DNA from: Planctomycetota bacterium
GTDB lineage: Bacteria; Planctomycetota; Phycisphaerae; UBA1845
Direction: 5' to 3'
Assembly: GCA_024280855.1 (NCBI GenBank)
Contig: JAJRPG010000112.1
Span: 1 to 64,000 of the forward strand
DNA length: 64,000 nt
The notes beneath the pieces are model-generated. The model was given only the letters and a program-made list of their open reading frames with translations, made no database searches and was not told where the DNA came from. Below, piece by piece: positions 1-64,000 of this stretch (its first letter is position 1; each line of letters opens with the position of its first letter). The position numbers were made by a program, and so were the translations under genes.

Positions 1-47
1 GCCACCCATAGGTTCTGCTGCTCACGTTTACGCTTGCCCAACGCCAT
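1..47 (-). CDS. Transposase, N-terminal fragment (cut by window edge)
   Basis: Reading the minus strand from the ATG at 47 gives MALGKRKREQQNLWVA before the window ends. This short start resembles the first residues of IS1182-type (DDE) transposases, which often begin with MALG followed by a basic stretch and a W-[IV]-A motif. The transposase would cut and rejoin the element ends. Only 16 residues are visible, so the family call rests on recognition of the N-terminus and on an IS-like terminal sequence about 80 bases upstream. The rest of the gene lies left of the window. Confidence 0.55.
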   Translation of the reverse strand, partial: MALGKRKREQQNLWV

Positions 48-140
48 GAATTACCTCATCCTTGAGTTCAATCCTACTCCTCAATCACGCGACTCTAACA
101 TTATAACACAATTGCCAAAGAGTTCTTCAACAGGCTGCTA
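1..140 (-). mobile_element. End of an insertion sequence
   Basis: The sequence TTCTTCAACAGGCTGCTA at about 123-140 resembles the terminal inverted repeat seen at the ends of IS1182-like elements (read outward, TAGCAGCCTGTTGAA). It sits just upstream of the transposase-like start codon at 47, which is the expected layout for the 5' end of such an element. The other end is outside the window, so neither the pairing of the inverted repeats nor a target duplication can be checked here. Confidence 0.5.
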
Positions 141-252
141 GGAGGTCGATATTGAGAACGTGCAGATTGGGTAGGCGATCTTGTAGTTGCAAACAAGTCA
201 TCGAATCGATCAGCCCGGGAATGATAGCTAACGTAGGCTTGTGCATAATCAT
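127..252 (-). pseudogene. Possible gene start cut off by the IS end
   Basis: From an ATG at 252 (second in-frame ATG at 246) the minus strand encodes 41 residues beginning MIMHKPTLAIIPGLIDS. The reading frame crosses the presumed IS boundary near 140 and stops at once inside the IS terminal repeat (TGA at 127-129). A hydrophobic strand followed by IPGL near the N-terminus would fit an alpha/beta-hydrolase-like protein, but this is too short to assign. I infer an interrupted gene rather than a functional short protein. The bases 253-408 hold nothing else I can recognise apart from the run-up to the next gene. Confidence 0.25.
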
Positions 253-408
253 TATTTATACACGTTTTGACAAAGTAGGCGATTCATCGTCGTAAAGAAC
301 GGTTCATTTTTTCGTCACAATAATTTACAAACGAAAACTGACCGGCGGACAATAATCGCATCGTCTATCTGAATACCAAGTGGGCGAGCGAGCTTTGGAA
401 GAACGAAC

Positions 409-621
409 ATGACCGATGAATTGCAAGTTGCCTGTCCGGTTTGTCAGAGGCAGTTTTTAATCAGCATTTCTTCACTCAGCGGCATACCTCGCGGACAGAC
501 AGCCTATGTCGTGTGCCCCACCTGCAAATGCTACAACTCAGCCACCAGTTGCTCGATGGCGAGGGACCGTCAGCGACATCCTGGTAGAAAGCCTCACTCG
601 ATGAGCAGAAAGGCCTCCTAA
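409..621 (+). CDS. Small zinc-ribbon protein (hypothetical)
   Basis: A 70-residue soluble protein with two CXXC knuckles, CPVC at about residue 9 and CPTC at about residue 36, separated by 23 residues. That is the layout of a rubredoxin-type zinc ribbon binding one zinc ion. The C-terminal third is basic and probably unstructured. A GGAAG Shine-Dalgarno-like sequence lies about 8 bases ahead of the ATG. A second zinc-ribbon protein follows 131 bases downstream on the same strand, so the two may be related in function. No enzyme motif is visible; a role in nucleic-acid or protein binding is only a guess. Confidence 0.55.
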   Translation: MTDELQVACPVCQRQFLISISSLSGIPRGQTAYVVCPTCKCYNSATSCSMARDRQRHPGRKPHSMSRKAS

Positions 622-752
622 TCGCTCTAAGACACGGGTAAGCTCAGTCGCTTACCCATGCCATACAACTCCGCATACCTGATGCCAGATGCTGCTTCTG
701 TAGGCGTAATTACTGACCGATAAGTAGTCGTAGTCCTCACAGGAAAAAGGTC

Positions 753-1244
753 ATGTATCGCTGTTACGCCTGTAAAACGCCGTTTGATGAAACCGTGAAG
801 GAAAGCTCGGCTACGATTGGCCTTTGCGAACATTGCCAACGCCGTTCGTCTGAGGTGAAACATCGGCTTGCCTTAGCTGAACCTTCCCGCTTTGGTGAGG
901 CTTATTTTCAGCAGGATGACGTAGATGAACCTACCTGCGCTCCACAAAGACGCTGCCAGCGGTGTGGTATTGTCGGGGAGACGTTCAACTGGAATAGTTG
1001 GGCAGTTGACTACAACTCGATAGGAACTGGCGACTCACCTCAAGCGACGGGTGATGGATATTCTTATTGCCAGAACTGTACGACGCTAACGGTGACGCCG
1101 TGGTCGAATTCATCCGCCCCACTACTTGAAGGCCCGGTGGGCATATCGCAACCCGTTAAGATGAACACTGGCTCAACGGACTGGGTGCTGGAATCTATCT
1201 TGCTGCTGATTTTGGCAATAGCTGTCGTGATATCATTTCTGTAG
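753..1244 (+). CDS. Membrane-anchored double zinc-ribbon protein (hypothetical)
   Basis: A 163-residue protein with four CXXC pairs: CYAC at residue 4, CEHC near 25, CQRC near 69 and CQNC near 107. These suggest two zinc ribbons. The last 20 residues are a strongly hydrophobic helix (LESILLLILAIAVVISFL), so the protein is probably tail-anchored in the cytoplasmic membrane with the zinc ribbons in the cytoplasm. The start is well supported: AGGAAAAAGG lies just upstream of the ATG. It follows another zinc-ribbon gene on the same strand. I do not recognise the family. Confidence 0.65.
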   Translation: MYRCYACKTPFDETVKESSATIGLCEHCQRRSSEVKHRLALAEPSRFGEAYFQQDDVDEPTCAPQRRCQRCGIVGETFNWNSWAVDYNSIGTGDSPQATGDGYSYCQNCTTLTVTPWSNSSAPLLEGPVGISQPVKMNTGSTDWVLESILLLILAIAVVISFL

Positions 1245-1344
1245 CACTTCGCGCCGCAACAAAGTTTATTTTTCCTGTTGGTGCGTGACGGGTAGCTGGC
1301 GCTGTCCGTACCTGAATGCGAGTGAACTTATGACGCCATGTGCA

Positions 1345-1506
1345 TCAATATCCGCTGCTACAAGCACCAATCGCCACCCAATAGAATAGCAACACAGCCA
1401 TCAATACGAGCGAGATACCCGTAAGAATAGCCAGGTGCTTCCGGCGAGGCCGGTGACGCCATAGAAAATAGCGGCGTCGAGTCGTATTGTGAGATGCCGA
1501 GATCAT
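1345..1506 (-). CDS. Candidate small basic membrane protein
   Basis: An unlisted 53-residue frame on the minus strand from ATG at 1506 to TGA at 1345. Residues 10-24 are very basic (RRR, RHRPRRKH) and are followed by a clean transmembrane helix, residues 25-47 (LAILTGISLVLMAVLLFYWV). The positive-inside pattern suggests a cytoplasmic N-terminus. Two in-frame stops (TGA TAA) lie just upstream, so this ATG is the first possible one; the Shine-Dalgarno match (ACAGG) is weak. It overlaps a plus-strand candidate by 13 bases, and at most one of them is likely to be real. Confidence 0.35.
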   Translation of the reverse strand: MISASHNTTRRRYFLWRHRPRRKHLAILTGISLVLMAVLLFYWVAIGACSSGY

Positions 1507-1682
1507 TGACCTGTTCTCTTATCATATGCTTGAGTGTAGCCTGGCAGTGTTACGCTGCGTCAAAAGAATTTGCCGTAGTCAACGAAACCACGCAAATATC
1601 GCGCGCTCACTACCAACATTACATGCGCCATATCCTTGGCCACACCCTTTGCTGTCGATGTTTCGGAAAAATTAGCAACTAA
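1494..1682 (+). CDS. Candidate small exported protein or gene remnant
   Basis: A 62-residue frame starting MPRSLTCSLIICLSVAWQC, which looks like a Sec signal peptide ending near CYAA-S at residues 20-23. The remaining 40 residues show no motif and end in a Cys-rich stretch (LCCRCF). It could be the start of a larger exported protein truncated by mutation. No clear Shine-Dalgarno is present, and it overlaps the minus-strand candidate at its start. Confidence 0.25.
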   Translation: MPRSLTCSLIICLSVAWQCYAASKEFAVVNETTQISRAHYQHYMRHILGHTLCCRCFGKISN

Positions 1683-1704
1683 GTTAAGTTATCTGTACTG
1701 ATAT

Positions 1705-1737
1705 GCAGGTTTTTTATGCCTATTTCAAAAAACCTGC
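1705..1737. terminator. Perfect 11-bp inverted repeat, possible bidirectional terminator
   Basis: GCAGGTTTTTT at 1705-1715 pairs perfectly with AAAAAACCTGC at 1727-1737 around an 11-base loop. It lies between convergent transcription units (zinc-ribbon genes on plus, recO on minus), where a shared terminator would be expected. The T and A runs are inside the stem rather than after a GC-rich stem, so the call is moderate. Confidence 0.45.
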
Positions 1738-1871
1738 CAGCCTAAGTGTGACACAGGAGGCCTGGAAGGCTTTGGCGTGGCGTTAATGGCTAGTTTCATA
1801 GTGGATATTACCCAGTTGTCCGGTTCTGTGCGTGATCGAAAAAAATAAAAAATCTGCCGAATCGTGAGGCT

Positions 1872-2582
1872 TTATGCCAGGAGCTTGCGCGCCAGGGCAG
1901 GCTCTTTTCCCATCTGGTGGGAGATGTGATAGTTGAGGGTTTTGAAGGCTCCGACGCAGGTATCTTCCGTGGGCTGATTCAGAAGCGCGTCCAATGTCGC
2001 CGGCAATAATCGCTTCTTTTCCAAATGCCTAGGCTGACAGTTTCGACAAATCATGCCGCCCTCGAATGATGAGAAATGCGACAATTGATCCTGACGCTGA
2101 CACAACATACACAAATCGAACCGCGGGTACGCGCCTATCTCCTGCAATAAATGCCTTTGATAGGCTACGACGGGCAACAGGGCTAAGTCTGCTTCGCTAA
2201 TCGCTTCTAAAGCATGCACCAGTACCAGGAATAATTTTTCGTGCGGATCCCAATCTTCCGTCAGGCGCGTTGTTATCTCCGCGAGATACTGAGCGGCGTA
2301 TAGTCGGGGCAAAGTTTCTCGCAAGCCGCTGAGACTCTTTGTTTGTTTCCATTCGATCAGGTTGCTCAACTGTTCGGTGCGGGCATGACGGGCACTGAAT
2401 GTTAAATGGCCAATGTCGAGTAGGTCAATGCCGGCAGCGAATTTCGTTTTAGTGCTTTTTTTCAGACCCTTTCCCATGACGCGCACCTTGCCATGATTAT
2501 GCGTGAAGAAAACGAGTACCTGCGAGGTTTCAGAGTAGTCGAGGCGACTCAAGACGACAGCATCATCGGAAATGGAAGACAT
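1872..2582 (-). CDS. recO: DNA repair protein RecO
   Basis: RecO loads RecA onto SSB-coated single-stranded DNA in the RecFOR pathway. The N-terminal OB-fold begins DDAVVLSRLDYSETSQVLVFFT, matching the family pattern (V-L-x4-Y-x-E-x-S/D-x-[IV]-[VL]). Downstream a four-Cys zinc site is visible, CMLC then CRNC, as in zinc-bearing RecO proteins. I chose the ATG at 2582 (236 residues, a normal RecO length) rather than the upstream in-frame start at 2657, because the longer form adds 25 residues not typical of RecO and because a strong terminator for the upstream gene lies at 2622-2667, inside that extension. Confidence 0.9.
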   Translation of the reverse strand: MSSISDDAVVLSRLDYSETSQVLVFFTHNHGKVRVMGKGLKKSTKTKFAAGIDLLDIGHLTFSARHARTEQLSNLIEWKQTKSLSGLRETLPRLYAAQYLAEITTRLTEDWDPHEKLFLVLVHALEAISEADLALLPVVAYQRHLLQEIGAYPRFDLCMLCQRQDQLSHFSSFEGGMICRNCQPRHLEKKRLLPATLDALLNQPTEDTCVGAFKTLNYHISHQMGKEPALARKLLA

Positions 2583-2621
2583 AAAGTTATGGTATGCGAA
2601 CTTACAAGATTCGTCAGGTAT

Positions 2622-2667
2622 AAAAAACGGCAGCGAGCCAACGCACAATGACGTCAACTCGCTGCCG
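2622..2667 (-). terminator. Intrinsic terminator after the DUF4382 protein gene
   Basis: On the minus strand CGGCAGCGAG (2667-2658) pairs perfectly with CTCGCTGCCG (2637-2628) around a 20-base loop and is followed by six T residues (2627-2622). This is a textbook Rho-independent terminator 33 bases after the stop of the gene at 2701-4785 and ahead of recO. A second small palindrome, ATATGT-TACG-ACATAT, lies next to it at 2668-2683. Confidence 0.85.
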
Positions 2668-2700
2668 ATATGTTACGACATATTGCGAACTCGATACGGA

Positions 2701-4785
2701 CTAGGGGACCAGCGTAAGCATGATGTCCGCGCCTACCGTATCCTCTGCCTCGGACACTGCGATGTCCTCAATACCAGCATCCTCATAACCTGAGATTGAG
2801 AATCGCAGATCGTAGTCCCCGGCTGAGAGTCCGAGGAAAACATAGATACCATCCGCACCCGTGGCGGTCGAGGTTACTTCTTCGCCATCCTGCGACGCTG
2901 TCACGGCTACGTCGGCTAACAGGTTGCCGTCCGCATCGGATACAGTCCCGCTTATGCTGCCGGTTTCATGCAGGCTGACGAGTCTCATCGCTAGCGAAGG
3001 ACGAAATATGAAGTCCCTAATGTCGCTAACATCATTAATTTGCCCGCCTGGTATTGGCTTAAATGCCCGACTCAAATCAACGTCTAAAAGCAAAGTTGTT
3101 TCCTGATCGTCGTAAACATCAAAGCCGAATTGCAATTTAATGCCCGTTTGTTCACCGCTAGGCACTCTAAGCGGGAACACTCGGCCATCAGTCAGGGTGA
3201 CTTCGCCTCCAGAAACGTTCAACCTCATCTGAGAGTAGCTACCGGCTGGAATATCTACATATGCCAGCAAATCAGTACGACCATTTTGAAGCTGAAGCAA
3301 ATCAAAATCCTTCTCCTCCTCAAAAATGACGATGAATGATCCTTTGGTATTATCGTCCGAGTCATCGCCTTTTTGGGTCAGCGAGCCACCATCGCTATCG
3401 CCGTCGTCGCCGCTATCATCTTGTTCATCATCTGAATCGTCACCCGAATCATCCTGGTCACTGCCACCATCAGATTCGTTGCCCGAGTCGCCTTGACTAT
3501 CATCATCAGATGCCAAACTAAGCTTAACGTCGTCCACATCGATAGCTTCAATGTCGTTTTTCAAGTCTTTGTTCGTACCATTATCATCCCCGATGCCGCC
3601 ATTCTCAGCGTCCTCGCCATCTTCCGCATCGCCGCCGTCAGCATTCTCGTCATCACTTGCTGAATCGCCATTGTTCGAATCGTCTCCAATCGATTCATCA
3701 TCGCCGGCTTCAGGATCAGAGGCACTATCTTCATCAACTGTATCATTTTCTACGCCACCTGAGTCATCATTGAAATTGTCAGAATCCGATCCGCTGTCTT
3801 CATCCTTGTCGCCTGAATCTTCATCCGAATCGAAGTCATCGTCGGAATCATTTTCCGAGTCTTCATCGGAATCACTATCGTCATCATCGCCGCCTGCGCC
3901 GTTACATTCGGTGCTATTCACGCACGCGGTGTAGCAAACACTATCTACGCAAACTTCGTTGGCAGCGCAGACAACAGGATCATTCGCACAAACCCCCGTA
4001 TTAGGATCGCAGGAATCCGTCGTACAGGTATCACCATCGTCACAATCGATGGTCGTAAATTCGCAGGCATAGTCTGGACCACAAACGCCTATGGTACACA
4101 TATCGCCGTCGTCGCAATCAGTGTCCGTACCGCACGGAGTCACGCATCCGCCACCAAAGCAGACCTGACCCGGCCCGCATATCGAAGCCACAAAAATGCA
4201 AGCGCCGGTGTTGGGATTACACGAGACATTGGTGCATGGGTCTGGAGATACGCAAGTGTCTGACGTGACGCATGCGCCGTTGGTGCAAACTTCAGTAGTA
4301 CATGGGTCGCCGTCATCGCACGCTGCGTCATTGGCGCATGTGAACAGGCATTGTCCATCCACACACACTTCGTCTGTCGCACAGGTTATAGGGGTGTGGC
4401 TGCATGTCCCGGTAGTCGAGTCGCAGGCGTCCACCGTACACGCATCACCATCGTCACAATTTGTATCCACTGGAATGCATGCACCATTAACACAGGTATT
4501 CGACATGCAAAAATCGACGGAAGTTGAAACACCCTCGGAAGTTTTAACAAATCGAAGATCGATACTGCTGATAGTAATGACCGCGCTTTCTATGAATTCC
4601 AATGAAGACGGCGTGTCGGTTATCAGTAGTTGCAACTTGCCCATTTGGTTGGACCCGCCAGCAATCCCGGCTGCCCCCAGTGCTTCATTAATCTCTTGGC
4701 TAGCTGGTAAATCGCAATGTGTGGCGAACAGGCACAAAGGTATGCACGCCAAGACCGCACCGAAACCGAACCCCCGTTGATTCAT
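2701..4785 (-). CDS. Exported DUF4382 protein with Cys-rich and acidic insertion and CarboxypepD_reg-like tail
   Basis: A 694-residue protein with an N-terminal export signal (hydrophobic residues 8-22, then THC at 22-24, a poor lipobox). A DUF4382-like domain starts near residue 49 (GKLQLLITDTPSSLEFIESAV) and resumes near residue 482 (DLLQLQNG, then YVDIPAGSYSQMRLNVS and LRVPSGEQTGIKL). Between the halves sit about 200 residues of Cys repeats of the form C-D-D-G-D-x-C-T-x-[DEG]-x-C, like Dictyostelium CTDC repeats, and about 185 residues of almost pure Asp, Ser, Glu, Asn and Gly. Residues 606-690 form a carboxypeptidase-regulatory-like beta sandwich (GSISGTVSDADGNLLADVAV). It is probably a cell-surface or periplasmic adhesive or cation-binding protein. 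GGGGGAA just ahead of the ATG serves as the ribosome site. Confidence 0.75.
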   Translation of the reverse strand: MNQRGFGFGAVLACIPLCLFATHCDLPASQEINEALGAAGIAGGSNQMGKLQLLITDTPSSLEFIESAVITISSIDLRFVKTSEGVSTSVDFCMSNTCVNGACIPVDTNCDDGDACTVDACDSTTGTCSHTPITCATDEVCVDGQCLFTCANDAACDDGDPCTTEVCTNGACVTSDTCVSPDPCTNVSCNPNTGACIFVASICGPGQVCFGGGCVTPCGTDTDCDDGDMCTIGVCGPDYACEFTTIDCDDGDTCTTDSCDPNTGVCANDPVVCAANEVCVDSVCYTACVNSTECNGAGGDDDDSDSDEDSENDSDDDFDSDEDSGDKDEDSGSDSDNFNDDSGGVENDTVDEDSASDPEAGDDESIGDDSNNGDSASDDENADGGDAEDGEDAENGGIGDDNGTNKDLKNDIEAIDVDDVKLSLASDDDSQGDSGNESDGGSDQDDSGDDSDDEQDDSGDDGDSDGGSLTQKGDDSDDNTKGSFIVIFEEEKDFDLLQLQNGRTDLLAYVDIPAGSYSQMRLNVSGGEVTLTDGRVFPLRVPSGEQTGIKLQFGFDVYDDQETTLLLDVDLSRAFKPIPGGQINDVSDIRDFIFRPSLAMRLVSLHETGSISGTVSDADGNLLADVAVTASQDGEEVTSTATGADGIYVFLGLSAGDYDLRFSISGYEDAGIEDIAVSEAEDTVGADIMLTLVP

Positions 4786-5173
4786 ATTTTTCCCCCGACA
4801 TATGGTGTGTGGCTGGGCATGTAACCCGATTGGCTACTCCCCGTGCCCCCGTCCGAGCGAAAGCGACATTCATACTGGTTGTATAAGCGCACAGCCAATT
4901 GAACCCTACAATACAAAAACGAAGCCTGCCAACCGCTATTCGCCGTATTCTTTGGCCAATAGTACCGGACAAGTAAAGATTCGGGCATTATTTCAGGACT
5001 AAGAAGCTTACAAGGAGAATTTACCCGCTCGCCAGAAATGTTCTGTCTTGCTACAATTTCCGGTCGGTGTCTGCTTTTATCGGATGGCATGATACTTGCC
5101 AGTGCAAGTATAAGTCATGGCGGGTAGAAACAAAGGCAGGTCTATTTTTAGAGATGAATTAAGGAGTGAGGTC
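4786..5173. other. Divergent intergenic region
   Basis: This gap separates the minus-strand DUF4382 protein gene from gdhA on the plus strand, so promoters for both should lie here. I cannot place convincing -35 and -10 boxes. One small palindrome at 5092-5111 is listed separately. The in-frame 19-codon extension upstream of the chosen gdhA start covers 5117-5173 and is probably not translated. Confidence 0.4.
5092..5111. promoter_or_regulatory. Palindrome upstream of gdhA, possible operator
   Basis: ATACTTG at 5092-5098 and CAAGTAT at 5105-5111 form a perfect 7-bp inverted repeat with a 6-base spacer, about 60 bases ahead of the gdhA start codon. Size and position fit a dimeric regulator site. 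No regulator gene is adjacent, so this is only a candidate. Confidence 0.3.
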
Positions 5174-6424
5174 ATGTCGGAATATAATCCGTTTGCAACC
5201 GCCCAGGCTCAGCTAGACGAAGCGGCTGAGCGATTAGGGCTGGACCAGGCTACGCATGAGTTTCTACGCTGGCCAATGCGCGAATACCATTTCACGCTGC
5301 CATTGAAGATGGACAACGGTAACACCAAAATCTTCAAAGGCTATCGGGTGCAATACAACAACGCCCGTGGACCGACAAAGGGCGGGCTGCGATGGCACCC
5401 TGATGAGACAATCGACACCGTCAGAGCACTAGCAGCTTGGATGACCTGGAAGACAGCCGTGGTGGACATCCCCCTAGGCGGCGGCAAGGGCGGCATTACC
5501 TGCAATCCTAAAGAATTATCCGAAGGCGAAAAAGAAAGATTAGCCCGCGCGTATATTCGGGCGGTAGGTCGAGAGCTTGGCGTTCATCGTGACGTGCCCG
5601 CGCCAGATGTTTATACCACGCCACAAATCATGGCCTGGATGATGGACGAGTACGAGACGATGGTAGGCCAATCGCATCCTGGCATGATTACGGGCAAGCC
5701 GATTTGTGTTGGCGGGTCGCAGGGACGCGGCGATGCGACCGCTCGTGGCGGTGTATACTGCGTGCGAGAAACAGCGAAGCACCTCGACTTGGACCTGGCT
5801 AATGCTACCTATGCGATTCAGGGCTTTGGTAACGCGGGACAATTCGCAGCTACGCTGCATTCAGAAATCCTGGGCGGTGGCACGTTGGTCGCCGTTTCAG
5901 ATTCTCGTGGCGGCGTCATGAATAAAGACGGATTAGACCAAGCTGCGATGGTTCGCCATAAACTTGAAACTGGTGGCGTCGCTAATTTCCCAGGTTCCAA
6001 GCCTATTACTAACGAAGATTTGCTGGAGCTGGAAGTAGACGTGCTTTATCCATCTGCATTGGAAGGGGCTATCACTTCTAAGAATGCTGACAATATCAAG
6101 GCGAAAATCGTTTGCGAATTAGCCAATGGGCCTACCACGCCTGAGGCTGACAAAATTCTCTACGAAAAAGGCATTTATATCCTGCCAGACTTCCTGGCTA
6201 ATGCGGGTGGCGTGACAGTTTCTTACTTCGAGCAGGTGCAAAACACCTATAATTACTATTGGTCGCTTGAAGATGTGCATAGCCAACTCGATCGAAAAAT
6301 GACCGACGCCTTCAATGCGGTCCTCGATATGTCCAAAAAAGCCAAAGCCCACAACCGTCTGGTAGCCTATATGGTTTCCGTGTCGCGCGTGGCTGAGGCG
6401 TGCAAAATGCGGGGCTGGGTATAG
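5174..6424 (+). CDS. gdhA: Glutamate dehydrogenase (Glu/Leu/Phe/Val dehydrogenase family)
   Basis: Catalyses reversible oxidative deamination of glutamate to 2-oxoglutarate and ammonia. From the ATG at 5174 it has 416 residues, a normal length for the hexameric short-type enzymes. Visible family features are the substrate-binding segment [18 protein letters not shown], the Gly-rich loop with catalytic Lys (PLGGGKGGI), the DVPAPDVYT segment, and a Rossmann dinucleotide loop GFGNAG. The start is set by AAGGAG at 5161-5166, 7 bases before ATG; the in-frame ATG at 5117 lacks a comparable site. The gene stands alone with its own terminator. Coenzyme choice and amino-acid specificity (Glu versus Leu) cannot be settled by eye; the sequence resembles Glu dehydrogenases most. 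Confidence 0.92.
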
Positions 6425-6475
6425 CCCGTTTCGCGTTCAGATTTTAGCTGGTGGATTTTGACCAGTGACCATAGA

Positions 6476-6512
6476 TAAGGGGCAGCGCTAGTGGTTTTGG
6501 CGCTGTCCCTTA
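6476..6512 (+). terminator. Terminator downstream of gdhA
   Basis: TAAGGGGCAGCGC (6476-6488) pairs with GCGCTGTCCCTTA (6500-6512) with a single G-T wobble, around an 11-base loop, and is followed by TTGTTTAT. It lies 52 bases after the gdhA stop. Confidence 0.7.
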
Positions 6513-6644
6513 TTGTTTATCCAGCTAGGATTCTTGCCAAGGATATGGGTGGCGTCTAAGCTTGCCTGCGAAAGTTTCTGTGGCGCGGAACAACCAATTG
6601 AAACGCTGGTGTTTTGATTTGGGGAGCGCTTTGTTGGATAAATC

Positions 6645-7721
6645 GTGACACTAGACGAACTAAGTAAACAACTTACCAAGATTGAACTTCAAGTAGCGAC
6701 TGGCCTGCGCGAACTTGACCAGATTGATGCCGTGCGCAGCTTCGAGAGTAGCGTACTAGGCAAGCAAGGCTCGATCGGTTTGCTGTTGAAAAATATCCGC
6801 GACTATCCGCCCGAAGAGCGTGGACAAGTTGGCCAAGTTATCAATAGCGCTAAGGCGAAGGCCAAGGCGATTATCGACGCACGACTCAACGAAATTCAAC
6901 GTGAAGCTGTCGAGAAGGAATCCCAAGGGGCTTCAGATGTTGACCCGACGCTGCCGGGCGGCGTCGAACCGTTGGGTAGCTTGCATCCTGTTACGATGGT
7001 CCAACTTGAAATTGAGCGTATCTTCGAACGGTTTGGCTTTACGGTAGAAACAGGCCCGGAGATGGAATCTGAATTCCATAACTTCGACGCCCTCAACATC
7101 CCTGCGGACCACCCAGCTAGGGACATGCAAGACACGTTTTGGCTCAACAACGGTCAGGTGTTGCGAACCCATACCTCACCCGTTCAACATCGGGCGATGA
7201 AAAAGTTTGGCGCGCCGTTACGAATTATTGCGCCGGGCCGATGTTTTCGATATGAAACACTGGATGCGTCGCACGAAAATACGTTTCATCAGGTCGAAGG
7301 ACTGGTGATTGATAGAGAGATTTCGATCCCAAATCTCATAGCTATGTCCAAGGCGCTGCTGCAGGAAGTGATGCAACGCGAAGTCAAACTACGCGTGCGT
7401 CCAGGTTTTTTCCCCTTCGTAGAGCCTGGGCTGGAAATTGATATGAACTGCCAAATTTGCGGTGGCAGCGGCTGTGCGACGTGTAAACATTCTGGTTGGG
7501 TCGAGATCCTTCCTGCAGGCATGGTGCATCCGGAAGTGCTGCGGGCGGGTGGTATCGATCCAGATCAGTATAGTGGCTTTGCGTTTGGCCTAGGCCTGAC
7601 GCGGTTAGCCATGATGAAATATGGAATTCGAGATATACGCGTACTAAACAATGGGGATTTACGGCCTATTGTCTGCTCCCAGCGGTTGGGCGGGCCTATC
7701 CTGGTTAACAAAGCGTCGTGA
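6645..7721 (+). CDS. pheS: Phenylalanyl-tRNA synthetase alpha chain
   Basis: Catalytic subunit of the alpha2-beta2 enzyme that charges tRNA(Phe). The 358-residue length is normal. Residues 1-90 are the N-terminal coiled coil; the class II core follows, with motif 2 in the segment RCFRYETLDASHENTFHQVEG and motif 3 in GFAFGLGLTRLAMMKYGI. The Cys-bearing loop CQICGGSGCATC precedes GMVHPEVL, as in many bacterial PheS. Translation starts at GTG (6645); no better ATG lies nearby. pheT follows after a 39-base gap, so they form an operon. I looked for a T-box or Phe-rich leader peptide upstream and found neither. Confidence 0.96.
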   Translation: MTLDELSKQLTKIELQVATGLRELDQIDAVRSFESSVLGKQGSIGLLLKNIRDYPPEERGQVGQVINSAKAKAKAIIDARLNEIQREAVEKESQGASDVDPTLPGGVEPLGSLHPVTMVQLEIERIFERFGFTVETGPEMESEFHNFDALNIPADHPARDMQDTFWLNNGQVLRTHTSPVQHRAMKKFGAPLRIIAPGRCFRYETLDASHENTFHQVEGLVIDREISIPNLIAMSKALLQEVMQREVKLRVRPGFFPFVEPGLEIDMNCQICGGSGCATCKHSGWVEILPAGMVHPEVLRAGGIDPDQYSGFAFGLGLTRLAMMKYGIRDIRVLNNGDLRPIVCSQRLGGPILVNKAS

Positions 7722-7760
7722 TCTCGTGGCAATAATTATCTGTTAGCCTGGCGAAAACTA

Positions 7761-10163
7761 ATGCTCATTTCACTTCAATGGATTCGCGATTTCGTTGACT
7801 TACCCACTGACCTTGATCCGCGCGATCTTGCAGAACGTGTAACCGTAACAACGGCTGAGGTCGAAGAGGTTACACCAGTCCACATTAACGCCCAAGGTTT
7901 AATCGCTGCGAAAATTTTGTCGGCAACGGACATCCCCGAAAAACGAAACCTTAAACTCGTCGAGCTAGAAGTTGGCGACGGGAAAACTGTACGGACAGCT
8001 ACGGCGGCCCCAGTGTTACATGTCGGGTCTAACGTAGTTTTCGCTCCGGTTGGCGCATCTGTCACTGCGACCGGCGCCATCAAAGCGGCCACCGTAGCTG
8101 GCGCACCTAGCGAGGGGATGATCCTTCCGGGTGAAGCCGTTGGCATTCCGCTTGCGATGCAGGAAGCGATTTTTCTGGGCGACGAGTTTCAGCCTGGCCA
8201 AGTTTTGCCTGCGGAGATGTTTGAGGATTGGATTATTGAAATTGACAATAAGTCCATCACTCATCGCCCTGATCTTTGGGGTCATTATGGCATGGCCCGT
8301 GAAATTGCGGCTATTTACGACGTGCCATTGTCAGCCTATCCGATCACGCCCAAAGCGGAGCTTTGCGATTCTAATTTGCCGGAAGTAGCTATTTCCATAG
8401 CTGATGCGCACGCCTGTCGTCGCTTCACCGCCCTTCGTTTGGAAGGCGTTCCGACTATTCCCGCCCCCTTGTGGATGCAGCTTCGTATAGGTCGGATTGG
8501 TATGAGGCCAATTTCCGGCTTGGTTGATCTAACCAACTACATCATGGCTGACCTCGGTCAACCTATGCACGCATTTGACGCTGACCAAGTACCCGACATA
8601 GACGTAAAATGGGCCAAGGATGGTGAGACATTACAAACGCTCGATGGCATGGAACGCGAACTAACCAAAGAATCGCTCGTCGTACAATCGCAAGGCAAGT
8701 CGCTTTCGCTGGCGGGCGTAATGGGCGGGCTAAATACCGAAGTGGTGGATACGACAGACTCATTACTATTGGAATCAGCCAACTGGGATCCGATCACGAT
8801 TCGACGCACCGCCCACCGACTCTCACTTCGCACCGACGCCGCAGCGCGATTCGAGAAATCATTGGACCCGTCGAACACAACGCTATCCATACAGCGATTT
8901 CATTTACTAGCTAAGGCGATGTATCCAGAGATGAAGCTTACTTCTCGTCTCTCAGATAATTATCCCAGCAGACCTGATCCAGTCATCGTCAAAGTGAACC
9001 CGCCACACGTCAAACGAACGCTAGGGCGAGCGTGCGACCTGACGGAAGCTGTCAGCATACTGTCACCTTTGGGTTTTTCCGTAGAAGAAATTGATGGCTC
9101 ATGGCATGTGAGCGTACCGTCTTTTCGGGCGACGGGCGACGTGTCCATCGAAGCGGATGTGATCGAAGAGATTGTTCGTCGGGTTGGCTTTGATGCGGTC
9201 AAGCCATCGATGCCCCGCGTATCCATGCGCGACATCAAAATGAATCCTATCCATGAATTAGAAATGCGCTCACTGGAATTTTTCTGCCTAGCCGAGCGTT
9301 TTCATGAGGTCAATTCATATATCTGGTACGCACAAGACTGGCTAAAGCAACTTGGCATGGAAGCGGGAGATTGTATCGAACTGCGCAACCCCGCAGCCGA
9401 GGGACTTCATCAACTGCGCCGCTTAATGATGCCAAATATGCTGGCGGCTGTGCAGCGAAACCGATTTTACTTTTCGTCTTTTAACTTGATGGACCTTGGC
9501 AGCGTGTTTGAACTTCACTCCAAAGGCGACCAGGAACATCGGCATCTCGCGTTGGTCAGCGCTCGTCGCGGCAAGAAGGAAGAAAGCGTCTGCCTCTCTC
9601 ACATTAAGCGAGCGATTTCCCAATGGGCTTGGCTACGGTTCGGTCAACAAGTAACGTACACGCCAGCAGCAGTGTTAGCTGAGTGTCCCTGGGAAAACCC
9701 GCATCACACCGCGACCATTTCCCTGGGTGATACCATTGTCGGGCGCGTGTCTGTCATTGAGCCTGGCACAAGACGAGCTATGGACGAACATCTGAGCGCC
9801 TGGTCAATCGCCTGTGCGGAAATTCGCCTAAGTAACCTGACTTCTCTGACCGCAACCGTAGAAAAACTAGGCACAATTCCCGACCATCCACAAATCGACA
9901 TGGATTTTTCTATTCTCGTACCAGCTTCATCGCGCTACCATGAAATCGCAGGCCAGGTGGCGGACTTTGACCACGACCTGCTGAAGCAGATACGGTTTGT
10001 AGATAGTTACGAAGGCAAATCCGTTGGTGAAGGGAATCGCAGTTTGACTTTCCGCACAGTGATTGGCAGTCAGCAGCGGACACTATCTGAAGAAGATGCC
10101 AACGGTTTTCAAGATGCGTTTGAAGCCTATGTGACTAAGCTGGGCTTCGCGCTGCGAAAGTAA
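7761..10163 (+). CDS. pheT: Phenylalanyl-tRNA synthetase beta chain
   Basis: Partner of PheS; the 800-residue length is typical. Domains in order: N-terminal region (LISLQWIRDFVDLP), EMAP II-like tRNA-binding OB fold around residues 45-150 (AAKILSATDIPEKRNLKLVEL), B3/B4 editing domain around 210-380 (GLVDLTNYIMADLGQPMHAFD), B5 domain around 405-475, the catalytic-like core, and a C-terminal FDX-ACB anticodon-binding domain from about residue 705 (IPDHPQIDMDFSILVP to LGFALRK). All parts are present, so it should be functional. Confidence 0.96.
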   Translation: MLISLQWIRDFVDLPTDLDPRDLAERVTVTTAEVEEVTPVHINAQGLIAAKILSATDIPEKRNLKLVELEVGDGKTVRTATAAPVLHVGSNVVFAPVGASVTATGAIKAATVAGAPSEGMILPGEAVGIPLAMQEAIFLGDEFQPGQVLPAEMFEDWIIEIDNKSITHRPDLWGHYGMAREIAAIYDVPLSAYPITPKAELCDSNLPEVAISIADAHACRRFTALRLEGVPTIPAPLWMQLRIGRIGMRPISGLVDLTNYIMADLGQPMHAFDADQVPDIDVKWAKDGETLQTLDGMERELTKESLVVQSQGKSLSLAGVMGGLNTEVVDTTDSLLLESANWDPITIRRTAHRLSLRTDAAARFEKSLDPSNTTLSIQRFHLLAKAMYPEMKLTSRLSDNYPSRPDPVIVKVNPPHVKRTLGRACDLTEAVSILSPLGFSVEEIDGSWHVSVPSFRATGDVSIEADVIEEIVRRVGFDAVKPSMPRVSMRDIKMNPIHELEMRSLEFFCLAERFHEVNSYIWYAQDWLKQLGMEAGDCIELRNPAAEGLHQLRRLMMPNMLAAVQRNRFYFSSFNLMDLGSVFELHSKGDQEHRHLALVSARRGKKEESVCLSHIKRAISQWAWLRFGQQVTYTPAAVLAECPWENPHHTATISLGDTIVGRVSVIEPGTRRAMDEHLSAWSIACAEIRLSNLTSLTATVEKLGTIPDHPQIDMDFSILVPASSRYHEIAGQVADFDHDLLKQIRFVDSYEGKSVGEGNRSLTFRTVIGSQQRTLSEEDANGFQDAFEAYVTKLGFALRK

Positions 10164-10207
10164 TAGCCGTCGCTTTAATTAAGTGGGCAACGGCAGGACA
10201 TTCAAAT

Positions 10208-11209
10208 ATGAAAAACCGATCATACGCCACAAGTATCACTAGGATTTGTTGCACTGCGCTGCTTGGGATCATCTTAGCTAGTGGACTAGGGTGCGCGAGT
10301 CTGGTTGACCCTTCCGTACCAGAACCCATTCGCCAAGCTGTCGAACCTCGTCACGGCGGAGACTATTTGCTGTATCGCCCAGCCGGTTATGATCGCAGTC
10401 AATCTTGGCCTTTGATCGTCGCTTGTCACGGCGGCTTTGGAGATTCACCCAACAAGCAGCTTCGTCAATGGACCAGACTAGCGGAATCTCGCGGTTTTTT
10501 AGTCGTCTCACCAACGCTAGCCAGCGGTCACCACGTCAACGCTGACAAAGCCGAAAGCTATGTGCAGGAGTTGCGCATGGATGAAAAACACATCCTGGGC
10601 ATCATCAACCATGTCCGCGCCGCCCACAACATCTCGAAGGATCGTATCTTTATCGCCGGGTGGGCTGAGGGTGTTCACGCCGCACTCTACACAGGCCTGC
10701 GCCATGCAGAACTTTTTCGTGCCATATCTCTGGCACATCCCAAATTCGTAGAAGCCGTGATGCGCGATGCTGACGATGACATCGACCACGCTCAACCGGT
10801 CTATTTGCAATATGGCATTGACGACATCATATGGGGCAAAAAAGGCAAAGCGTGCGCAGATTGGCTTCACGATCACGGCGTGACGCTGGTAGAAGACCGA
10901 GCCGCGCCTTCCAAATCTGATGGACGACGCATCGACGTAGAGTTTTTCGAGAGTGTCATTCGAAAACGTCCGTGGGCAGTCATACGCCAGCTACCCGTAA
11001 CCAACGGCGGTCCATGGGATGTCCAGTTCATGTTACGAACGACGCTGGAACCAAGACGTTACGAGTGGACATTTGGCGATGACGGTAGCGCGGTCGTTGC
11101 AGAACCAATACACGCCTTCGCTAAACCAGGCAGATACTTGGTATCGGTGACGATTGATGTCCCAGGCCAGGCGCTAATTCGCAGAAGCCGACATATTCAT
11201 GTTCCCTAG
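10208..11209 (+). CDS. Alpha/beta-hydrolase-like lipoprotein with C-terminal PKD domain
   Basis: A 333-residue exported protein. A signal peptide ends in GLGC (Cys about residue 29), a likely lipobox. Residues 48-240 follow the polyhydroxybutyrate-depolymerase/esterase D pattern (YLLYRPAGYDRSQSWPLIVACHGG, then FLVVSPTLASG, then KDRIFIAGWAEGVHAALYTG). The nucleophile elbow that should read G-x-S-x-G is G151-W-A153-E-G155, so the usual catalytic Ser is Ala and the protein may be a pseudoenzyme or binding protein. Residues about 275-333 form a PKD domain (RYEWTFGDDGS, then FAKPGRYLVSVTI). It follows pheT by 44 bases with its own AGGA ribosome site. Confidence 0.7.
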   Translation: MKNRSYATSITRICCTALLGIILASGLGCASLVDPSVPEPIRQAVEPRHGGDYLLYRPAGYDRSQSWPLIVACHGGFGDSPNKQLRQWTRLAESRGFLVVSPTLASGHHVNADKAESYVQELRMDEKHILGIINHVRAAHNISKDRIFIAGWAEGVHAALYTGLRHAELFRAISLAHPKFVEAVMRDADDDIDHAQPVYLQYGIDDIIWGKKGKACADWLHDHGVTLVEDRAAPSKSDGRRIDVEFFESVIRKRPWAVIRQLPVTNGGPWDVQFMLRTTLEPRRYEWTFGDDGSAVVAEPIHAFAKPGRYLVSVTIDVPGQALIRRSRHIHVP

Positions 11210-11284
11210 CCAAAAAGCGGGAAATGAATGTAGCTATGACATAAACTTTATAGGATATGATTTAGCCACGGAGGTGAGATCAAC

Positions 11285-12556
11285 ATGACGGAAAATCGAT
11301 CCAGATATACTTTTGACCGCGTCGTGCGCATGGTGCTTAGCGCTATCGTACTCGTTGCGGTTTTTTTGCTGATACGCTATTTGTCCGATGTGCTCCTACC
11401 GTTTGTCGCAGCCGTCGTGCTTGCGTATCTGCTCAATCCGTTGGTAACTCTGTTTGAACGTAAAACTGGCAAGCGCAGTACAGCCGTAGCCATTACTCTG
11501 AGCGGACTAACTTTGATTGGCGCGTCGCTCATGATACTCATCGTGCCACTCATGCTCAGCCAGGTTGGCCGATTCCAGAGAAACCTGATTCAACTACGCG
11601 ATGATTTTAGCCATACAACACTAGTACCCACTGTGCAAAACAATCCTGCCCCTGAATCGATCATCCATACCGAAGCAGAAAAAACCGTCTTTGGCTGGTC
11701 TGAACTTAGCGAAGGATGGAAGCTGTATCGCCAAGACGCGGCTACCGTGCCTCGACCTCAGCGATTTACAGCTTTACGCGAGAAAATTCAAGACACCTAC
11801 CTAGGCACGCAGCTTGATAACCTGATTGGGTTTACCAAGACGGACCAGTTCAGCTTGCTCATGCTCGAAACAGCTAAGCGCGTGGTCAAAGGCGGGTGGT
11901 CGATCTTAAATTTTGGTATCAGCATACTGATGGGGCTGACCGGACTGATTATCGTCCTGCTATATCTGATCTTTTTGTTACTGGACTTTCCCAGTTATCA
12001 AAAAACCTGGCAGACATTTCTTCCGCCACAATATCGAGATTCGATCGTCGATTTCCTACAACAGTTTAACACCGCGATGCGTCGTTATTTCCGAGGCCAA
12101 TCGCTCGTCGCCATGCTCATGGCTATTCTTTTTATCATCGGTTTCACGCTCATCGGACTGCCCATGGCTGTACCCTTGGGACTATTCATTGGCCTGTTAA
12201 ACATGGTTCCCTACTTGCAAACTGTCGGCATCCTGCCCGCGATTTTTCTAGCTGGGCTACGGGCGGTGGAGCAGGACTCCGGCTTTGCCATCTCAGTCGT
12301 GTTAGCGCTTTCCGTTTTCGCCGTGGCTCAAATTGTTCAAGACGCACTCATCACGCCGCGCGTCATGGGAAAAGCCACCGGGCTTAGCCCCGTCGCCATT
12401 TTGCTGGGCGTGTTTATCTGGGGGAAACTTCTTGGCTTCTTAGGCCTACTCATCGCTATCCCACTAACCTGTTTGATGATCGCTTATTATCGCCGATATG
12501 TACTACTATACGCGGCTGAGGCTTCGAGAATTTCTGACAACGACCATAGCGGCTAG
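11285..12556 (+). CDS. AI-2E family transporter (PerM/YdiK-like permease)
   Basis: A 423-residue polytopic membrane protein. Two N-terminal helices (residues about 13-30 and 33-50) are followed by a helix pair, a soluble loop of about 130 residues (roughly 95-210) and four or more C-terminal helices. Signature segments are LPFVAAVVLAYLLNPLV near the N-terminus and the conserved DALITPRVMGKATGLSPVAILLG near residue 355. Family members export AI-2 or act as Na+/H+ antiporters or unknown-substrate permeases; the substrate cannot be told here. GGAGGTGA sits 7 bases ahead of the ATG. The gene ends convergently with aacS, 25 bases apart. Confidence 0.85.
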   Translation: MTENRSRYTFDRVVRMVLSAIVLVAVFLLIRYLSDVLLPFVAAVVLAYLLNPLVTLFERKTGKRSTAVAITLSGLTLIGASLMILIVPLMLSQVGRFQRNLIQLRDDFSHTTLVPTVQNNPAPESIIHTEAEKTVFGWSELSEGWKLYRQDAATVPRPQRFTALREKIQDTYLGTQLDNLIGFTKTDQFSLLMLETAKRVVKGGWSILNFGISILMGLTGLIIVLLYLIFLLLDFPSYQKTWQTFLPPQYRDSIVDFLQQFNTAMRRYFRGQSLVAMLMAILFIIGFTLIGLPMAVPLGLFIGLLNMVPYLQTVGILPAIFLAGLRAVEQDSGFAISVVLALSVFAVAQIVQDALITPRVMGKATGLSPVAILLGVFIWGKLLGFLGLLIAIPLTCLMIAYYRRYVLLYAAEASRISDNDHSG

Positions 12557-12581
12557 TGCATTAACGTAGCATCGCAACAGA

Positions 12582-14519
12582 TCAAATAATTCTTGCATAC
12601 TGATCCAGCGATTCAGGGTTGGCTAATGCGTCTTTGTTTAGGACTGGCTCACCATGCACCATGTTAGACACAGCTAGCTCCACTTTCTTTCCGCTTATGG
12701 TGTAGGGAATTGCAGATACTTGTTTGATATGTCGAGGGACATGACGCCTGGTAGCGCCATTAGCTACGGTCTTCTTAATCGTCTTAGTCAAATCCTCATT
12801 GAGCGACTGACCTTCGCGCAGCACGACGAATAAACATACCTCAACGTCAGCGTCGGCTGTCCGCTTACCAATGACCACACTATCCACAACGACATCCAAC
12901 CCTTCTACGAGTCGATAAATCTCAGCCGTGCCGATGCGTACACCGCCAGGGTTGAGCGTAGCGTCTGATCGGCCATAAACAACAACCCCGCCACGCGATG
13001 TTATTTCGACAAAGTCGCCGTGCGTCCACACATCCGCAAAGCGTTCGAAATAAGCGCCGCTATATTTACTTCCGTCTCGATCATTCCAAAACCCCGTCGG
13101 CTGAGATGGGAATGGGCCACAACAAACTAGCTCACCTTTTTGATCGATGACCGACTTGCCATCCGCATCAAACGCCTGCACATCCATGCCAAGACCTCGG
13201 CTCTGAATCTCACCAGCGTAGACGGGCAATATCGGATTTCCCAGCATAAAACAGCTAATAATATCAGTGCCGCCGCAAATGCTTGATAGCTGCAAATCTT
13301 CTTTGACATTGACGTACACCCATTGAAAATTTTCAATCGTTAATGGTGACCCCGTCGAAAGGATAGTCCGAAGCTTGCTCAAATCGTGCAGCGTGCCAGG
13401 CGTCAACCCGGCCTTTTCACTCGCGGCTAGAAACTTTGGACTCGTGCCAAATATGGTGACCCCAAGTTTATCAGCCATCTGCCAAAGTCGGTCCACCGTC
13501 GGATGAGCGGGACTGCCTTCATAAAGCACCACTGTCGCACCCACGCCGAGCGAACTCACCAGCCAATTCCACATCATCCAGCCGCAGGTCGTAAAGTAAA
13601 AAATGGTATCCTCGCGACGAAGATCACAATGTAACATCAACTCCTTCATATGCTGCAAAAGCGTTCCACCTGCGCCGTGAATAATACACTTGGGCACGCC
13701 AGTCGTTCCCGACGAATACATGATGTACAACGGATGATCGAACGGAAAAGATTCATAAACCAACTCAGCTTCATTAGCTGTAAAATCCGGCCAAGAGATA
13801 GCCTTGTTAATCGAACTTAGGTCTGGCGTATCTTCAACAAAGGGCACAACGACAACTTGTTCGATACTCTCAATGCGTTCGACGATTTCTTTGATACGAT
13901 CTAAACAATCAATTTTCTTTTCGTTGTAAGTATAGCCATCCGCCGCGATGAGTACCTTAGGCTCTATCTGACCGAAGCGATCGAAGATGCCGTTGATACC
14001 AAAGTCCGGCGAGCAGGATGACCATACTGCCCCCATGCTGGCACTGGCTAACATGCCGATGACCGCCTCGGCGATATTAGGTAAATAGCCCGCCACACGA
14101 TCACCAGGCTGCACGCCCACTGCTCGTAACCCAGCCGCGCATCTCGCTACTTGATCCCGCAGTTGACGATAGGTAATCGTGCGCGACCTCCCCCGCTCAT
14201 CTTCACAGGCCAACGCGATTCGGTCGTCGTTAAATCTCAGCAAATGTTCGGCGAAGTTAAACGTCATCCCTGGAAACCACTGCGTCATCAACAGGCCTAC
14301 ACCCAAACAGGTTTCAGACGCAGGCTCATTCGGAATAATCTCAGCAAACTCTAGCATTTCCTGCCAGAATTGATCTGGCTGCCCCACCGACCACTCATGC
14401 AACGAAGGCCAGTCGGCTTGAAAATTATATTTTTGCGACATCTGCTGCATGAACGCATACATTTGAGATTGCTCAGCGCGCTGAGGCGACGGCTCCCAAA
14501 GAAGTTGAGGTTGGCTCAT
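12582..14519 (-). CDS. aacS: Acetoacetyl-CoA synthetase (acetoacetate-CoA ligase)
   Basis: Activates acetoacetate to acetoacetyl-CoA using ATP, feeding ketone-body or polyhydroxybutyrate metabolism. The 645-residue length and N-terminal region (LLWEPSPQRAEQSQMYAFM) match AacS rather than acetyl-CoA synthetase. The AMP-binding loop YIMYSSGTTGVPKCIIHG lies near residue 263, DTIFYFTTCGWMMWNW near 300, and the C-terminal acyl-adenylate hinge region reads VVVYGRSDATLNPGGVRIGTAEIY. The C-terminal catalytic Lys is in TISGKKVELAV. AAGGG lies 9 bases ahead of the start. No CoA transferase or thiolase gene is adjacent. Confidence 0.92.
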   Translation of the reverse strand: MSQPQLLWEPSPQRAEQSQMYAFMQQMSQKYNFQADWPSLHEWSVGQPDQFWQEMLEFAEIIPNEPASETCLGVGLLMTQWFPGMTFNFAEHLLRFNDDRIALACEDERGRSRTITYRQLRDQVARCAAGLRAVGVQPGDRVAGYLPNIAEAVIGMLASASMGAVWSSCSPDFGINGIFDRFGQIEPKVLIAADGYTYNEKKIDCLDRIKEIVERIESIEQVVVVPFVEDTPDLSSINKAISWPDFTANEAELVYESFPFDHPLYIMYSSGTTGVPKCIIHGAGGTLLQHMKELMLHCDLRREDTIFYFTTCGWMMWNWLVSSLGVGATVVLYEGSPAHPTVDRLWQMADKLGVTIFGTSPKFLAASEKAGLTPGTLHDLSKLRTILSTGSPLTIENFQWVYVNVKEDLQLSSICGGTDIISCFMLGNPILPVYAGEIQSRGLGMDVQAFDADGKSVIDQKGELVCCGPFPSQPTGFWNDRDGSKYSGAYFERFADVWTHGDFVEITSRGGVVVYGRSDATLNPGGVRIGTAEIYRLVEGLDVVVDSVVIGKRTADADVEVCLFVVLREGQSLNEDLTKTIKKTVANGATRRHVPRHIKQVSAIPYTISGKKVELAVSNMVHGEPVLNKDALANPESLDQYARII

Positions 14520-14667
14520 AACTAATTAACCCTTCCCGAATAATCCTAGTCTACAAAATCGAGCCGCATGCTTCAGCTTGCGCGGAGTTTGAATCTAATT
14601 AGAACACAAAATAAACCACCAACCCGCAGCCTAGTTGTATTTATTGTGACTCTCGTCGGGAAAAGCG

Positions 14668-15849
14668 TCAACGCAAGGCAAATTCATTACCCGGCAAGCG
14701 TCGCAGTTGCCCTTTTAATTGAAGCGATGTCAAAAGCGAAGTCACACGAGCGATGCCCAGGCTTGTCGCTTCGCAAATAGCATCCGCATCAACACTGCCT
14801 TTTTTAACCGCATCGACAATCGCTCGTTCCTCAGCGGATAAGTTACCAAGCAGCGAAGACGCTGGAGAAGCAGCCGCTTCCACTACCGCACCATCACCCA
14901 CCGCCGCTTGCGTATCCTCTGCCTGCGCCCGCATGATGGAGCCAACCTCTTGCAATTCATCCAGCACATCGTCCAGACAAGTGACTAACTTAGCCGCACT
15001 TTCGCGGATGAGTCCGTTCGTACCCGCACTAAACTCAGGCCGGTCGATATGCCCGGGAACCGCGAAAACTTCTCTGCCATAGTCGTGTGCGCAGCGGGCG
15101 GTGATGAGCGCACCACTTCTTTTTCCAGCTTCGATGACAATCACACCAAGCGATAAGCCTATGATAATACGATTTCGAGGCGGAAAATTTTTCGCTTCAG
15201 GAGGTGTATCGATCGGATACTCACTCACCAACGCGCCATGCTCAACAACTTCTTCCGCAAGTCGGGCATGTTCCGAAGGATAAACCGTAGCTAACCCATT
15301 GCCCAATACAGCTATGGTTCTACCACCCGTTCGCACCGCACCGCGATGAGCCGCCCCGTCAATACCATACGCAAGCCCTGACACCACCGTAAAACCCGCA
15401 TTGGCTAATGATCGCCCAAACCGCATTGCCTGTTCTCTGCCATAATTTGAACACCGCCTCGAACCCACAATCGCCACAGCTATCGTATCTGTCGGGCGAA
15501 GCTCACCGCGCACATACAAACAAATCGGCGGATCAGTTATATTTCGCAGCGACGCAGGATAATCCTCATCCTTGGCACACAAAATGCGCACCCCACACGC
15601 CTCCGCCCTTTCAACTTCCCGTGCCACACGCTCGTCATCACAAGACTCGATCATCGCCCGGGCTAACTTCGGACCAATGCCTTCGACTTTTTGTAAGCCC
15701 TGCATCGACGCACCTAAAACATCATCAATCGAACCAAAATGGTTCAACAATTTTTGCAAACGCAATGGGCCGACGTCCGGCGTGAAATGAACACGCAGAA
15801 ACTTACGCGCCACATCAGAAATAGTCATCTGACCTAAGGGTTGATTCAT
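14668..15849 (-). CDS. dprA: DNA-processing protein DprA
   Basis: DprA binds incoming single-stranded DNA during transformation and loads RecA. In this 393-residue protein residues 15-80 form the N-terminal helix-hairpin-helix/SAM-like region (VEGIGPKLARAMI), residues about 115-300 the Rossmann-like domain with the markers IVGSRRCSNYGREQA, VVSGLAYGIDGAAHRGA, TIAVLGNGL and FPPRNRIIIGLS, and residues about 335-393 a winged-helix domain (LSAEERAIVDAV). AGGA lies 9 bases ahead of the ATG. The gene is followed by a 148-base gap in which I see no terminator. Its presence hints at natural competence, but no com genes are nearby. Confidence 0.94.
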   Translation of the reverse strand: MNQPLGQMTISDVARKFLRVHFTPDVGPLRLQKLLNHFGSIDDVLGASMQGLQKVEGIGPKLARAMIESCDDERVAREVERAEACGVRILCAKDEDYPASLRNITDPPICLYVRGELRPTDTIAVAIVGSRRCSNYGREQAMRFGRSLANAGFTVVSGLAYGIDGAAHRGAVRTGGRTIAVLGNGLATVYPSEHARLAEEVVEHGALVSEYPIDTPPEAKNFPPRNRIIIGLSLGVIVIEAGKRSGALITARCAHDYGREVFAVPGHIDRPEFSAGTNGLIRESAAKLVTCLDDVLDELQEVGSIMRAQAEDTQAAVGDGAVVEAAASPASSLLGNLSAEERAIVDAVKKGSVDADAICEATSLGIARVTSLLTSLQLKGQLRRLPGNEFALR

Positions 15850-15901
15850 GTCATTACCATCCTGCCAACGCGAACATTACAGACTGACCCTACAACCACG
15901 C

Positions 15902-16924
15902 TTATCTATCTGCTTGATCATCCAAAAGCAGCCCTTCAGGATTGCCTTTAGAAATAGCATATTTTTCCAATAAGCGGCGAATCCTAGGCTGTTCGGGATT
16001 AATCTCCAAAGACTGATGCCAATGCTCGATAGCCTGGTCTCGATGCGAATCACGATCGACTTCCTGCTCATCCAAATACTTCAACATACTAATTGAGCCA
16101 AGCCCAGCGTGCGCGCGGGCCAACTTCCAATCATACGCCAGCGCGGAGGTATAACTGTCCGCAGCCTCATTGAACAACCTCAAGCGAAACAAGCAATATC
16201 CCAACGCCTCATGGGCCACAGCCAATGACGAATCCATCGCAATCGCCTGCTGCAAAGATTGCCGGGCCATCTTCAATCGGTCTTGGTTCATATACGTCTG
16301 CGCCAAATTCACCAGCACCAAAGGCTGACGATTATCTCGCTCCAGCGCATCCTTATACGCATGAATCGCCTCATAGTGTCGCCCTTGCGAATCTAACGCG
16401 ACGCCAAGATTCACATAAGCATTAGGATTTTCTGGATTAAGATCAATGGCAGCCTGAAACCGTTCAGCCGCTTGCGCCAAATCACCAATCTGCTGATAAC
16501 AAGCGCCAAGATTTAACTGCGCCTCAAAACTCTCAGGCTCAAGCTCAACCGCGTGCAAATACGCTTGAATCGCATCGCGAATACGCATCGTAAAATGATA
16601 CAACTGAGCCAGGTTGAGCGTATCGTCAAACGAAAGTGGATTTTGTCGCACGGCTTCACTAAACGCTTCGATAGCTAAGCCGATCTCGCCGAGACGACGG
16701 TAAATCGTACCCATCTTGGAATGCGCGATAGCTAAGTGAGGATTTAATTCCGCAGCCAATTCAAACTCAGCCAACGCCTCATCCAGCGAGTCCTGTTGAA
16801 GCAGCTTGTCGCCATAATACATGTGCCAATCAGTCCGCACATCTCGAACCACAGTACAACTCAACGAACCAGCCATCATAGCCAGCGTGTAAAGACAAGC
16901 GATTGTTCTATTACAATGATTCAT
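15902..16924 (-). CDS. TPR-repeat lipoprotein
   Basis: A 340-residue protein with a signal peptide ending in AGSLSC (Cys about 23), so probably lipid-anchored. From residue 38 it consists of about eight tetratricopeptide repeats (for example DEALAEFELAAELNPHLAIAHSKMGTIYRRLG), which act as protein-binding scaffolds. GAGG precedes the ATG by 9 bases. dprA lies 52 bases downstream on the same strand, so they may be co-transcribed without an obvious functional link. A role in secretin or pilus assembly, as for PilF/PilW-type TPR lipoproteins, is possible given the secretion cluster in this window, but nothing in the local context shows it. Confidence 0.7.
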   Translation of the reverse strand: MNHCNRTIACLYTLAMMAGSLSCTVVRDVRTDWHMYYGDKLLQQDSLDEALAEFELAAELNPHLAIAHSKMGTIYRRLGEIGLAIEAFSEAVRQNPLSFDDTLNLAQLYHFTMRIRDAIQAYLHAVELEPESFEAQLNLGACYQQIGDLAQAAERFQAAIDLNPENPNAYVNLGVALDSQGRHYEAIHAYKDALERDNRQPLVLVNLAQTYMNQDRLKMARQSLQQAIAMDSSLAVAHEALGYCLFRLRLFNEAADSYTSALAYDWKLARAHAGLGSISMLKYLDEQEVDRDSHRDQAIEHWHQSLEINPEQPRIRRLLEKYAISKGNPEGLLLDDQADR

Positions 16925-17132
16925 GCTACGTCAGACCTCGAAAGGACCACCATGCCAGCCTATCACACCGGCCAACGCCTGCAAATCGGCCCCATAAGCC
17001 ATAACACCCGCCAAATCCCGACCAATACCCACGAATCATCTGTGGTGTTTGATTTTTATTCGTCCTGCGCTACCATACTGGAGACTACCGCCGTGGGCCA
17101 ATATGATCGGCGAAATAAAGGAAATGCTAACT

Positions 17133-17879
17133 ATGCCAAATGATATTCTAATCGCGATACCGGTATACAACGAACAATTATACCTGGAACGTGTTCTGTC
17201 GCAGGTAAAATCCATTGGCTACGACGTACTCGTCATTGATGATGGCTCCTCGGACGATACGCCGCAGATTCTGCGACAGCAAGAAGGCATTCGCGTCATC
17301 ACCCACCCCGAAAACAGAGGTTATGGCCAAAGCCTGGCCACGGCATTTAAGCACGCCCAACTGGCCGATTACGATTGGCTCATTACCATTGACTGTGACG
17401 AACAGCACGAACCCGAACAAATCCCCTTGTTCGTCCAAGCGGCCCTCACCGGCGCAGCGGACATCATCAGTGGCACGCGATATCCCACCGGCATCGAAGT
17501 TGACGCCTCCGTCCCCGCAGACCGACGGCGCATTAACCAATCCATCACCGCAACGATAAACGAGCGACTAGGCCTTGGCATTACCGACGCCTTTTGCGGA
17601 TTCAAAGCTTATCGCGTCGCGGTGCTATCTAACTTTGAAGTCACCGTGCCTGGTTACGCCATGCCGATGCAATGGTGGGTGCAAGTTGCCCGCGCTAACC
17701 TAAGCGTAGCCGAGGTTCCGATTCGCCTGATATACAATGACCCGACACGCCACTTCGGCGGCTTGCTCGATGACCCCACGGTCCGACTTGACCACTACAT
17801 GAAAGTATTCGAAACCGAGATGGCTACATGCTCCGATGAATCATCTAAAGCCCAGGCTGGTTGTCAGCCGTGTCATTAG
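17133..17879 (+). CDS. Glycosyltransferase family 2 (polyprenol-phosphate-type)
   Basis: A cytoplasmic GT-A fold transferase of 248 residues. Motifs: IPVYNE at residues 8-13, the UDP/GDP-binding VIDDGSSDDT near 32, the metal-binding acidic DCDEQHEP near 88 (usually DxD) and GTRYP near 117. It resembles dolichyl/polyprenyl-phosphate mannose or glucose synthases of the DPM1 group but has no C-terminal transmembrane helices. I chose the ATG at 17133, which follows AAAGGA by 10 bases; the frame is open further upstream to 17049 without a ribosome site. The next gene overlaps its end, so the two are co-expressed. Confidence 0.82.
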   Translation: MPNDILIAIPVYNEQLYLERVLSQVKSIGYDVLVIDDGSSDDTPQILRQQEGIRVITHPENRGYGQSLATAFKHAQLADYDWLITIDCDEQHEPEQIPLFVQAALTGAADIISGTRYPTGIEVDASVPADRRRINQSITATINERLGLGITDAFCGFKAYRVAVLSNFEVTVPGYAMPMQWWVQVARANLSVAEVPIRLIYNDPTRHFGGLLDDPTVRLDHYMKVFETEMATCSDESSKAQAGCQPCH

Positions 17880-19453
17880 CTTGCCCCGCTATGCTTGATT
17901 TCAAGAACTTGCAGACGCCGATTGGTCACGGTGACGTCCTCATCGAACCAGACCCCGGCTCACTCCCTGCTGCTGCTCAGAAAAATCAACTATCCCTAAG
18001 CAGGGCAAAGACTATCATCGCCGGTCAAACCCTGGCTCATTGGCGAAGTCAAACTCGCAAAAGAATAGCTGGCAGCGACGAGGGGTTCATTATTGTCACT
18101 GGCCATCAACCAGATTTTATTCATCCGGGGGTGTGGGCGAAACATGTAGTCTCCGCCCGACTCGCCCAAGCTATGCAGGGAAAAGTTCTCAACCTTGTCG
18201 TCGATTCAGACGTGGTGAAACGCAGCTCGTTGCCTGCTCCCGTTGTCAAGCAAGGCTCAGTATCTCTTGACCGAGTGCCATATACAACGGCAGGCAAAGA
18301 TTTATCCTACGAGCAAATGCCCCAACTTAGCCAAGAGCAAATCGACGATTTTGAATCGCGTCTACAAAACTCGTTAGGTTCAAGCTACGCCGCATCACAA
18401 TGGTCAACCTTTTTTACTGGGGTTCGCAGCGCGACCGACGCCAAAGATTGGGTCGACCAAGCCGTGGCTGGTAGGCGAGCCATCGAATCGGGCCTGGGAA
18501 TCTCAGTTATTGATCATCGCATCAGTGAAAACTGGTGTACGCCGCTCGTCGCGGACATGTTGCTTCACGCACGAAAGTTCGCAGAAAGCTACAATAAGGC
18601 ATTGGCTACTTATCGCCTGGAAAATAATGTCAAAGGCCAAGCACGACCTATCCCGGACCTGCTCATATCTGATGACCGCTGCGAAGTCGCCCTATGGACA
18701 CACGCAGCTAACTCGCCACGACAACGCCTTTTTGTGTCCGCCGATGATAAGCAGGTTCGCCTCTTCGCCGACGAGACAGAAATCGCCAGCCTGCCTCTAG
18801 ATACGCTACGCAGTCATCAATGCGCCGCTTGTAAACAATTGGCTGAGAACCTCCGGCAAAGCGGGCGGGAGCTTCGGCCTCGGGCACTCACTTTGACCTT
18901 ATGGGCCAGGCTTTTATTGGCTGATATTTTTGTTCACGGTATTGGCGGCGCGAAATATGACCGTATTACCGACAACATTATTCGCGACTATTACGAAATC
19001 CAAGCCCCCATCATGGCCTGTGCGTCTGCAACGCTTCATCTTCCTTTGCCCACCCACAGTGCAGGCACAGCTAGCTTGCAACAATTACATCGTGAATCCA
19101 GAGATTGGCAACATAACCCCCACCTCGCCCTCGACGGTCTGCCCGAAGCCCAGGACCATCTAACCACGCTCCAAACGCTGATTACGCAGTCGCAGGCACT
19201 CCGTAAAACCTCACCCCAGGACCGCCGAGCGCGGCGAGAGGTTTTTGATAATCTCCGAAAAATCAAGGCTCAATTGCAACAATACCAGCCTGAGCGTCAG
19301 GCCACCATCGACGCTCGAATCGCCCAAATGCGGCTGACGACGCTTGAGAACGAAATCGCTTTGGGAAGAGAGTATTTCTTTGGTCTTTTCGACGACGAAA
19401 CATTACATCAACTGCTAGCCGCCCTTCCCGCAGAGTCGGATTTTGCGGTATAA
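17861..19453 (+). CDS. Conserved hypothetical protein, BshC-like pattern
   Basis: About 520-530 residues, no signal peptide or membrane helix. I do not recognise a named family. Two segments resemble BshC, the cysteine-adding enzyme of bacillithiol synthesis: IIVTGHQPDFIHPGVWAKHVV near residue 75 (BshC has VTGQQ then a Gly/Pro-rich loop and helix), followed by LNLVVDSDV, and LLLADIFVHGIGGAKYDRITD near residue 350, where BshC has a GG-containing motif. The C-terminal third is helical and probably coiled coil. The start is uncertain: TTG at 17861, GTG at 17870 or ATG at 17891; the first two overlap the glycosyltransferase. The tight link suggests a joint pathway with that enzyme. The BshC relation is an inference from spaced motifs only. 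Confidence 0.6.
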   Translation: MSAVSLACPAMLDFKNLQTPIGHGDVLIEPDPGSLPAAAQKNQLSLSRAKTIIAGQTLAHWRSQTRKRIAGSDEGFIIVTGHQPDFIHPGVWAKHVVSARLAQAMQGKVLNLVVDSDVVKRSSLPAPVVKQGSVSLDRVPYTTAGKDLSYEQMPQLSQEQIDDFESRLQNSLGSSYAASQWSTFFTGVRSATDAKDWVDQAVAGRRAIESGLGISVIDHRISENWCTPLVADMLLHARKFAESYNKALATYRLENNVKGQARPIPDLLISDDRCEVALWTHAANSPRQRLFVSADDKQVRLFADETEIASLPLDTLRSHQCAACKQLAENLRQSGRELRPRALTLTLWARLLLADIFVHGIGGAKYDRITDNIIRDYYEIQAPIMACASATLHLPLPTHSAGTASLQQLHRESRDWQHNPHLALDGLPEAQDHLTTLQTLITQSQALRKTSPQDRRARREVFDNLRKIKAQLQQYQPERQATIDARIAQMRLTTLENEIALGREYFFGLFDDETLHQLLAALPAESDFAV

Positions 19454-19505
19454 TACCGGCAGTTATTGAAGTTCCAGGAAAACCCAAGAGTAAATCGAGG
19501 TACAC

Positions 19506-19940
19506 ATGACCGAACAGCAAGGCGAAGCAGGCCGAATTCACATTGACTCCGACTGGAAAGAAGAAGCCGCGCGTGAAAAAGAGATAATGGCCGAGCAGGA
19601 ACGCCAGGCCGAGGCCAAAAAAACTGACAGCGGAGACGCGACTGCTGGAAGTGCGCCGCCCTTCATCGAACTTGTAAACCTCATGGCTATGCAGGCGATG
19701 TACGCGCTTGGCGGGATGCAAGGACCGAGCGGCGAAAACATTCCGCCCAATCCCCATGCCGCAAAACATCATATTGATTTGCTTGAAGTATTGTCGATAA
19801 AAACTAAGGGGAATCTGACGGACGATGAGCAAAAGGCCCTCGATGCCGTGCTATACGAACTTCGCATGGTATACGTCCAAATGACGACAGGCGAAGTGCC
19901 TCCGGGTGGGCCAACGCCAGAGGGCGCACCGCCAGCGTAA
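19506..19940 (+). CDS. DUF1844 domain protein
   Basis: A 144-residue soluble protein. Residues about 50-125 match the DUF1844 pattern (PPFIELVNLMAMQAMYALGG, then AKHHIDLLEVLSIKTKGNLT, then LDAVLYELRMVYVQMT). The N-terminus is charged and probably helical; the C-terminus is Pro/Gly-rich and disordered. The family is widespread in deltaproteobacteria, planctomycetes and relatives and has no assigned function. It lies 52 bases after the preceding gene on the same strand and probably belongs to that operon. Confidence 0.8.
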   Translation: MTEQQGEAGRIHIDSDWKEEAAREKEIMAEQERQAEAKKTDSGDATAGSAPPFIELVNLMAMQAMYALGGMQGPSGENIPPNPHAAKHHIDLLEVLSIKTKGNLTDDEQKALDAVLYELRMVYVQMTTGEVPPGGPTPEGAPPA

Positions 19941-19992
19941 ACGCCAAGATTTTTTCCGGGCCTCATGGGGCCGTGGTTTATCGTTGCTCATC

Positions 19993-20070
19993 GTCATTCC
20001 CGCGGAGGCGGGAACCCAGTCTTTGCCCAACGTGAGTCTCGCTCTAGATTCCCGCCTACGCGGGAATGAC
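19993..20070. repeat. Inverted-repeat element (REP/MITE-like)
   Basis: GTCATTCCCGCGGAGGCGGGAA at 19993-20014 is mirrored by TTCCCGCCTACGCGGGAATGAC at 20049-20070, leaving about 34 bases between. Each arm is itself a small hairpin. The GTCATTCCCG...CGGGAATGAC core is common in dispersed non-coding palindromic repeats of many bacteria. It lies between the DUF1844 and rhomboid genes; a related core recurs at 45754-45794. Confidence 0.75.
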
Positions 20071-20135
20071 AAAATGGTTTCATATGCCGAGAAATAATGA
20101 CTGGTGGCTAATGCGCCACCCACAAGAAGCTAACA

Positions 20136-21344
20136 ATGCTGCTTATACTTCCCATTCGTACTGAATCCAGCTCGACCCAGATGCCCATGGTCAACTACAT
20201 GTTGATCGGGGCTAATCTGTTGATGTTCATCGTGTTCAACGAAGGCTATTTCGGCAGCGCCACAGTCGGCGTGCGCGAACAGTACATGGTCTTTCGTTCC
20301 GACGCGCCGACGCTGTTACAATTTTTCACTTACCAGTTCCTTCACGCCGACGCCTCTCACCTGTTAGGCAATTTGCTTTTCCTCTGGGTCTTTGGCAATA
20401 GCGTAAACGCCAAAATGGGCGATTGGCCTTACTTGTTCTTCTACCTAGCCGGGGGCGTTTTCGCCGCTTGGGGATATGCCTCGCTTCAGACTGACTACTT
20501 TCAGCTCATTGGCGCATCTGGCTCTATCGCAGCTGTGACGACGGCTTATTTAGCACTTTTCCCACGCTCGCGCGTCACCGTACTCGTATGGTTTTTCTTC
20601 ATTCATTTTTTCGAGTTGCCAGCGATGATTATCATCGGCGTGAAAATTATTCTCTGGGACAATCTCTTATCCGCCGCACTCTCAGGCCCAAGTAACGTCG
20701 CCTACCAGGCACACATGGCGGGGTATTTATTCGGATTTGTTGGCGCATTACTATTACTGTTCGTGCGCGCTATACCGCGCGATCAGTTCGACATCCTAGC
20801 CTTATGGAAACGCTGGAACAAACGTCGTGAATTTGCCTCAGCTATGGGTGATCCTGGCAACGCCGCCCGCGCACAGTTTGGCTCCGTAGCCCGCGAACCG
20901 AAACTCACCGTCGCCCAACAGCACGAAGAAGATCAACGCGTTGAGCAATTAGCCCAGGCCCGAACTCGTGTGACCCAGGCCCTAAGCAACAAAGATTTGA
21001 ATCTAGCTACGCAATATTTTGAGCAGCTAATCGTGATCGACGCGACACAGTGTATGCCCCAGGCCCAACAACTGGACATCGCCCGCGAACTGTTCAAACA
21101 AGGCAAGCAAATACAAGCCGCCGCAGCGTATGATCGTTACGTTAGCTGTTACCCCAACGCCCGCGACGTCGGCGATGTACTCTTATTATTAGGCATTATC
21201 AGCACCCGCGACCTCGGCAAGCACGACCTCGCGGAGTCTTATCTCAACAAAGCCAAGAAAGTGTTGCGCGACGAAAATCGACTGCAACAATGTGAACAAT
21301 GGCTAGCCAAAGTTTTAGCGACAGGAAGTCAACCAGGCGTATAG
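20136..21344 (+). CDS. Rhomboid family intramembrane serine protease
   Basis: A 402-residue membrane protein. Six or seven helices fill residues 15-215. The catalytic dyad is visible: S128 in GASGS and H193 in YQAHMAGYLFG; the first loop carries the family HADASHLLGNLLFLWVFG segment. Residues about 220-402 are cytoplasmic, charged and helical, with TPR-like periodicity (QLDIARELFKQGKQIQAAAAYDRYV), possibly a substrate or partner docking part. Rhomboids cleave single-span membrane proteins within the bilayer; the substrate is unknown. It is followed after 17 bases by the aminotransferase gene. Confidence 0.88.
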   Translation: MLLILPIRTESSSTQMPMVNYMLIGANLLMFIVFNEGYFGSATVGVREQYMVFRSDAPTLLQFFTYQFLHADASHLLGNLLFLWVFGNSVNAKMGDWPYLFFYLAGGVFAAWGYASLQTDYFQLIGASGSIAAVTTAYLALFPRSRVTVLVWFFFIHFFELPAMIIIGVKIILWDNLLSAALSGPSNVAYQAHMAGYLFGFVGALLLLFVRAIPRDQFDILALWKRWNKRREFASAMGDPGNAARAQFGSVAREPKLTVAQQHEEDQRVEQLAQARTRVTQALSNKDLNLATQYFEQLIVIDATQCMPQAQQLDIARELFKQGKQIQAAAAYDRYVSCYPNARDVGDVLLLLGIISTRDLGKHDLAESYLNKAKKVLRDENRLQQCEQWLAKVLATGSQPGV

Positions 21345-21361
21345 TTAGGTAAAGGAGGACC

Positions 21362-22240
21362 ATGAAAGAACTGGCATATCTCAACGGCGTATTCGGACCG
21401 ATCAGCGAGGCGAAAATTTCTATCGAAGATCGAGGGTTTCAATTTGGCGACTCTCTTTATGAAGTTATCGCCATTTATAACGGACAACCCTTTTTACTCC
21501 CCCAGCACATACAACGCATGCGCATCGGCGCGGACGCCATCCACTTAGCCTACGACTTTGACAAAGACCCGCTCGAACCCATCATTTTAGAAGGCATCAC
21601 GCTTAGCGGAATTCAAGACGCTTATGTTTACATACAAATTACGCGCGGGACTGCGCCGCGAGCGCATGCCATTCCAGACGGACTAACGCCCACCGTCATT
21701 ATGACGTTCAAACCCATGCCCATCGTCGCAGCTCAGCAAAGACGGCAAGGGCTGCGTGTGGTCACGTTGCGTGACGACCGTTGGGCAAATTGCTACATTA
21801 AAGCCACCACCTTATTACCAAACATCTTAGCCAAGAACGAAGCGCTGCGCCGAGGCTATGACGACGCAATTTTCGTCGCGTCCGATGGTAGCGTCCGCGA
21901 ATGCACCTCAGCTAACATTTATACAGTCAACGACGGAAGCATTGTTTTCCCACCGCGAACGCACTCGGTGCTACACGGCATCACACAGGGTTTTTTGATG
22001 TTATGCGCAAAGGACGCTGGCATCGGCATCCAAGAAGCCCGCATCGACGTCGCAGCCTTGCACGCATCTGACGAAGTTTTCATGTCTAACACGATGGTAG
22101 AAGTGCTAGGTGTAACGTCCATCGACGACAATACGATCGCCCAGGGGAAACCAGGGCCGGTGACTAAAAAACTCTACGAAGCATTTTGTAGCCGAGCGCA
22201 CCGTGCAGCGGTGCCTGAATCTTCCGGTATCAAGTTATAG
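21362..22240 (+). CDS. dat: Class IV aminotransferase, D-amino acid aminotransferase-like
   Basis: A fold-type IV PLP enzyme of 292 residues. The N-terminal pattern LAYLNGVFGPISEAKISIEDRGFQFGDSLYE is that of D-alanine/branched-chain aminotransferases; the PLP-binding Lys lies in NCYIKATTLLPNILAKNEA, and the phosphate-binding region in ECTSANIY and HGITQGFLM. The pattern around the active site fits D-amino acid aminotransferase, which interconverts D-Ala and D-Glu for peptidoglycan, better than branched-chain enzymes; aminodeoxychorismate lyase is a less likely alternative. AAAGGAGG sits just ahead of ATG. Co-transcription with the rhomboid gene is likely. Confidence 0.82.
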   Translation: MKELAYLNGVFGPISEAKISIEDRGFQFGDSLYEVIAIYNGQPFLLPQHIQRMRIGADAIHLAYDFDKDPLEPIILEGITLSGIQDAYVYIQITRGTAPRAHAIPDGLTPTVIMTFKPMPIVAAQQRRQGLRVVTLRDDRWANCYIKATTLLPNILAKNEALRRGYDDAIFVASDGSVRECTSANIYTVNDGSIVFPPRTHSVLHGITQGFLMLCAKDAGIGIQEARIDVAALHASDEVFMSNTMVEVLGVTSIDDNTIAQGKPGPVTKKLYEAFCSRAHRAAVPESSGIKL

Positions 22241-22451
22241 CGAATCAGGCCGATATGCCGCCGTCCCATAACAAATAATCGTCGCCATCTCGAATTTATA
22301 CGGACTGCTGGCACGGATATTGCGACGATTAGTGGCGGAAGCGTTGAATGGTTCGCTCGCTCGGGGTACGATCTACTTGTGGTCAGGGGTGTGAGTATCT
22401 GGATATTGTAGGCCGCTAGGCCGATAACTTATTTCGTAGCAAGGAAATCTA

Positions 22452-23120
22452 ATGACACACAAAACAATCGGATTCGCAACGGTTTCACTAGCCTGTTTCA
22501 CTCTCATCGTTTGGCTATCAAGCTCATCGGACATAGCCGTAGCTGAGACTTCCAGCATCAGCATGGCCCCATTGGTCATGGGCGATGGTGACGGCGGCAG
22601 TGGCTATGCCTATGTAGGCGCGAAAAAGTGCAAGATGTGCCACACCAAGCAGCACAAAAGCTGGAAGACCACGAAAATGGCCAATGCGATGGACACGCTC
22701 AAACCAGGGGCAGCCGCTGAAATCAAGACCAAGCACGGACTTGACCCCAAAAAAGACTATACAACTGACGTCACCTGTTTACAGTGCCATACGACAGGCT
22801 TTGGAGCAGAAGGTGGATACGCGATACCCGACCCTAATGATAAGAAAGCCGTGCGCAAAGCTAAGAAACTAGCAGGCGTCAGCTGCGAATCGTGCCACGG
22901 ACCCGGCAGCGAATATATCAAAATCCACAAAGACCTCTTAATGACCAAACGCAAGTACAAAGTCGAAGAACTATACGCAGCTGGGATGACCAAAATTGAC
23001 GCGACAACATGCACGACATGCCACAACGAACAAAATCCCACGAACCCCGGTGATTTTGATTTCGATAAGAAAAAAGACGAGGGAACACACAAACATCTGC
23101 CGCTCAAACAACGCGAATAG
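22452..23120 (+). CDS. Exported tetraheme cytochrome c (cytochrome c554-like)
   Basis: A 222-residue protein with a signal peptide (residues 1-31, ending near AVAE) and four CXXCH heme sites: CKMCH, CLQCH, CESCH and CTTCH. The first follows YVGAKKCKMCH and precedes HKSWKTTKMANAM, the arrangement seen in the cytochrome c554/c-prime family, where Trp and the downstream helix pack on heme 1. The Lys-rich mature protein (many KK pairs) would be highly basic. It probably carries electrons in the periplasm; the partner is not encoded nearby, and the gene stands alone in a 211-base gap upstream and a convergent gap downstream. AAGGAA precedes the ATG. Confidence 0.88.
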   Translation: MTHKTIGFATVSLACFTLIVWLSSSSDIAVAETSSISMAPLVMGDGDGGSGYAYVGAKKCKMCHTKQHKSWKTTKMANAMDTLKPGAAAEIKTKHGLDPKKDYTTDVTCLQCHTTGFGAEGGYAIPDPNDKKAVRKAKKLAGVSCESCHGPGSEYIKIHKDLLMTKRKYKVEELYAAGMTKIDATTCTTCHNEQNPTNPGDFDFDKKKDEGTHKHLPLKQRE

Positions 23121-23138
23121 TTATATTTCAACAGCCAT

Positions 23139-23173
23139 AAAAACTACGGCTCTGCGATTGAACCATCAGAGCC
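23139..23173 (-). terminator. Possible terminator at the end of the secretion operon
   Basis: On the minus strand GGCTCTG (23173-23167) and CAGAGCC (23154-23148) form a perfect 7-bp stem with a 12-base loop, followed by GTAGTTTTTATGG. It lies about 190 bases after the lipoprotein gene that closes the long minus-strand operon and just after the convergent cytochrome gene. Confidence 0.5.
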
Positions 23174-23262
23174 ACACGGCGCAAGCCTGCGGGCCGGTTT
23201 TGAGAGTCTCGGTAAATATGGCATCTTGCGAAAATGCCACCAGGCTTGCGCCAGGTGCTCTG
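23167..23262. repeat. Long imperfect inverted repeat
   Basis: CAGAGC followed by a short variable stretch and GGCGCAAGCCTG (ending 23189) is mirrored by CAGGCTTGCGCC (23241-23252) and GCTCTG (ending 23262): a 12-bp perfect inner and 6-bp outer stem. Inside it is a smaller hairpin, TGGCAT-ATGCCA. The structure resembles a small MITE-like element or folded RNA between convergent genes. It shares the CAGAGC arm with the terminator candidate, so the two could be alternative folds. Confidence 0.5.
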
Positions 23263-23364
23263 ACCGCACCACGTTTATCCATATATGAGGCTATGTTATT
23301 TATTATGCACTTGAACGCTTCGACGATCGCTATTACGCGCACGAAACGGATTATATGGCGTAAC

Positions 23365-23958
23365 TCATGATGCATATCGCGGCACACGAAAGCGTTTCGT
23401 TCCCGAACGCACCTTTTGGCCCGTAACATCTTCAAACCAAGTAATGATTTCGATTTCTTTCCCAGCTATGCTTTTTGTTGCCCAACGAAGCCAGATATGA
23501 TAGCCCATCCCCAAAAATGTTGATCGGATAGTTTGAAAAGTGCTGGTGGGATACCGCCAGTCGCTAACCAATGCCCGGCCAACAGTGCCATCACTCTTGC
23601 GCTCGATGATATACATTTCAATATAAATTTCACCGTCACGCAAAATACTTTTACCAACTCCCTTCACAGTAGCTGGCTCAAGAAATACGCGATATTGAAT
23701 ACCTTCCGGGTCACGGTCACCTGCTCTATCCGTACTGATCCAGGGTTTTTGATCGTACAGGCAACGAATATGGCGAATTCTGGCATCAGATGTGTGCTTA
23801 CGTTTCCTGGGAACCTTTTCCGTCGGCCGCTTAACTTCACCTGATGATCCAGCTATCGAATACGAGGTGTCGTGCTTATCAGATGTGTGACAACCACATG
23901 TCGCTACAAGCACGACCAGCCCCATAGACACAACTGCTTTTCGCCCAAAGTTCACCAT
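23365..23958 (-). CDS. Small lipoprotein at the end of the secretion operon (hypothetical)
   Basis: From the ATG at 23958 this is a 197-residue protein starting MVNFGRKAVVSMGLVVLVATCGC, a signal peptide with lipobox-like ATCGC. The mature part is mostly beta-strand (GIQYRVFLEPATVKGVGKSIL, then YIEMYIIERKSDGTVG, then HIWLRWATKSIAGKEIEI) with no motif I recognise. I reject the longer frame starting at 24030 because it would overlap the secretin gene; the chosen start is 10 bases after the secretin stop. By position it could be a secretin-associated lipoprotein (pilotin-like role), but the sequence itself does not show that. Confidence 0.65.
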   Translation of the reverse strand: MVNFGRKAVVSMGLVVLVATCGCHTSDKHDTSYSIAGSSGEVKRPTEKVPRKRKHTSDARIRHIRCLYDQKPWISTDRAGDRDPEGIQYRVFLEPATVKGVGKSILRDGEIYIEMYIIERKSDGTVGRALVSDWRYPTSTFQTIRSTFLGMGYHIWLRWATKSIAGKEIEIITWFEDVTGQKVRSGTKRFRVPRYAS

Positions 23959-23968
23959 GAGTAAATAC

Positions 23969-26900
23969 CTATTGCTGACTGCTACGAACCAACTTTTGAC
24001 CACGAGGAAGCTTGGGGCCAAACACTGCATGCTCGACCTCTAACGCAGGCCTAGGCCTTGATATAATCGGGCCGTAAGTCTTCGTTTTTGGCCCGTATTT
24101 TTTTAGTTGTTGCTGCTTTTTGGGTGCTGGCGTATCTATATGACCACCCATAGGGCTATCTTCAGATTCAGGCCCCATGGCAGAATCTTCCGGCAAAATT
24201 CGCAGGCTCTTCATAAACGGACTCTGCTTCAACCAGTCTGGCAGGCCTACATTGTCGCGCTCTTCGATCGACATACGATGCAAATCTTCGTCGGTTCGAA
24301 GAATGTCCACTGTCATAACAATAACCAATTCCGTCTTGGATTCGCTTGTACTTACCGATCGAAACAGCGGACCAATATATGGCAAGTCGCCTAGAAACGG
24401 CACTTTATTGACACCTTCTGAAACACGCTTTTGGATTAATCCGCCAATGATGACCGTCTCGCCATCTCGAACCGTGACGTTCGTTACCACTTCACGCGTT
24501 TGGAAAATTGGCGAAGCTACGCCCTCTGTAAGTTGAATGTTTTCGCCGATGTTTGAAATTTCCTGCGTCACAGCAATTGTCACATAGCCATCCGGGCTAA
24601 TCTGCGGCGTCGCGGTCAAAACTATACCCACATCTTCTCGACCAATTGTAGATTGCGTTTGGCCTGTATCATTAAGTCGCGAAGATTCAACGATCGGCAC
24701 CTCATCTGCAATCGTGATACTGCCTTCCTGACCATTGCGAACAAGGAGCGTGGGACGCGACAGCACCTCCAACCGACTCTCCTGCTGAATCGCATGGAAT
24801 AAGAAACTAAAATCCTCACCAGTCACAGTAAAATTAAAACCGCCAAGCCCCAAACCAGCAGCGCCAATATCAGTCCCTGTAACAAAGTCGAAATCAGACC
24901 CTTGAATAATACCGTTAGGCCCAACAATGGCATTTTCTGAAAAATTTAAATCCTGACCGGCAATTTCCATGCCCAATTCAAAATCATCCGTTTGCGTGAT
25001 TTCTGCAATCACGACCGAAATCATCACTTGAGGCTCCGGCCGATCCAACTGCTGAATCATTTCCATCGTCTGCGAGTAAGCGCCACGACTCGTTCCAATG
25101 ATCAGATGGCTACTACCACCTTCATCACCGCCAATCGCTTCGATGGATATCTGGCGTTCCATGCGCCGGCGCTGGGCCTCCTCGTCAGTGATATCACCAA
25201 ACACGTCTTCTTCTTGTTGGATAAAGTTCTTATAAGCATCCGCAATCTGCGACGCCTCACGATAATCTGTTTGTATAACTTCGACCACGCGAATTTCCGC
25301 CTCTTGGGAATCAAGATATTGCACCAGCGACTCGACCATGCGCAAATCAATTTCAGCACCAGCCGCGATGAATGTATTCGTTCGCGCATCAGCCGTGAAA
25401 CGAAGGTCTTGCCCCACGCTCGCCATTTCAAATTCACCCAACTCATCGCCAAACATGAGCTGCGCTTTAAGCTCATCGCCGCCACCGCCACCATCCGTTT
25501 GGAACAATTCTTCCATGCGATCGACCATCGTCTGTGCATCGGCATTGACCAACTGAAACAATCGAAGCTCGGATCGAATCGGGCGCACCTTGTCGAAATC
25601 AAGTATCATCGACTCTAACATATCCATGCTCGAAGCCGGGGCCATGACCATCAATGAGTTTGTACGCGGGTCAGACTGAATGCGAATATCCTGACGTAGC
25701 AACTTTCGCGTTATATGAGAGCCGTCAGGTTGCTTCTCATCAAAAGTTATAATAATCGCCTCTTCGCCATCCGAACCACCCTCCTCACCAACCAGCGTTT
25801 GCTGAAGCACTTCTGCAAAATCATCAGCCAGCGCTTGACGTAGTTGAATGACCTTTACCTTCATCTCTCGTGCGGGGTTCGTCGTGTCTAGCCTCTCAAT
25901 AATTGAAGAGATGTTTTCCATCTCAGACTTAGACGCCCATACAATTAGTGCATTGATACGATCATCAGTTTCAATGGCAATCGCATCCGCTCGGCCTTGC
26001 GAGCTATCTCCCTGAGATTGAAATAAGCTCGCAAGCTTATCTGCTACCGATGTAGCCTTCGCCAGCTTTAGAGGAAATATCTGAAATTGCTTGGCTAGTG
26101 TCGAAGGCTGATCCAGCTTGTCCAACAATTCCACTATGATCTCGTGATCATCCCGTGACGCGCTACCCACCAAACTATTAGAAGACTCGTCAGCCAACAG
26201 CACCACAGGCGTGCCCGAAATTTCCTGCCCCTCACCGCGCGAGTCAAACAAATCTTGCATACGTTGAGCCAGTTTGATGGCACTACCATGCTTTAATGCA
26301 TACACCCGAATGAGAGCGGAATTAGGGCCTCCTTTAACGTCGAGTCGTGGAATAATCTCAGCGGCGCGTTCCAGTGCATCTCGTGTACCAGCCATCAACA
26401 AGGCATTACTGCGTTGATCCGCAATGACCGTTGGCGACTTGAATGATGCCGATGCGCTCTCCATACCCTGAAACAATTCGTCCAACATGCCAGCCAACAC
26501 CGTCGTGTCTGCAAAGCTAAGTTTGAAAATACGTGTCCCCTCAATCAAAGGCTGGACCTCAAGCCGCTTAATTAATCGATTGATTTCATCAAAATCCTCG
26601 ACACTCGATGCGATAATAAGCGAATTGCTACGTTCGTCAGCTACAAGGATGGGCGTATCGTCCAACAATTCACCCACTTGTCGCAGTGCCGCCTTGCGTA
26701 GCCAAAGTTCATCGATTTTCTCTTTCATATCCAGCGCCGACAATCGACCACATTTAACGATGCGCACTTGGTCAAACAACTTAGCGGGTTTGGAATCCAA
26801 TTGACGGGAAATGACTTCGATCTCTTCAAAGTTTTCTTCCGATGCAGATACAATCAACGAATTACTTCGAATATCTACCGTCAAGAAAAGCGTTTCACGA

Positions 26901-28489
26901 GCAATGGCTACTTTACCAGCTTCAGTAGCTTGAGCTGATTCCAGCCTCTGAACAAACAATTTCTTGATAATATCGCCTACTCGACTCGCGTCAGCGTATT
27001 CTAGCTGGATAAAGCGGATAGGAAACTTCAATGCCGAAGCAGGCTGATCCAACTGCCCTATCACCACCTCAGCTAACTGTAACTGTTCAGGTCGCCCCGA
27101 CACAATCAAGGTATTCGTGCGTGCGTCAGATCCAATCCCCACGTTATAAGATAGTGCTTTACCTTTATCACCCTGCGGTACAGAGTTGTTCCCACTACCA
27201 TCAGGATCCTCAGGCAATGTCTTACCATCATCAAACATACTACGCAGCACCTCACGCACAGTATCAGCATCAGCAAAGCGCAGAGGGAATAGTCGAATAT
27301 CGACTTCCTCACTAATAGCCACACCATCCAACATGCGAATGAGTTCGCTCATGGGGCCGACATTTTCTTCTACCGTCGCAATGATCAAACTGTTTGTCCC
27401 GGCATGAGCAATAATGCGCATCGGCTTACCCAAATCGATGGGCGACATATCTAAGATTGTACCATCCGGCAGCGCCTTACTAATGCTCAACCGAAATATC
27501 ACCTCAGCCGCATCAGCTTGTCCCTGCTGCGAAGCCAACAAATCCGTAATAACCGATGACATTTCCTCCGGCTTGGAATGAAGCAGCGGAAACACCGTCA
27601 GCTTCACTTCACCCCAACCCTTGGCTGGTTCTACGTCAATCGTATCAATGAAAGTTTGTATCGTTTTTCGATCTGATTCGGGCGCGATAACGAGAATCGT
27701 GTTGTTCGCATTGTTGGGGATGATTTGAATCTCGCCCTTAGGCCCCTGCGCCCCGGTCTTTTCCTTTAGCTTGCCAATAATATCCCGCAACTCATCAGCT
27801 ACGTCACTGGCCTGGCGATGCTTAATCTCAAACACCAATTGCTCATATTTTCCAAGCGAGTCCACGACTTCATCAACCTGCAAGATCGTCTGCACGGCGA
27901 ATTCGATATGTCGGGCTAACGCTGAGACTAGAATGATGTTTGACGACAATGCCGTCACCGTAACTTCATGCTCAGGACGAATGTTAGGGTCATACAATAC
28001 TTTTCGTAACGCAGGCCCCACGGTCGATGCAATATCTTTGGCATCCTTCCTCGTAACCGTAATCACACGAAGTTCAGGAACTTCTGTCTCGCCTTCCAAC
28101 ACGCTAAGCAAGGCATCAACCAAATCCAAATCTGATTGGTTTCCCTTCAAAATCAACTGCTTTCCGACCACCTCGTAATTGAGATCAGCCCCAGAAAGCT
28201 TGATATTGGTAATATCAATTCGACCTGGCGCACTTGGCTCTACTGTGTCCGTTTGTTCCACGGCCTGCTCTTGGGGGGGCGGTGCGACTTCCTGTGGTGA
28301 TTGACCAAACGCCGCGGTACTAGACAGCACGCCAAAGATGAGCGCGCACATCGACACCAGCTCTCGCCCATTGCCCATGCGCAACCGACCAGCATGCGTA
28401 AAATGCTTCACCTCTGGCCCCAGATCAACATAACAATTATTGACCCGCTGTATTGATTTCTTGCAACCCGTATGCAACTTCTTCATCAT
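23969..28489 (-). CDS. gspD: Secretin (GspD/PilQ-like) with about 12 N-domain modules
   Basis: Outer-membrane pore of the secretion machine, about 1506 residues against 650-750 for usual GspD. The C-terminal secretin domain starts about 340 residues from the end (PQVMISVVIAEIT) and ends with the family signature VPFLGDLPYIGPLFRS. Ahead of it I count about 12 NolW/N1-type modules, each of the form hydrophobic strand, LxxADAxxVxxxLxxLF helix, variable loop, then DxRTNSLIV strand and IxxLIxxLD helix. Usual GspD has three. A signal-like helix (SMCALIFGVLSSTAAFGQ) ends near residue 65 after an unusually long charged N-terminus; the start was taken at ATG 28489 (AAAGG just upstream), but a start closer to the signal is possible. 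A roughly 100-residue KKYGPKTK-rich tail follows the pore domain. Confidence 0.9.
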   Translation of the reverse strand: MMKKLHTGCKKSIQRVNNCYVDLGPEVKHFTHAGRLRMGNGRELVSMCALIFGVLSSTAAFGQSPQEVAPPPQEQAVEQTDTVEPSAPGRIDITNIKLSGADLNYEVVGKQLILKGNQSDLDLVDALLSVLEGETEVPELRVITVTRKDAKDIASTVGPALRKVLYDPNIRPEHEVTVTALSSNIILVSALARHIEFAVQTILQVDEVVDSLGKYEQLVFEIKHRQASDVADELRDIIGKLKEKTGAQGPKGEIQIIPNNANNTILVIAPESDRKTIQTFIDTIDVEPAKGWGEVKLTVFPLLHSKPEEMSSVITDLLASQQGQADAAEVIFRLSISKALPDGTILDMSPIDLGKPMRIIAHAGTNSLIIATVEENVGPMSELIRMLDGVAISEEVDIRLFPLRFADADTVREVLRSMFDDGKTLPEDPDGSGNNSVPQGDKGKALSYNVGIGSDARTNTLIVSGRPEQLQLAEVVIGQLDQPASALKFPIRFIQLEYADASRVGDIIKKLFVQRLESAQATEAGKVAIARETLFLTVDIRSNSLIVSASEENFEEIEVISRQLDSKPAKLFDQVRIVKCGRLSALDMKEKIDELWLRKAALRQVGELLDDTPILVADERSNSLIIASSVEDFDEINRLIKRLEVQPLIEGTRIFKLSFADTTVLAGMLDELFQGMESASASFKSPTVIADQRSNALLMAGTRDALERAAEIIPRLDVKGGPNSALIRVYALKHGSAIKLAQRMQDLFDSRGEGQEISGTPVVLLADESSNSLVGSASRDDHEIIVELLDKLDQPSTLAKQFQIFPLKLAKATSVADKLASLFQSQGDSSQGRADAIAIETDDRINALIVWASKSEMENISSIIERLDTTNPAREMKVKVIQLRQALADDFAEVLQQTLVGEEGGSDGEEAIIITFDEKQPDGSHITRKLLRQDIRIQSDPRTNSLMVMAPASSMDMLESMILDFDKVRPIRSELRLFQLVNADAQTMVDRMEELFQTDGGGGGDELKAQLMFGDELGEFEMASVGQDLRFTADARTNTFIAAGAEIDLRMVESLVQYLDSQEAEIRVVEVIQTDYREASQIADAYKNFIQQEEDVFGDITDEEAQRRRMERQISIEAIGGDEGGSSHLIIGTSRGAYSQTMEMIQQLDRPEPQVMISVVIAEITQTDDFELGMEIAGQDLNFSENAIVGPNGIIQGSDFDFVTGTDIGAAGLGLGGFNFTVTGEDFSFLFHAIQQESRLEVLSRPTLLVRNGQEGSITIADEVPIVESSRLNDTGQTQSTIGREDVGIVLTATPQISPDGYVTIAVTQEISNIGENIQLTEGVASPIFQTREVVTNVTVRDGETVIIGGLIQKRVSEGVNKVPFLGDLPYIGPLFRSVSTSESKTELVIVMTVDILRTDEDLHRMSIEERDNVGLPDWLKQSPFMKSLRILPEDSAMGPESEDSPMGGHIDTPAPKKQQQLKKYGPKTKTYGPIISRPRPALEVEHAVFGPKLPRGQKLVRSSQQ

Positions 28490-28615
28490 CGTTGCCTTTA
28501 CAATTATCACCGGCCGTCCTCCATGACAGCCAGTCACCTTACAAACGTAATAACACCTCTACCCTACACACAAATCAAACAAACACGCACCAAACACTCA
28601 TTCCCATTTCCAACC

Positions 28616-31600
28616 TTACCGTCTACGACTAGGCCGATTTTGAGACCCTTGTGATGATGGTCTTGAATTTCGTGAACCGCTTTGCCGTCGACCAGAATTA
28701 CTACGACCACTACGGCCAGTTCTATTACCTGACCGATTGCCTGACCGATTACCAGAACGAGCACCTGACCGACCACCTGACCGATTACGATTCGAGGTGC
28801 CTCTAAGTTGATCAATCAGCGCGATCACTTCATTCGCCGGCGTTGATCCAAGTTGTATAATTTTAATCGTCTGGCCAGTTGGTCCAAGACGTTCATACGC
28901 CTGTACCATTTGTTCAATCTCTTTGAAATGCGACGGATCACCACCTAAAAGTAGCGAATTTGTCCGCCTGTCCGCCTGAATCGAAACAGAGGAAAGTGTA
29001 TTTCGGTTCTGCCCTTTGCCTTTCGGGGCAGACGCTCTAATTCCATCATTTACACTTGTTTCCAATAGTAGCGCCAGGTCTTCTACATTAATACCCGAGG
29101 CAACTTTCACAATCTTAAACGGCGTCACGGCCGCGGCCTCTTCCGTATCCAATTTTGATACAATCGCTTCAATCGCCGTAATGTCCGCTGGCGCAGCCCT
29201 GATGATAAGACTGTTCATCAAATCATTCGATACAATAACAGGCTGAACGCGGTCACGCTGTCCGCCGCCCTTTTGATCTACAAACATTTCCTGCAACTGT
29301 GGCAAAATATATTTTACTTGTGCATATTTCAGTTTTATGATCTGCGGAACAACGCCCTTTTCACTTTCTTCATCCAACTGGTGAATTAACTGCTCGATCT
29401 GGTCAACGCGACTCGCACCGCCGCTCACCACCAAGCCATTGCTCTGGGTCAACACACTTAGGCGCGTATCCCCCACCAACTCGTCCGAGCTTGAGTTACC
29501 AGACTTCTTGAGATACTCCTGCATCGCCTGCTGAACCTCAGTCGCATCCGCATATAACAACGTAAGCACGCGAACCACTTCGCCCGTGCCCGCCTCCTCT
29601 GTATCTAACTGCTTTACGACAGCTTCAATATCTGCAAAGTCCTCCGCACTGGATTTTACCAGCACAGCCTTGGACCCACTTAACGCGGAAACAGAAATTG
29701 GCGGCGCCTGACTGCCCTGACGACTAGGCTGAGATTTAATGAAAATATCGTCTATGGTCTTAACCACCGACTCCGCATCAGCATTGCTCAGATGCACCAC
29801 ATGCACAGACTGCTGACTACTACCTTCAGTATCTAAATCTGCAATGAGAAGTTCGATCCTAGCCAGGTCCGCCTGCGAAGCTGTCACAATAACAACCCGC
29901 GCAACAGGCTCAGCCACTGCAGTCACCGGCGTCTTCGAGTTTTTACCGCCACCTCGAAACAGTTGCGTTATGGCTTCTGAAACTATGTATGGATCAGCAA
30001 ATTCCAATCTGAAAGATTTCACCTGGTCGATGCGACTCAGGGCAGTCTCTTTATCATCTAGTTGACCGATAAGCGTCTGCACCCACTCATGATTATGAGC
30101 ATTAGCCGTCACCGCTATCGATTGCGTAGCAGGCTCTTCCACCGCGAGAACCAAATCCTGCAAGGAAATTTTCTTTTTACCGCCGCTCTGCTCTTTCATG
30201 CGGGAACGTTCTTTTATGATCGTTACAACAGCACTGGGATTAGCAAACGTCAGCCCATACACCTTAGTCGTAACCGCATACTTAGCCGCGACATCAGCCT
30301 GATCCATCTTGGCGATACGCGCCCTAATGTCAGTCAGATTCGTTTCACTCGCCTCAATCACAAGCGTGTTCGTACTGCTATCAGGCGTGACGACAACCGT
30401 ATATTCATGAGGTGAAACCAATTTGCCACCGCTGATTTCCTGCATCGCTTCCTGTCGCTTATCGTAAATCGTCGTAATAAGCTCAGACGCTTCATCCGCC
30501 CGAATATGCTCTAGCACAATGGTTTCAGTCGTTAGCTGAGGAGCGATGTTATCTTCTAATGGATCGATAAAATCTTTTTTGATTTGATCAACTTGCTTTT
30601 GCGTGCCTCGAACAATCAGCACGTTCAGCGAAGCATTCGCTTCTATAATAGGTGGGTCTTCACCAGCCACCCCCACAGCCCCGCTCCACAAACGGGTGAT
30701 GTTACTCGCCACCTCTTTCGCATCTGAATTTTTCAAAGCGATCATATAAAAACCAGGAGGCTGTTCTACGTTTTCTGGTGTATCGATTCGCTGCAAGGCA
30801 TGTTCAACGAAGCCAAAAATCAAAGGACCACCTAGTACAACAATCGCATTCGCCTGGTCATCCACCTCAGCCCCGAAAGCATCCATCTGATCGCCCGGAG
30901 CCAGCCCCTTAACATAATCACCCATCAACTTATTTAACGTATCGTAAATGCGGCGTGCGTTGGCGTGCTTCAACCGAAATACGCGAAACTCCGCTTGAAA
31001 CTCACGCGGCTTATCCAACAATTTTACCAGAGACTCAATTTCCAAAAACATCTCGTCGTCGGTCATCACCAACAACTGCTTCGAATTGTCATCACCCGTC
31101 ACCGTAAACGCCGGCACTGCGCTCCCCGAATCCCGGCCCGATGGGGCATAAGCCTTCGTAATCGCTTGCGCCACTTCGCTCGGTCGCGCGTGTTCGAGCG
31201 TAATCATGCGCAACGAAGCTCGCTCCTGAGCCTCGGCTTCTAATTGCTTGACGGTTTCAAGAATTCTTTCCTGCAAATACTCAGGTGCGCTATAAAAAAC
31301 CATGCGCCCACCATCTTGTCCAATGAATCGCGTCTTAGCGGTGCTGGAAGTTTTTGACTCTTTCTTGCTCCGCCTTTTGGTTCCCTGGGTTAGATTCACG
31401 CCTTGAAAAATAGAGGTGAGCGTCTCAGCTACCATCATCGCATCGGCGTGCGCCAGATGGATAACCTCAAAATCTGCCTGGGCAGGCTTGTCGAATCCCG
31501 CGATCAATTCAGCCACTTCTTCATGCTGCTTAGCCGTTCCCTGAACGGAAAGAATTTTCAGCGGTACATAACCAATAAACGTAGGAGAATTCAAACTATC

Positions 31601-34600
31601 CGTAGACCCAAACGACGCAGCGTCACCATCGTCTTTGCCACGTCGTCCACCGGAATTCTTCTCATCCCCACCGCCGTATCGACCTTGCAAATAAGTCAGC
31701 AAAGACGGAACAGATGCATGTACCAATTCGTATTGCACCCAGGTGCGATCAACGCTCTCATTACTTTCCAAATCCTTGATTAGCTCACCAATAAAGTCCA
31801 ACGCAGCCACAGGGCCAAGCGCCATGATCGAATTGTTTCGCGGGCTACTCGTCAGCTTAATATCCTTGGGGTCAATACCCAACATATCCCCAGCCATAGT
31901 CTTCTGCATAATTGGCTTAGGGAACTGACCACCGCTGCCGCCACTACTACGAGATGTTGTCGAAGCATTACCACGACGAGCGCCACCACTTTTAGGACGA
32001 GGCGACTCCGTTCGCGCACTCGTAGCTGACATGCCCAACCAATCTTTCAAAAGCATTTCAACTTCAGAGGCATTAAGCTTATCCAACGGATACACACGCA
32101 TCTCGCTATTGATCGGGCGAGGCTGATCCACCGTAGACAGGAGCTTCAAGATAGCTGGGTATTGATTCGTATCAGCCCGCAATATCAGTGAACGATCGCG
32201 GGGATTCGGCATCACCCGCACCGACGTCGGCGGCAACTGAGGTGCCGCTACGGGTTTATTATTCTGCTGCTGAGGCTGGCGTTTGTTTCCTTGTTGCTGC
32301 TTCTGCTGTTGTTGCTGCTGACGAGCCCGTTGCTGCTGCTGTTGCTGTGCCCGCGATACCTGCTGACGCTGCTGCCGCGTCGCATTGAACATCTCATTGA
32401 TAATGTCAGTCGCTCGATACACATCGATATATTTAACACGATAAATACGAATATCCGGCGGGCGAGGCAGGTCTTTCATTTCCTCTTCTAATTCATCCAG
32501 CCAATCCGGTATCTCCTCCAGAACCGATCGCGGAGCCACAACAATCATGCCACCGCTTGATTCGTCATACTTAATAATAACCTTCTCAGCCGAGGCAGCC
32601 TTCTTGGTTTTACTTGGCATGCGCTCCTTCGTTATCACCACATCATCATGACCTTCTCGTGGCTGCTCGTTAAGTAGCGCACGAGCTTTATCACGCACGA
32701 TATCTGATAAAGCATCTTGATCGCCCGATGTCGCAGAACGCTGTGGAGGTGAAGGCTTAGCGATTGGTTTCTTCTCGTCAGCCGCGGCTGGCACATCACC
32801 CTCAGACTGTTCATCCGATTGCCCTAAAGCTGTCAAGCTCAACCCTTGCAACGCAGCCGAAAAGGCCAATGGCATTACACATCGATTCACAGCACTCGTT
32901 CGTGGCCCAAGCTGCTGCACACCTGACGACTGATCCTCTTGTGGCGACATATCCTCAATTTCAATATCCAACTCCGGATGATTAATCTTCATCCATATCG
33001 CGACATCTTTAGGGCTAATCCCTGCAGGCACGGCAAAAGCCTTAGGGCGGCTGCGAGCGAGCTTGCTTTCTATGTCCACATACTCACGAATCAAATCTTT
33101 AATTTCATCAAAGCGATCACGATGCGGATACCGCACAATCAACATGTCACCAAAAGAAGCATAGTCCACATGGGGAAGCTCATCGCTAGGCTCCCAAAGT
33201 GCTGACAATACGCCATCCAATGCATACGAGGCATCATAAGCATCAACGTGCTCTAACATGTAAGTAAATTTTGGAACCGGCGCAGGATTGATTAACTCCT
33301 CCGATTCAGATGTGTCAAACTTAGAGATAATGCGATCAACTTCCGTCAGCTTAGCCGGACTTGCCGAGACAATCAGCGTGTGGTCAATCAAATCAGCCCG
33401 CAGATAAAGATCATCCGTCGTCCGCGTAATCGTCGTCACAAAAGCTTCATCTTCGGCCTCGTCATCGATCGCAGCTAACATCTGCCTTGCACCACCCGCT
33501 TTGGGACGAGCTTTCCCACCAGGTCGTCTCGCACCAGCACGCCTAGCCGGTACTGACACCGTATTTACAATAATGTCCACCAACATTTTCATGTCGATAT
33601 GCTTGATCTGAAAAATCTTCAAATTACGCGCGCCGCCCGCGATACTATCCAGATGCGAAATCCATTCCTTAGCCTTAGCCACAAGCTTCACAGGCCCTTG
33701 AAGAACCACAGCCGCTCCGCCTGGCGCTTCCACAATTTGGAACTCGCCTGACAACGTCGCAGACCTAACCGGTGCCTTGAGCTTTCCCCCACCAGGCCGC
33801 TTACGCGAACCGCCGCCCATGAGCGCCTGAATGGAACCAACCATCTCACTGGCGTCAGCGTTTTGCAAGGTAATCGTCTCAAACGCAGATGACTCGTCAC
33901 CGGCTTTATCGAACAACTCAATCAACCCGCGGGCTTCTTCAATAATCACCCTCGGCGCAGCTAACACAATCTGACCGTTACGATCATCAGCTTGCATATG
34001 ATACCGATCAGGCTGCGAAGAACTCTTCTTGCGAGGAATTGTAATCTTGCCGGCGCGTTTCCCTTTCTTCACTGACACCGAGCCTTCCTCACCAGAAAGC
34101 GAACCAGCCTTCACCAACTGCTGCACTTTCATGTCCAACAGCGGGGCAATTTGCTCAACGATTTCACTAGGCTCCACAAACTGCACAGCCATCGTGACAA
34201 CTTCAACCTCGTCACCGCTGTCTACTGGCAGATCAAACTGCGTAATCAACAAACGCGCTTCTTCAATCACCGACTCCGGAGCCGCGAGTACCAATCGGCG
34301 ATTTCGCTCATCAGCTACTAAATGAAAACGCTCAACATCCGACTTGGCCGAACGACCCGCAATACGCAGGCCCGGCTTCTTGCCCGCACTCGGCTTCAAC
34401 GCTTCGGCATCACTAGCTAATCCGCCTGCACTCACCAACTGCTGCACCTTCAGCGACAGCAATGGCTCAATTAGTTCAATCAACTCAACCGGATCAGCAT
34501 GTTCAATTTTAATAAAGACCGTCTGTATCTCATCCCCATCGGAGCGCGTATCAAACGACGCGATTAGCTTTCGCGCCTCAACCACAATAGGCTCAGCCGC

Positions 34601-37600
34601 AGCCACCACAATCCGATGGTTCCGGGCATCAGGTAACAACTGATAAAGATCGCCACTACCCGCAGGCTTAGATTTTTTATTCTTACCACCTATGCGAAGT
34701 CCGGGGGTACTCTTAGTTGCACCCACCTCTTTAATCACGCCTGTCAAAACCAAATGCTGCACCTTGATCGAAAGCAAAGGCTCAATTAATTCAACAATCT
34801 GCTCAGGGTCGGCGTGAGTCACATCAACATACTCAACCAACACTTCATCAATCTCTTCCGTAGGACGAAGGATATCCAGCAGCTTCTCAATCTCAGCAAA
34901 CTTCTCAGGCTCCGCAACAACAATCAACTTGCCCGACGAAGGCTGAGGTAAAAACTGTGCCTCCTCAGGAGAAGCCGTACCCTTCTTAATCGTCTTTGGT
35001 TTAGCAGCTGGCCCACCATCCTTGGATGACATCAGCGATTGCAACGATTCTGAAAGCGCAACCACATCCGTTCCCGGCGGGAAATCGTCATACACGCGAA
35101 TCTCGCGTTGATCGCGCGCCACATCAAATTCTAAAATCAGCGATGCGACCTCTTCCATCTGCTCAGGAGACGTGCGCACAATGAGACGATTATCAAGCTG
35201 AATAATTTTCAACTTGCCGTCCTCACTACCGCCCTTTGCCAGCGTCCCAGGCCTGGGCTTACCCCGCGTAGTTTTTTTCACGCTATTGGTCAGCAGAGAA
35301 TCAATCGTCGCCATCATGTCCGCCGCTTCACGATGCTTAATCACGAAAACGCGCTGCACAATTCCATCAGGCTGGTCGAACTGCGCCAGCAATCGCTTAA
35401 TAAGCGAAACCTCGCTATCCTTCGCCCCGATGACCACCATGCCACCGTCCGTCGTTTCATAACGAATGCCGCTCTTCTTCGCAGCCAAACCTTTCTTCGC
35501 ACCGCCGCCGCCAGCAATCAAAGCCGACACTTTTTCAATGGCTAATTCTGGTGAAATATGCTCAACAGCAATCACCACAAACTCAGCCGATTGCGAAAGC
35601 TGTTCAAGCTCTTCAATCACCGACTTATATTCTGTCCATTCCTCATCATTGCACAAAACATACAAACGCCCACCAGCATCGTCAGACGTAAACTTACCCT
35701 TCGTATTACCTTTACCCCCAGCCCGCTTCGGCCGAACAGGACGCTTAGGCCCGGTACTTGTTCCCGCCCGAGATGATTCATATTCCTGCAGAATGCTAGC
35801 CACAAATGATGGAAGCTGATTTTTCAATTGCACAATATGAAGCTCAACCACTTCACCAGCCACATCAAGCTCAACCAGCAGCAACTTCACTAACTCCAAA
35901 TCGTCTGGCGAACCCGTAAAGTAAATTGCATCACCATCTGGAGAAGCTACCACTTCCGATTGCATCTCGCTTGGCCTGACGGATTTCTTATTAGTTTTCT
36001 TGGTTGACCCACCAATCAGTTTGGAAATAGTCCCGACAATATCTTCAGCCTCGGCATGTTTTAACACTAATCGAATAGGGCCAACTTCTGTTTCTATATC
36101 AAAAGATTCAATAAGCTGACGCACACGGGCAACGTCCTTATCCGAGGCCATCACAATAATCGCCCGCGACACAGGATGCGTAATCAACCGTATTTTATCA
36201 ATCGTAGCCGACTTCCCGCCAGGCTTTTTACCGCGCGACGTAGGCCTTTTCGGCTTGGTTACAGCACCAGCCGGCGTCAAAATATCTTGCAATGTGACCA
36301 CCAAAGCGTCAGGGTCAGCATACTTCACCTCAATCACGATAGGACGAAAATCTGTATTCGTATCCACATCAACGTAAGGTAACAACAGCTTGATCTCTTC
36401 AATCTTATTGCGCATACCCCGCACGATAAGCACGCCCTGCCCATCAGCTGGCACCACGCTAAGTGCCGGCGCTTGGACACCATCCAACGTGCCCTTATTA
36501 CCACCTCGTGGTGTGCGCGCCCTCGGACGCGCCGTAGGCCCATCCAAATCCATCAACTCTTGCAGCTTCTCATATGCTACCGAAGGGGGAATATGAACCA
36601 CTTTGATAACCTCCAGCGTGCGAGGGTCTTGCCCCTGTGGAGAAACCAAAATAGGAACCAAATCCAGATACTTGCGAATGTCACTCGCCAGCGCAAATAT
36701 CGCCACCGTATTAGAGTTCTCCAGCGGCGTCACCCGAACATAATCCGGCATGAAATCACGAACAATCGTCAAGTCCGACAGCGAACCAGACTTTGGCGTA
36801 TACAACACCAACACCAGTTCCTCATCCGCAAGTTTCGCAGCCTGAAAATCCGACACGCTACGATACATCATCTCCGGTTCCAGCTCACGCAAATAATCAT
36901 TTACGCGAATCACCTCAAGGTGTGTGTCTCGCCTCAACATCCAATAAGGCTCTAATGGCTTATAATTAAACAGCAGCATACGAATGCGCTTGAGCAAATC
37001 TGCAAACGAAAGCTCTTCTTCAGTCACAAAGCTCACCCGACCATCCGGAGGCTTCACTCCCACAACACCAAGACCAGTCTCCCGCGCAACCATCTCAATC
37101 AAATCTTCATAAGTTCCGTCCACGATGCTAAACTGATACTTACCCTCTTCCGGCGAAACAGATGAAAACGTGGGCGGGATATTAATCGATGTGTCTTTAG
37201 CCGATGAACCACCTCGACCAGCAGGCTTAGCCACTTTGACCTTGCCATCACGAGATGAGGGCTTGCGCGTCGCACCAGCCGCGCGAGATTCTTTGTGCTT
37301 ACGCTGACGTTCTTTCATCTCCTCGCGTCGCTGCATCGCCCGCTCTTTCGCCGTCATTTTCGACTTATCTTTTTTCTCGGCAGGCTTAGCCACAGGCTCA
37401 ATCGTCACTGCCCCCTTCGGAATTACAGCCTTAGTCTTTCGGCTGCGCTGCGGACTTCCACGACGCGGCGTAGTCTTACGAGACTTATTTGGCATTTCCT
37501 GAGGAGTGGGCGATTTAACTGGCGCCCCTTTCTTCGCAGGTGTCTGCCCAACCGAAGCCATGGGAAAAAGAAACGGCACAAACAGCACCACCATATACCA

Positions 37601-37672
37601 AACAAGCCGGCGCGCTTGCACCAAGCCAGTAGTCTTCAATCGTTTATCTTGTATCTGCGGATGATTCATCAT
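28616..37672 (-). CDS. Giant exported protein of about 28 tandem secretin N-domain modules, no pore domain
   Basis: A 3018-residue protein with a signal peptide (WYMVVLFVPFLFPMASVGQ, residues about 25-44), a Lys/Arg-rich linker (45-175), an N0/STN-like domain (about 180-265, EDLIEMVARETGLGVVGV), then about 28 NolW/N1-type modules of 70-110 residues. Each has the pattern strand-LxHADA-helix, a basic or Gly-rich loop, then a LIV strand and a helix ending in LD. Around residues 1593-1616 a second hydrophobic, signal-like stretch (VMPLAFSAALQGLSLTALGQ) suggests a fusion of two ancestral genes. A Gln-rich loop lies near 1766-1804 and a basic SGNR-repeat tail after 2957. No secretin pore domain is present. 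It sits 21 bases after the PilO-like gene and before the secretin, so it is likely a periplasmic scaffold or extension of that machine. GAGGAAG precedes the start. Confidence 0.88.
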   Translation of the reverse strand: MMNHPQIQDKRLKTTGLVQARRLVWYMVVLFVPFLFPMASVGQTPAKKGAPVKSPTPQEMPNKSRKTTPRRGSPQRSRKTKAVIPKGAVTIEPVAKPAEKKDKSKMTAKERAMQRREEMKERQRKHKESRAAGATRKPSSRDGKVKVAKPAGRGGSSAKDTSINIPPTFSSVSPEEGKYQFSIVDGTYEDLIEMVARETGLGVVGVKPPDGRVSFVTEEELSFADLLKRIRMLLFNYKPLEPYWMLRRDTHLEVIRVNDYLRELEPEMMYRSVSDFQAAKLADEELVLVLYTPKSGSLSDLTIVRDFMPDYVRVTPLENSNTVAIFALASDIRKYLDLVPILVSPQGQDPRTLEVIKVVHIPPSVAYEKLQELMDLDGPTARPRARTPRGGNKGTLDGVQAPALSVVPADGQGVLIVRGMRNKIEEIKLLLPYVDVDTNTDFRPIVIEVKYADPDALVVTLQDILTPAGAVTKPKRPTSRGKKPGGKSATIDKIRLITHPVSRAIIVMASDKDVARVRQLIESFDIETEVGPIRLVLKHAEAEDIVGTISKLIGGSTKKTNKKSVRPSEMQSEVVASPDGDAIYFTGSPDDLELVKLLLVELDVAGEVVELHIVQLKNQLPSFVASILQEYESSRAGTSTGPKRPVRPKRAGGKGNTKGKFTSDDAGGRLYVLCNDEEWTEYKSVIEELEQLSQSAEFVVIAVEHISPELAIEKVSALIAGGGGAKKGLAAKKSGIRYETTDGGMVVIGAKDSEVSLIKRLLAQFDQPDGIVQRVFVIKHREAADMMATIDSLLTNSVKKTTRGKPRPGTLAKGGSEDGKLKIIQLDNRLIVRTSPEQMEEVASLILEFDVARDQREIRVYDDFPPGTDVVALSESLQSLMSSKDGGPAAKPKTIKKGTASPEEAQFLPQPSSGKLIVVAEPEKFAEIEKLLDILRPTEEIDEVLVEYVDVTHADPEQIVELIEPLLSIKVQHLVLTGVIKEVGATKSTPGLRIGGKNKKSKPAGSGDLYQLLPDARNHRIVVAAAEPIVVEARKLIASFDTRSDGDEIQTVFIKIEHADPVELIELIEPLLSLKVQQLVSAGGLASDAEALKPSAGKKPGLRIAGRSAKSDVERFHLVADERNRRLVLAAPESVIEEARLLITQFDLPVDSGDEVEVVTMAVQFVEPSEIVEQIAPLLDMKVQQLVKAGSLSGEEGSVSVKKGKRAGKITIPRKKSSSQPDRYHMQADDRNGQIVLAAPRVIIEEARGLIELFDKAGDESSAFETITLQNADASEMVGSIQALMGGGSRKRPGGGKLKAPVRSATLSGEFQIVEAPGGAAVVLQGPVKLVAKAKEWISHLDSIAGGARNLKIFQIKHIDMKMLVDIIVNTVSVPARRAGARRPGGKARPKAGGARQMLAAIDDEAEDEAFVTTITRTTDDLYLRADLIDHTLIVSASPAKLTEVDRIISKFDTSESEELINPAPVPKFTYMLEHVDAYDASYALDGVLSALWEPSDELPHVDYASFGDMLIVRYPHRDRFDEIKDLIREYVDIESKLARSRPKAFAVPAGISPKDVAIWMKINHPELDIEIEDMSPQEDQSSGVQQLGPRTSAVNRCVMPLAFSAALQGLSLTALGQSDEQSEGDVPAAADEKKPIAKPSPPQRSATSGDQDALSDIVRDKARALLNEQPREGHDDVVITKERMPSKTKKAASAEKVIIKYDESSGGMIVVAPRSVLEEIPDWLDELEEEMKDLPRPPDIRIYRVKYIDVYRATDIINEMFNATRQQRQQVSRAQQQQQQRARQQQQQQKQQQGNKRQPQQQNNKPVAAPQLPPTSVRVMPNPRDRSLILRADTNQYPAILKLLSTVDQPRPINSEMRVYPLDKLNASEVEMLLKDWLGMSATSARTESPRPKSGGARRGNASTTSRSSGGSGGQFPKPIMQKTMAGDMLGIDPKDIKLTSSPRNNSIMALGPVAALDFIGELIKDLESNESVDRTWVQYELVHASVPSLLTYLQGRYGGGDEKNSGGRRGKDDGDAASFGSTDSLNSPTFIGYVPLKILSVQGTAKQHEEVAELIAGFDKPAQADFEVIHLAHADAMMVAETLTSIFQGVNLTQGTKRRSKKESKTSSTAKTRFIGQDGGRMVFYSAPEYLQERILETVKQLEAEAQERASLRMITLEHARPSEVAQAITKAYAPSGRDSGSAVPAFTVTGDDNSKQLLVMTDDEMFLEIESLVKLLDKPREFQAEFRVFRLKHANARRIYDTLNKLMGDYVKGLAPGDQMDAFGAEVDDQANAIVVLGGPLIFGFVEHALQRIDTPENVEQPPGFYMIALKNSDAKEVASNITRLWSGAVGVAGEDPPIIEANASLNVLIVRGTQKQVDQIKKDFIDPLEDNIAPQLTTETIVLEHIRADEASELITTIYDKRQEAMQEISGGKLVSPHEYTVVVTPDSSTNTLVIEASETNLTDIRARIAKMDQADVAAKYAVTTKVYGLTFANPSAVVTIIKERSRMKEQSGGKKKISLQDLVLAVEEPATQSIAVTANAHNHEWVQTLIGQLDDKETALSRIDQVKSFRLEFADPYIVSEAITQLFRGGGKNSKTPVTAVAEPVARVVIVTASQADLARIELLIADLDTEGSSQQSVHVVHLSNADAESVVKTIDDIFIKSQPSRQGSQAPPISVSALSGSKAVLVKSSAEDFADIEAVVKQLDTEEAGTGEVVRVLTLLYADATEVQQAMQEYLKKSGNSSSDELVGDTRLSVLTQSNGLVVSGGASRVDQIEQLIHQLDEESEKGVVPQIIKLKYAQVKYILPQLQEMFVDQKGGGQRDRVQPVIVSNDLMNSLIIRAAPADITAIEAIVSKLDTEEAAAVTPFKIVKVASGINVEDLALLLETSVNDGIRASAPKGKGQNRNTLSSVSIQADRRTNSLLLGGDPSHFKEIEQMVQAYERLGPTGQTIKIIQLGSTPANEVIALIDQLRGTSNRNRSGGRSGARSGNRSGNRSGNRTGRSGRSNSGRRQSGSRNSRPSSQGSQNRPSRRR
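28676..28800. repeat. Degenerate short tandem repeats coding the SGNR tail
   Basis: Within the 3' end of the giant gene, 12-15-base units related to CTGACCGATTGC and CTGACCGATTAC repeat several times, encoding Ser-Gly-Asn-Arg-rich peptides on the minus strand. Replication slippage probably expands and shrinks this tail. Confidence 0.7.
32270..32375. repeat. CTG/TTG-rich microsatellite-like run coding poly-Gln
   Basis: The plus strand shows runs of TGCTGTTGTTGCTGCTG type; on the coding minus strand they encode a loop dominated by Gln (about 30 of 45 residues) inside one N-domain module of the giant protein. The loop is tolerated because this position is variable in all modules. Confidence 0.75.
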
Positions 37673-37693
37673 CTTATTACTTCCTCGAACGTC

Positions 37694-39475
37694 TTACCGC
37701 CTGCCTCGCTTATTCCTAAATTTCTTCGATCGACGACCCCGATTCGGGCTTTGCTTTACATAAGGCGGTCTTTTCTTCACTGTTGTCGCTTGCGGCTTTT
37801 CAACTTCTCTAGCCTCAGCCTCTTCGCGAGTCTTATTAGGCACAGCCGCTGGCCTGACAGCCTTAACCGGCGTAGGCTTAACCTCACCGACTTTATCAGG
37901 CACAACCTTCGGCGATTTACCCGGAATCTGCCCCGACGCTTCACCCCGACGCACACCCTGTTGTACCGGCGCGGGCTGGATTGGTTTCGCAGACTCAACA
38001 GGCTTCACGTCCGGAGTAGACGGGACCACCGCCTTACCATCCTTAGCTACATCACCAGCCGCAGGCGTCTTATTACCCTTAGCATCTTCAAGCGAATCCT
38101 CATCAGGAGTTCCTGGCTTAGCCTCAACCGGCACCTCAACAGGAACGACCTCCGCTGCTTTTTCCTCAGTTAGAATCTGCTCGGCCAAATTTTGAAAACG
38201 TGGATAATCTGAAGCATCCGCGATTTGTACGCTATCACTTATCGTCGACCCGACCGGATATACATAAAACTCATCTTCCCAACGAACCAATGCCGCACGT
38301 GGGTGAACAAAAATCAATGTGCCCCCGTCAAGCTCATCACCCGTCGCGTAATAAGAGCGCTCTCGCCGCTTGGAATTGTAAATCTGTATTTCACCAGAAC
38401 GTTCCTGCACCCGACTACGCACCAACGCCACCTGAATCTTCATCTGCTTACCGTCAGGCCAACGCTTGCGCCGATTCACCACTGGTGCTGGAGGCGTTGG
38501 TGGCGGAGGCTTGACGGGTGTCGGATTCTTAACCACACGCTCAGGAGGTTTCTCTTTGACATCTACCGTCACCTGCGCCGTCGAAACATGACCACTATTG
38601 TCCGATACCTCGAGCGCATATTGAAACGAGCCCACTTTCGACGTATTGATCGTAGGTCGATTTGTATCCCCAGCCGACAAGCCAGGATCACCCGACCACT
38701 CAAATCGATACTTTCCATCCCCACCCCTGGCACTACCACTAAGGGTCAATTTCTTACCCACGAAAACAGACTGATTTTTACCCGCTATCGCAATCAACGG
38801 ATCATAAGGAACAAATTCCGTAAACGGCGTCCGTGTCCAAATTGATGAATAATCGCGCCCGCTATGACGAACCACCTTTTCAGGCTGATCCAACTTGGCG
38901 TCCACAACCTTCTCACCAAGCATCTTATGCTGTGGCAACACCCACACCTCAATCGGAACCCGAAGGTTCACATACTCACGATCAACCTTCTTTTTGCCTC
39001 GACGTGACGAACTCTTTGGAAATATGGAAACATTGCCCACCCGCACCAACTGCGGCAACTCACTCAAGTCTTTAAGAAAAGACGTCACCGAAGTCAGCGA
39101 ACCCTCCGCATTGATCGTAAGCGACATCTTAGTGACACCCGTTTTACGATCTGGATGAGGCTTAGTCGGCGTCGTAGTTGCCTGGTCAAGCTTGTGCGTA
39201 GCAAAAAGATCATTCAACCGCTGACGGATGGCATTCTCTACCTTGCCCACATCCCCCGACCCGATACGATCCATCAAACGACGATACTCACGCACCGCCC
39301 ACTCAGCTTTTTCCTGCTTCTCTTCAAGCTTATCAAGCTCTATCTCGCGCTTTGCAATACGATCCCCCAGCGTTACCAATGGCTCGACATACCACGGATA
39401 AAACGTCTTGGATACCATGATAAACAATACCATCGTACCAAACACACCAGCCAGGATTTTCGTTTTCTTATCCAT
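37694..39475 (-). CDS. PilO/GspM-like protein fused to PKD and PilP-like domains
   Basis: About 593 residues. An N-terminal inner-membrane helix (ILAGVFGTMVLFIMVSKTF, about 8-25) is followed by a coiled coil (45-85) and a PilO-type ferredoxin-like domain (about 95-190, NAEGSLTSVTSFLKDLSELPQL). Residues about 225-310 form a PKD domain (LTLSGSARGGDGKYRFEWSGD, then YALEVSDNSG). Residues about 340-415 resemble PilP or the GspC homology region (GEIQIYNSKR, ATGDELDGGTLIFVHPRAALVRW, EFYVYPVGS), the part that in known systems contacts the secretin N0 domain. A long Pro/Lys-rich tail ends in a cluster of Arg and Lys. Start taken at ATG 39475; the frame continues to TTG at 39499. It would join inner-membrane platform and secretin in a single chain. 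Confidence 0.7.
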   Translation of the reverse strand: MDKKTKILAGVFGTMVLFIMVSKTFYPWYVEPLVTLGDRIAKREIELDKLEEKQEKAEWAVREYRRLMDRIGSGDVGKVENAIRQRLNDLFATHKLDQATTTPTKPHPDRKTGVTKMSLTINAEGSLTSVTSFLKDLSELPQLVRVGNVSIFPKSSSRRGKKKVDREYVNLRVPIEVWVLPQHKMLGEKVVDAKLDQPEKVVRHSGRDYSSIWTRTPFTEFVPYDPLIAIAGKNQSVFVGKKLTLSGSARGGDGKYRFEWSGDPGLSAGDTNRPTINTSKVGSFQYALEVSDNSGHVSTAQVTVDVKEKPPERVVKNPTPVKPPPPTPPAPVVNRRKRWPDGKQMKIQVALVRSRVQERSGEIQIYNSKRRERSYYATGDELDGGTLIFVHPRAALVRWEDEFYVYPVGSTISDSVQIADASDYPRFQNLAEQILTEEKAAEVVPVEVPVEAKPGTPDEDSLEDAKGNKTPAAGDVAKDGKAVVPSTPDVKPVESAKPIQPAPVQQGVRRGEASGQIPGKSPKVVPDKVGEVKPTPVKAVRPAAVPNKTREEAEAREVEKPQATTVKKRPPYVKQSPNRGRRSKKFRNKRGRR

Positions 39476-39538
39476 CAATACCCAAAAACTTTTACTCAAT
39501 CATTTCACTGCGTGGCATAATGTGTGATGGGTGGCATG

Positions 39539-39568
39539 GGTATGTCCCGGTATTCCTCGGGACTTACC
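39539..39568. repeat. Hairpin between pilMN and pilO genes
   Basis: GGTATGTCCCG (39539-39549) pairs with CGGGACTTACC (39558-39568) with one mismatch around an 8-base loop, in the 142-base gap between the two genes. No T-run follows on the transcribed strand, so an mRNA-processing or stability hairpin is more likely than a terminator. Confidence 0.5.
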
Positions 39569-39617
39569 AGTGTCTTCACATCGCAAGCACTCACCAACAT
39601 CACAATTCTCACCAAAA

Positions 39618-41243
39618 TCAACTAACACCCTTACGATGCTTCTTGCCACTCTTCTTGGTCGACACAATCTCTATGCGTATATCCTGAGCAAAAGGATAGC
39701 TCTCCTTCAAATTAGGAGACTGAGAACCCATACTCGCCCGCAATCGCCAATCACCTTGTTCAGGAACAAACGCATGAAGACTTTTTATCAACTCAGTGGG
39801 CGTCGAACGTTTTTTACAACGGGTCCTAAATACAATCTGTGCATGCTCGCCAGTCTTAGCCCCAACCTTAATCTGCTTCAAATCTATGCGATCAAAAATC
39901 ATTTCCTCGTTCGTAGGAAAAACCGACACCACATCAACCAGCACATCCACCCACACGCGCTGGCTCTCATCAAAATCATCCAACACGCCATGTAGTTTTA
40001 GAAATTTCTTGTTGGCGCTGCGTTGACCCTTCAATTCAGTGATTTGCTCATTCAAACTAGCTAGCCGAGCGCGATCAGACGCCGTGAATTTCACGACCCC
40101 CATCACGCTAGCCACGATAAACAGCACCGCGACAGCCGCGATCATCGGCGCTTTCTTCAAACGCTTTCGCGCAGCTGATTCCGTTTTCTTAGGATGCAAA
40201 AAGTCAAAATGAAACTGGTCGTCACTCGCATCCGAAAGGATCAAACCCATCACAGCCGCAAACGCCGCCGCGTTCGCCCCCTCATCAGGCTCCCAACCAA
40301 ACGTCCGCGCAGGGTTATACATTTCAGTCGTGACGTGCAACCGAGCTTGAATCGCATCAGACAGCAGCGACTCCATTCCCGTATCACCCGCAATCACCAC
40401 ATGATCAATCTCAGCTCCGGCGTCCGACGCACGATAAGCCTCAATCGACCGCGTCACTTCCATCAGTAGAGCCACCATCGCTGTAGCACACGCAGGTTGA
40501 GTTTCAGCATCCGTAAATTTTAGTGTCGCATCAGCCACGTTATTCGCCGGCAACGAAGCAGGACCATCAACCGGACATGCCCCCGTCAAATCCTCGCCCT
40601 CAGACATCGCCACCGACGCCGCCCGCGAGAACACCAACGACCCCTCACGCAACACAGATATTTCCATAAACGTCGGGCGGACATCAATAAACAACACCAA
40701 ATGAGGCATCGCATGTTGCAGCAGTTCACAAACAGCCACCTTATTCGCATACGGACGAAGACCGACCCGCTCCAGTTTCAAATCCGCAGCCGCAAATATC
40801 GCCTCATACTGCGACAACACCTCACGACGAATCGCAGCCACTAACACATCTGAAGAAGTGCCGCCATCAACCGGCAACCCCACCGTATAGTCCACAGCCG
40901 CGTCCATAACCGGAAACGGCAATTCCTTGGCAATCTGAATTTTGACCATGCCCGGCAATTCTTCTGGAACCGTCGTGGGAAGTGTTAGCGTATTAAGTAC
41001 CACTTGATCGCGCGGAATGTCCACAGCCGCATGTTTAGTCGTAATCCCCTCTTGATCCAACGCCTGACGAATATGTGCCCCAAACTGTTGCGGATCATTA
41101 GGGTCCACGCTGGTGGGAATAGCCACGTTGATTAGCCGGTCAATCTTAACGCCTCGATTAGAAACCAACGCATGCGCAATCCGCAGCGTCCGCGTATCCC
41201 AATCAATCGCCAAAATCTTCCTTTTTCCCCGTCTAGCGGCCAC
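39618..41243 (-). CDS. PilM-PilN fusion protein (GspL-like)
   Basis: 541 residues. Residues 10-345 form an actin-like PilM/GspL cytoplasmic domain (KILAIDWDTRTLRIAHAL, VDIPRDQVVLNTLTLP, GMVKIQIAKELPFPVMDA, then VVIAGDTGMESLLSDAI). A single inner-membrane helix lies near 361-384 (APMIAAVAVLFIVASVMGVV), followed by a coiled coil and a PilN-type periplasmic domain (IVFRTRCKKRSTPTELIKSL). This is the topology of GspL and of a natural PilM+PilN fusion. I set the start at GTG 41243, preceded by AAGGAG with 7-base spacing and overlapping the gspK stop by 11 bases; an ATG-type start at 41267 is possible but has a worse context. Confidence 0.82.
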   Translation of the reverse strand: MAARRGKRKILAIDWDTRTLRIAHALVSNRGVKIDRLINVAIPTSVDPNDPQQFGAHIRQALDQEGITTKHAAVDIPRDQVVLNTLTLPTTVPEELPGMVKIQIAKELPFPVMDAAVDYTVGLPVDGGTSSDVLVAAIRREVLSQYEAIFAAADLKLERVGLRPYANKVAVCELLQHAMPHLVLFIDVRPTFMEISVLREGSLVFSRAASVAMSEGEDLTGACPVDGPASLPANNVADATLKFTDAETQPACATAMVALLMEVTRSIEAYRASDAGAEIDHVVIAGDTGMESLLSDAIQARLHVTTEMYNPARTFGWEPDEGANAAAFAAVMGLILSDASDDQFHFDFLHPKKTESAARKRLKKAPMIAAVAVLFIVASVMGVVKFTASDRARLASLNEQITELKGQRSANKKFLKLHGVLDDFDESQRVWVDVLVDVVSVFPTNEEMIFDRIDLKQIKVGAKTGEHAQIVFRTRCKKRSTPTELIKSLHAFVPEQGDWRLRASMGSQSPNLKESYPFAQDIRIEIVSTKKSGKKHRKGVS

Positions 41244-43005
41244 GAACCTTCTCCTTATCATCCTCACGGATCGGGTACTGAGCGCCCAATTTCGTCAAGT
41301 CCCGATAATAAATCGTCTGAGCAATAGGCCCGACCATATCAACCACCACCTGCAACCGCGTCACCATGCCAACATGATCCGCATAACCCAGGGAATCAAT
41401 CGTAAACTGCTGCCCGCGCGCCGTGATTCGAGGCGCGATATTCACATAAGTCTCTAAATCAAGCACTTCTTCCGTCACCAGCCAAGCCGTCGTAGACAAA
41501 TCCTCAGCCCCGAGTGAGCCCCGTGTCTCGACGATGCCTTTAACCTGTTCGTCCGTCAGTCCATTTATACACCTCAGCACCAGCGCCGATGCAGTGTTCA
41601 CATTGATCAAACCAGGCACGCCCGACCCGCTATTTTGCACCATCGTCGTCCGGTCCATCAGGATAGCCAGGTGTTCCACGCCCATCGGACTCAGCAGCGC
41701 ACCGGTATCCGTTTCCCGCTGTAATAGCAGCGCCGCTGGTGTTTCGATCGGTCCTAACCCGCCTTGAGCATCATCCGTTTCTTGGCCCTCTTCACCCTCA
41801 GAATCGCCGGTTTCGTCCCCAACAAGGGTGTCATCAGACGGTTGAGCGTTCGGATCATCCCCCGGCTCAACCTCCTCCTCCTCACCTGTCTCCCCCTCTT
41901 CCCTGACCTGCTGTTGGGGTCCAAGCTTACCGCGAGGATTTCCACCATCGTTTTCAGCACTGTCCGGGTCGGTGGGCGAGCCATCATTCGAACCGTCAGC
42001 ACTACCCGCCTCACCAGTATTATTACTGCCGCCGTTACCAGCGTTATTCGCGTTACCAGCACCACGAGAGCCGCCTTGCCCGCGCGTCGCACTCACGATG
42101 TAATTCACCACCGTAGGCTCATCCGGGAACTCAATTTCCAGCGCCGCAGACACCACAGATTCTTCATCAAAAAGATAAATTCTTGGCCGATTATCATTAC
42201 TGGTCTGAGTCTCAGCCGACCAAACGGTAAGATAGGCATACAACCCCTTATTAAGTCGGCCGTCTTCATTGTCAGGCGGAAACGTCAGATCACCGTCATC
42301 TTCGTGCAAACCCAACAGCCCATTCCGGTCGAAATCTTCACCATACAGCAGTTGACCCGTAACACCCTTCACCAACAGTAATTCCTCAACCGTATCAAAC
42401 GGGCCATTCTTGATTTGGTAGGGACGGTCAAGATCTCGATAGTAAAGAGCCTCCGATTCCCCTGTTTGGCTCCGCGAATTGTTGTCGCTATCCCGCCAAT
42501 CCAGAATCGCGCCGACAATTTCCTCCGCATCGAACTCCGAATCATCCCCAGCCGCTGCGGATACCAAAATCATCAACTGAGCCGCCGTAGCCGTGTTCAA
42601 ATTCAGCTTTGATGATTCATCAGTCAGCCCAATACGAATGAACTCCTCATCGTCCGTCAAATCATCAGCTACGATGCTGAAACGATAGGCTATTGCCCCC
42701 TCATCCAACTCCTCATTGGTTCCCCACGTCCGAGAATCGACCCCGTCCGCCCACACAATAATGCGATGCAATTCCTTCGGATTGTCATACCACAAATCCA
42801 TATCCGATCGAATCACAGGCAAAATCCCCTTCACGAAGTCGATGCCCGCTTCAGCAGCTAATCTCGTTTGAATGCGCATAGAAACCGCCTGCGTGGAAGC
42901 CAAATCCGCATTTACGCGAAATGCCAACATCCCAGCCAATAACCCAAGTAGCAAGAGAACAGCAAGCACCACAGGCAAAATTACAGCTTTTCTTCTATTT
43001 GTCAC
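41233..43005 (-). CDS. gspK: Type II secretion minor pseudopilin GspK
   Basis: 590 residues, much longer than usual GspK (about 320). The N-terminus MTNRRKAVILPVVLAVLLLLGLLAG is a prepilin-like helix that, as in GspK, lacks Glu at position 5. Two GspK saddle segments are recognisable: SSKLNLNTATAAQL with LDWRDSDN near residue 130-170, and GLINVNTASALVLRCINGLTDEQVKGIVETRG near 480. Between them, residues about 310-430 are a low-complexity Gly/Asn/Asp/Glu insertion. GspK caps the pseudopilus tip with GspI and GspJ. Start is GTG at 43005, overlapping the gspJ stop (GTGA). Confidence 0.85.
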   Translation of the reverse strand: MTNRRKAVILPVVLAVLLLLGLLAGMLAFRVNADLASTQAVSMRIQTRLAAEAGIDFVKGILPVIRSDMDLWYDNPKELHRIIVWADGVDSRTWGTNEELDEGAIAYRFSIVADDLTDDEEFIRIGLTDESSKLNLNTATAAQLMILVSAAAGDDSEFDAEEIVGAILDWRDSDNNSRSQTGESEALYYRDLDRPYQIKNGPFDTVEELLLVKGVTGQLLYGEDFDRNGLLGLHEDDGDLTFPPDNEDGRLNKGLYAYLTVWSAETQTSNDNRPRIYLFDEESVVSAALEIEFPDEPTVVNYIVSATRGQGGSRGAGNANNAGNGGSNNTGEAGSADGSNDGSPTDPDSAENDGGNPRGKLGPQQQVREEGETGEEEEVEPGDDPNAQPSDDTLVGDETGDSEGEEGQETDDAQGGLGPIETPAALLLQRETDTGALLSPMGVEHLAILMDRTTMVQNSGSGVPGLINVNTASALVLRCINGLTDEQVKGIVETRGSLGAEDLSTTAWLVTEEVLDLETYVNIAPRITARGQQFTIDSLGYADHVGMVTRLQVVVDMVGPIAQTIYYRDLTKLGAQYPIREDDKEKVRGR

Positions 43006-43952
43006 GGTGCCGCCTCACCGAGCTTCTCGAATATGGACTGAGTCTCGCGCGTGATTCGTGATCTAAAGAGAGGGTCAGCCTGAGGTACACGAATTGACTT
43101 GGTATATCTCCCAGCAGGCTCAGCCAGGCAATCGACGGGGCTTTCGTTCATGCAGGTGCAATACTTTTGAATAGCCGGGTCGCTTTGCTCCTCCTCGAAA
43201 GGCGGCACGGATTCAAATCCAATCGTCACCTGCACCAATTGCGGCAGGGCATTCTCACCCCCCACATCCCAGGTGTCCCACCAGCGATTGCCGTCGTAAT
43301 AACAAAAACGCAGAAAACGTATTTCCGGGGCGTACAATTCTTCCCACTGAATCTCTTCGACATCCTTGCCCGACCCGCTTTCATTATCGTCGAATTGTTC
43401 CTCCTCTGCGAGAACTTCGCCGACCGCTTCCTTATCAACAACCCTGTCTCGACGTTTATCCTCCTCAAAAGCCTCGCCCGTTTCCGCGCTATTAGCCCGG
43501 GGCACACGAATCTCAACTCGCGCAAGGCCTAGTGCTTGCGGGTATCCTTCTTCGGTCAAAATATTCGGATGGCGGGCGATTTTGTATTCGACTTTCACCA
43601 TATCCGTTTCCAACACAGGCTGATCGCTGCGCACCTGCAAACGCTCTGTCGTCTCGCGCGAAGGCAGTCTGACCGTCGATAGCCAAATGCGTTCTGCTTC
43701 GCCACGAATACCCACGCGGTCGTTGGTCGAAATAAGACTCGCCTGCCGAATCTCCTCAGTTAAACGATCTAACGTAGTACGGACCAGGCGTAATCGAAAA
43801 GCTGCGGCATTCTCGCGGCGACGTGTTTCCAGAGATGAGGTGTAAAACCAAAAAGTCATACCCGCTAACACCACAAGCAAACCCGAAGCTAGGACTACTT
43901 CTAATAGTGTGACCGCCCGGCGGCGGCGCAAATTAAATCTCCGCGAGGTCAT
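43002..43952 (-). CDS. gspJ: Type II secretion minor pseudopilin GspJ
   Basis: 316 residues. The class III prepilin signal is RRRRA/VTLLEVVLASGLLVVLAG, with Glu5 after the presumed cleavage. GspJ-like features follow: an extended helix (LRLVRTTLDRLTEEIRQAS) and a beta-rich globular part, interrupted by an acidic loop (EEEQFDDNESGSGKDVEEI). The length exceeds typical GspJ (about 200) because of loops and a C-terminal extension. Its ATG overlaps the gspI stop (ATGA) and its stop overlaps the gspK start, so expression is coupled. Confidence 0.8.
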   Translation of the reverse strand: MTSRRFNLRRRRAVTLLEVVLASGLLVVLAGMTFWFYTSSLETRRRENAAAFRLRLVRTTLDRLTEEIRQASLISTNDRVGIRGEAERIWLSTVRLPSRETTERLQVRSDQPVLETDMVKVEYKIARHPNILTEEGYPQALGLARVEIRVPRANSAETGEAFEEDKRRDRVVDKEAVGEVLAEEEQFDDNESGSGKDVEEIQWEELYAPEIRFLRFCYYDGNRWWDTWDVGGENALPQLVQVTIGFESVPPFEEEQSDPAIQKYCTCMNESPVDCLAEPAGRYTKSIRVPQADPLFRSRITRETQSIFEKLGEAAP

Positions 43953-44932
43953 GAGCCTGGTTGCCCCCCCGGCTGAGCTTCATTGCCATTACCGTTTTCG
44001 CTACCGTCCGCGCCAGGGTCATTAGTGTCGCCCGTCAAATCTTCAAACAGCGAACGAAACTCCGGCGGAAGACCGGCTAACATGTCCGACACATCAATTC
44101 CCATCGCGTCAGCGAGAATCGGAAGCACTTCAAGAAAATCTTCTATATCGAGCTTGGCTAAAATGGACGGGTCCAACGAAGCGGCGTCCAAGCCGTCGAT
44201 GCCCAAATCATCAAGCTGCGCACTCACCTCATCAAAGCGTTCTTCGTCCAGACCAAAATCAGCGCCGAGATCTAACGGTCGAGGGCCTGCACGCATGGCA
44301 TGGAGTGAAAAAACAAGCTCAGCTATATCGTAGTTGTAGGCATCTTCTTTATAGTCGCCCTCATGCTTGGCAAATAAAACTTCCAACGTCAGCGAATACA
44401 TATCGTCAATGCCGGTCTTTTCGGTAATCAACACCCAGCCCCAATCTGGATAACGCGGGCCAAAGTCGCTTTCTTCATTCTCGTCAAATGAATCTAATTT
44501 AACCAATCCCAAATCTAGCTCAGCCAGCTTCATCTCAGCTAACATCATGGCCTGCGTGAGTCGCTCCATTTTTCGCACGCCGTTGCTTGCGCCTAAAATT
44601 TGCGCACCGATCACGCTCAAGCCAACGACCAGAACGCCCGCAGCTACGACGGTTTCTAATAGAATATAGGCACGACTACGGCGACGGGAGAAAGTGCCTC
44701 TTATATGGCACTTTGAAGTCGGACACCGAAATGAAATCGTTGCCTGATTAAATACTGGACTTCGGCCACCGGCGATTTGAGAGACTGCATCAACTTTCAC
44801 GTCCGCGCGGGCTGAAGCCCGCAGCTCGGTTGGAGAAACGCGGCACGGTGTTATCTTTTCGTTATCAAGCAAGAATGATGAAAGCTCGCGCCTCTTGCGA
44901 CGCCTTGTTTGACTGCTTGGCTGGTGGTTCAT
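43949..44932 (-). CDS. gspI: Type II secretion minor pseudopilin GspI with aberrant long leader
   Basis: 327 residues. The prepilin helix SRRRSRA/YILLETVVAAGVLVVGLSVIG lies near residue 80, so the leader would be about 85 residues instead of the usual 6-30. The segment from about residue 17 to 80 is coded by DNA carrying a GC palindrome and looks inserted: the natural N-terminus MNHQPSSQTRRRKR would join well to RRRSRAYILLE. No ATG, GTG or TTG lies close ahead of the prepilin helix. After the helix comes a GspI-like part (AEMKLAELDLG) and then an unusual C-terminal acidic helical region (LDDLGIDGLDAASLDPSILAKLD) and a Gly/Asn tail. Whether this protein is still processed is an open question. 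Confidence 0.72.
   Translation of the reverse strand: MNHQPSSQTRRRKRRELSSFLLDNEKITPCRVSPTELRASARADVKVDAVSQIAGGRSPVFNQATISFRCPTSKCHIRGTFSRRRSRAYILLETVVAAGVLVVGLSVIGAQILGASNGVRKMERLTQAMMLAEMKLAELDLGLVKLDSFDENEESDFGPRYPDWGWVLITEKTGIDDMYSLTLEVLFAKHEGDYKEDAYNYDIAELVFSLHAMRAGPRPLDLGADFGLDEERFDEVSAQLDDLGIDGLDAASLDPSILAKLDIEDFLEVLPILADAMGIDVSDMLAGLPPEFRSLFEDLTGDTNDPGADGSENGNGNEAQPGGQPGS
44691..44885. repeat. Probable inserted repeat element inside the gspI 5' end
   Basis: This stretch includes the palindrome GCGGGCT-GA-AGCCCGC (44807-44822), a common core of dispersed bacterial palindromic repeats, and near its left end AAGTGCC...GGCACTT as a second small inverted repeat. It is in frame and codes the odd part of the GspI leader. 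Exact borders and target duplication are not visible. Confidence 0.5.
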
Positions 44933-44944
44933 AGTGTAAACGAT

Positions 44945-45730
44945 TCATCGATTGGCAGAGGCATCGCGCAATTCCAATACGTCGTTCTCGGTTAACATCC
45001 GTGTGGTGAGAAAATCCTGACGAAGCACGACGGGCCAGTTTTTTTCTTCAAACAGATCAAGCTCCTCGGCAAACAAAGGCCGCTGTAACCAAGCCTGTCC
45101 GGTCGGCCCTTCAAGGATGACTTCAATACTCGCATACTGTGCCAACTGGTCATAGGACGTCTCTGAAGGAGCATCGGTAATGACAAACGTCGCCCAATCA
45201 CTCGAACCGTCCGGGTCGATCATCAAGGGGCGTCGCTGGGGGGCAAAATCTTTCGCAGCGCCATCCACCGCGTCCTCTACCTGACTACGCTTATTCTGGA
45301 GCATGTCTATCGTCGGCCTGCCGTGACGAATTTCTGCGCACCAGACGTTTCCCAACAAGGTTTCGCCAACCGCCCACGGCAAAGTCACCTGCACATATGC
45401 TCCCGGGTCGCCGAGGGGGTCATCTTCACGCTCGATTATGGGCTGTCGCCAACCGCTCGCTATATTTTCTTCATCTTCTTCGGGAAACCGAATACGATAT
45501 CGCTTTCCGTCCAACGCGGCATGGGCACGGGTCATGGTAATCAATGAACGCAGCTGTCGGCCTGAACCAGGCAGCAGCTCCCGCTGATACTCATCCATGA
45601 AGGAAGGCATCGCCATAGCTGAAATTACAAGGAGAATGCCTACGACAAGCGAAACTTCCAGCAAGGTGAATCCGTTGCGTCGATGATGTTGATACGCATG
45701 ACGTCGATCTTTACGATTCGCATATTTCAT
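44945..45730 (-). CDS. gspH: Type II secretion pseudopilin GspH
   Basis: 261 residues. The leader is 20 residues, ending RRNG/FTLLEVSLVVGILLVISAMAMPSF, a canonical prepilin peptidase site with Glu5. The rest fits GspH/FimT: a helix with RSLITMTRAHAALDGKRYRIRF followed by beta strands, longer than usual because of loops. AGGGGTGA lies just before the ATG. It follows gspG by 85 bases containing a hairpin and precedes gspI by 12 bases. Confidence 0.82.
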   Translation of the reverse strand: MKYANRKDRRHAYQHHRRNGFTLLEVSLVVGILLVISAMAMPSFMDEYQRELLPGSGRQLRSLITMTRAHAALDGKRYRIRFPEEDEENIASGWRQPIIEREDDPLGDPGAYVQVTLPWAVGETLLGNVWCAEIRHGRPTIDMLQNKRSQVEDAVDGAAKDFAPQRRPLMIDPDGSSDWATFVITDAPSETSYDQLAQYASIEVILEGPTGQAWLQRPLFAEELDLFEEKNWPVVLRQDFLTTRMLTENDVLELRDASANR

Positions 45731-45753
45731 ACGTCACCCCTGTGCCACTACTC

Positions 45754-45794
45754 TGACATTCCCGTCCCGAAGTTCATCGGGAGCGGGAATGACA
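45754..45794. repeat. Palindromic hairpin between gspG and gspH
   Basis: TGACATTCCCGTCCCGA and TCGGGAGCGGGAATGACA form a near-perfect stem around a 6-base loop. The ATTCCCG...CGGGAAT core matches the element at 19993-20070, so it probably belongs to the same dispersed repeat family. In the operon mRNA it could separate the highly expressed major pseudopilin from downstream genes. Confidence 0.6.
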
Positions 45795-45815
45795 GTCGTA
45801 TATGCTGCCCTGCTA

Positions 45816-46277
45816 CTATTTTTCCAGCCAGTTCTTGACGTCGTCGCTGCTTGCTTTGCCGTCATTGTTTGAGCGGTCAGGCCCCCAACTCCATAAATCG
45901 AAGCCATCTTCGTTCATGTCACCTGGCGAACGAAACTCGTACGGGTTGCCCCAAGGATCAAGCAATTCTTCGTACGCACCTTCCATGTATGGGCCATTGT
46001 AGTTATCACTATCAGCTTGCCCCTTAGGCACAAACAAAGCTTGCAGCCCTTCATCTGAATCGGGATAACGACCGATGTCCCATTTGTAGGATTTTAACCC
46101 CTTAGCTATGGGGCCATTGCGCCCAATGCCAGCCCTGGCAAGATCAATGTTTACCTTCTGAGCGGTTCCCATGAGGGACGGAATGGCAAAGGCCGCAAGC
46201 ACTGCTAAGATGCCAGCTACCAAGAGCAATTCAATAAGCGTAAATCCATGTCGTCTTCTTCGTGTCCTGCGTTGCAT
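45816..46277 (-). CDS. gspG: Type II secretion major pseudopilin GspG
   Basis: 153 residues, the usual GspG size. The leader MQRRTRRRRHG is followed by FTLIELLLVAGILAVLAAFAIPSL, with Glu5. The C-terminal GspG signature is present: KSYKWDIGRYPDSDEGLQAL, LLDPWGNPYEFRSPG and DLWSWGPDRSNND, the last forming the calcium-binding loop of GspG. GGAGAT precedes the ATG. It should form the pseudopilus shaft. A 70-base gap separates it from gspF. Confidence 0.93.
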   Translation of the reverse strand: MQRRTRRRRHGFTLIELLLVAGILAVLAAFAIPSLMGTAQKVNIDLARAGIGRNGPIAKGLKSYKWDIGRYPDSDEGLQALFVPKGQADSDNYNGPYMEGAYEELLDPWGNPYEFRSPGDMNEDGFDLWSWGPDRSNNDGKASSDDVKNWLEK

Positions 46278-46347
46278 GATCTATCTCCAAAATTGGTGAC
46301 AAGCTTCTGCTCGCCCTTATCCGTTTATTTCCTTAAAACAATTCCTA

Positions 46348-47550
46348 CTAAGCAGTCATACCCTGACTCATGGTCAGAATGGGTAGCAATAGCGCGATCA
46401 AAATCGTCATCACTATTACAGCCATGACGATCAATAAAACTGGTTCGATGATGCGCACGCCCAGATCAACCGACCGCGCGGTTCTTTTCTCATACGTTTC
46501 TGCAATCTGCACTAAAACCGATTCCAAATTATTACTTTCTTCCGCCACGGAAATCATATCCACGATTGTACCGGGGAAATAGCCACTATCTGCTAATGGT
46601 GCTGATAATGCCGCCCCTTTTCGCACGCTCTCCGCCGCGTCTTCAATGACCTTGGCTATGATTGAATTCCCCGCAGAGTCCTTGGCTATTTTGAGGGCAG
46701 CCAGAATTTGTACACCGTTTTGCAACATCGTGCCCTGAATACGGCAAAAGCGACATATAGCGACCAAAGTCATGATATTGCCCAGCACGGGCGCTTTGAG
46801 CTTGAACTTGTCCACCTGATGCTGCCCGTAGTCCGTTTTGAGAAAAGAGACCACGCCAATCACGATAGCCGTAACCGCCATAAGCATGAACATATAGTTC
46901 GTCTGCAAGAATTTCGCCCCACCTAGTACAATATGTGTGAGAATATTATAATTTTCTGGCCGAAGGAACTGCCCCAACTTGGGAACCACCACGCCCATCA
47001 ATAGTAGCACAACGCCGCCACCCGCGAATACCAGGATAGACGGGTAAATCATCGCCCCAACGACCTTATTTTTCAGCTCGTCCTGCTTTTCTGCAAATAT
47101 AGAGGCCCGCTGCAACACATCTTCAAGAAAGCCGCCTTGTTCACCAGCCCGCACCATCGAGGCATGTAGGGTCGAAAAAGCGTGCGGATGCTTGGACATC
47201 GCATCACCCAGAGAAGCACCGCCAGCGACATCTTCCCGCAATTCCTTCACCACAGCCGAGAGGGCGCTGCCCGCTTCCTGCTTGCTGAGAACATCCAGCG
47301 AACGAAGCATAGGGACGCCAGCCCGGAGCAAATCTGATAATTGGCTAAAAAATATGGTTAGCTGCGAAGTTTTGACCTTCCGGCGGCGCCCCATAGACGA
47401 CACACCAGCAGCGCCCCCTTCTGACACATTTACCGGGTAAAGCGCCTGCTCCTCAAGCATCCTCAGGGCAACCTGGTAATTCTCGGCTGTCACCACGCCC
47501 GCTACTGGCTTACCGCCTGTATCAATCGCTCTGTAGTTAAAACTGGGCAC
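46348..47550 (-). CDS. gspF: Type II secretion inner-membrane platform protein GspF
   Basis: 400 residues, typical for GspF/PilC. Both GspF cytoplasmic domains are visible (TSQLTIFFSQLSDLLRAGVPMLRSLDVL near 60, VAICRFCRIQGTMLQNGVQILAALKIA near 265), with three membrane helices near 170, 220 and 375. The conserved ending is RIIEPVLLIVMAVIVMTILIALLLPIL. Start is GTG at 47550. It is the first gene of the long minus-strand operon; gspE, which usually precedes it, is absent here and the next gene upstream is on the other strand. Confidence 0.93.
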   Translation of the reverse strand: MPSFNYRAIDTGGKPVAGVVTAENYQVALRMLEEQALYPVNVSEGGAAGVSSMGRRRKVKTSQLTIFFSQLSDLLRAGVPMLRSLDVLSKQEAGSALSAVVKELREDVAGGASLGDAMSKHPHAFSTLHASMVRAGEQGGFLEDVLQRASIFAEKQDELKNKVVGAMIYPSILVFAGGGVVLLLMGVVVPKLGQFLRPENYNILTHIVLGGAKFLQTNYMFMLMAVTAIVIGVVSFLKTDYGQHQVDKFKLKAPVLGNIMTLVAICRFCRIQGTMLQNGVQILAALKIAKDSAGNSIIAKVIEDAAESVRKGAALSAPLADSGYFPGTIVDMISVAEESNNLESVLVQIAETYEKRTARSVDLGVRIIEPVLLIVMAVIVMTILIALLLPILTMSQGMTA

Positions 47551-47623
47551 TTTCGACGTAACCTTATTATATAAAACAACTTACAGGCTTCCGAGCTTTG
47601 TACGACTCGCATCACATACCCTT

Positions 47624-47629
47624 ATTATA
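47624..47629 (-). promoter_or_regulatory. Candidate -10 box for the secretion operon
   Basis: On the minus strand TATAAT occurs at 47629-47624, 74 bases ahead of the gspF start; a second TATAAT lies at 47571-47566 but is too close to the start codon to leave a normal leader. No good TTGACA is seen upstream of either. The 270-base gap between gspF and the divergent DUF2723 gene holds no other feature I can support. Confidence 0.3.
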
Positions 47630-47820
47630 CACGCTGGCCAGTTTCCCGATTGCAGATATCCAGAGGATATTGCAGGTAATTAGCCCGCTATGTCCTTACA
47701 GTATCGGACTTTACGTCGAAGTCGTTACACTAGCACACGAATTGTTTTTGCCAGGCTGCCGATGGCCGATATTTCGGCTGAGGTGACTGGATTTCGATCT
47801 ATAAGGGACACACAGCGGAT

Positions 47821-49356
47821 ATGTTGCCATCCGAGACGGACAAGCCAAAAATAGAGCCACTGGGCCTGGGGCGTGCGTGGTATTCCACAACGGCGGTGTT
47901 TTGTATTGCGCTGACCGTTTATGCCATATCGTTGGCACCCGGTTTGTTATGGCAGGATAGCGGCATGGCTCAGGTGCGCACGCTGCAAGGTGACATTGAA
48001 GGGTCGCGCGGCTTGGCATTGAGCCATCCACTGTTTTACCATCTCACGGGCGCATTCCAGAAAATACCAATCGGATTTCCGGCCTGTCGAACAAATCTTG
48101 TCAGCGCGGTGTTCGGTGCGATGACTGTTGCGGGCATATTTCTCTTTTTGCTAATCGCTACACGAAAAAGATTGCCGGCGGTGGTTGGCGCGATTTCACT
48201 GGGCGTGGCTCATACATTTTGGCAGCACTGCGCGTTGGCGGAAACGTATACAGTCAGCACATCGCTGTTAGCATTAGAGTTGCTTTGTTTACAGCAATTC
48301 GCGCGGCAACGAAAACATGGCTGGTTGATTGCGCTGATGTTATGCAATGGACTTGGCACCAGTAACCACATGCTGGCGAGCTTAAGTTTATTTTGCTATG
48401 CGGTCATGGTCGTCACGCTCATCGCGCGACGAGAGATTCGCATGCGCGTGCTTCCACTGCTTGCCGTGGCCTGGTGCGTTGGCGCGTCCTTCTATTTAAG
48501 CCTTATATTTTCGCATATCCAGCATGGTGAGCCGGTAGCACAAGTCATCCACTCTGCGCTGTTTGGCGCTAGCTATGCCTCAAATGTACTCAATATGAAC
48601 CTGGGGGCGCGGCAACTTATTAACAGCGTGCTTTACATGGGCATGAATTTTCCAACGCCCTTAGCCTTGCTGGCTATTGTGGGCTTGAGAATGATTTGGC
48701 AGCAGCCTCGCAGACTGGATATGACTACTTGTGCGGGATTGTGGCTGGTGCATATGATTTTTGCTATTCGATATGACGTGCCAGACCAATATACTTTTTT
48801 TATTCCAGGCATTGTGTTGACGGCGGTGCTTATTGGGCTGGGTGCGGAACGCTTCATGGCAACTGGCGCAGCTATTCGATGCAAACTTTTATTAGGAGTC
48901 GCGGTCCTTCCAGTGGCTATTTATGTGGCGCTGCCCGGCATAGTACGAGCGGGTGGCATCAATCTGGGAACACAACGCGACATCCCTTTTCGTGACACTT
49001 ACAAATACTTTTTACATCCGTGGAAAACAAGCGAAAATGGTCCTCAACGATTCGCCAGTCATTTACACGATTTGCTACCAGCGAACGCCGTGCTTTTCGC
49101 TGACGGGACAACGGTTCGGCCATTGCAATATCTGCGACTGAGCGAATCCTGGCGGCTTGATGTTTTGCTCTACCCGCCGATGAATATTGAAGACGATACG
49201 GAGGCGCGTTTTGGCCAAAAGGCCATGGCTGAGGCGATTGGCGAAAACCGAGTCTTCGTTGTCACGCCACAAGCGACTTACTGCCCGGACTGGCTGGTCG
49301 AAGGGTATGAGTTTGAAAAAGCTGGCCTGATTTATCGCGTCATTCCTCCTAAATGA
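47821..49356 (+). CDS. DUF2723 family membrane protein (TMEM260/O-mannosyltransferase-like)
   Basis: 511 residues with about ten membrane helices across residues 20-390 and a soluble C-terminal part. The N-terminal pattern YAISLAPGLLWQDSGMAQ and SHPLFYHLTGAF, followed by VAHTFWQHCALAETYTVSTSLLALELL, is typical of DUF2723 (GT-C fold). The relative TMEM260 is a protein O-mannosyltransferase using a lipid-linked donor; the first-loop Asp (QDSG) would be the catalytic acidic residue by analogy. Substrate and donor are unknown. The GT2 enzyme at 17133 could in principle supply a polyprenyl-phosphate sugar, but they are not linked. Confidence 0.78.
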   Translation: MLPSETDKPKIEPLGLGRAWYSTTAVFCIALTVYAISLAPGLLWQDSGMAQVRTLQGDIEGSRGLALSHPLFYHLTGAFQKIPIGFPACRTNLVSAVFGAMTVAGIFLFLLIATRKRLPAVVGAISLGVAHTFWQHCALAETYTVSTSLLALELLCLQQFARQRKHGWLIALMLCNGLGTSNHMLASLSLFCYAVMVVTLIARREIRMRVLPLLAVAWCVGASFYLSLIFSHIQHGEPVAQVIHSALFGASYASNVLNMNLGARQLINSVLYMGMNFPTPLALLAIVGLRMIWQQPRRLDMTTCAGLWLVHMIFAIRYDVPDQYTFFIPGIVLTAVLIGLGAERFMATGAAIRCKLLLGVAVLPVAIYVALPGIVRAGGINLGTQRDIPFRDTYKYFLHPWKTSENGPQRFASHLHDLLPANAVLFADGTTVRPLQYLRLSESWRLDVLLYPPMNIEDDTEARFGQKAMAEAIGENRVFVVTPQATYCPDWLVEGYEFEKAGLIYRVIPPK

Positions 49357-49412
49357 CAGCCATCCCTTGGCGACGTAACCTGCTGACGATTTGCCGATAG
49401 CCCGCGACGTGA

Positions 49413-49493
49413 GTAAACTTTCCGTTTGCTGGTAAAGTGAAAAAAATCCGGGTGATAAACGCCTTCGGAAGTTACGGCAGCGCGAAAGTTTAC
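49413..49493 (+). promoter_or_regulatory. Inverted repeat in the gatE leader
   Basis: GTAAACTTTC (49413-49422) and GAAAGTTTAC (49484-49493) are a perfect 10-bp inverted repeat enclosing 61 bases, including a small CTTCGGAAG hairpin. It ends 20 bases before the gatE start codon, so in RNA it could mask or present the ribosome site. No known riboswitch fold is recognised. Confidence 0.35.
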
Positions 49494-49513
49494 GCGATGG
49501 GGCACACGCACTG

Positions 49514-51493
49514 ATGATGAAGCCATTCAAATCGTTTGATGACATGACGGCTGAGGACTACGCAGCGATTGGGATGAAATGCGGACTCGAAGTCCATCAG
49601 CAACTGCTCACCACCCGCAAACTCTTTTGTCGATGCCCGGCTGGGCAATATGCCAGCGATTACGATGCGGAAATTTTGCGACACATGAGGCCCACCCTGT
49701 CTGAGCTTGGCGAGTACGATGGCACGGCGCTGATGGAAAAAAAGACCCGCAAGAATATCCATTACCGCCTGCATCGAGACACCGTCTGCACGTATGACAT
49801 TGACGATTCCCCGCCGTTTTTCCCAGACCCTTACGCGATTGATATTGCGCTCGAGCTTTCAATGATGCTGAGCTTGGGTATCGTGAGCGAAATCCATATA
49901 GCTAGGAAACAGTATCTCGACGGCTCTATTCCCGCAGGTTTTCAGCGCACGGCTATCATCGGTGTGACCGGCTCAATTCCGTATCTCGATCGCCGTATTG
50001 GCATTACCCAACTTTCGATCGAAGAAGATTCCTGCCGGGAAGTTTCGGACATTGGCCATGATCGTGTTTATTTGACGGACCGACTCGGCACGCCGCTTAT
50101 CGAAGTCGTTACCGACCCCGACATGCGCTCGCCACAGGAATTAGCCGAGGTCTGTCAGGTTATTCGTTGGATGTGTCGCAGCACGGGCAAGGTGCGCACG
50201 GGATATGGCGCGGCTAGACAAGATGTCAACGTGAGCGTGGAGGGTGGTACGCGGATTGAAATCAAAGGCGTGCCGCAGATTACGCGCATTCCGCTACTAG
50301 CTTATAACGAGGCTATGCGTCAATGCGCACTGCTTCATATTCGTGACACGCTTAAGCAGCGCGGCATCACCAAAGACACGCTGAATTGTTCAACCCACGA
50401 TGTTACGCGGGCACTGTATCGCACGCCCTATGAGCCTATCCGCAAAGCGGTTGATCTGGGTCATCGTGTCAAATGCGTGACACTAAACGGATTCGCCGGC
50501 TTATTAAATCACCCCACGCAGGAACACACCATTTTTGCGAAGGAGTTTGCCGACCGCGTACGGGTGATCGCGTGCTTGACTAAATTGCCGAATATCGTTC
50601 ATTCTGATACCGCCTCCGAACAGCTAACCGTGCGCGATTGGAAAGGTGTTCGCAAGCGCACACAAGCCGGCGATAACGACGCGCTCATTCTCGTCTGGGG
50701 AGATGATGCTGACACGACGACGGCATGTCAGGAAATTATCTTGCGGGCGACGGAGGCTACCATCGGCGTCCCCTCTGACACAAGACAGGCACACAAAGAC
50801 GGCACGACAGGATTCGAACGGGTGCTGCCTGGGGCTGAGCGCATGTACCCCGATACCGACCTGCCACCCATGACGATCGATCCCGAAAGGCTCAAGCGCA
50901 TTCGCAGCCAGCTAACTACACCCTCTTGGGAGAGACAAGAACGATATCGAAAGCTGAACATTCCCAAAGAATCTATCGAGCCATTGTCTGCATCGCCGCG
51001 AGCAAATTTGTTTGATAAACTAATTGATGATTTAAAAGTTGATCCCATTTTCGCAGCCGTTGTTTTGATGCAGAGATTTAAGCACTTTAGTAGAGAGGGC
51101 CTGCATCCCGAATTACTCACCGACGATCAGATTTATGTCGTGTTCGAGGCTCATACACAAAACAAGCTCACACGAAGAGGTGTGGCGAGAACATTTCGAT
51201 GGCACTTATTAGCCACGAAACATAACCACGATGACGCCATCGACATTAAGGAAGTAGCTGCGGATTTATCAGCTAAGACGTATTCTCAAGATGAACAGGT
51301 ATCTATTATTGCGCAAACACTAGAACAAACTCGAACTATAGAATTCCCTGACGACGGCGCCTTACACCGATTTGTCATTGGCATCGTCATGCGCGAAGTG
51401 GGAAGCGTGGTGAAGAGCAATAAAGTGCTTAGCCTTATTGAAAAAACACTGGGCAGCCATGGTCGCAAGGACAAACAAGAGGAGGTGGCCTAA
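49514..51493 (+). CDS. gatE: Glu-tRNA(Gln) amidotransferase subunit E (archaeal type)
   Basis: 659 residues. GatE binds Glu-tRNA(Gln), phosphorylates the glutamyl group and receives ammonia from GatD. The N-terminal cradle has the GatB/GatE motifs MKCGLEVHQQL, YLDGSIPAGFQRT, LSIEEDSCRE and LIEVVTDPDMRSPQELAE, with DVNVSVEGGTRIEIKGVPQ. What makes it GatE rather than GatB is its length, KLFCRCP at the start, the LDGSIPAGFQRT segment, and an AspRS-like GAD insertion around residues 310-430 (FAGLLNHPTQEHTIFAKEFADRVR to GAERMYPDTDLPP). A helical/YqeY-like tail occupies the last 150 residues. Its stop overlaps the gatD start (TAATG). GatE is known mainly from archaea. Confidence 0.9.
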   Translation: MMKPFKSFDDMTAEDYAAIGMKCGLEVHQQLLTTRKLFCRCPAGQYASDYDAEILRHMRPTLSELGEYDGTALMEKKTRKNIHYRLHRDTVCTYDIDDSPPFFPDPYAIDIALELSMMLSLGIVSEIHIARKQYLDGSIPAGFQRTAIIGVTGSIPYLDRRIGITQLSIEEDSCREVSDIGHDRVYLTDRLGTPLIEVVTDPDMRSPQELAEVCQVIRWMCRSTGKVRTGYGAARQDVNVSVEGGTRIEIKGVPQITRIPLLAYNEAMRQCALLHIRDTLKQRGITKDTLNCSTHDVTRALYRTPYEPIRKAVDLGHRVKCVTLNGFAGLLNHPTQEHTIFAKEFADRVRVIACLTKLPNIVHSDTASEQLTVRDWKGVRKRTQAGDNDALILVWGDDADTTTACQEIILRATEATIGVPSDTRQAHKDGTTGFERVLPGAERMYPDTDLPPMTIDPERLKRIRSQLTTPSWERQERYRKLNIPKESIEPLSASPRANLFDKLIDDLKVDPIFAAVVLMQRFKHFSREGLHPELLTDDQIYVVFEAHTQNKLTRRGVARTFRWHLLATKHNHDDAIDIKEVAADLSAKTYSQDEQVSIIAQTLEQTRTIEFPDDGALHRFVIGIVMREVGSVVKSNKVLSLIEKTLGSHGRKDKQEEVA

Positions 51494-52878
51494 TGGTCGA
51501 TGACCGTCTTAAAGGCTATCGCAACATCGCACGCGACGTGTTGAGTCGATTCAAAGTTGGTGTATGGAGCGATGTGGAAATCGAAGCGACTAATGGCCGA
51601 TTCAGAGGTTTGATCTTACCGCGTTCCGAGACGGCTGACGATGCGCATGTCGTGATAAAACTCATCACGGGCTACAACATCGGCATCGCCGCGGCGTCCA
51701 TCACCAACATCATCGAGCATGGCCGGCGCGAAGCAAAATATAAAATAGCCGAGCAAGAGTTTCCCACTGACCCTAAAAAACCAAACATCACACTCTTTGG
51801 CACAGGCGGCACGATTGCTAGTCGATTAGACTATCGCACGGGTGCGGTCATCCCAGCGTTTTCTCCCGGCGAACTTTATGGCTCTGTACCGGAGCTTGCG
51901 GACGCTTGTAATTTGCGAACTGAAAAACTTTACGGCGTCTTCAGCGAGAACATGGGGCCTGAGCAGTACATCAAACTCGCAGAAAAAATTGGCGAAGAAA
52001 TCGCTAAGGGCGTGGACGGAATTGTCATTGGCCATGGTACGGACACCATGCACCACACGGCTGCGATTTTAACTTTTATGGTGCAAAATCCACCGATTCC
52101 TATCGTGATGGTAGGCTCGCAACGATCTTCTGACAGACCCTCGTCAGACGCCGCGCTGAATTTAATCAAGGCGGTCAAAGTCGCCGCTGAGGGTGACATT
52201 GCAGAAGTTCTTGTGTGCATGTTCGGGCCTACATCAGACCAATACGACCTGTTACACCGAGGCACACGGGTTCGCAAAATGCACTCCAGCTATCGCTCCG
52301 CTTTTCGCACCATCGGCGATGTCCCACTTGCTATGGTTGATCTAGATGGTATTAAGGAATTGCGAGACGATTATCACCGACGTCGTGATGATAGAGAAGT
52401 GACCATCAACACCGCCTTCGAAGAAAAGGTGACGATGGTTTATTACTACCCCAACATGAAGCCCGACATCATCGACGCCATCGTAGAAAAAGGTTATCGC
52501 GGCATCGTCATCGCCGGCACGGGACTAGGCCACATCAACAAGCCAATCTATGAAGCTGTAAAACGCGCCACCGACAAAGGCGTTCATGTATTTATGACCG
52601 TGCAAACGCTTTGGGGTTATGTGCAGATGTATGTGTATGAAACCGGCCGAGAGATTATGGAGCTTGGCGTAGTCCCCGCAGCTAACATGCTACCCGAAGT
52701 CGCTTACATGAAACTCTGTTGGACACTAGGCCAAACTGACGACCGCGACGAAGTGCGCCGCATCATGCTATCACCCATAAGCGACGAAATCACCGACCGC
52801 GAACCGTACAATGGCTATCTTATTTTTCAGGGTGCGATACCGGAGGTGCAGGAATTTTTGCGTACGATAAAACGGTAA
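51493..52878 (+). CDS. gatD: Glu-tRNA(Gln) amidotransferase subunit D (asparaginase-like, archaeal type)
   Basis: 461 residues. GatD is an L-asparaginase-fold glutaminase that releases ammonia for GatE. Residues about 20-85 are the GatD-specific N-terminal SH3-like domain (VEIEATNGRFRGLILPR). The asparaginase core starts at NITLFGTGGTIASRLDYRTGAVIPAF; catalytic residues by homology are T104 or T107 in TGGTIAS, T183 and D184 in GHGTDTMHHT, and K262 in RVRKMHSS. MVGSQRSSDRPSSDA is the GatD version of a conserved asparaginase motif. The presence of the N-terminal domain, the length, and translational coupling to gatE make a free asparaginase unlikely. The ribosome site GAGGAGG lies in the gatE 3' end. 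Confidence 0.9.
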   Translation: MVDDRLKGYRNIARDVLSRFKVGVWSDVEIEATNGRFRGLILPRSETADDAHVVIKLITGYNIGIAAASITNIIEHGRREAKYKIAEQEFPTDPKKPNITLFGTGGTIASRLDYRTGAVIPAFSPGELYGSVPELADACNLRTEKLYGVFSENMGPEQYIKLAEKIGEEIAKGVDGIVIGHGTDTMHHTAAILTFMVQNPPIPIVMVGSQRSSDRPSSDAALNLIKAVKVAAEGDIAEVLVCMFGPTSDQYDLLHRGTRVRKMHSSYRSAFRTIGDVPLAMVDLDGIKELRDDYHRRRDDREVTINTAFEEKVTMVYYYPNMKPDIIDAIVEKGYRGIVIAGTGLGHINKPIYEAVKRATDKGVHVFMTVQTLWGYVQMYVYETGREIMELGVVPAANMLPEVAYMKLCWTLGQTDDRDEVRRIMLSPISDEITDREPYNGYLIFQGAIPEVQEFLRTIKR

Positions 52879-52902
52879 TTGTTTCTCAAAGCGCGATACT
52901 AA

Positions 52903-52930
52903 CTAGACGATTTGCCACGTCCACGTCTAG
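52903..52930. repeat. Small inverted repeat between gatD and the kinase array
   Basis: CTAGACG (52903-52909) and CGTCTAG (52924-52930) form a perfect 7-bp stem with a 14-base loop, 25 bases after gatD. No T-run follows; it could be a weak terminator or an operator for the kinase operon. Confidence 0.35.
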
Positions 52931-52978
52931 CCGCATAATGATAGGGCGTTCGGCCAATAATTCAGCATTGAGATATTT

Positions 52979-55792
52979 ATGACGTTGAAGACGGGTACAA
53001 CACTCGGTACTTACGAAATCCTCTCGCCCCTTGGCGCGGGCGGCATGGGAGAGGTCTATCTTGCGACGGATTCCAAACTGGATCGAAAAGTCGCGATAAA
53101 GGTGCTGCCTGAGACGATGACGCGCGACCCAGAACGCGTGGCACGCTTCGAGCGTGAAGCCAAGCTCTTAGCTTCGCTCAACCATCCTAACATCGCAGCG
53201 ATTCACGGGTTCGACGATTCTGACGGGACTCGGTTCCTTGTCATGGAATACGTCGAGGGCGAAACGCTCGGCGACCACCTGAAGAACGGCCCCGTGGCTG
53301 TCGAAAATGCCCTCGATATTGCCAAACAAATCGCCGAAGCGCTCGAAGCCGCTCATGAGCAAGGCGTCATCCACCGTGACCTAAAGCCCGCAAACGTGAT
53401 GATCCGAGAGGACGGCACTATCAAAGTGCTGGACTTTGGACTCGCGAAAGCGATGGCCGAGGACTCATCTGCGACTACGGATGCGAACTCGCCTACCATA
53501 ACCGCCCACTATACCCGTCCCGGTGTTGTACTTGGCACGGCGACGTACATGAGCCCAGAACAAGCTCGCGGACGATCTCTCGATAAACGCACCGATATTT
53601 GGTCCTTCGGCTGCGTGCTTTTTGAACTACTGACCGGCAATCGCCCGTTCGACGGACAGACTACTTCCGATGTTTTGGCTAAGATCTTGGAACGTGATCC
53701 AGACATGTCGCTGCTCCCGCCCAATACACCGCCGAAAATCATCGACCTTGTTCGCCGGTGCTTGGAAAAGGCTGCGGGACGCCGCCTGCGGGACATCGGC
53801 GATGCCGTGCTCGAACTGGATGAAGCTATCAGTACGCGGTCGTGGACAACTTCTGCGATCATGGCAGCGTCTGGACCGATGTATGCAGGATCAAAGCGAC
53901 CGGCGATGATCACATGGGGCTTATTGATTGCGTTGGGTGCGACCATAGGGTGGCTCGGGACTTCGCTCGTCAATAAGGATGTGGCGCCATCAACCACCAA
54001 CACTCAAGATCGCCGCGTAGCGCGGATGTCCATCACGATTCCGGAGTTCATTCAACCCGACAGTATCCGGATTTCACCTACGGGCGGACTATTCGCTGCG
54101 ATCGGTGATGTTGACAAGCGTGGTTCAGTGGCAAAGTCTACGCAGGTTTTCACTCGATTGTTCGATGACAATGTTTTTCGCCCCGTTGGCGGAACATCAG
54201 GGGCGATCCGTTTCTGCTTTTCGCCCGACGGGAAATGGCTTGCGTTTATGACTCAAGCGGACAGGTTGGAAGATGGCTACGAACTGTCAAAAGTTGCCGT
54301 TGATGGATCATCGCCACCGCTTCACCTGGCGACAGTCGCTCTGAAGTGGCAGACTCAAACGGGCTCGTTTGCCGGTTTTTCCTGGAATCGTCAGAACGAA
54401 GTCTTAATGGTGGATGATGCCACGACTGCCCAAGCGATTTTGCACATTTCCGCGCAAACCGGCGACGCGAACATATTCGATTTAAGGGAGATCGACGACA
54501 CAATCGCTTCCATGATCGCCTATTCCCATATTCCGGATCGCGACGTGACGCTGTACAGCGTCGGCAAGTACACGGGCGGCGTGTGGCAATTGAGTGTCAG
54601 GGCGATGGTCCCGGGAGAGAGTCAGCTACAAATGCTAACTGAGGATGGATCGTCTGGGACGGTGACCTCGACCGGGCACTTGTTGTACACGCGAGGACAA
54701 CGGCTGCTGGCCACACGATTCGATACCGAGCGTCTCCAAACCATCGGCGGCCCCGTAGCGATGGTTGACGGCCTGCGCACAAGAGAGACTTGGGACAACG
54801 GAGCGTACGGTCTTAGCGATGATGGAACACTCATTTTTCTTCCAGGCGGACGCGTGGGCACGCAGCGCCACCTGACCATCGTTGATAGCGATGGCAAGCT
54901 CACGGACCTCGTCCATCCTGGGCGGGCCATGGAGGCGTCGGTAAATGCGTCGCGCAACGGCAAGCTCGCATCCGTGGTCATTGCCAACTCCGCTGGTCTT
55001 TACGAACTGTGGATCACTGAGTTTGATGTGCCGAGATTGAGGCGACTCGTAGCGGAGGATGATGGTGACTGTTGGGATGCGTTGTGGTCGAGTGACGGAG
55101 AATATCTCTACTATAAGTTCACGGGTGAAAGTGCACGAAATGGCATCTATCGAAGGCGGACCGACGGAAGCGGCGATGCAGAGAAGGTTATTCTAGCTCT
55201 TGGAGGACGTGGGTTCTTGAAACCACACGCTTTCTCTCCTGACGACAGCTTGCTCATCGTGGAACAATCGATTTCCGGAAGTAAATCGCTTCATGTTCTA
55301 CGACTAAACGACGCGGACGCAAAGGTAGTCTCTCTTGAGCCGCTTCTGGGCGACTCCTATGACACCGACGGAGCCGACCTCTCGCATGACGGGAAATGGC
55401 TCGCCTATGGCTCCAATGAATCGGGCCGCAATGAGATATACATTCGATCATTCAGCGCAGACGGCTCACTCGGCAAAGCGATCCCTGCAACCACCCAAGG
55501 CGGCGGACGTCCTCGCTGGTCGCCAGATGGCAAGCTGATCTACTACTTGAAATCAGAAGAACTCATGGTCATGGATATTGACACGACCGAGGGAAGACCG
55601 ACATCCACGCCACGCGTTGCCGTTGATCTCGAATCCAATTTGCTAATCGCCTATGATTTCTCAACGCTCCCGGGCGGCAGACTGCTAATGATTCACAAGG
55701 GACCAGAAGAAGCAAAGCCAACGCACGTCGAAGTGATATTAAACTGGTTTGAAGAACTCAAGGCTAAGGTGCCTGTCGGAGCGAAACAATGA
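52979..55792 (+). CDS. Ser/Thr protein kinase with PD40/WD40-like beta-propeller tail (kinase 1)
   Basis: 937 residues. Residues 12-275 form a Hanks-type kinase: Gly loop [11 protein letters not shown]41 in VAIK, H132-R-D134 with DLKPANVM, and DFG at 152-154, SPEQARG in the activation segment, so it should be active. A membrane helix lies near 310-330 (GLLIALGATIGWLGTSLV). Residues about 340-920 hold several PD40 (TolB-type) blades such as FSPDGKWLAFMT, LSHDGKWLAYGSNESGRNEIYIRSF and RWSPDGKLIYYL. The propeller is likely the extracytoplasmic sensor or binding part. Its TGA overlaps the next start (ATGA), so kinases 1 and 2 are translated together. Confidence 0.9.
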   Translation: MTLKTGTTLGTYEILSPLGAGGMGEVYLATDSKLDRKVAIKVLPETMTRDPERVARFEREAKLLASLNHPNIAAIHGFDDSDGTRFLVMEYVEGETLGDHLKNGPVAVENALDIAKQIAEALEAAHEQGVIHRDLKPANVMIREDGTIKVLDFGLAKAMAEDSSATTDANSPTITAHYTRPGVVLGTATYMSPEQARGRSLDKRTDIWSFGCVLFELLTGNRPFDGQTTSDVLAKILERDPDMSLLPPNTPPKIIDLVRRCLEKAAGRRLRDIGDAVLELDEAISTRSWTTSAIMAASGPMYAGSKRPAMITWGLLIALGATIGWLGTSLVNKDVAPSTTNTQDRRVARMSITIPEFIQPDSIRISPTGGLFAAIGDVDKRGSVAKSTQVFTRLFDDNVFRPVGGTSGAIRFCFSPDGKWLAFMTQADRLEDGYELSKVAVDGSSPPLHLATVALKWQTQTGSFAGFSWNRQNEVLMVDDATTAQAILHISAQTGDANIFDLREIDDTIASMIAYSHIPDRDVTLYSVGKYTGGVWQLSVRAMVPGESQLQMLTEDGSSGTVTSTGHLLYTRGQRLLATRFDTERLQTIGGPVAMVDGLRTRETWDNGAYGLSDDGTLIFLPGGRVGTQRHLTIVDSDGKLTDLVHPGRAMEASVNASRNGKLASVVIANSAGLYELWITEFDVPRLRRLVAEDDGDCWDALWSSDGEYLYYKFTGESARNGIYRRRTDGSGDAEKVILALGGRGFLKPHAFSPDDSLLIVEQSISGSKSLHVLRLNDADAKVVSLEPLLGDSYDTDGADLSHDGKWLAYGSNESGRNEIYIRSFSADGSLGKAIPATTQGGGRPRWSPDGKLIYYLKSEELMVMDIDTTEGRPTSTPRVAVDLESNLLIAYDFSTLPGGRLLMIHKGPEEAKPTHVEVILNWFEELKAKVPVGAKQ

Positions 55793-58497
55793 CCCTGGCC
55801 ACAGGAACCAAGCTCGGCCCCTACGAAATCCTCTCACCCCTTGGTGCGGGGGGCATGGGTGAGGTCTATCTTGCCAATGATTCCAAGTTGGATCGAAAAG
55901 TCGCCATCAAGGTGCTACCTGAGACGATGACTCGTGACAAGGAGAGGGTTGCCCGATTCGAGCGTGAAGCCAAACTCCTGGCATCACTGAACCATCCCAA
56001 CATCGCGGCGATTCATGGTTTTGACGATTCAGACGGAACGCATTTCCTTGTCATGGAACACGTCAAGGGCGAAACGCTGGGGAGCCACCTCAAGAACGGA
56101 CCCGTGGCTGTCGAAGATGCGCTCGATATTGCCAAGCAGATTGCGGAAGCACTTGAAGCCGCACACGAGCAAGGCGTCATTCATCGAGACCTAAAGCCGG
56201 CCAACGTAATGATTCGAGAGGATGGAACCGTCAAGGTTCTTGACTTTGGTCTAGCCAAGGCAATGTCAGAGGAACCCTCCGGTGGTGCTGACGCGAACTC
56301 GCCAACGATCACCGCCAACTTCACTCGTCCAGGTGTTGTGCTTGGAACCGCCGCGTACATGAGTCCCGAACAAGCTCGTGGTCGAGCGCTTGATAAACGC
56401 ACCGACATCTGGTCGTTCGGGCTCTTGTTGTTTGAATGCCTGACCGGGCATCGATTGTTCCAAGGCGAAACAGCCAACGATTCCATGGGTGCGATCATGC
56501 ACAAAGACCCGGAGTGGTCTTTGCTTCCGCCCCATACCCCACCGACGATTCAGCTCCTTCTTCGTCGCTGCCTAACAAAAGACCGCAAACGACGCCTCCA
56601 CGACATCGCCGACGCAAGAATAGAACTAGAAAACGCAATCGTCGATCCAACCAGCACGTCCCTCGGACTGGCGGCCGTGGCCTTGGACTTGCCGCAGGGG
56701 CGTATCCCATGGCGATGGGTCATCGGGGCAGCCCTAGTATTCGCAGCCATTGGCGCAGCATCGAATTGGCTCCTAACGCCCATCCCGGTCAAGCGCGTCG
56801 CTCGACTCACCATGTCGATTCCGCCGCAATACAAGTTGAGCAGATGGCCGTACCCAACATTCTCACCGGACGGTCAATACGCGGTGTTCAAAGCGAATAC
56901 CATGCTCAGCGATGAGATCGGCATGATCGTACGTACCATTGATCAGCCTGAGTTCCGCTCTCTGACCGGAATAAGTTCCTTATCCGCACCGTTCTTCTCC
57001 CCAAATGGTGAGTGGTTGGCTTTCGTAAAAGACGACAAGCTGAAAAAGATCTCCATGCGCGGTGGCTCGCCGATTACGCTATGCGACGCGCCCACGATGC
57101 GCGGCGGCACTTGGACCGCGGAAGGAGCGATCATCTTCGCGCCCCAAAACAGCGGTGGACTCATGAGCATTCCCGCGTCCGGTGGAACACCAAAGCCCTT
57201 TACCGCAACCAGCGGGGCGAACCCTTTCGAGTCGCATCGCATACCGTTTGCCCTGCCCGAGGGTCGCGGCGTGTTGTTCACAAAGGCAAGGGACTTCGCC
57301 GCTATGGACGATGCGTATGTCATGGTCGTGTCTGGCGCAGGCGGCGTACCGACAGAGTTAATTAAGGCGGCCAGCAACGGACAATACGTCTCGCCAGGAT
57401 ACATCGTATTCTTGCGCGAGAACACGTTGATGGCCGCTCGCTTTGATCTGGATCGCCTCGAGCTAACCAGTGAAGCAATACCAGTCGTGGAAGGCATCGC
57501 CGGTAGCGCGGGCTGGCTTTCAGATTTCTCCATAGACAATCACGGAACGCTCATGTACATGGCAGACAACGCCCGTACAGACCGCCAAATGGTCATGATT
57601 GATCATTCCGGGAAAGAAGAACCTCTCGGCGCACAAACCGGAGAGTTTGACAACGCCGCACTCTCCCCAGATGGGCATCTTGTGGCAATCGAGATCGGAG
57701 ATGGACCCGAAATTCGGATCGGGGTTCTGGAGCGCTCACGGGATCTAATGCGAATGCTACCGTCAACCGTTGGTGATTCCCACCCTGTATGGAGCCCAGA
57801 CGGAAAGTGGATCGTCTTCGCCTCCCGCCGCCATGGCGGTGTGCCAAATCTCTACCGCATCAGCTCAGATTTTTCCGGCGAGGTTGAGCGACTTACTGAG
57901 AGCAAGCTCATGCAGTTGCCTACGAGCTTTGCCCTTGATGGTCTGAGCTTGTTGTTCATGGAAGTCGCTCCAACCACAGAGGGCGATGTCCATCAACTTC
58001 AATTCGACCAAAAGGGGGTGGTCGACGGCGAACCCGTAGCGGTTCTTGACGGGCCAAGTTGGCAGTGGGGTGCCCATTACTCTCCGGATGGAAAGTGGAT
58101 CGGATACGTTTCCCTCGAATCAGGTCGCTCGGAGATCCTCGTTCATCCATCAGAAGGCTCGGGCTCGGCCGTCCAGATATCAACCGCAGGGGGCACACAC
58201 TTACATTGGTCGCCCACAGAAAACATTATCTACTATGTCAGCGCCGACCCCAACGATCTCACGATGATGTCTGTCAAGTACACCGTCGACGAGAACGTCC
58301 TAGCGCCGTCGGCTCCCGAAGAACTCTTCTCGCTTCCCGACGCCAACCGCTACGATCACTACTTCGATCTGACAAAGGACGGAAAACATTTCCTATTCGT
58401 AAGCGACGTCGGAACAGCAGCAACAGCAGCCCGCCGCGAGCCAATCATCGTGCTGAACTGGACGACGGGACTGGAAGCGCTTGTGCCCCACAAATAA
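55789..58497 (+). CDS. Ser/Thr protein kinase with PD40/WD40-like beta-propeller tail (kinase 2)
   Basis: 902 residues, a close paralogue of kinase 1. The kinase domain has the same spacing (K41, H132-R-D134, DFG at 152-154), and the two are nearly identical through residue 200 with only scattered substitutions. A membrane helix lies near residue 308-325 (WVIGAALVFAAIGAASNWLL). The propeller part (FSPDGQYAVFKAN, LSPDGHLVAIEIGD, WSPDGKWIVFASRRHGG, YSPDGKWIGYVSLESGRSEILVHP) is much more divergent between the paralogues than the kinase part, which suggests distinct ligands feeding the same type of signalling. Start ATG overlaps the kinase 1 stop. Confidence 0.9.
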   Translation: MTLATGTKLGPYEILSPLGAGGMGEVYLANDSKLDRKVAIKVLPETMTRDKERVARFEREAKLLASLNHPNIAAIHGFDDSDGTHFLVMEHVKGETLGSHLKNGPVAVEDALDIAKQIAEALEAAHEQGVIHRDLKPANVMIREDGTVKVLDFGLAKAMSEEPSGGADANSPTITANFTRPGVVLGTAAYMSPEQARGRALDKRTDIWSFGLLLFECLTGHRLFQGETANDSMGAIMHKDPEWSLLPPHTPPTIQLLLRRCLTKDRKRRLHDIADARIELENAIVDPTSTSLGLAAVALDLPQGRIPWRWVIGAALVFAAIGAASNWLLTPIPVKRVARLTMSIPPQYKLSRWPYPTFSPDGQYAVFKANTMLSDEIGMIVRTIDQPEFRSLTGISSLSAPFFSPNGEWLAFVKDDKLKKISMRGGSPITLCDAPTMRGGTWTAEGAIIFAPQNSGGLMSIPASGGTPKPFTATSGANPFESHRIPFALPEGRGVLFTKARDFAAMDDAYVMVVSGAGGVPTELIKAASNGQYVSPGYIVFLRENTLMAARFDLDRLELTSEAIPVVEGIAGSAGWLSDFSIDNHGTLMYMADNARTDRQMVMIDHSGKEEPLGAQTGEFDNAALSPDGHLVAIEIGDGPEIRIGVLERSRDLMRMLPSTVGDSHPVWSPDGKWIVFASRRHGGVPNLYRISSDFSGEVERLTESKLMQLPTSFALDGLSLLFMEVAPTTEGDVHQLQFDQKGVVDGEPVAVLDGPSWQWGAHYSPDGKWIGYVSLESGRSEILVHPSEGSGSAVQISTAGGTHLHWSPTENIIYYVSADPNDLTMMSVKYTVDENVLAPSAPEELFSLPDANRYDHYFDLTKDGKHFLFVSDVGTAATAARREPIIVLNWTTGLEALVPHK

Positions 58498-58509
58498 ACG
58501 AGAGAACGC

Positions 58510-58737
58510 ATGGCGATCAAAAATGGCACAAAACTCGGCCCCTACGAAATCATCTCGCCCCTTGGGGCGGGCGGCATGGGCGAGGTCTACCGAGCGAAGG
58601 ACGCTCGCCTCGACCGCGAAGTCGCAATAAAAGGCATCCATCGACTTGTTCGGGATGGATTCGGGCCATTCGTGGATTTCAACATCGAGCACGCGTTGTC
58701 GGCAGGTCCGCGCCCTACTTTGGAAGGTATGATATGA
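58510..58737 (+). pseudogene. Truncated kinase N-lobe remnant
   Basis: 75 codons starting [22 protein letters not shown] and reaching the VAIK lysine, nearly matching kinases 1, 2 and 4. After VAIK the sequence turns abruptly into unrelated residues ([17 protein letters not shown]) and stops at TGA 58735-58737, which overlaps the ATG of kinase 3. It has no catalytic loop and cannot be a kinase. I infer a deletion that removed most of a paralogue and joined its first 41 codons to the leader of kinase 3. It may still be translated and couple ribosomes to kinase 3. Confidence 0.7.
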
Positions 58738-61391
58738 CGGACCAGACTCGGAAAAAGCATCTCGGCGACTTCGACATCATCCGCGAACTCGGTCGTGGCG
58801 GCATGGGCATCGTCTATGAAGCCCGCCAGCGGTCGTTGAATCGCAAGGTCGCGCTCAAGGTGCTATCCAGCGGATTGGGTATGACCTCCAAGGCCGTCAT
58901 TCGGTTTCGCCGCGAAGCGGAAACGGCCGCCAAGCTCCACCACACCAACATCGTACCCGTCCACGCCACCGGGGAGGAGGACGGGACGCACTTCTACGCG
59001 ATGGAGCTTGTCGATGGCCCTTCGCTCAACTTCGTGATCCGAAACATGCGCGATCAATTGCGCGGTGTTCAACCCGACAAGCATGCGGGCACTCCGCCGC
59101 AAGCGCCAATAGCGCAGCATGCGCCGGCTGGCGTTTCCGACTCAACCGTCGCCGTTTCGCCCAGGCGTGCGGCCCCAGCCGCTTCGCTGGAAGACACGGC
59201 CACGGCCCTGCCTGATTGGGTCGCGCAGACGATGACGATGGAGGTCGGTGGTGAGTCGAGCGGGAGCGGGACATCCGTCGGCGAGAGTTCATCGACCATC
59301 ACTGCCGGGAACACGTTTTTCGACAACATCGCCCGCATGATTGCCGACGTGGCAGACGCTCTGGGCTACGCGCATAGCCAAGGCGTGATTCACCGCGACA
59401 TGAAGCCGTCGAATCTGCTACTCTCGCCAGATGGTCGAGTCAGCATCAACGACTTCGGTTTGGCACGCATGTTGGAGCAACCAGGCATGACTACCACGGG
59501 TGAGTTCATGGGGTCGCCGCTATACATGTCGCCAGAACAGATTACGGCTGGTCGTGCGCCGCTCGATCACAGAACGGACATCTACTCGCTGGGTGCAACG
59601 CTGTACGAACTGCTAACGCTTCAACCGCCGTTTCTTGGCGAGCGTCGCGATCAGATCATCGGGCAGATCATGCATAAGGAGCCGCGATCGCCGCGCAGTG
59701 TCAACAAAAAGATCCCCGTCGATCTCGAAACCATCTGCCTCAAGGCCATGGAAAAGGATCCCGACCGGCGCTATCAAACCGGCGAAGACATGGCCGAGGA
59801 TCTTCGGCGATTCGTGAATCGCTTTGCGATCTCGGCCAAACGGGCTGGGATCGTGGGTCGAGCGACAAAAATGGTTCGGCGTCATCGGGCTCTGAGTGCT
59901 ACCGCATGTTTCGCATTCGTGGTCAGCGTGGCGGCAACGTTCTTCGCCTACAATGGATGGATCGAGAAACAAACGCACATTCGCGAGCAGGCCATGGACC
60001 GCGCACTGACCGCCGCGATGAGCGGCGACCTCGCGGTGGCCACCGAGCAGATTACGCAGGCAGAAACCCACGGCGCCACGACCGCTTGGGTTCTCATGCT
60101 TGCGGGGCAAGTCGATCTTTTCAAAGGCAAGACTGCAGATGCCGTGGAAAACCTCTTGGCGGCGGTGGAGCAAGACCCCGGCAGCGTCGCCGCGCAGTCC
60201 ATGCTTGCCTACGCCTATCTATGGGACGGAGAGTACACCGAGTACACCAAGAGGGTCGCTGCTCTCGACACCTTGTCTCCAGTCACGACCGAGGACTATC
60301 TCTTCCAAGGGCGAGCGATTGGACTGTTCTCGCCGGAGCAGGGCATCGTATCCATGAACAAGGCCATCGAACAACGTCCGTCGTCCCACCTCGCACGAGT
60401 CATGCGAGCTTGGTTGCGAGTATTCCAGGCCTTAGACCAGGAGAATGAAGGTATCGTACTTCGGGCCCTGGAAGAACTCCGAGCTACGAGGACATACCTC
60501 GGCGACAATCTGTTCTTGAGTGGCACAACGCTGTATGCTCAACTCGCGGCGGTCACTCTTTTCCGCGCAGCGGGCAAGACGGAACTGGCGCAGGCTCACC
60601 TCTCTGCGGCAGCTTCGGAAGTGGAGCGCTTGGAGAAACATCCGCACTTTCTTATGGGTAACTTCTGGCAGCTTTATTACCACGTGTTCACAGCGGACCT
60701 CGACGGGGTCGAACGGGGCATGCGAGAGGCGGTGGACAAGGGCCACGCCGGCTTCCTCCTGGAACCTTACTCAATGGCCATGTTCGATGCCGGTCGAGTC
60801 GAAGACGCGCTGAAGGAGCTCGATCGGATTCCTGATCAAAGCGGCGTGTCCATTAACGTAGAACGGGCGTTGCTGCTCCTGGAGACTCCCTCGGGTCGAG
60901 TCCGAGCCGAGACGATTTGCCGAGATCTTATGGAGCGAGACCTGCAGAACGACATGATGTCGACTCCTCCCAAGTTTCTCTTTCTGCTGGGGAAACCGGA
61001 CGCAGCGCGTGAGACGGCAAGGAACTACCTCGCCAGTATCCAGGTTTCCAAGTACTGGGAGTTTCCTCGCGACGTGCTTAGATACCTGGGTGGTCTCATC
61101 CACGAGAACGAGCTCCTCGAGGCGGCGGGCGACTCAGCGCGCGATCGAGGACTCGCTCACCACTTCATCGGAATCCGAAGACTAGCCGCGGGAGACCGAT
61201 CGGGAGCCCGCGAGCACTTCGAGAAGAGCGCCGCCACCACCGTTTTCCACTGGGGTTCAGTGCATCGAAGCAAGGTCTGGGCCGCTCGAATGAAGCGGGA
61301 TCCGGAGTGGCCGAACTGGCTGCCGGTACGCGACGACGACGGAGCGACGAACAAGCCTGAACCCGATACTACCAACGGGAGCGGCGAATAA
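58734..61391 (+). CDS. Ser/Thr protein kinase with TPR-like tail (kinase 3)
   Basis: 885 residues from ATG at 58734, set by overlap with the preceding TGA (ATGA) and by the usual kinase N-terminus ([23 protein letters not shown]). The in-frame region back to 58059 is a shadow over kinase 2. The catalytic loop is H220-R-D222 ([10 protein letters not shown]), shifted because a disordered Ala/Ser/Pro/Thr-rich insertion of about 90 residues lies between the hinge and helix E (residues 115-200). DFGLA and SPEQITAGR follow. A membrane helix lies near 385-405 ([23 protein letters not shown]), then a long helical TPR-like region with repeats such as [28 protein letters not shown]. It belongs to a different kinase subgroup from its neighbours. 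Confidence 0.85.
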
Positions 61392-63460
61392 TGAGCTTGG
61401 AAGCAGGCACGAAACTTGGTCCTTATGAAATCCTCTCTCCCCTCGGGGCAGGCGGCATGGGAGAGGTCTACCTTGCTACGGATTCTAAGTTGGACCGAAA
61501 AGTCGCCATCAAGGTCTTGCCAGCCGACGTTGCGTCGAGTCCAGAGCGATTGCAACGCTTCGAGCGAGAAGCCAAGACGGTGGCAGCGCTTAACCATCCC
61601 AACATCGTTACGATTTTTGGCATCGAAGAATCGGGCGACCATCGCTTTATCGCCATGGAGCTCGTCGAAGGCGAAACGCTTGACCGCATGATTGCCCCGT
61701 CCGGTATGCCGCTCGCGAAGATTTTCGACATCGCCATCCCGCTTTCGGATGCGTTGGCGGCGGCTCATGACAAGGGCATCGTTCACCGCGACCTCAAGCC
61801 CGCAAACGTCATGGTGACGAAAGAGGGTCGCGTCAAAGTTTTGGACTTTGGTCTGGCGAAGCTGACGGCTACCGGTCAAGGCGGTTCCTCGCCGGACGAC
61901 GTGACAATGTCCGCTCCGCTGACAGGTCGAGGCGTGGTCATGGGCACGGTGCCGTATATGTCGCCCGAGCAGCTTAACGGGGAAGACTTAGACCACCGAT
62001 CCGATCTCTTCTCGCTTGGCATCATGCTATACGAAATGGCGACCGGGCAGCGTCCGTTCAAAGGGAAAACCTCGGCTATCATAACGTCTTCAATTCTTCG
62101 TGACACGCCGCGTCCGGTGCAAGAACTCAACGGCGTGCTGCCGCGGCACCTTGGCCGAATCATTGAACGTTGTCTCGCAAAGGATCCGGAGCAGCGTATG
62201 CAATCGGCCAAGGACATTCGCAACGATTTGCGAGCGCTGTTGAAGGAAGTCGATTCCGGAAGCGAACTTTCGGAATCTCAACCCGTATCGATACAAACTG
62301 CCGTTGCGCCGCCTCCGTCTTCGACATCGTCCACCTCGGTTTCAGGTTCTTCGATGTCCGCGCCAACGAGGCGCGGTGAGTTTTGGATCGGGGTTGGTGT
62401 ATTGGCAGTTGTCATCACTCTTGCAGCGTGGTGGCTTGGTCGTGACGGTAGTATTGCGAATAAAGTAGCCGTCGTGGAAGAGACGTCACAAGACTCCGTC
62501 ATGGCAAGGAGTGGATCAACGGCCACACTATCAACGGAAGATTCTTCACGACCTTCCGAGCAACCTGCAAAAGCATCCATCACGCTGGCTGTGTTGCCAT
62601 TCAAGAACCTTGGATCGCCGGATGATGAGTATTTCTCTGACGGAATCAGCGATGAAATTCGAGGGCGGTTGGCGAAAGTTCGAAAGCTCGGTGTGATTTC
62701 CCGCTCCAGCGCGTTTCAATACAAGAACACGGACAAGACGAATAGGCAGATCGGTTCTGAATTGGGGGTGGATTATCTCATCGATGGCACAATTCGCTGG
62801 GATAAACGCGGCGGAGGTGCAGGCCGGGTCCGCATTACGCCGGAACTGATCCGTATTTCTGACGACATTTCGATCTGGTCTCAGCCCTACGACCGCCAGC
62901 TAGAAGATATTTTTGAGGTTCAATCCGACATTGCAGCGCAGGTGCTGAAACAGCTTCAGATCACGTTGCTGGAGCCGGAACGCCGGGTGATCGAAGTAAA
63001 ACCGACCGAAAACTCCGACGCCTATCACGCCTACCTGCGCGGACTCGTTTACATGGCGCAGCCCGATTATTCGGAGGAGCTGTATCGACTGGCGATCCAG
63101 ATGTTCGAGCGTGCGGTTTCACTTGATCCCAGTTTCGCCCTCGCGTATGTGCATCTCTCTGTGTCTCATTCAGCCATGCACCATCATGGGTATGACCCTA
63201 CAGAAGATCGCGCCGCCAAAGCCAAATCGGCAGTGGACCGGGCGTTCGAGCTTCAACCGGGTCTCCCTGAAGCATTTGTCGCGCTCGGTTGGTATCACTA
63301 TTGGTGCCATCGGGATTACACGCGGGCGCTGGAAGCGTTTCATGTCGCCCAAAAGGATCTTCCGAACGACAGCCGAATAGTCGAGGGTATTGGCTACATC
63401 CGGCGGCGGCAGGGCAAGCTTGAAGAGGCAACACGTTATCTCAAACGTGCCTTGAACTAA
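61391..63460 (+). CDS. Ser/Thr protein kinase with TolB-like and TPR domains (kinase 4), frameshifted
   Basis: 689 residues up to a premature TAA at 63458. Kinase domain residues 12-280 with K41, H132-R-D134 and DFG; N-lobe nearly identical to kinases 1 and 2. After a Ser/Pro-rich linker and a membrane helix near 333-352 ([20 protein letters not shown]) comes a TolB-like N-terminal domain as found with TPRs and in CadC/adenylate-cyclase-type regulators ([46 protein letters not shown]) and then TPRs ([33 protein letters not shown]). Reading in the -1 frame from 63454 continues the last TPR, so the true product is longer. Start ATG overlaps the kinase 3 stop (TAATG). Confidence 0.88.
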
Positions 63461-64000
63461 AGCCACTCAGCGCCGTTTCGGCCAACGACATCGCCGATAC
63501 CTATGTCCTGCTGAGGAGATATTCGGAGGCAGAGCGCTGGTATAACGACTCAATTTCCTTGGCTCCGGATCAGCTAAGGGCTTTTGTGGGTATGGCGAAT
63601 TTGCATAGGGTTTGGCAGGGCGATACAGATAGGTCCCGTGCCACGCTTGAGGAGATGCCCGGGGAAAAAAACCGAAATCCGATCTTTACTTGCTTTACTT
63701 GGTTCCAGCAGGAGTTTTTGGAAAGAGAATACCAACCCGCTTTGGACCGTCTCGCGACCACTCCTAGTGAATATCTTGTCGATCAGTTTTGGCTCATCCC
63801 CACGGCTCGGTTAGCTGGCCTCGCCCATGGACTGATGGGTGAATCGGAGCGATCCCGTCAAGCTTACGACACCGCCCGTATCCTCCTGGAAGAGGAAGCC
63901 AAGAAACGTCCAGACGATCATCGCATCCGCAGCTCGCTTGGGATCGTCTATGCTGGACTTGGCCGAAAGGAGGACGCCATCCGCGAAGGGAAACTCGGCG
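63454..64000 (+). pseudogene. Out-of-frame continuation of kinase 4 TPR region, runs off the window
   Basis: In the frame one base behind kinase 4, codons from 63454 read [19 protein letters not shown], then RRYSEAERWYNDSISLAPD, and stay open to 64000. This exactly completes the broken repeat (YLKRAL + ELKPLS, the standard TPR end). Further repeats follow (LAGLAHGLMGESERSRQAYDTARILLEEE, SSLGIVYAGLGRKEDAI). Adding one G to the TTGAA at 63452-63456 restores one frame. Either the gene is mutated or the base was lost in sequencing. No slippery heptamer is present, so programmed frameshifting is unlikely. Confidence 0.85.

What the first reader, a model, noticed from the sequence alone, without database searches (positions are those of the whole stretch)
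23969..28489. Secretin with about four times the usual number of N-domains
About 12 N1-type modules precede a normal secretin pore, against three in typical GspD. If each module forms a ring of 2-3 nm as in known secretins, the channel would reach tens of nanometres into the periplasm. Together with the giant partner it suggests a machine whose periplasmic length is built by module duplication.
Basis: partly seen in the sequence, partly recalled or inferred. Interest (0 to 1): 0.82.

Follow-up and report, generated by a model that had tools for sequence, protein, structure and literature searches.

The report
Giant secretin split across two proteins
This bacterium encodes a protein-export channel whose periplasmic stem is built from about 42 copies of a ring-forming unit (normally three) spread over two proteins that appear to lock together by each supplying half of one unit, which would make it by far the longest channel of its kind if the units stack as they do in known relatives.

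Summary
The 1,522-aa ORF (D) has 12 complete N1-type modules before a GspD-type pore. Pfam counts 11, a local HMM 12 and AlphaFold2 12.

It lacks N0 and begins with half an N-module (ββα). The adjacent 3,018-aa protein (G) starts with N0, carries about 29 N-modules and ends with the complementary half (βα). In relatives of the same order, G and D are one ORF of 4,100-4,900 aa. The machine therefore reads N0 + about 42 N-modules + pore over two chains; relatives carry 29-69 modules. A modelled joint superposes on a single solved N1 domain although about 165 residues separate its halves.

The giants form one clade, Phycisphaerae (Planctomycetota), inside a T2SS pseudopilin operon. Split G|D looks derived within it. 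Split secretins are known (rhizobial RhcC1/C2; mitochondrial GspDN, two of which are half-domains). About 40 modules with conserved mid-module joints were not found in the literature searched.

Ring stacking over more than 100 nm is plausible (linkers mostly 2-7 residues) but untested. Verdict: a real, surprising, directly testable new variant of a T2SS secretin.

The parts
23969..28489 (-). D: secretin chain, GspD-type (half N-module + 12 N1-type modules + secretin pore); ATG-ATG start at 28489, ORF open to GTG at 28537
28088..28198 (-). Second half (beta2-beta3-alpha2) of the joint N-module near the mature N-terminus of D (aa 114-150)
   Evidence: HMM positions 46-72; beta-beta-alpha in AF2 model; conserved in split relatives
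25034..28072 (-). 12 complete N1-type (Secretin_N) modules of D, aa 156-1168
24296..24793 (-). Secretin pore domain of D, aa 1249-1414; closest solved relatives are 15-mer T2SS GspD
   Evidence: PF00263 E 1.3e-44; PDB 6i1x E 3.2e-42
28616..37672 (-). G: 3,018-aa giant, N0 + about 29 N1-type modules, no pore; N-terminal part of the same secretin
   Evidence: 22 Pfam stretches, local HMM; fused to D in relatives
36908..37141 (-). N0 domain of G (aa 178-255)
   Evidence: iterated profile reaches N0 of ordinary GspD relatives; 8 of 16 homologous domains hit PF21305 gspD_N0 and 3 hit STN, the window member itself none
28796..28876 (-). First half (beta1-alpha1) of the joint N-module at the C-terminus of G (aa 2933-2959), followed by a basic R/G/S/N-rich tail
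   Evidence: HMM 2-28; joined with D's half it scores 22.1 bits over HMM 2-73
32477..33049 (-). Internal A/B joint of G: half module aa 1542-1574, about 120-aa insert with signal-peptide-like remnant (NRCVMPLAF...ALGQ, aa 1596-1618), second half aa 1696-1732; the giant is two genes here in G024 and G031
37694..39499 (-). GspM/PilO-like inner-membrane protein with PKD domain and a conserved C-terminal domain (possible N0-binding HR domain, unproven)
   Evidence: T2SSM_b E 2e-4; alignment; no PDB match
39618..41267 (-). PilM/GspL-like assembly-platform protein
   Evidence: PilM_2 E 1.4e-25
41233..43005 (-). GspK-like minor pseudopilin
   Evidence: T2SSK families
43002..45730 (-). Three pseudopilin-like genes (GspJ 43002-43952, probable GspI 43949-44932, GspH-like 44945-45730)
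   Evidence: T2SSJ E 0.0016, N_methyl E 8e-5, 43949-44932 no Pfam match; N-terminal motif read from sequence
45816..46277 (-). GspG major pseudopilin
   Evidence: T2SSG E 3.4e-21
46348..47550 (-). GspF inner-membrane platform protein
   Evidence: T2SSF E 3.8e-51
23365..24030 (-). Small probable lipoprotein directly after D, conserved after D in most relatives; candidate pilotin (inference)

Best explanation
G and D together are one giant GspD-type secretin of a type II secretion system, made as two exported chains. D supplies the outer-membrane pore and the 12 outermost N-modules. G supplies N0, nearest the inner-membrane platform, and about 29 inner modules. The chains are coupled in register because G ends with beta1-alpha1 and D begins with beta2-beta3-alpha2 of the same N-module, so this split domain is complete only when both are present. 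If the modules ring up as in GspD and PilQ, the result is a stack of about 43 rings (15-fold, about 7.4 MDa) reaching roughly 100-150 nm across the periplasm, with pseudopili built by the GspF-M operon acting at its base. Shown by sequence or model: domain order, module number, the complementary halves, fusion in relatives, one clade, operon. Inferred: heteromeric assembly, ring formation by every module, length, T2SS function.
For: Pfam, HMM and AF2 module counts. N0 is in G and not in D. G and D are a single ORF of 4,144-4,890 aa in families f4 and f8, including single-contig assemblies, and single ORFs of 3,303-5,073 aa occur elsewhere in the class. The half/half joint recurs in split genomes. 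The joined halves score 16-42 bits over a whole module in 10 of 10 genomes. The AF2 model of the fused joint of L108 aligns both halves to one N1 domain: EscC 3gr5, 63 aa, rmsd 2.2, model 165..393; PilQ 6ve4, 59 aa, rmsd 2.0; InvG 4g08, 63 aa, rmsd 2.3. Linkers are mostly 2-7 aa in both chains. The pore is nearest 15-mer GspD. Pseudopilin operon. One clade at 100% SH-aLRT support.
Against: No oligomer was modelled and inter-chain binding is untested. The joint model has only moderate confidence (halves pLDDT about 72-78, alignment of 8 sequences, pTM 0.27), and its Z of about 7.4 lies in a range that can mean only a common arrangement. A 100-150 nm periplasmic stack has no precedent: the longest reported in the papers read here, Thermus PilQ, has six rings and is 35 nm long (PMC5745081). 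In a planctomycete, crateriform structures sit where the inner membrane is close to the wall (PMC5394234), which argues against a very long straight stack if this machine forms such structures. No GspE is linked and no GspC is recognised.
Confidence: 0.6

Rival explanations
1. G and D are one machine, but only the modules near the pore (and N0) form rings. The remaining modules are a flexible or coiled tether or ruler that keeps outer and inner membranes linked while the periplasm widens and narrows.
For: The module number implies an unprecedented length if all stack; planctomycete membranes invaginate variably (PMC5394234). Many G modules are weak, divergent matches and carry long disordered loops.
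Against: Linkers are uniformly short (2-7 aa, except at the joint and one of 10 aa) along the whole array, which suits rigid stacking. Modules are conserved and co-linear within the family.
Confidence: 0.25
2. D alone is a complete secretin with 12 N-modules, and G is a separate periplasmic partner.
For: Two separate genes with separate signal peptides in this genome.
Against: D lacks N0, starts with half a module, and its counterpart is fused to G's in many relatives. Fused relatives put the joint inside one module.
Confidence: 0.08
3. A variant of the best explanation: the giant is made or matured as a polyprotein. Signal-peptide-like segments inside the joints are cut by signal peptidase, so chains are always nicked at the joints, and gene splitting only made this permanent.
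For: SP-like segments sit at the joints in fused ORFs of G030, G034, G038, L108 and L094; scores exceed most shuffles in several.
Against: Weaker than most true N-terminal signal peptides and absent or degenerate in others (L104, G039, L089, G012). They may be remnants of earlier separate genes.
Confidence: 0.15

Closest known systems
GspD, the T2SS secretin (PulD, XcpQ, EpsD; 15-mer)
   Same: N0 first, N1-type modules, C-terminal pore; pseudopilin operon; pore sequence closest to GspD
   Different: About 42 N1-type modules instead of 3; two chains joined inside a module; about 496 kDa per G+D pair
Thermus thermophilus PilQ (six stacked rings N0-N5, 13-mer, 350 A; PMC5745081)
   Same: Extended N-module stack said to span a wide periplasm
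   Different: 6 rings versus about 43; single chain; type IV pilus rather than T2SS gene set
Rhizobial-type T3SS split secretin RhcC1/RhcC2 (PMC3574062)
   Same: Secretin encoded as N-terminal and C-terminal genes
   Different: T3SS; no giant module array; a mid-module joint is not described in the passages read
Mitochondrial T2SS GspD/GspDN1-3 (PMC8134430)
   Same: Secretin split into several chains; GspDN2 and GspDN3 correspond to C- and N-terminal halves of a Secretin_N domain
   Different: Reduced eukaryotic system without N0, one to a few modules; halves not shown to pair

Membership tests
GspD (T2SS secretin) | Secretin pore domain of GspD type | tested here: met
   PF00263 152 bits; PDB best matches are 15-mer T2SS GspD, E down to 3e-42
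GspD (T2SS secretin) | N0 domain at the N-terminus | tested here: met
   Not in D; present at the N-terminus of G and of fused relatives. The window's own member does not reach Pfam on its own
GspD (T2SS secretin) | N1-type modules between N0 and the pore | tested here: met
   12 in D, about 29 in G, one shared; the canonical number is three
GspD (T2SS secretin) | Encoded with T2SS pseudopilins and platform (GspF, G, H, I, J, K, L, M) | tested here: met
   L, K, M neighbours kept in relatives; GspI assigned from the N-terminal motif and gene order only
GspD (T2SS secretin) | GspE ATPase and GspC (HR domain) partners | tested here: inconclusive
   GspE-family genes are elsewhere in the genome, none linked; HR-like domain in the M protein has no profile or PDB match
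GspD (T2SS secretin) | Oligomeric ring in the outer membrane | not testable with these tools
   No multimer prediction on hand
PilQ (type IV pilus secretin) | AMIN domains and type IV pilus gene set | tested here: not met
   No AMIN match in D or G; the neighbours include GspK and pseudopilins
Split secretin (RhcC1/RhcC2 type) | Separate N-terminal and pore-bearing chains | tested here: met
   G and D are separate ORFs, fused in relatives; kinship with RhcC1/C2 not tested

The most novel reading that the evidence does not exclude
A secretin assembled end to end from two or three chains by reciprocal half-domains (split N-module dovetails at conserved joints), whose 30-70 stacked rings make the longest known periplasmic channel, with joints that are cut by signal peptidase in the fused versions.
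Probability: 0.3. Interest if true: 0.93.

Novelty: new variant of a known kind. Interest (0 to 1): 0.8.

Why it matters
It sets an extreme for the secretin family: about 42 N-modules here and up to about 69 in a relative, against 3 in GspD and six rings in Thermus PilQ. It gives a sequence-readable test of whether periplasmic reach is set by module number. It also proposes a way to extend a ring stack across polypeptides, by sharing one domain between two chains. Planctomycete envelope machines are poorly known, and this gives a defined two-gene target for tomography and knock-outs.

Tried and rejected
GspC/PilP-like HR domain in the M protein: looked convincing by eye, but no Pfam or PDB match, so left as a guess. 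N0 against PDB sequences by profile: no match, although the iterated profile and Pfam found it. Recent tandem duplication as the source of the modules: not supported within the family, where modules are co-linear orthologues; co-linearity fades in other families and orders. L085's apparent split of the giant is an N-gap in the assembly. Signal-peptide remnants at every joint: only some score well against shuffles. In Planctomycetia I expected N0-less secretins to begin with a matching half module; those read begin with whole modules, so the joint does not carry over simply. The phylum survey with PF03958 scored only up to 23 candidates per genome, so its counts are lower bounds. The literature searched (CC-licensed part of PubMed Central) gave no giant or multi-N-module planctomycete secretin; absence there is not proof.

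Full report
WHAT IS THERE. The ORF at 23969-28537 (-) is a 1,522-aa protein, called D here. Pfam gives Secretin_N at 362 bits with 11 passing stretches, then one Secretin domain at aa 1249-1414. An HMM built from the modules and iterated over relatives gives 12 whole modules (aa 156-1168) and a C-terminal half module in front of them. AlphaFold2 with 16 sequences (mean pLDDT 69.6) shows β-β-α followed by 12 β-α-β-β-α units. Its modules align with N domains of solved GspD and XcpQ (best Z 10.9, 69 aa, rmsd 1.7). The pore is closest to T2SS GspD, whose entries here all hold 15 chains.

D IS ONLY PART OF IT. The gene just upstream, G (28616-37672, 3,018 aa), has 22 Pfam Secretin_N stretches and no pore. 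With the local HMM it has about 29 N1-type modules: the weak first one, the run from aa 353 to 2925, and the internal joint. Its N-terminus is an N0 domain. A profile started from it finds the N0 of ordinary secretins after iteration (E 1e-14 to 1e-26), and 8 of 16 homologous domains hit Pfam gspD_N0 (3 hit STN), although the window's own copy does not reach Pfam alone. D has no N0. Both chains have signal peptides by eye. Adding up: N0 + 29 + 1 shared + 12 = about 42 N1-type modules and a pore, 329.5 + 166.5 kDa.

THE JOINT. G ends with β1-α1 of a module (HMM 2-28) plus a basic R/G/S/N-rich tail. D begins, after its signal peptide and a linker, with β2-β3-α2 (HMM 46-72). This recurs in the split genomes of the order. 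Joined in silico, the halves score 16-42 bits over a full module in 10 of 10 genomes, 22.1 in the window; the HMM was trained on the same relatives, so this shows completeness rather than independent proof. In families f4 and f8, G and D are one ORF of 4,144-4,890 aa, also in assemblies of one contig. There the two halves are separated by about 75-340 aa. I modelled that region of L108 (476 aa, eight sequences, mean pLDDT 64, halves about 72-78, most of the insert below 45). VIA-align superposes residues 165..393, which takes in both halves, on single N1 domains: EscC 3gr5 (63 aa, rmsd 2.2), PilQ 6ve4 (59 aa, 2.0), InvG 4g08 (63 aa, 2.3). These Z values (about 7.4) are moderate and the model is shallow, so this is support, not proof. 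A second joint lies inside G (aa 1542-1732): in G024 and G031 the giant is two genes cut at the same kind of place, while in f1 the halves are joined through an insert with a conserved CVLP...GQ segment.

EVOLUTION. The giants form one clade (SH-aLRT 100, quick search) of Planctomycetota; nearly all named rows are Phycisphaerae or unspecified planctomycetes, the exceptions being one record titled Planctomycetia and one Thermoguttaceae row with about 8 modules. The nearest sister sampled is Armatimonadota with 3-5 modules. The split G|D genomes form one group (support 91) inside a fused background, so fission appears derived, once, after the giant arose; the tree uses only the last modules and pore, and some rows marked split are contig-edge fragments. 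All 40 genomes searched have a D match, two of them (G010, G037) only weaker ones. Totals run from 29 to 69 modules. Modules are co-linear orthologues within the family: 34 of 34 reciprocal pairs with G012, 29 of 30 in order with G022.

MECHANISM. Best-supported reading: a heteromeric GspD. Shown: domain order, complementary halves, fusion in relatives, T2SS pseudopilin operon with GspF, G, K and PilM/GspL-like and GspM-like proteins, and inter-module linkers of mostly 2-7 residues along both chains. Inferred: the halves pair in the periplasm; all modules ring up; length. Thermus PilQ, with six rings, is 350 A long (PMC5745081); at a few nanometres per ring about 43 rings would give roughly 100-150 nm. 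In the planctomycete studied by tomography the periplasm can be very wide, but crateriform structures sit where inner membrane and wall are close (PMC5394234). Whether this machine relates to those structures is unknown. A stiff full stack is my preferred but not secure reading; a partly ringed tether is the main rival.

KNOWN AND NEW. Split secretins exist: RhcC1/RhcC2 in rhizobial-type T3SS (PMC3574062) and the mitochondrial T2SS, where GspDN2 and GspDN3 are the C- and N-terminal halves of a Secretin_N domain (PMC8134430). That independent case of a mid-module cut makes the joint more believable. Not found in the literature searched: tens of N-modules, or conserved complementary halves holding two chains of one secretin. 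It remains a secretin in fold, domain order and gene context, hence 'new variant of a known kind'.

LIMITS. The genome is a 112-contig assembly. Planctomycetia also have N0 + N-module proteins without a pore, but the secretins read there start with whole modules, so I do not extend the joint to them. The signal-peptide-like segments in the joints are clear in the G030/G038/L108 group and weak or absent in several others.

Noticed in passing
L162 4774-12876 (-), L163 4809-9353 (-), L174 4733-8290 (-): Genomes G173, G184 and G146, outside the window's class, encode N0 + N-module proteins (1,186-2,701 aa) without a pore that also end in a half module and a G/R/S-rich tail; long secretins in the same genomes lack N0 (L213, L214, L164). 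Split secretins may be common in the phylum, but those secretins start with a whole module.
   Followed up: partly
window 23365-24030: Small protein with a lipobox-like N-terminus in many orthologues, directly after D in most relatives and without a Pfam family; a candidate pilotin for the giant secretin.
   Followed up: partly
L066/L067 (genome G028): The largest case seen: 5,021 + 1,800 aa with about 69 N-modules in total.
   Followed up: partly
L110 aa about 2122 of the ORF at 1799-16210; L102 aa about 1686 of the ORF at 2725-15234: Signal-peptide-like segments in the middle of single-ORF giants from other Phycisphaerae; in L110 directly before a half-module-like stretch.
   Followed up: partly
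window 49514-52878: Adjacent genes resembling GatE (GatB_N with GAD domain) and GatD (asparaginase with GatD_N), the amidotransferase type usually described from archaea.
   Followed up: no
window 52979-63460: Four consecutive Ser/Thr protein kinase genes, two with WD40-like repeats and two with TPRs.
   Followed up: no
L207-L212: The same distant planctomycete genomes carry another divergent secretin of 1,372-1,728 aa with long N-terminal regions and hardly any recognisable N-modules.
   Followed up: no

Follow-up and report, generated by a model that had tools for sequence, protein, structure and literature searches.

The 3,018-aa protein encoded in the window (the whole 64,000-nucleotide stretch of DNA that was analysed, from a planctomycete of the class Phycisphaerae) is very probably the N-terminal chain of a giant type II secretin (GspD) that is made by two neighbouring genes. 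This assignment is preferred because the same protein is fused to the pore-bearing chain in sister lineages, because the lone N0 domain of the gene pair lies in it, and because the gene boundary bisects a module. Judged from profile matches, the complete secretin would carry about 35 N modules where the usual number is three or four. The features of the locus are collected in Table 1.

Table 1. Features of the secretin locus and its operon, with positions numbered along the window.
Feature	Position	Strand	Basis
Poreless chain, probable N-terminal part of a split giant secretin	28616..37672	-	ORF, PF03958, orthologues
Signal peptide, Sec-type, aa 1-43, cleavage at about ASVG/Q	37544..37672	-	N-terminal hydrophobic segment, sequence reading
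N0 domain, aa 178-270, only N0 of the gene pair	36863..37141	-	family HMM; all-loci profile against solved N0
First N-module block, 12 modules, aa 354-1454	33311..36613	-	own-module profile
Long linker inside the interrupted module, aa 1590-1684	about 32621..32905	-	conserved CVLP-type motif, weakly signal-peptide-like segment
Second N-module block, half module + 14 modules, aa 1685-2924	28901..32620	-	module profiles; AlphaFold piece
C-terminal half module (beta1-alpha1), aa 2935-2958, at the gene boundary	28799..28870	-	hhalign
Basic Gly/Ser/Arg/Asn-rich C-terminal tail, aa 2959-3018	28619..28798	-	sequence
GspD partner, 1,522 aa, C-terminal chain with the pore and a signal peptide of its own, lacking N0	23969..28537	-	Pfam, HMMs
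Half module (beta2-beta3-alpha2) at the N-terminus of GspD, second part of the module split by the gene boundary	28094..28201	-	hhalign
N modules of GspD (10-12)	25037..28069	-	Pfam, own-module profile
Secretin pore (PF00263)	24296..24793	-	Pfam
Lipoprotein, no Pfam family, directly 3' of GspD, candidate pilotin	23365..24030	-	homologues at giant loci
GspM-like, with PKD domain	37694..39499	-	Pfam, synteny
GspL/PilM-like	39618..41267	-	Pfam, synteny
GspK	41233..43005	-	Pfam, synteny
GspJ-like	43002..43952	-	
GspI-like (weak)	43949..44932	-	
GspH-like pseudopilin	44945..45730	-	
GspG major pseudopilin	45816..46277	-	
GspF	46348..47550	-	

The open reading frame begins with an ATG, and its coding composition is uniform throughout. 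Secretin_N (PF03958) is the sole Pfam family in the product (E=3.4e-169), with 19 stretches significant individually; the Pfam search returned neither the secretin pore (PF00263) nor an AMIN domain of the PilQ type. By using a profile derived from the protein's own modules, 27 modules were recovered at i-E <= 2e-4 together with two weak ones, and 24 were kept at i-E < 0.01 after retraining. The profile-supported count is 24-27, in addition to the N0 domain and the half-modules, and some modules are degenerate. The initial annotation had described about 28 secretin N-domains behind a signal peptide and an N0-like domain, with no pore; the N-type composition, both N-terminal features and the lack of a pore have been borne out, and the count has been lowered. 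The TIGR02517 (NCBIfam) cut-off is also passed (472.7 vs 351.35 bits), but this score is a sum over repeated N modules and is therefore no proof of a complete secretin.

Residues of about 1455-1680, between the two module blocks, include a long linker, and the modules there are weak or interrupted. Reading this mid-protein interruption as a split module was supported in part, the second half matching the module profile at 96% and the first half at 28%. Within the linker, aa 1590-1684 are disordered and carry a conserved motif, C-[VIA]-[LM]-P; after it comes a hydrophobic stretch that in many cases terminates in G-Q, and both are kept across the window's family (f1) and the fused proteins of family f8. 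At one locus (L073, genome G036), one gene ends and the next begins, with a true signal peptide, near the place of this linker.

Structure prediction of a multi-module piece, proposed with the initial annotation, returned a secretin-like fold. The AlphaFold model of aa 2619-2848 (pLDDT 80, pTM 0.74) consists of three beta-alpha-beta-beta-alpha units, and every PDB match of this model at E <= 0.001 was a secretin structure (best 7e-9); at the level of the predicted model, the N-module fold is confirmed for this piece. The alignments of overlapping module triples lost register, as did that of the interrupted mid module. N modules form rings in solved secretins, as in the GspD, PilQ and InvG structures. 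The arrangement of modules in the monomer model is unlike that in solved secretin chains (TM 0.2-0.4), which would agree with a rival to the ring-stack step only, one compatible with a split secretin: the modules of a single secretin would form a flexible beads-on-a-string tether, or a sieve round its base, with the variable basic or Gly-rich loops catching substrates. Long low-complexity loops, degenerate modules and a module number varying widely (from 19 to 61) likewise favour such a tether. However, the rings of solved secretins and the steady total module number within the order count against it, and it is considered rather unlikely.

The N0 domain was found once per locus by the family HMM, at the front of the poreless chain where the secretin is split, of the giant where it is fused, and of the normal GspD; the same HMM found it in none of the split pore-bearing GspD proteins. 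The N0 profile built over all loci matched the solved N0 structures of GspD, LspD and PilQ (best 3.7e-9), and 16 of the 46 N0 members were matched by the Pfam family type_II_gspD_N0. The identification rests on this continuous family because the profile restricted to f1 is weak (E=0.2). AlphaFold modelling of the N0 region from a two-sequence alignment reached a pLDDT of 42, too low for the model to be used.

The partner GspD carries 10-13 N modules and the pore. By aligning the facing ends of the two chains with a 78-column module profile (hhalign), it was found that 18 poreless C-termini match columns 1-31, comprising the first strand and helix (probability 91%), and that 21 GspD N-termini match columns 53-77, comprising the third strand and second helix (probability 95%). 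Each chain therefore carries half a domain, and in these profile alignments the gene boundary is shown to fall within the loop of one N module. The poreless protein had originally been explained as a free-standing stack of N rings, or else a long fibre in the periplasm, scaffolding or lining the channel but standing outside the secretin proper. Such a stack would suit a pore-free product of a separate gene, exported by a signal peptide of its own; however, both genes end or start mid-module, the partner GspD has no N0 of its own, and sister lineages have this sequence and the pore in a single polypeptide. The free-standing stack is accordingly regarded as highly improbable.

Orthologues of the 3,018-aa protein are present in two genomes of the same genus (82% and 78% identity). 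Throughout f1, the orthologous open frames are mostly 2,500-3,300 aa long and always lie after GspM, with the pore-bearing gene next wherever the sequence extends. The frame can therefore be accepted as real. An assembly or annotation artefact joining several genes might be suspected in MAG data, and the orthologues of G002 and G003 do carry an internal stop, but intact ORFs of similar length recur in many independent genomes and the fused form stands in the single-contig genomes G042, G046 and G087. The artefact is refuted by these independent genomes, and its chance is practically nil.

In families f4 and f8 of the same order, the secretin slot is filled by one ORF of about 4,100-4,900 aa with a C-terminal pore, and a fused giant secretin is found at the same operon position in f10, f14, f16, f17, f18 and f22 of the class Phycisphaerae. 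Across the class, the fused giants span 2,381-6,169 aa and 19-61 N modules, always with the C-terminal pore, and 9 genomes within the order, plus about 15 others of the class, show this Rosetta-stone fusion. Chains of local alignments map the poreless protein and GspD in order onto the fused proteins. The best matches of single modules to a fused protein are loosely ordered (Spearman 0.44), and collinearity is read from the multi-module chains because single modules are too short. Total module numbers are 31-41 in complete f1 split pairs vs 32-39 in the fused f4/f8 proteins. As compared at the sequence level, the f1 pairs and the fused f4/f8 proteins are the same structure, made in two chains or in one.

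Other members of the class have a normal GspD (2-4 N modules) at the same operon position. In the pore tree, giants and normal GspD are separated with a support of 100/100, and the split rows cluster together among the fused giants (72/58), by which a single origin of the split is weakly supported. Furthermore, the fused f8 proteins L046, L049, L055, L056, L074 and L075 contain, at the junction of the poreless and GspD parts (aa about 2625 in L074), an internal segment that resembles a signal peptide (..AVAQ, ..AMAQ). The junction loop comprises a basic stretch rich in Gly and Arg, similar in kind to the tail of the poreless chain, together with a hydrophobic segment whose end, AxAQ, resembles a signal-peptidase motif. 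These junctions may represent the fossil ends of two once-separate genes, or a retained processing site. Because they look like fused genes, either direction of change, fission or later fusion, may have taken place.

Neighbouring two-module units in L043 are 83-93% identical and the modules of L077 are up to 81% identical to each other; the best module pairs of the window protein reach 42-46%. These values mark recent tandem module duplication in L043 and L077, with a length that is still changing. L077 (444-18950, minus strand) encodes the largest secretin here, a protein of 6,169 aa in which 61 N modules can be recognised in addition to the pore. Such recent tandem duplicates would also be left by neutral expansion, in which duplication made the protein larger but gave it no new function, and a neutral gene fission produced the split. 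Nevertheless, the large size is kept in collinear register across many families, and the normal GspDs of the same class, with their 2-4 modules, form a separate clade, so that purely neutral growth appears improbable.

Giant module numbers were found only in Phycisphaerae among 119 genomes sampled across the phylum. Genomes of this class with giants have 33-55 PF03958 matches each and those without have 9-14, while the 112 sampled genomes of other classes have at most 21, with several secretins each. The giant secretin, fused or split, is present in at least 24 of 61 Phycisphaerae genomes and is not a phylum-wide trait.

If the protein is the first chain of a two-gene secretin, both chains would be exported separately, each by its own signal peptide, and would join in the periplasm, where the two halves of the split module would complement each other. 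With some 12-15 copies assembled, about 35-38 N rings could be stacked without interruption on the outer-membrane pore, and N0, as the lowest ring, would face GspF/L/M, the inner-membrane platform. If each ring is assumed to add 2.5-4 nm, the vestibule would measure roughly 90-150 nm, a roughly tenfold lengthening, and may serve as a guide for substrates and the pseudopilus through a wide envelope; its length would evolve by tandem duplication of modules. A tube of 90-150 nm exceeds normal periplasms, which counts against this explanation. A wide planctomycete periplasm is a possible reason for the giant secretin. An enlarged periplasm is known in Planctomycetes of another class (PMC5394234), and a literature search found no measurement of periplasm width in Phycisphaerae. 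A link to crateriform structures was rejected for now, as these are absent in described Phycisphaeraceae isolates (PMC8882080). In its boldest form, the model has the chains co-assembling by split-module complementation into a tube of roughly 100 nm and 35 or more rings that spans the whole envelope, with module number serving as an envelope ruler and with a single precursor cut, in some relatives, at the internal signal-peptide-like segment to yield these two chains. This form is put forward tentatively, as a plausible proposal held somewhat in doubt.

The secretins known so far comprise one N0 followed by one to five more N domains. The locus shares with the T2SS GspD (PulD, XcpQ, EpsD; N0-N1-N2-N3-pore) its operon context, the N0, N1-type modules and a C-terminal PF00263 pore, which here belongs to the second chain, but GspD has 3 N modules as against about 35 here, split over two genes within one module. 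The pore is found only in the gene pair or the fused homologues, the 3,018-aa protein alone being without one; by their sequence features, the pair and the fused homologue each qualify as a GspD. The closest parallel for such lengthening is PilQ of Thermus thermophilus, which has N0-N5 and forms a channel of ~35 nm in a periplasm of ~70 nm (PMC4463427). Its extra N rings lengthen the vestibule in a wide periplasm, as those predicted for the window's secretin would. Thermus PilQ, however, has 6 N domains in one chain and belongs to a type IV pilus, whereas the present secretin has about six-fold more and is accompanied by T2SS-type pseudopilins. Rather than a pil operon with PilQ, the operon has a GspG-type major pseudopilin over the cut-off and GspK. 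A comparable division is known from TadB/TadC, which arose by gene fission of a two-domain inner-membrane platform (PMC6668835). There too, a type IV filament component is split into two co-acting genes, but in that case whole domains were separated, whereas the break described here cuts through a single domain of a secretin of the outer membrane. The literature searchable through PMC yielded no account of secretins that are giant or split. Secretins with 19-61 modules and a chain break inside a ring domain would revise how long secretin vestibules can be, and would alter ideas of how the inner-membrane platform is reached and how pseudopili push through. In addition, natural length variants would let N-ring number be compared with periplasm width, and a natural split secretin would provide material for studying assembly.

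The gene for the 3,018-aa protein belongs to a gsp operon, in which it is preceded by F-G-H-I-J-K-L-M. The initial annotation had asked whether its architecture also stands beside such operons in other genomes, and this is the case in the relatives: the order F-G-H-I-J-K-L-M-secretin is identical at split, fused and normal GspD loci, as far as the stretches reach. The lipoprotein that adjoins GspD has a lipobox Cys that is invariant in 18 of 18 aligned sequences. Its homologues occur at most giant-secretin loci, split or fused (weakly in f10), and none was found at four normal-GspD loci. It is a candidate pilotin and is proposed to act as such for the neighbouring secretin. The operon in the window comprises GspF-M with no ATPase of its own, and the genome to which it belongs (G000) has ten T2SSE-type ATPase matches over the cut-off, all of them located outside this operon.
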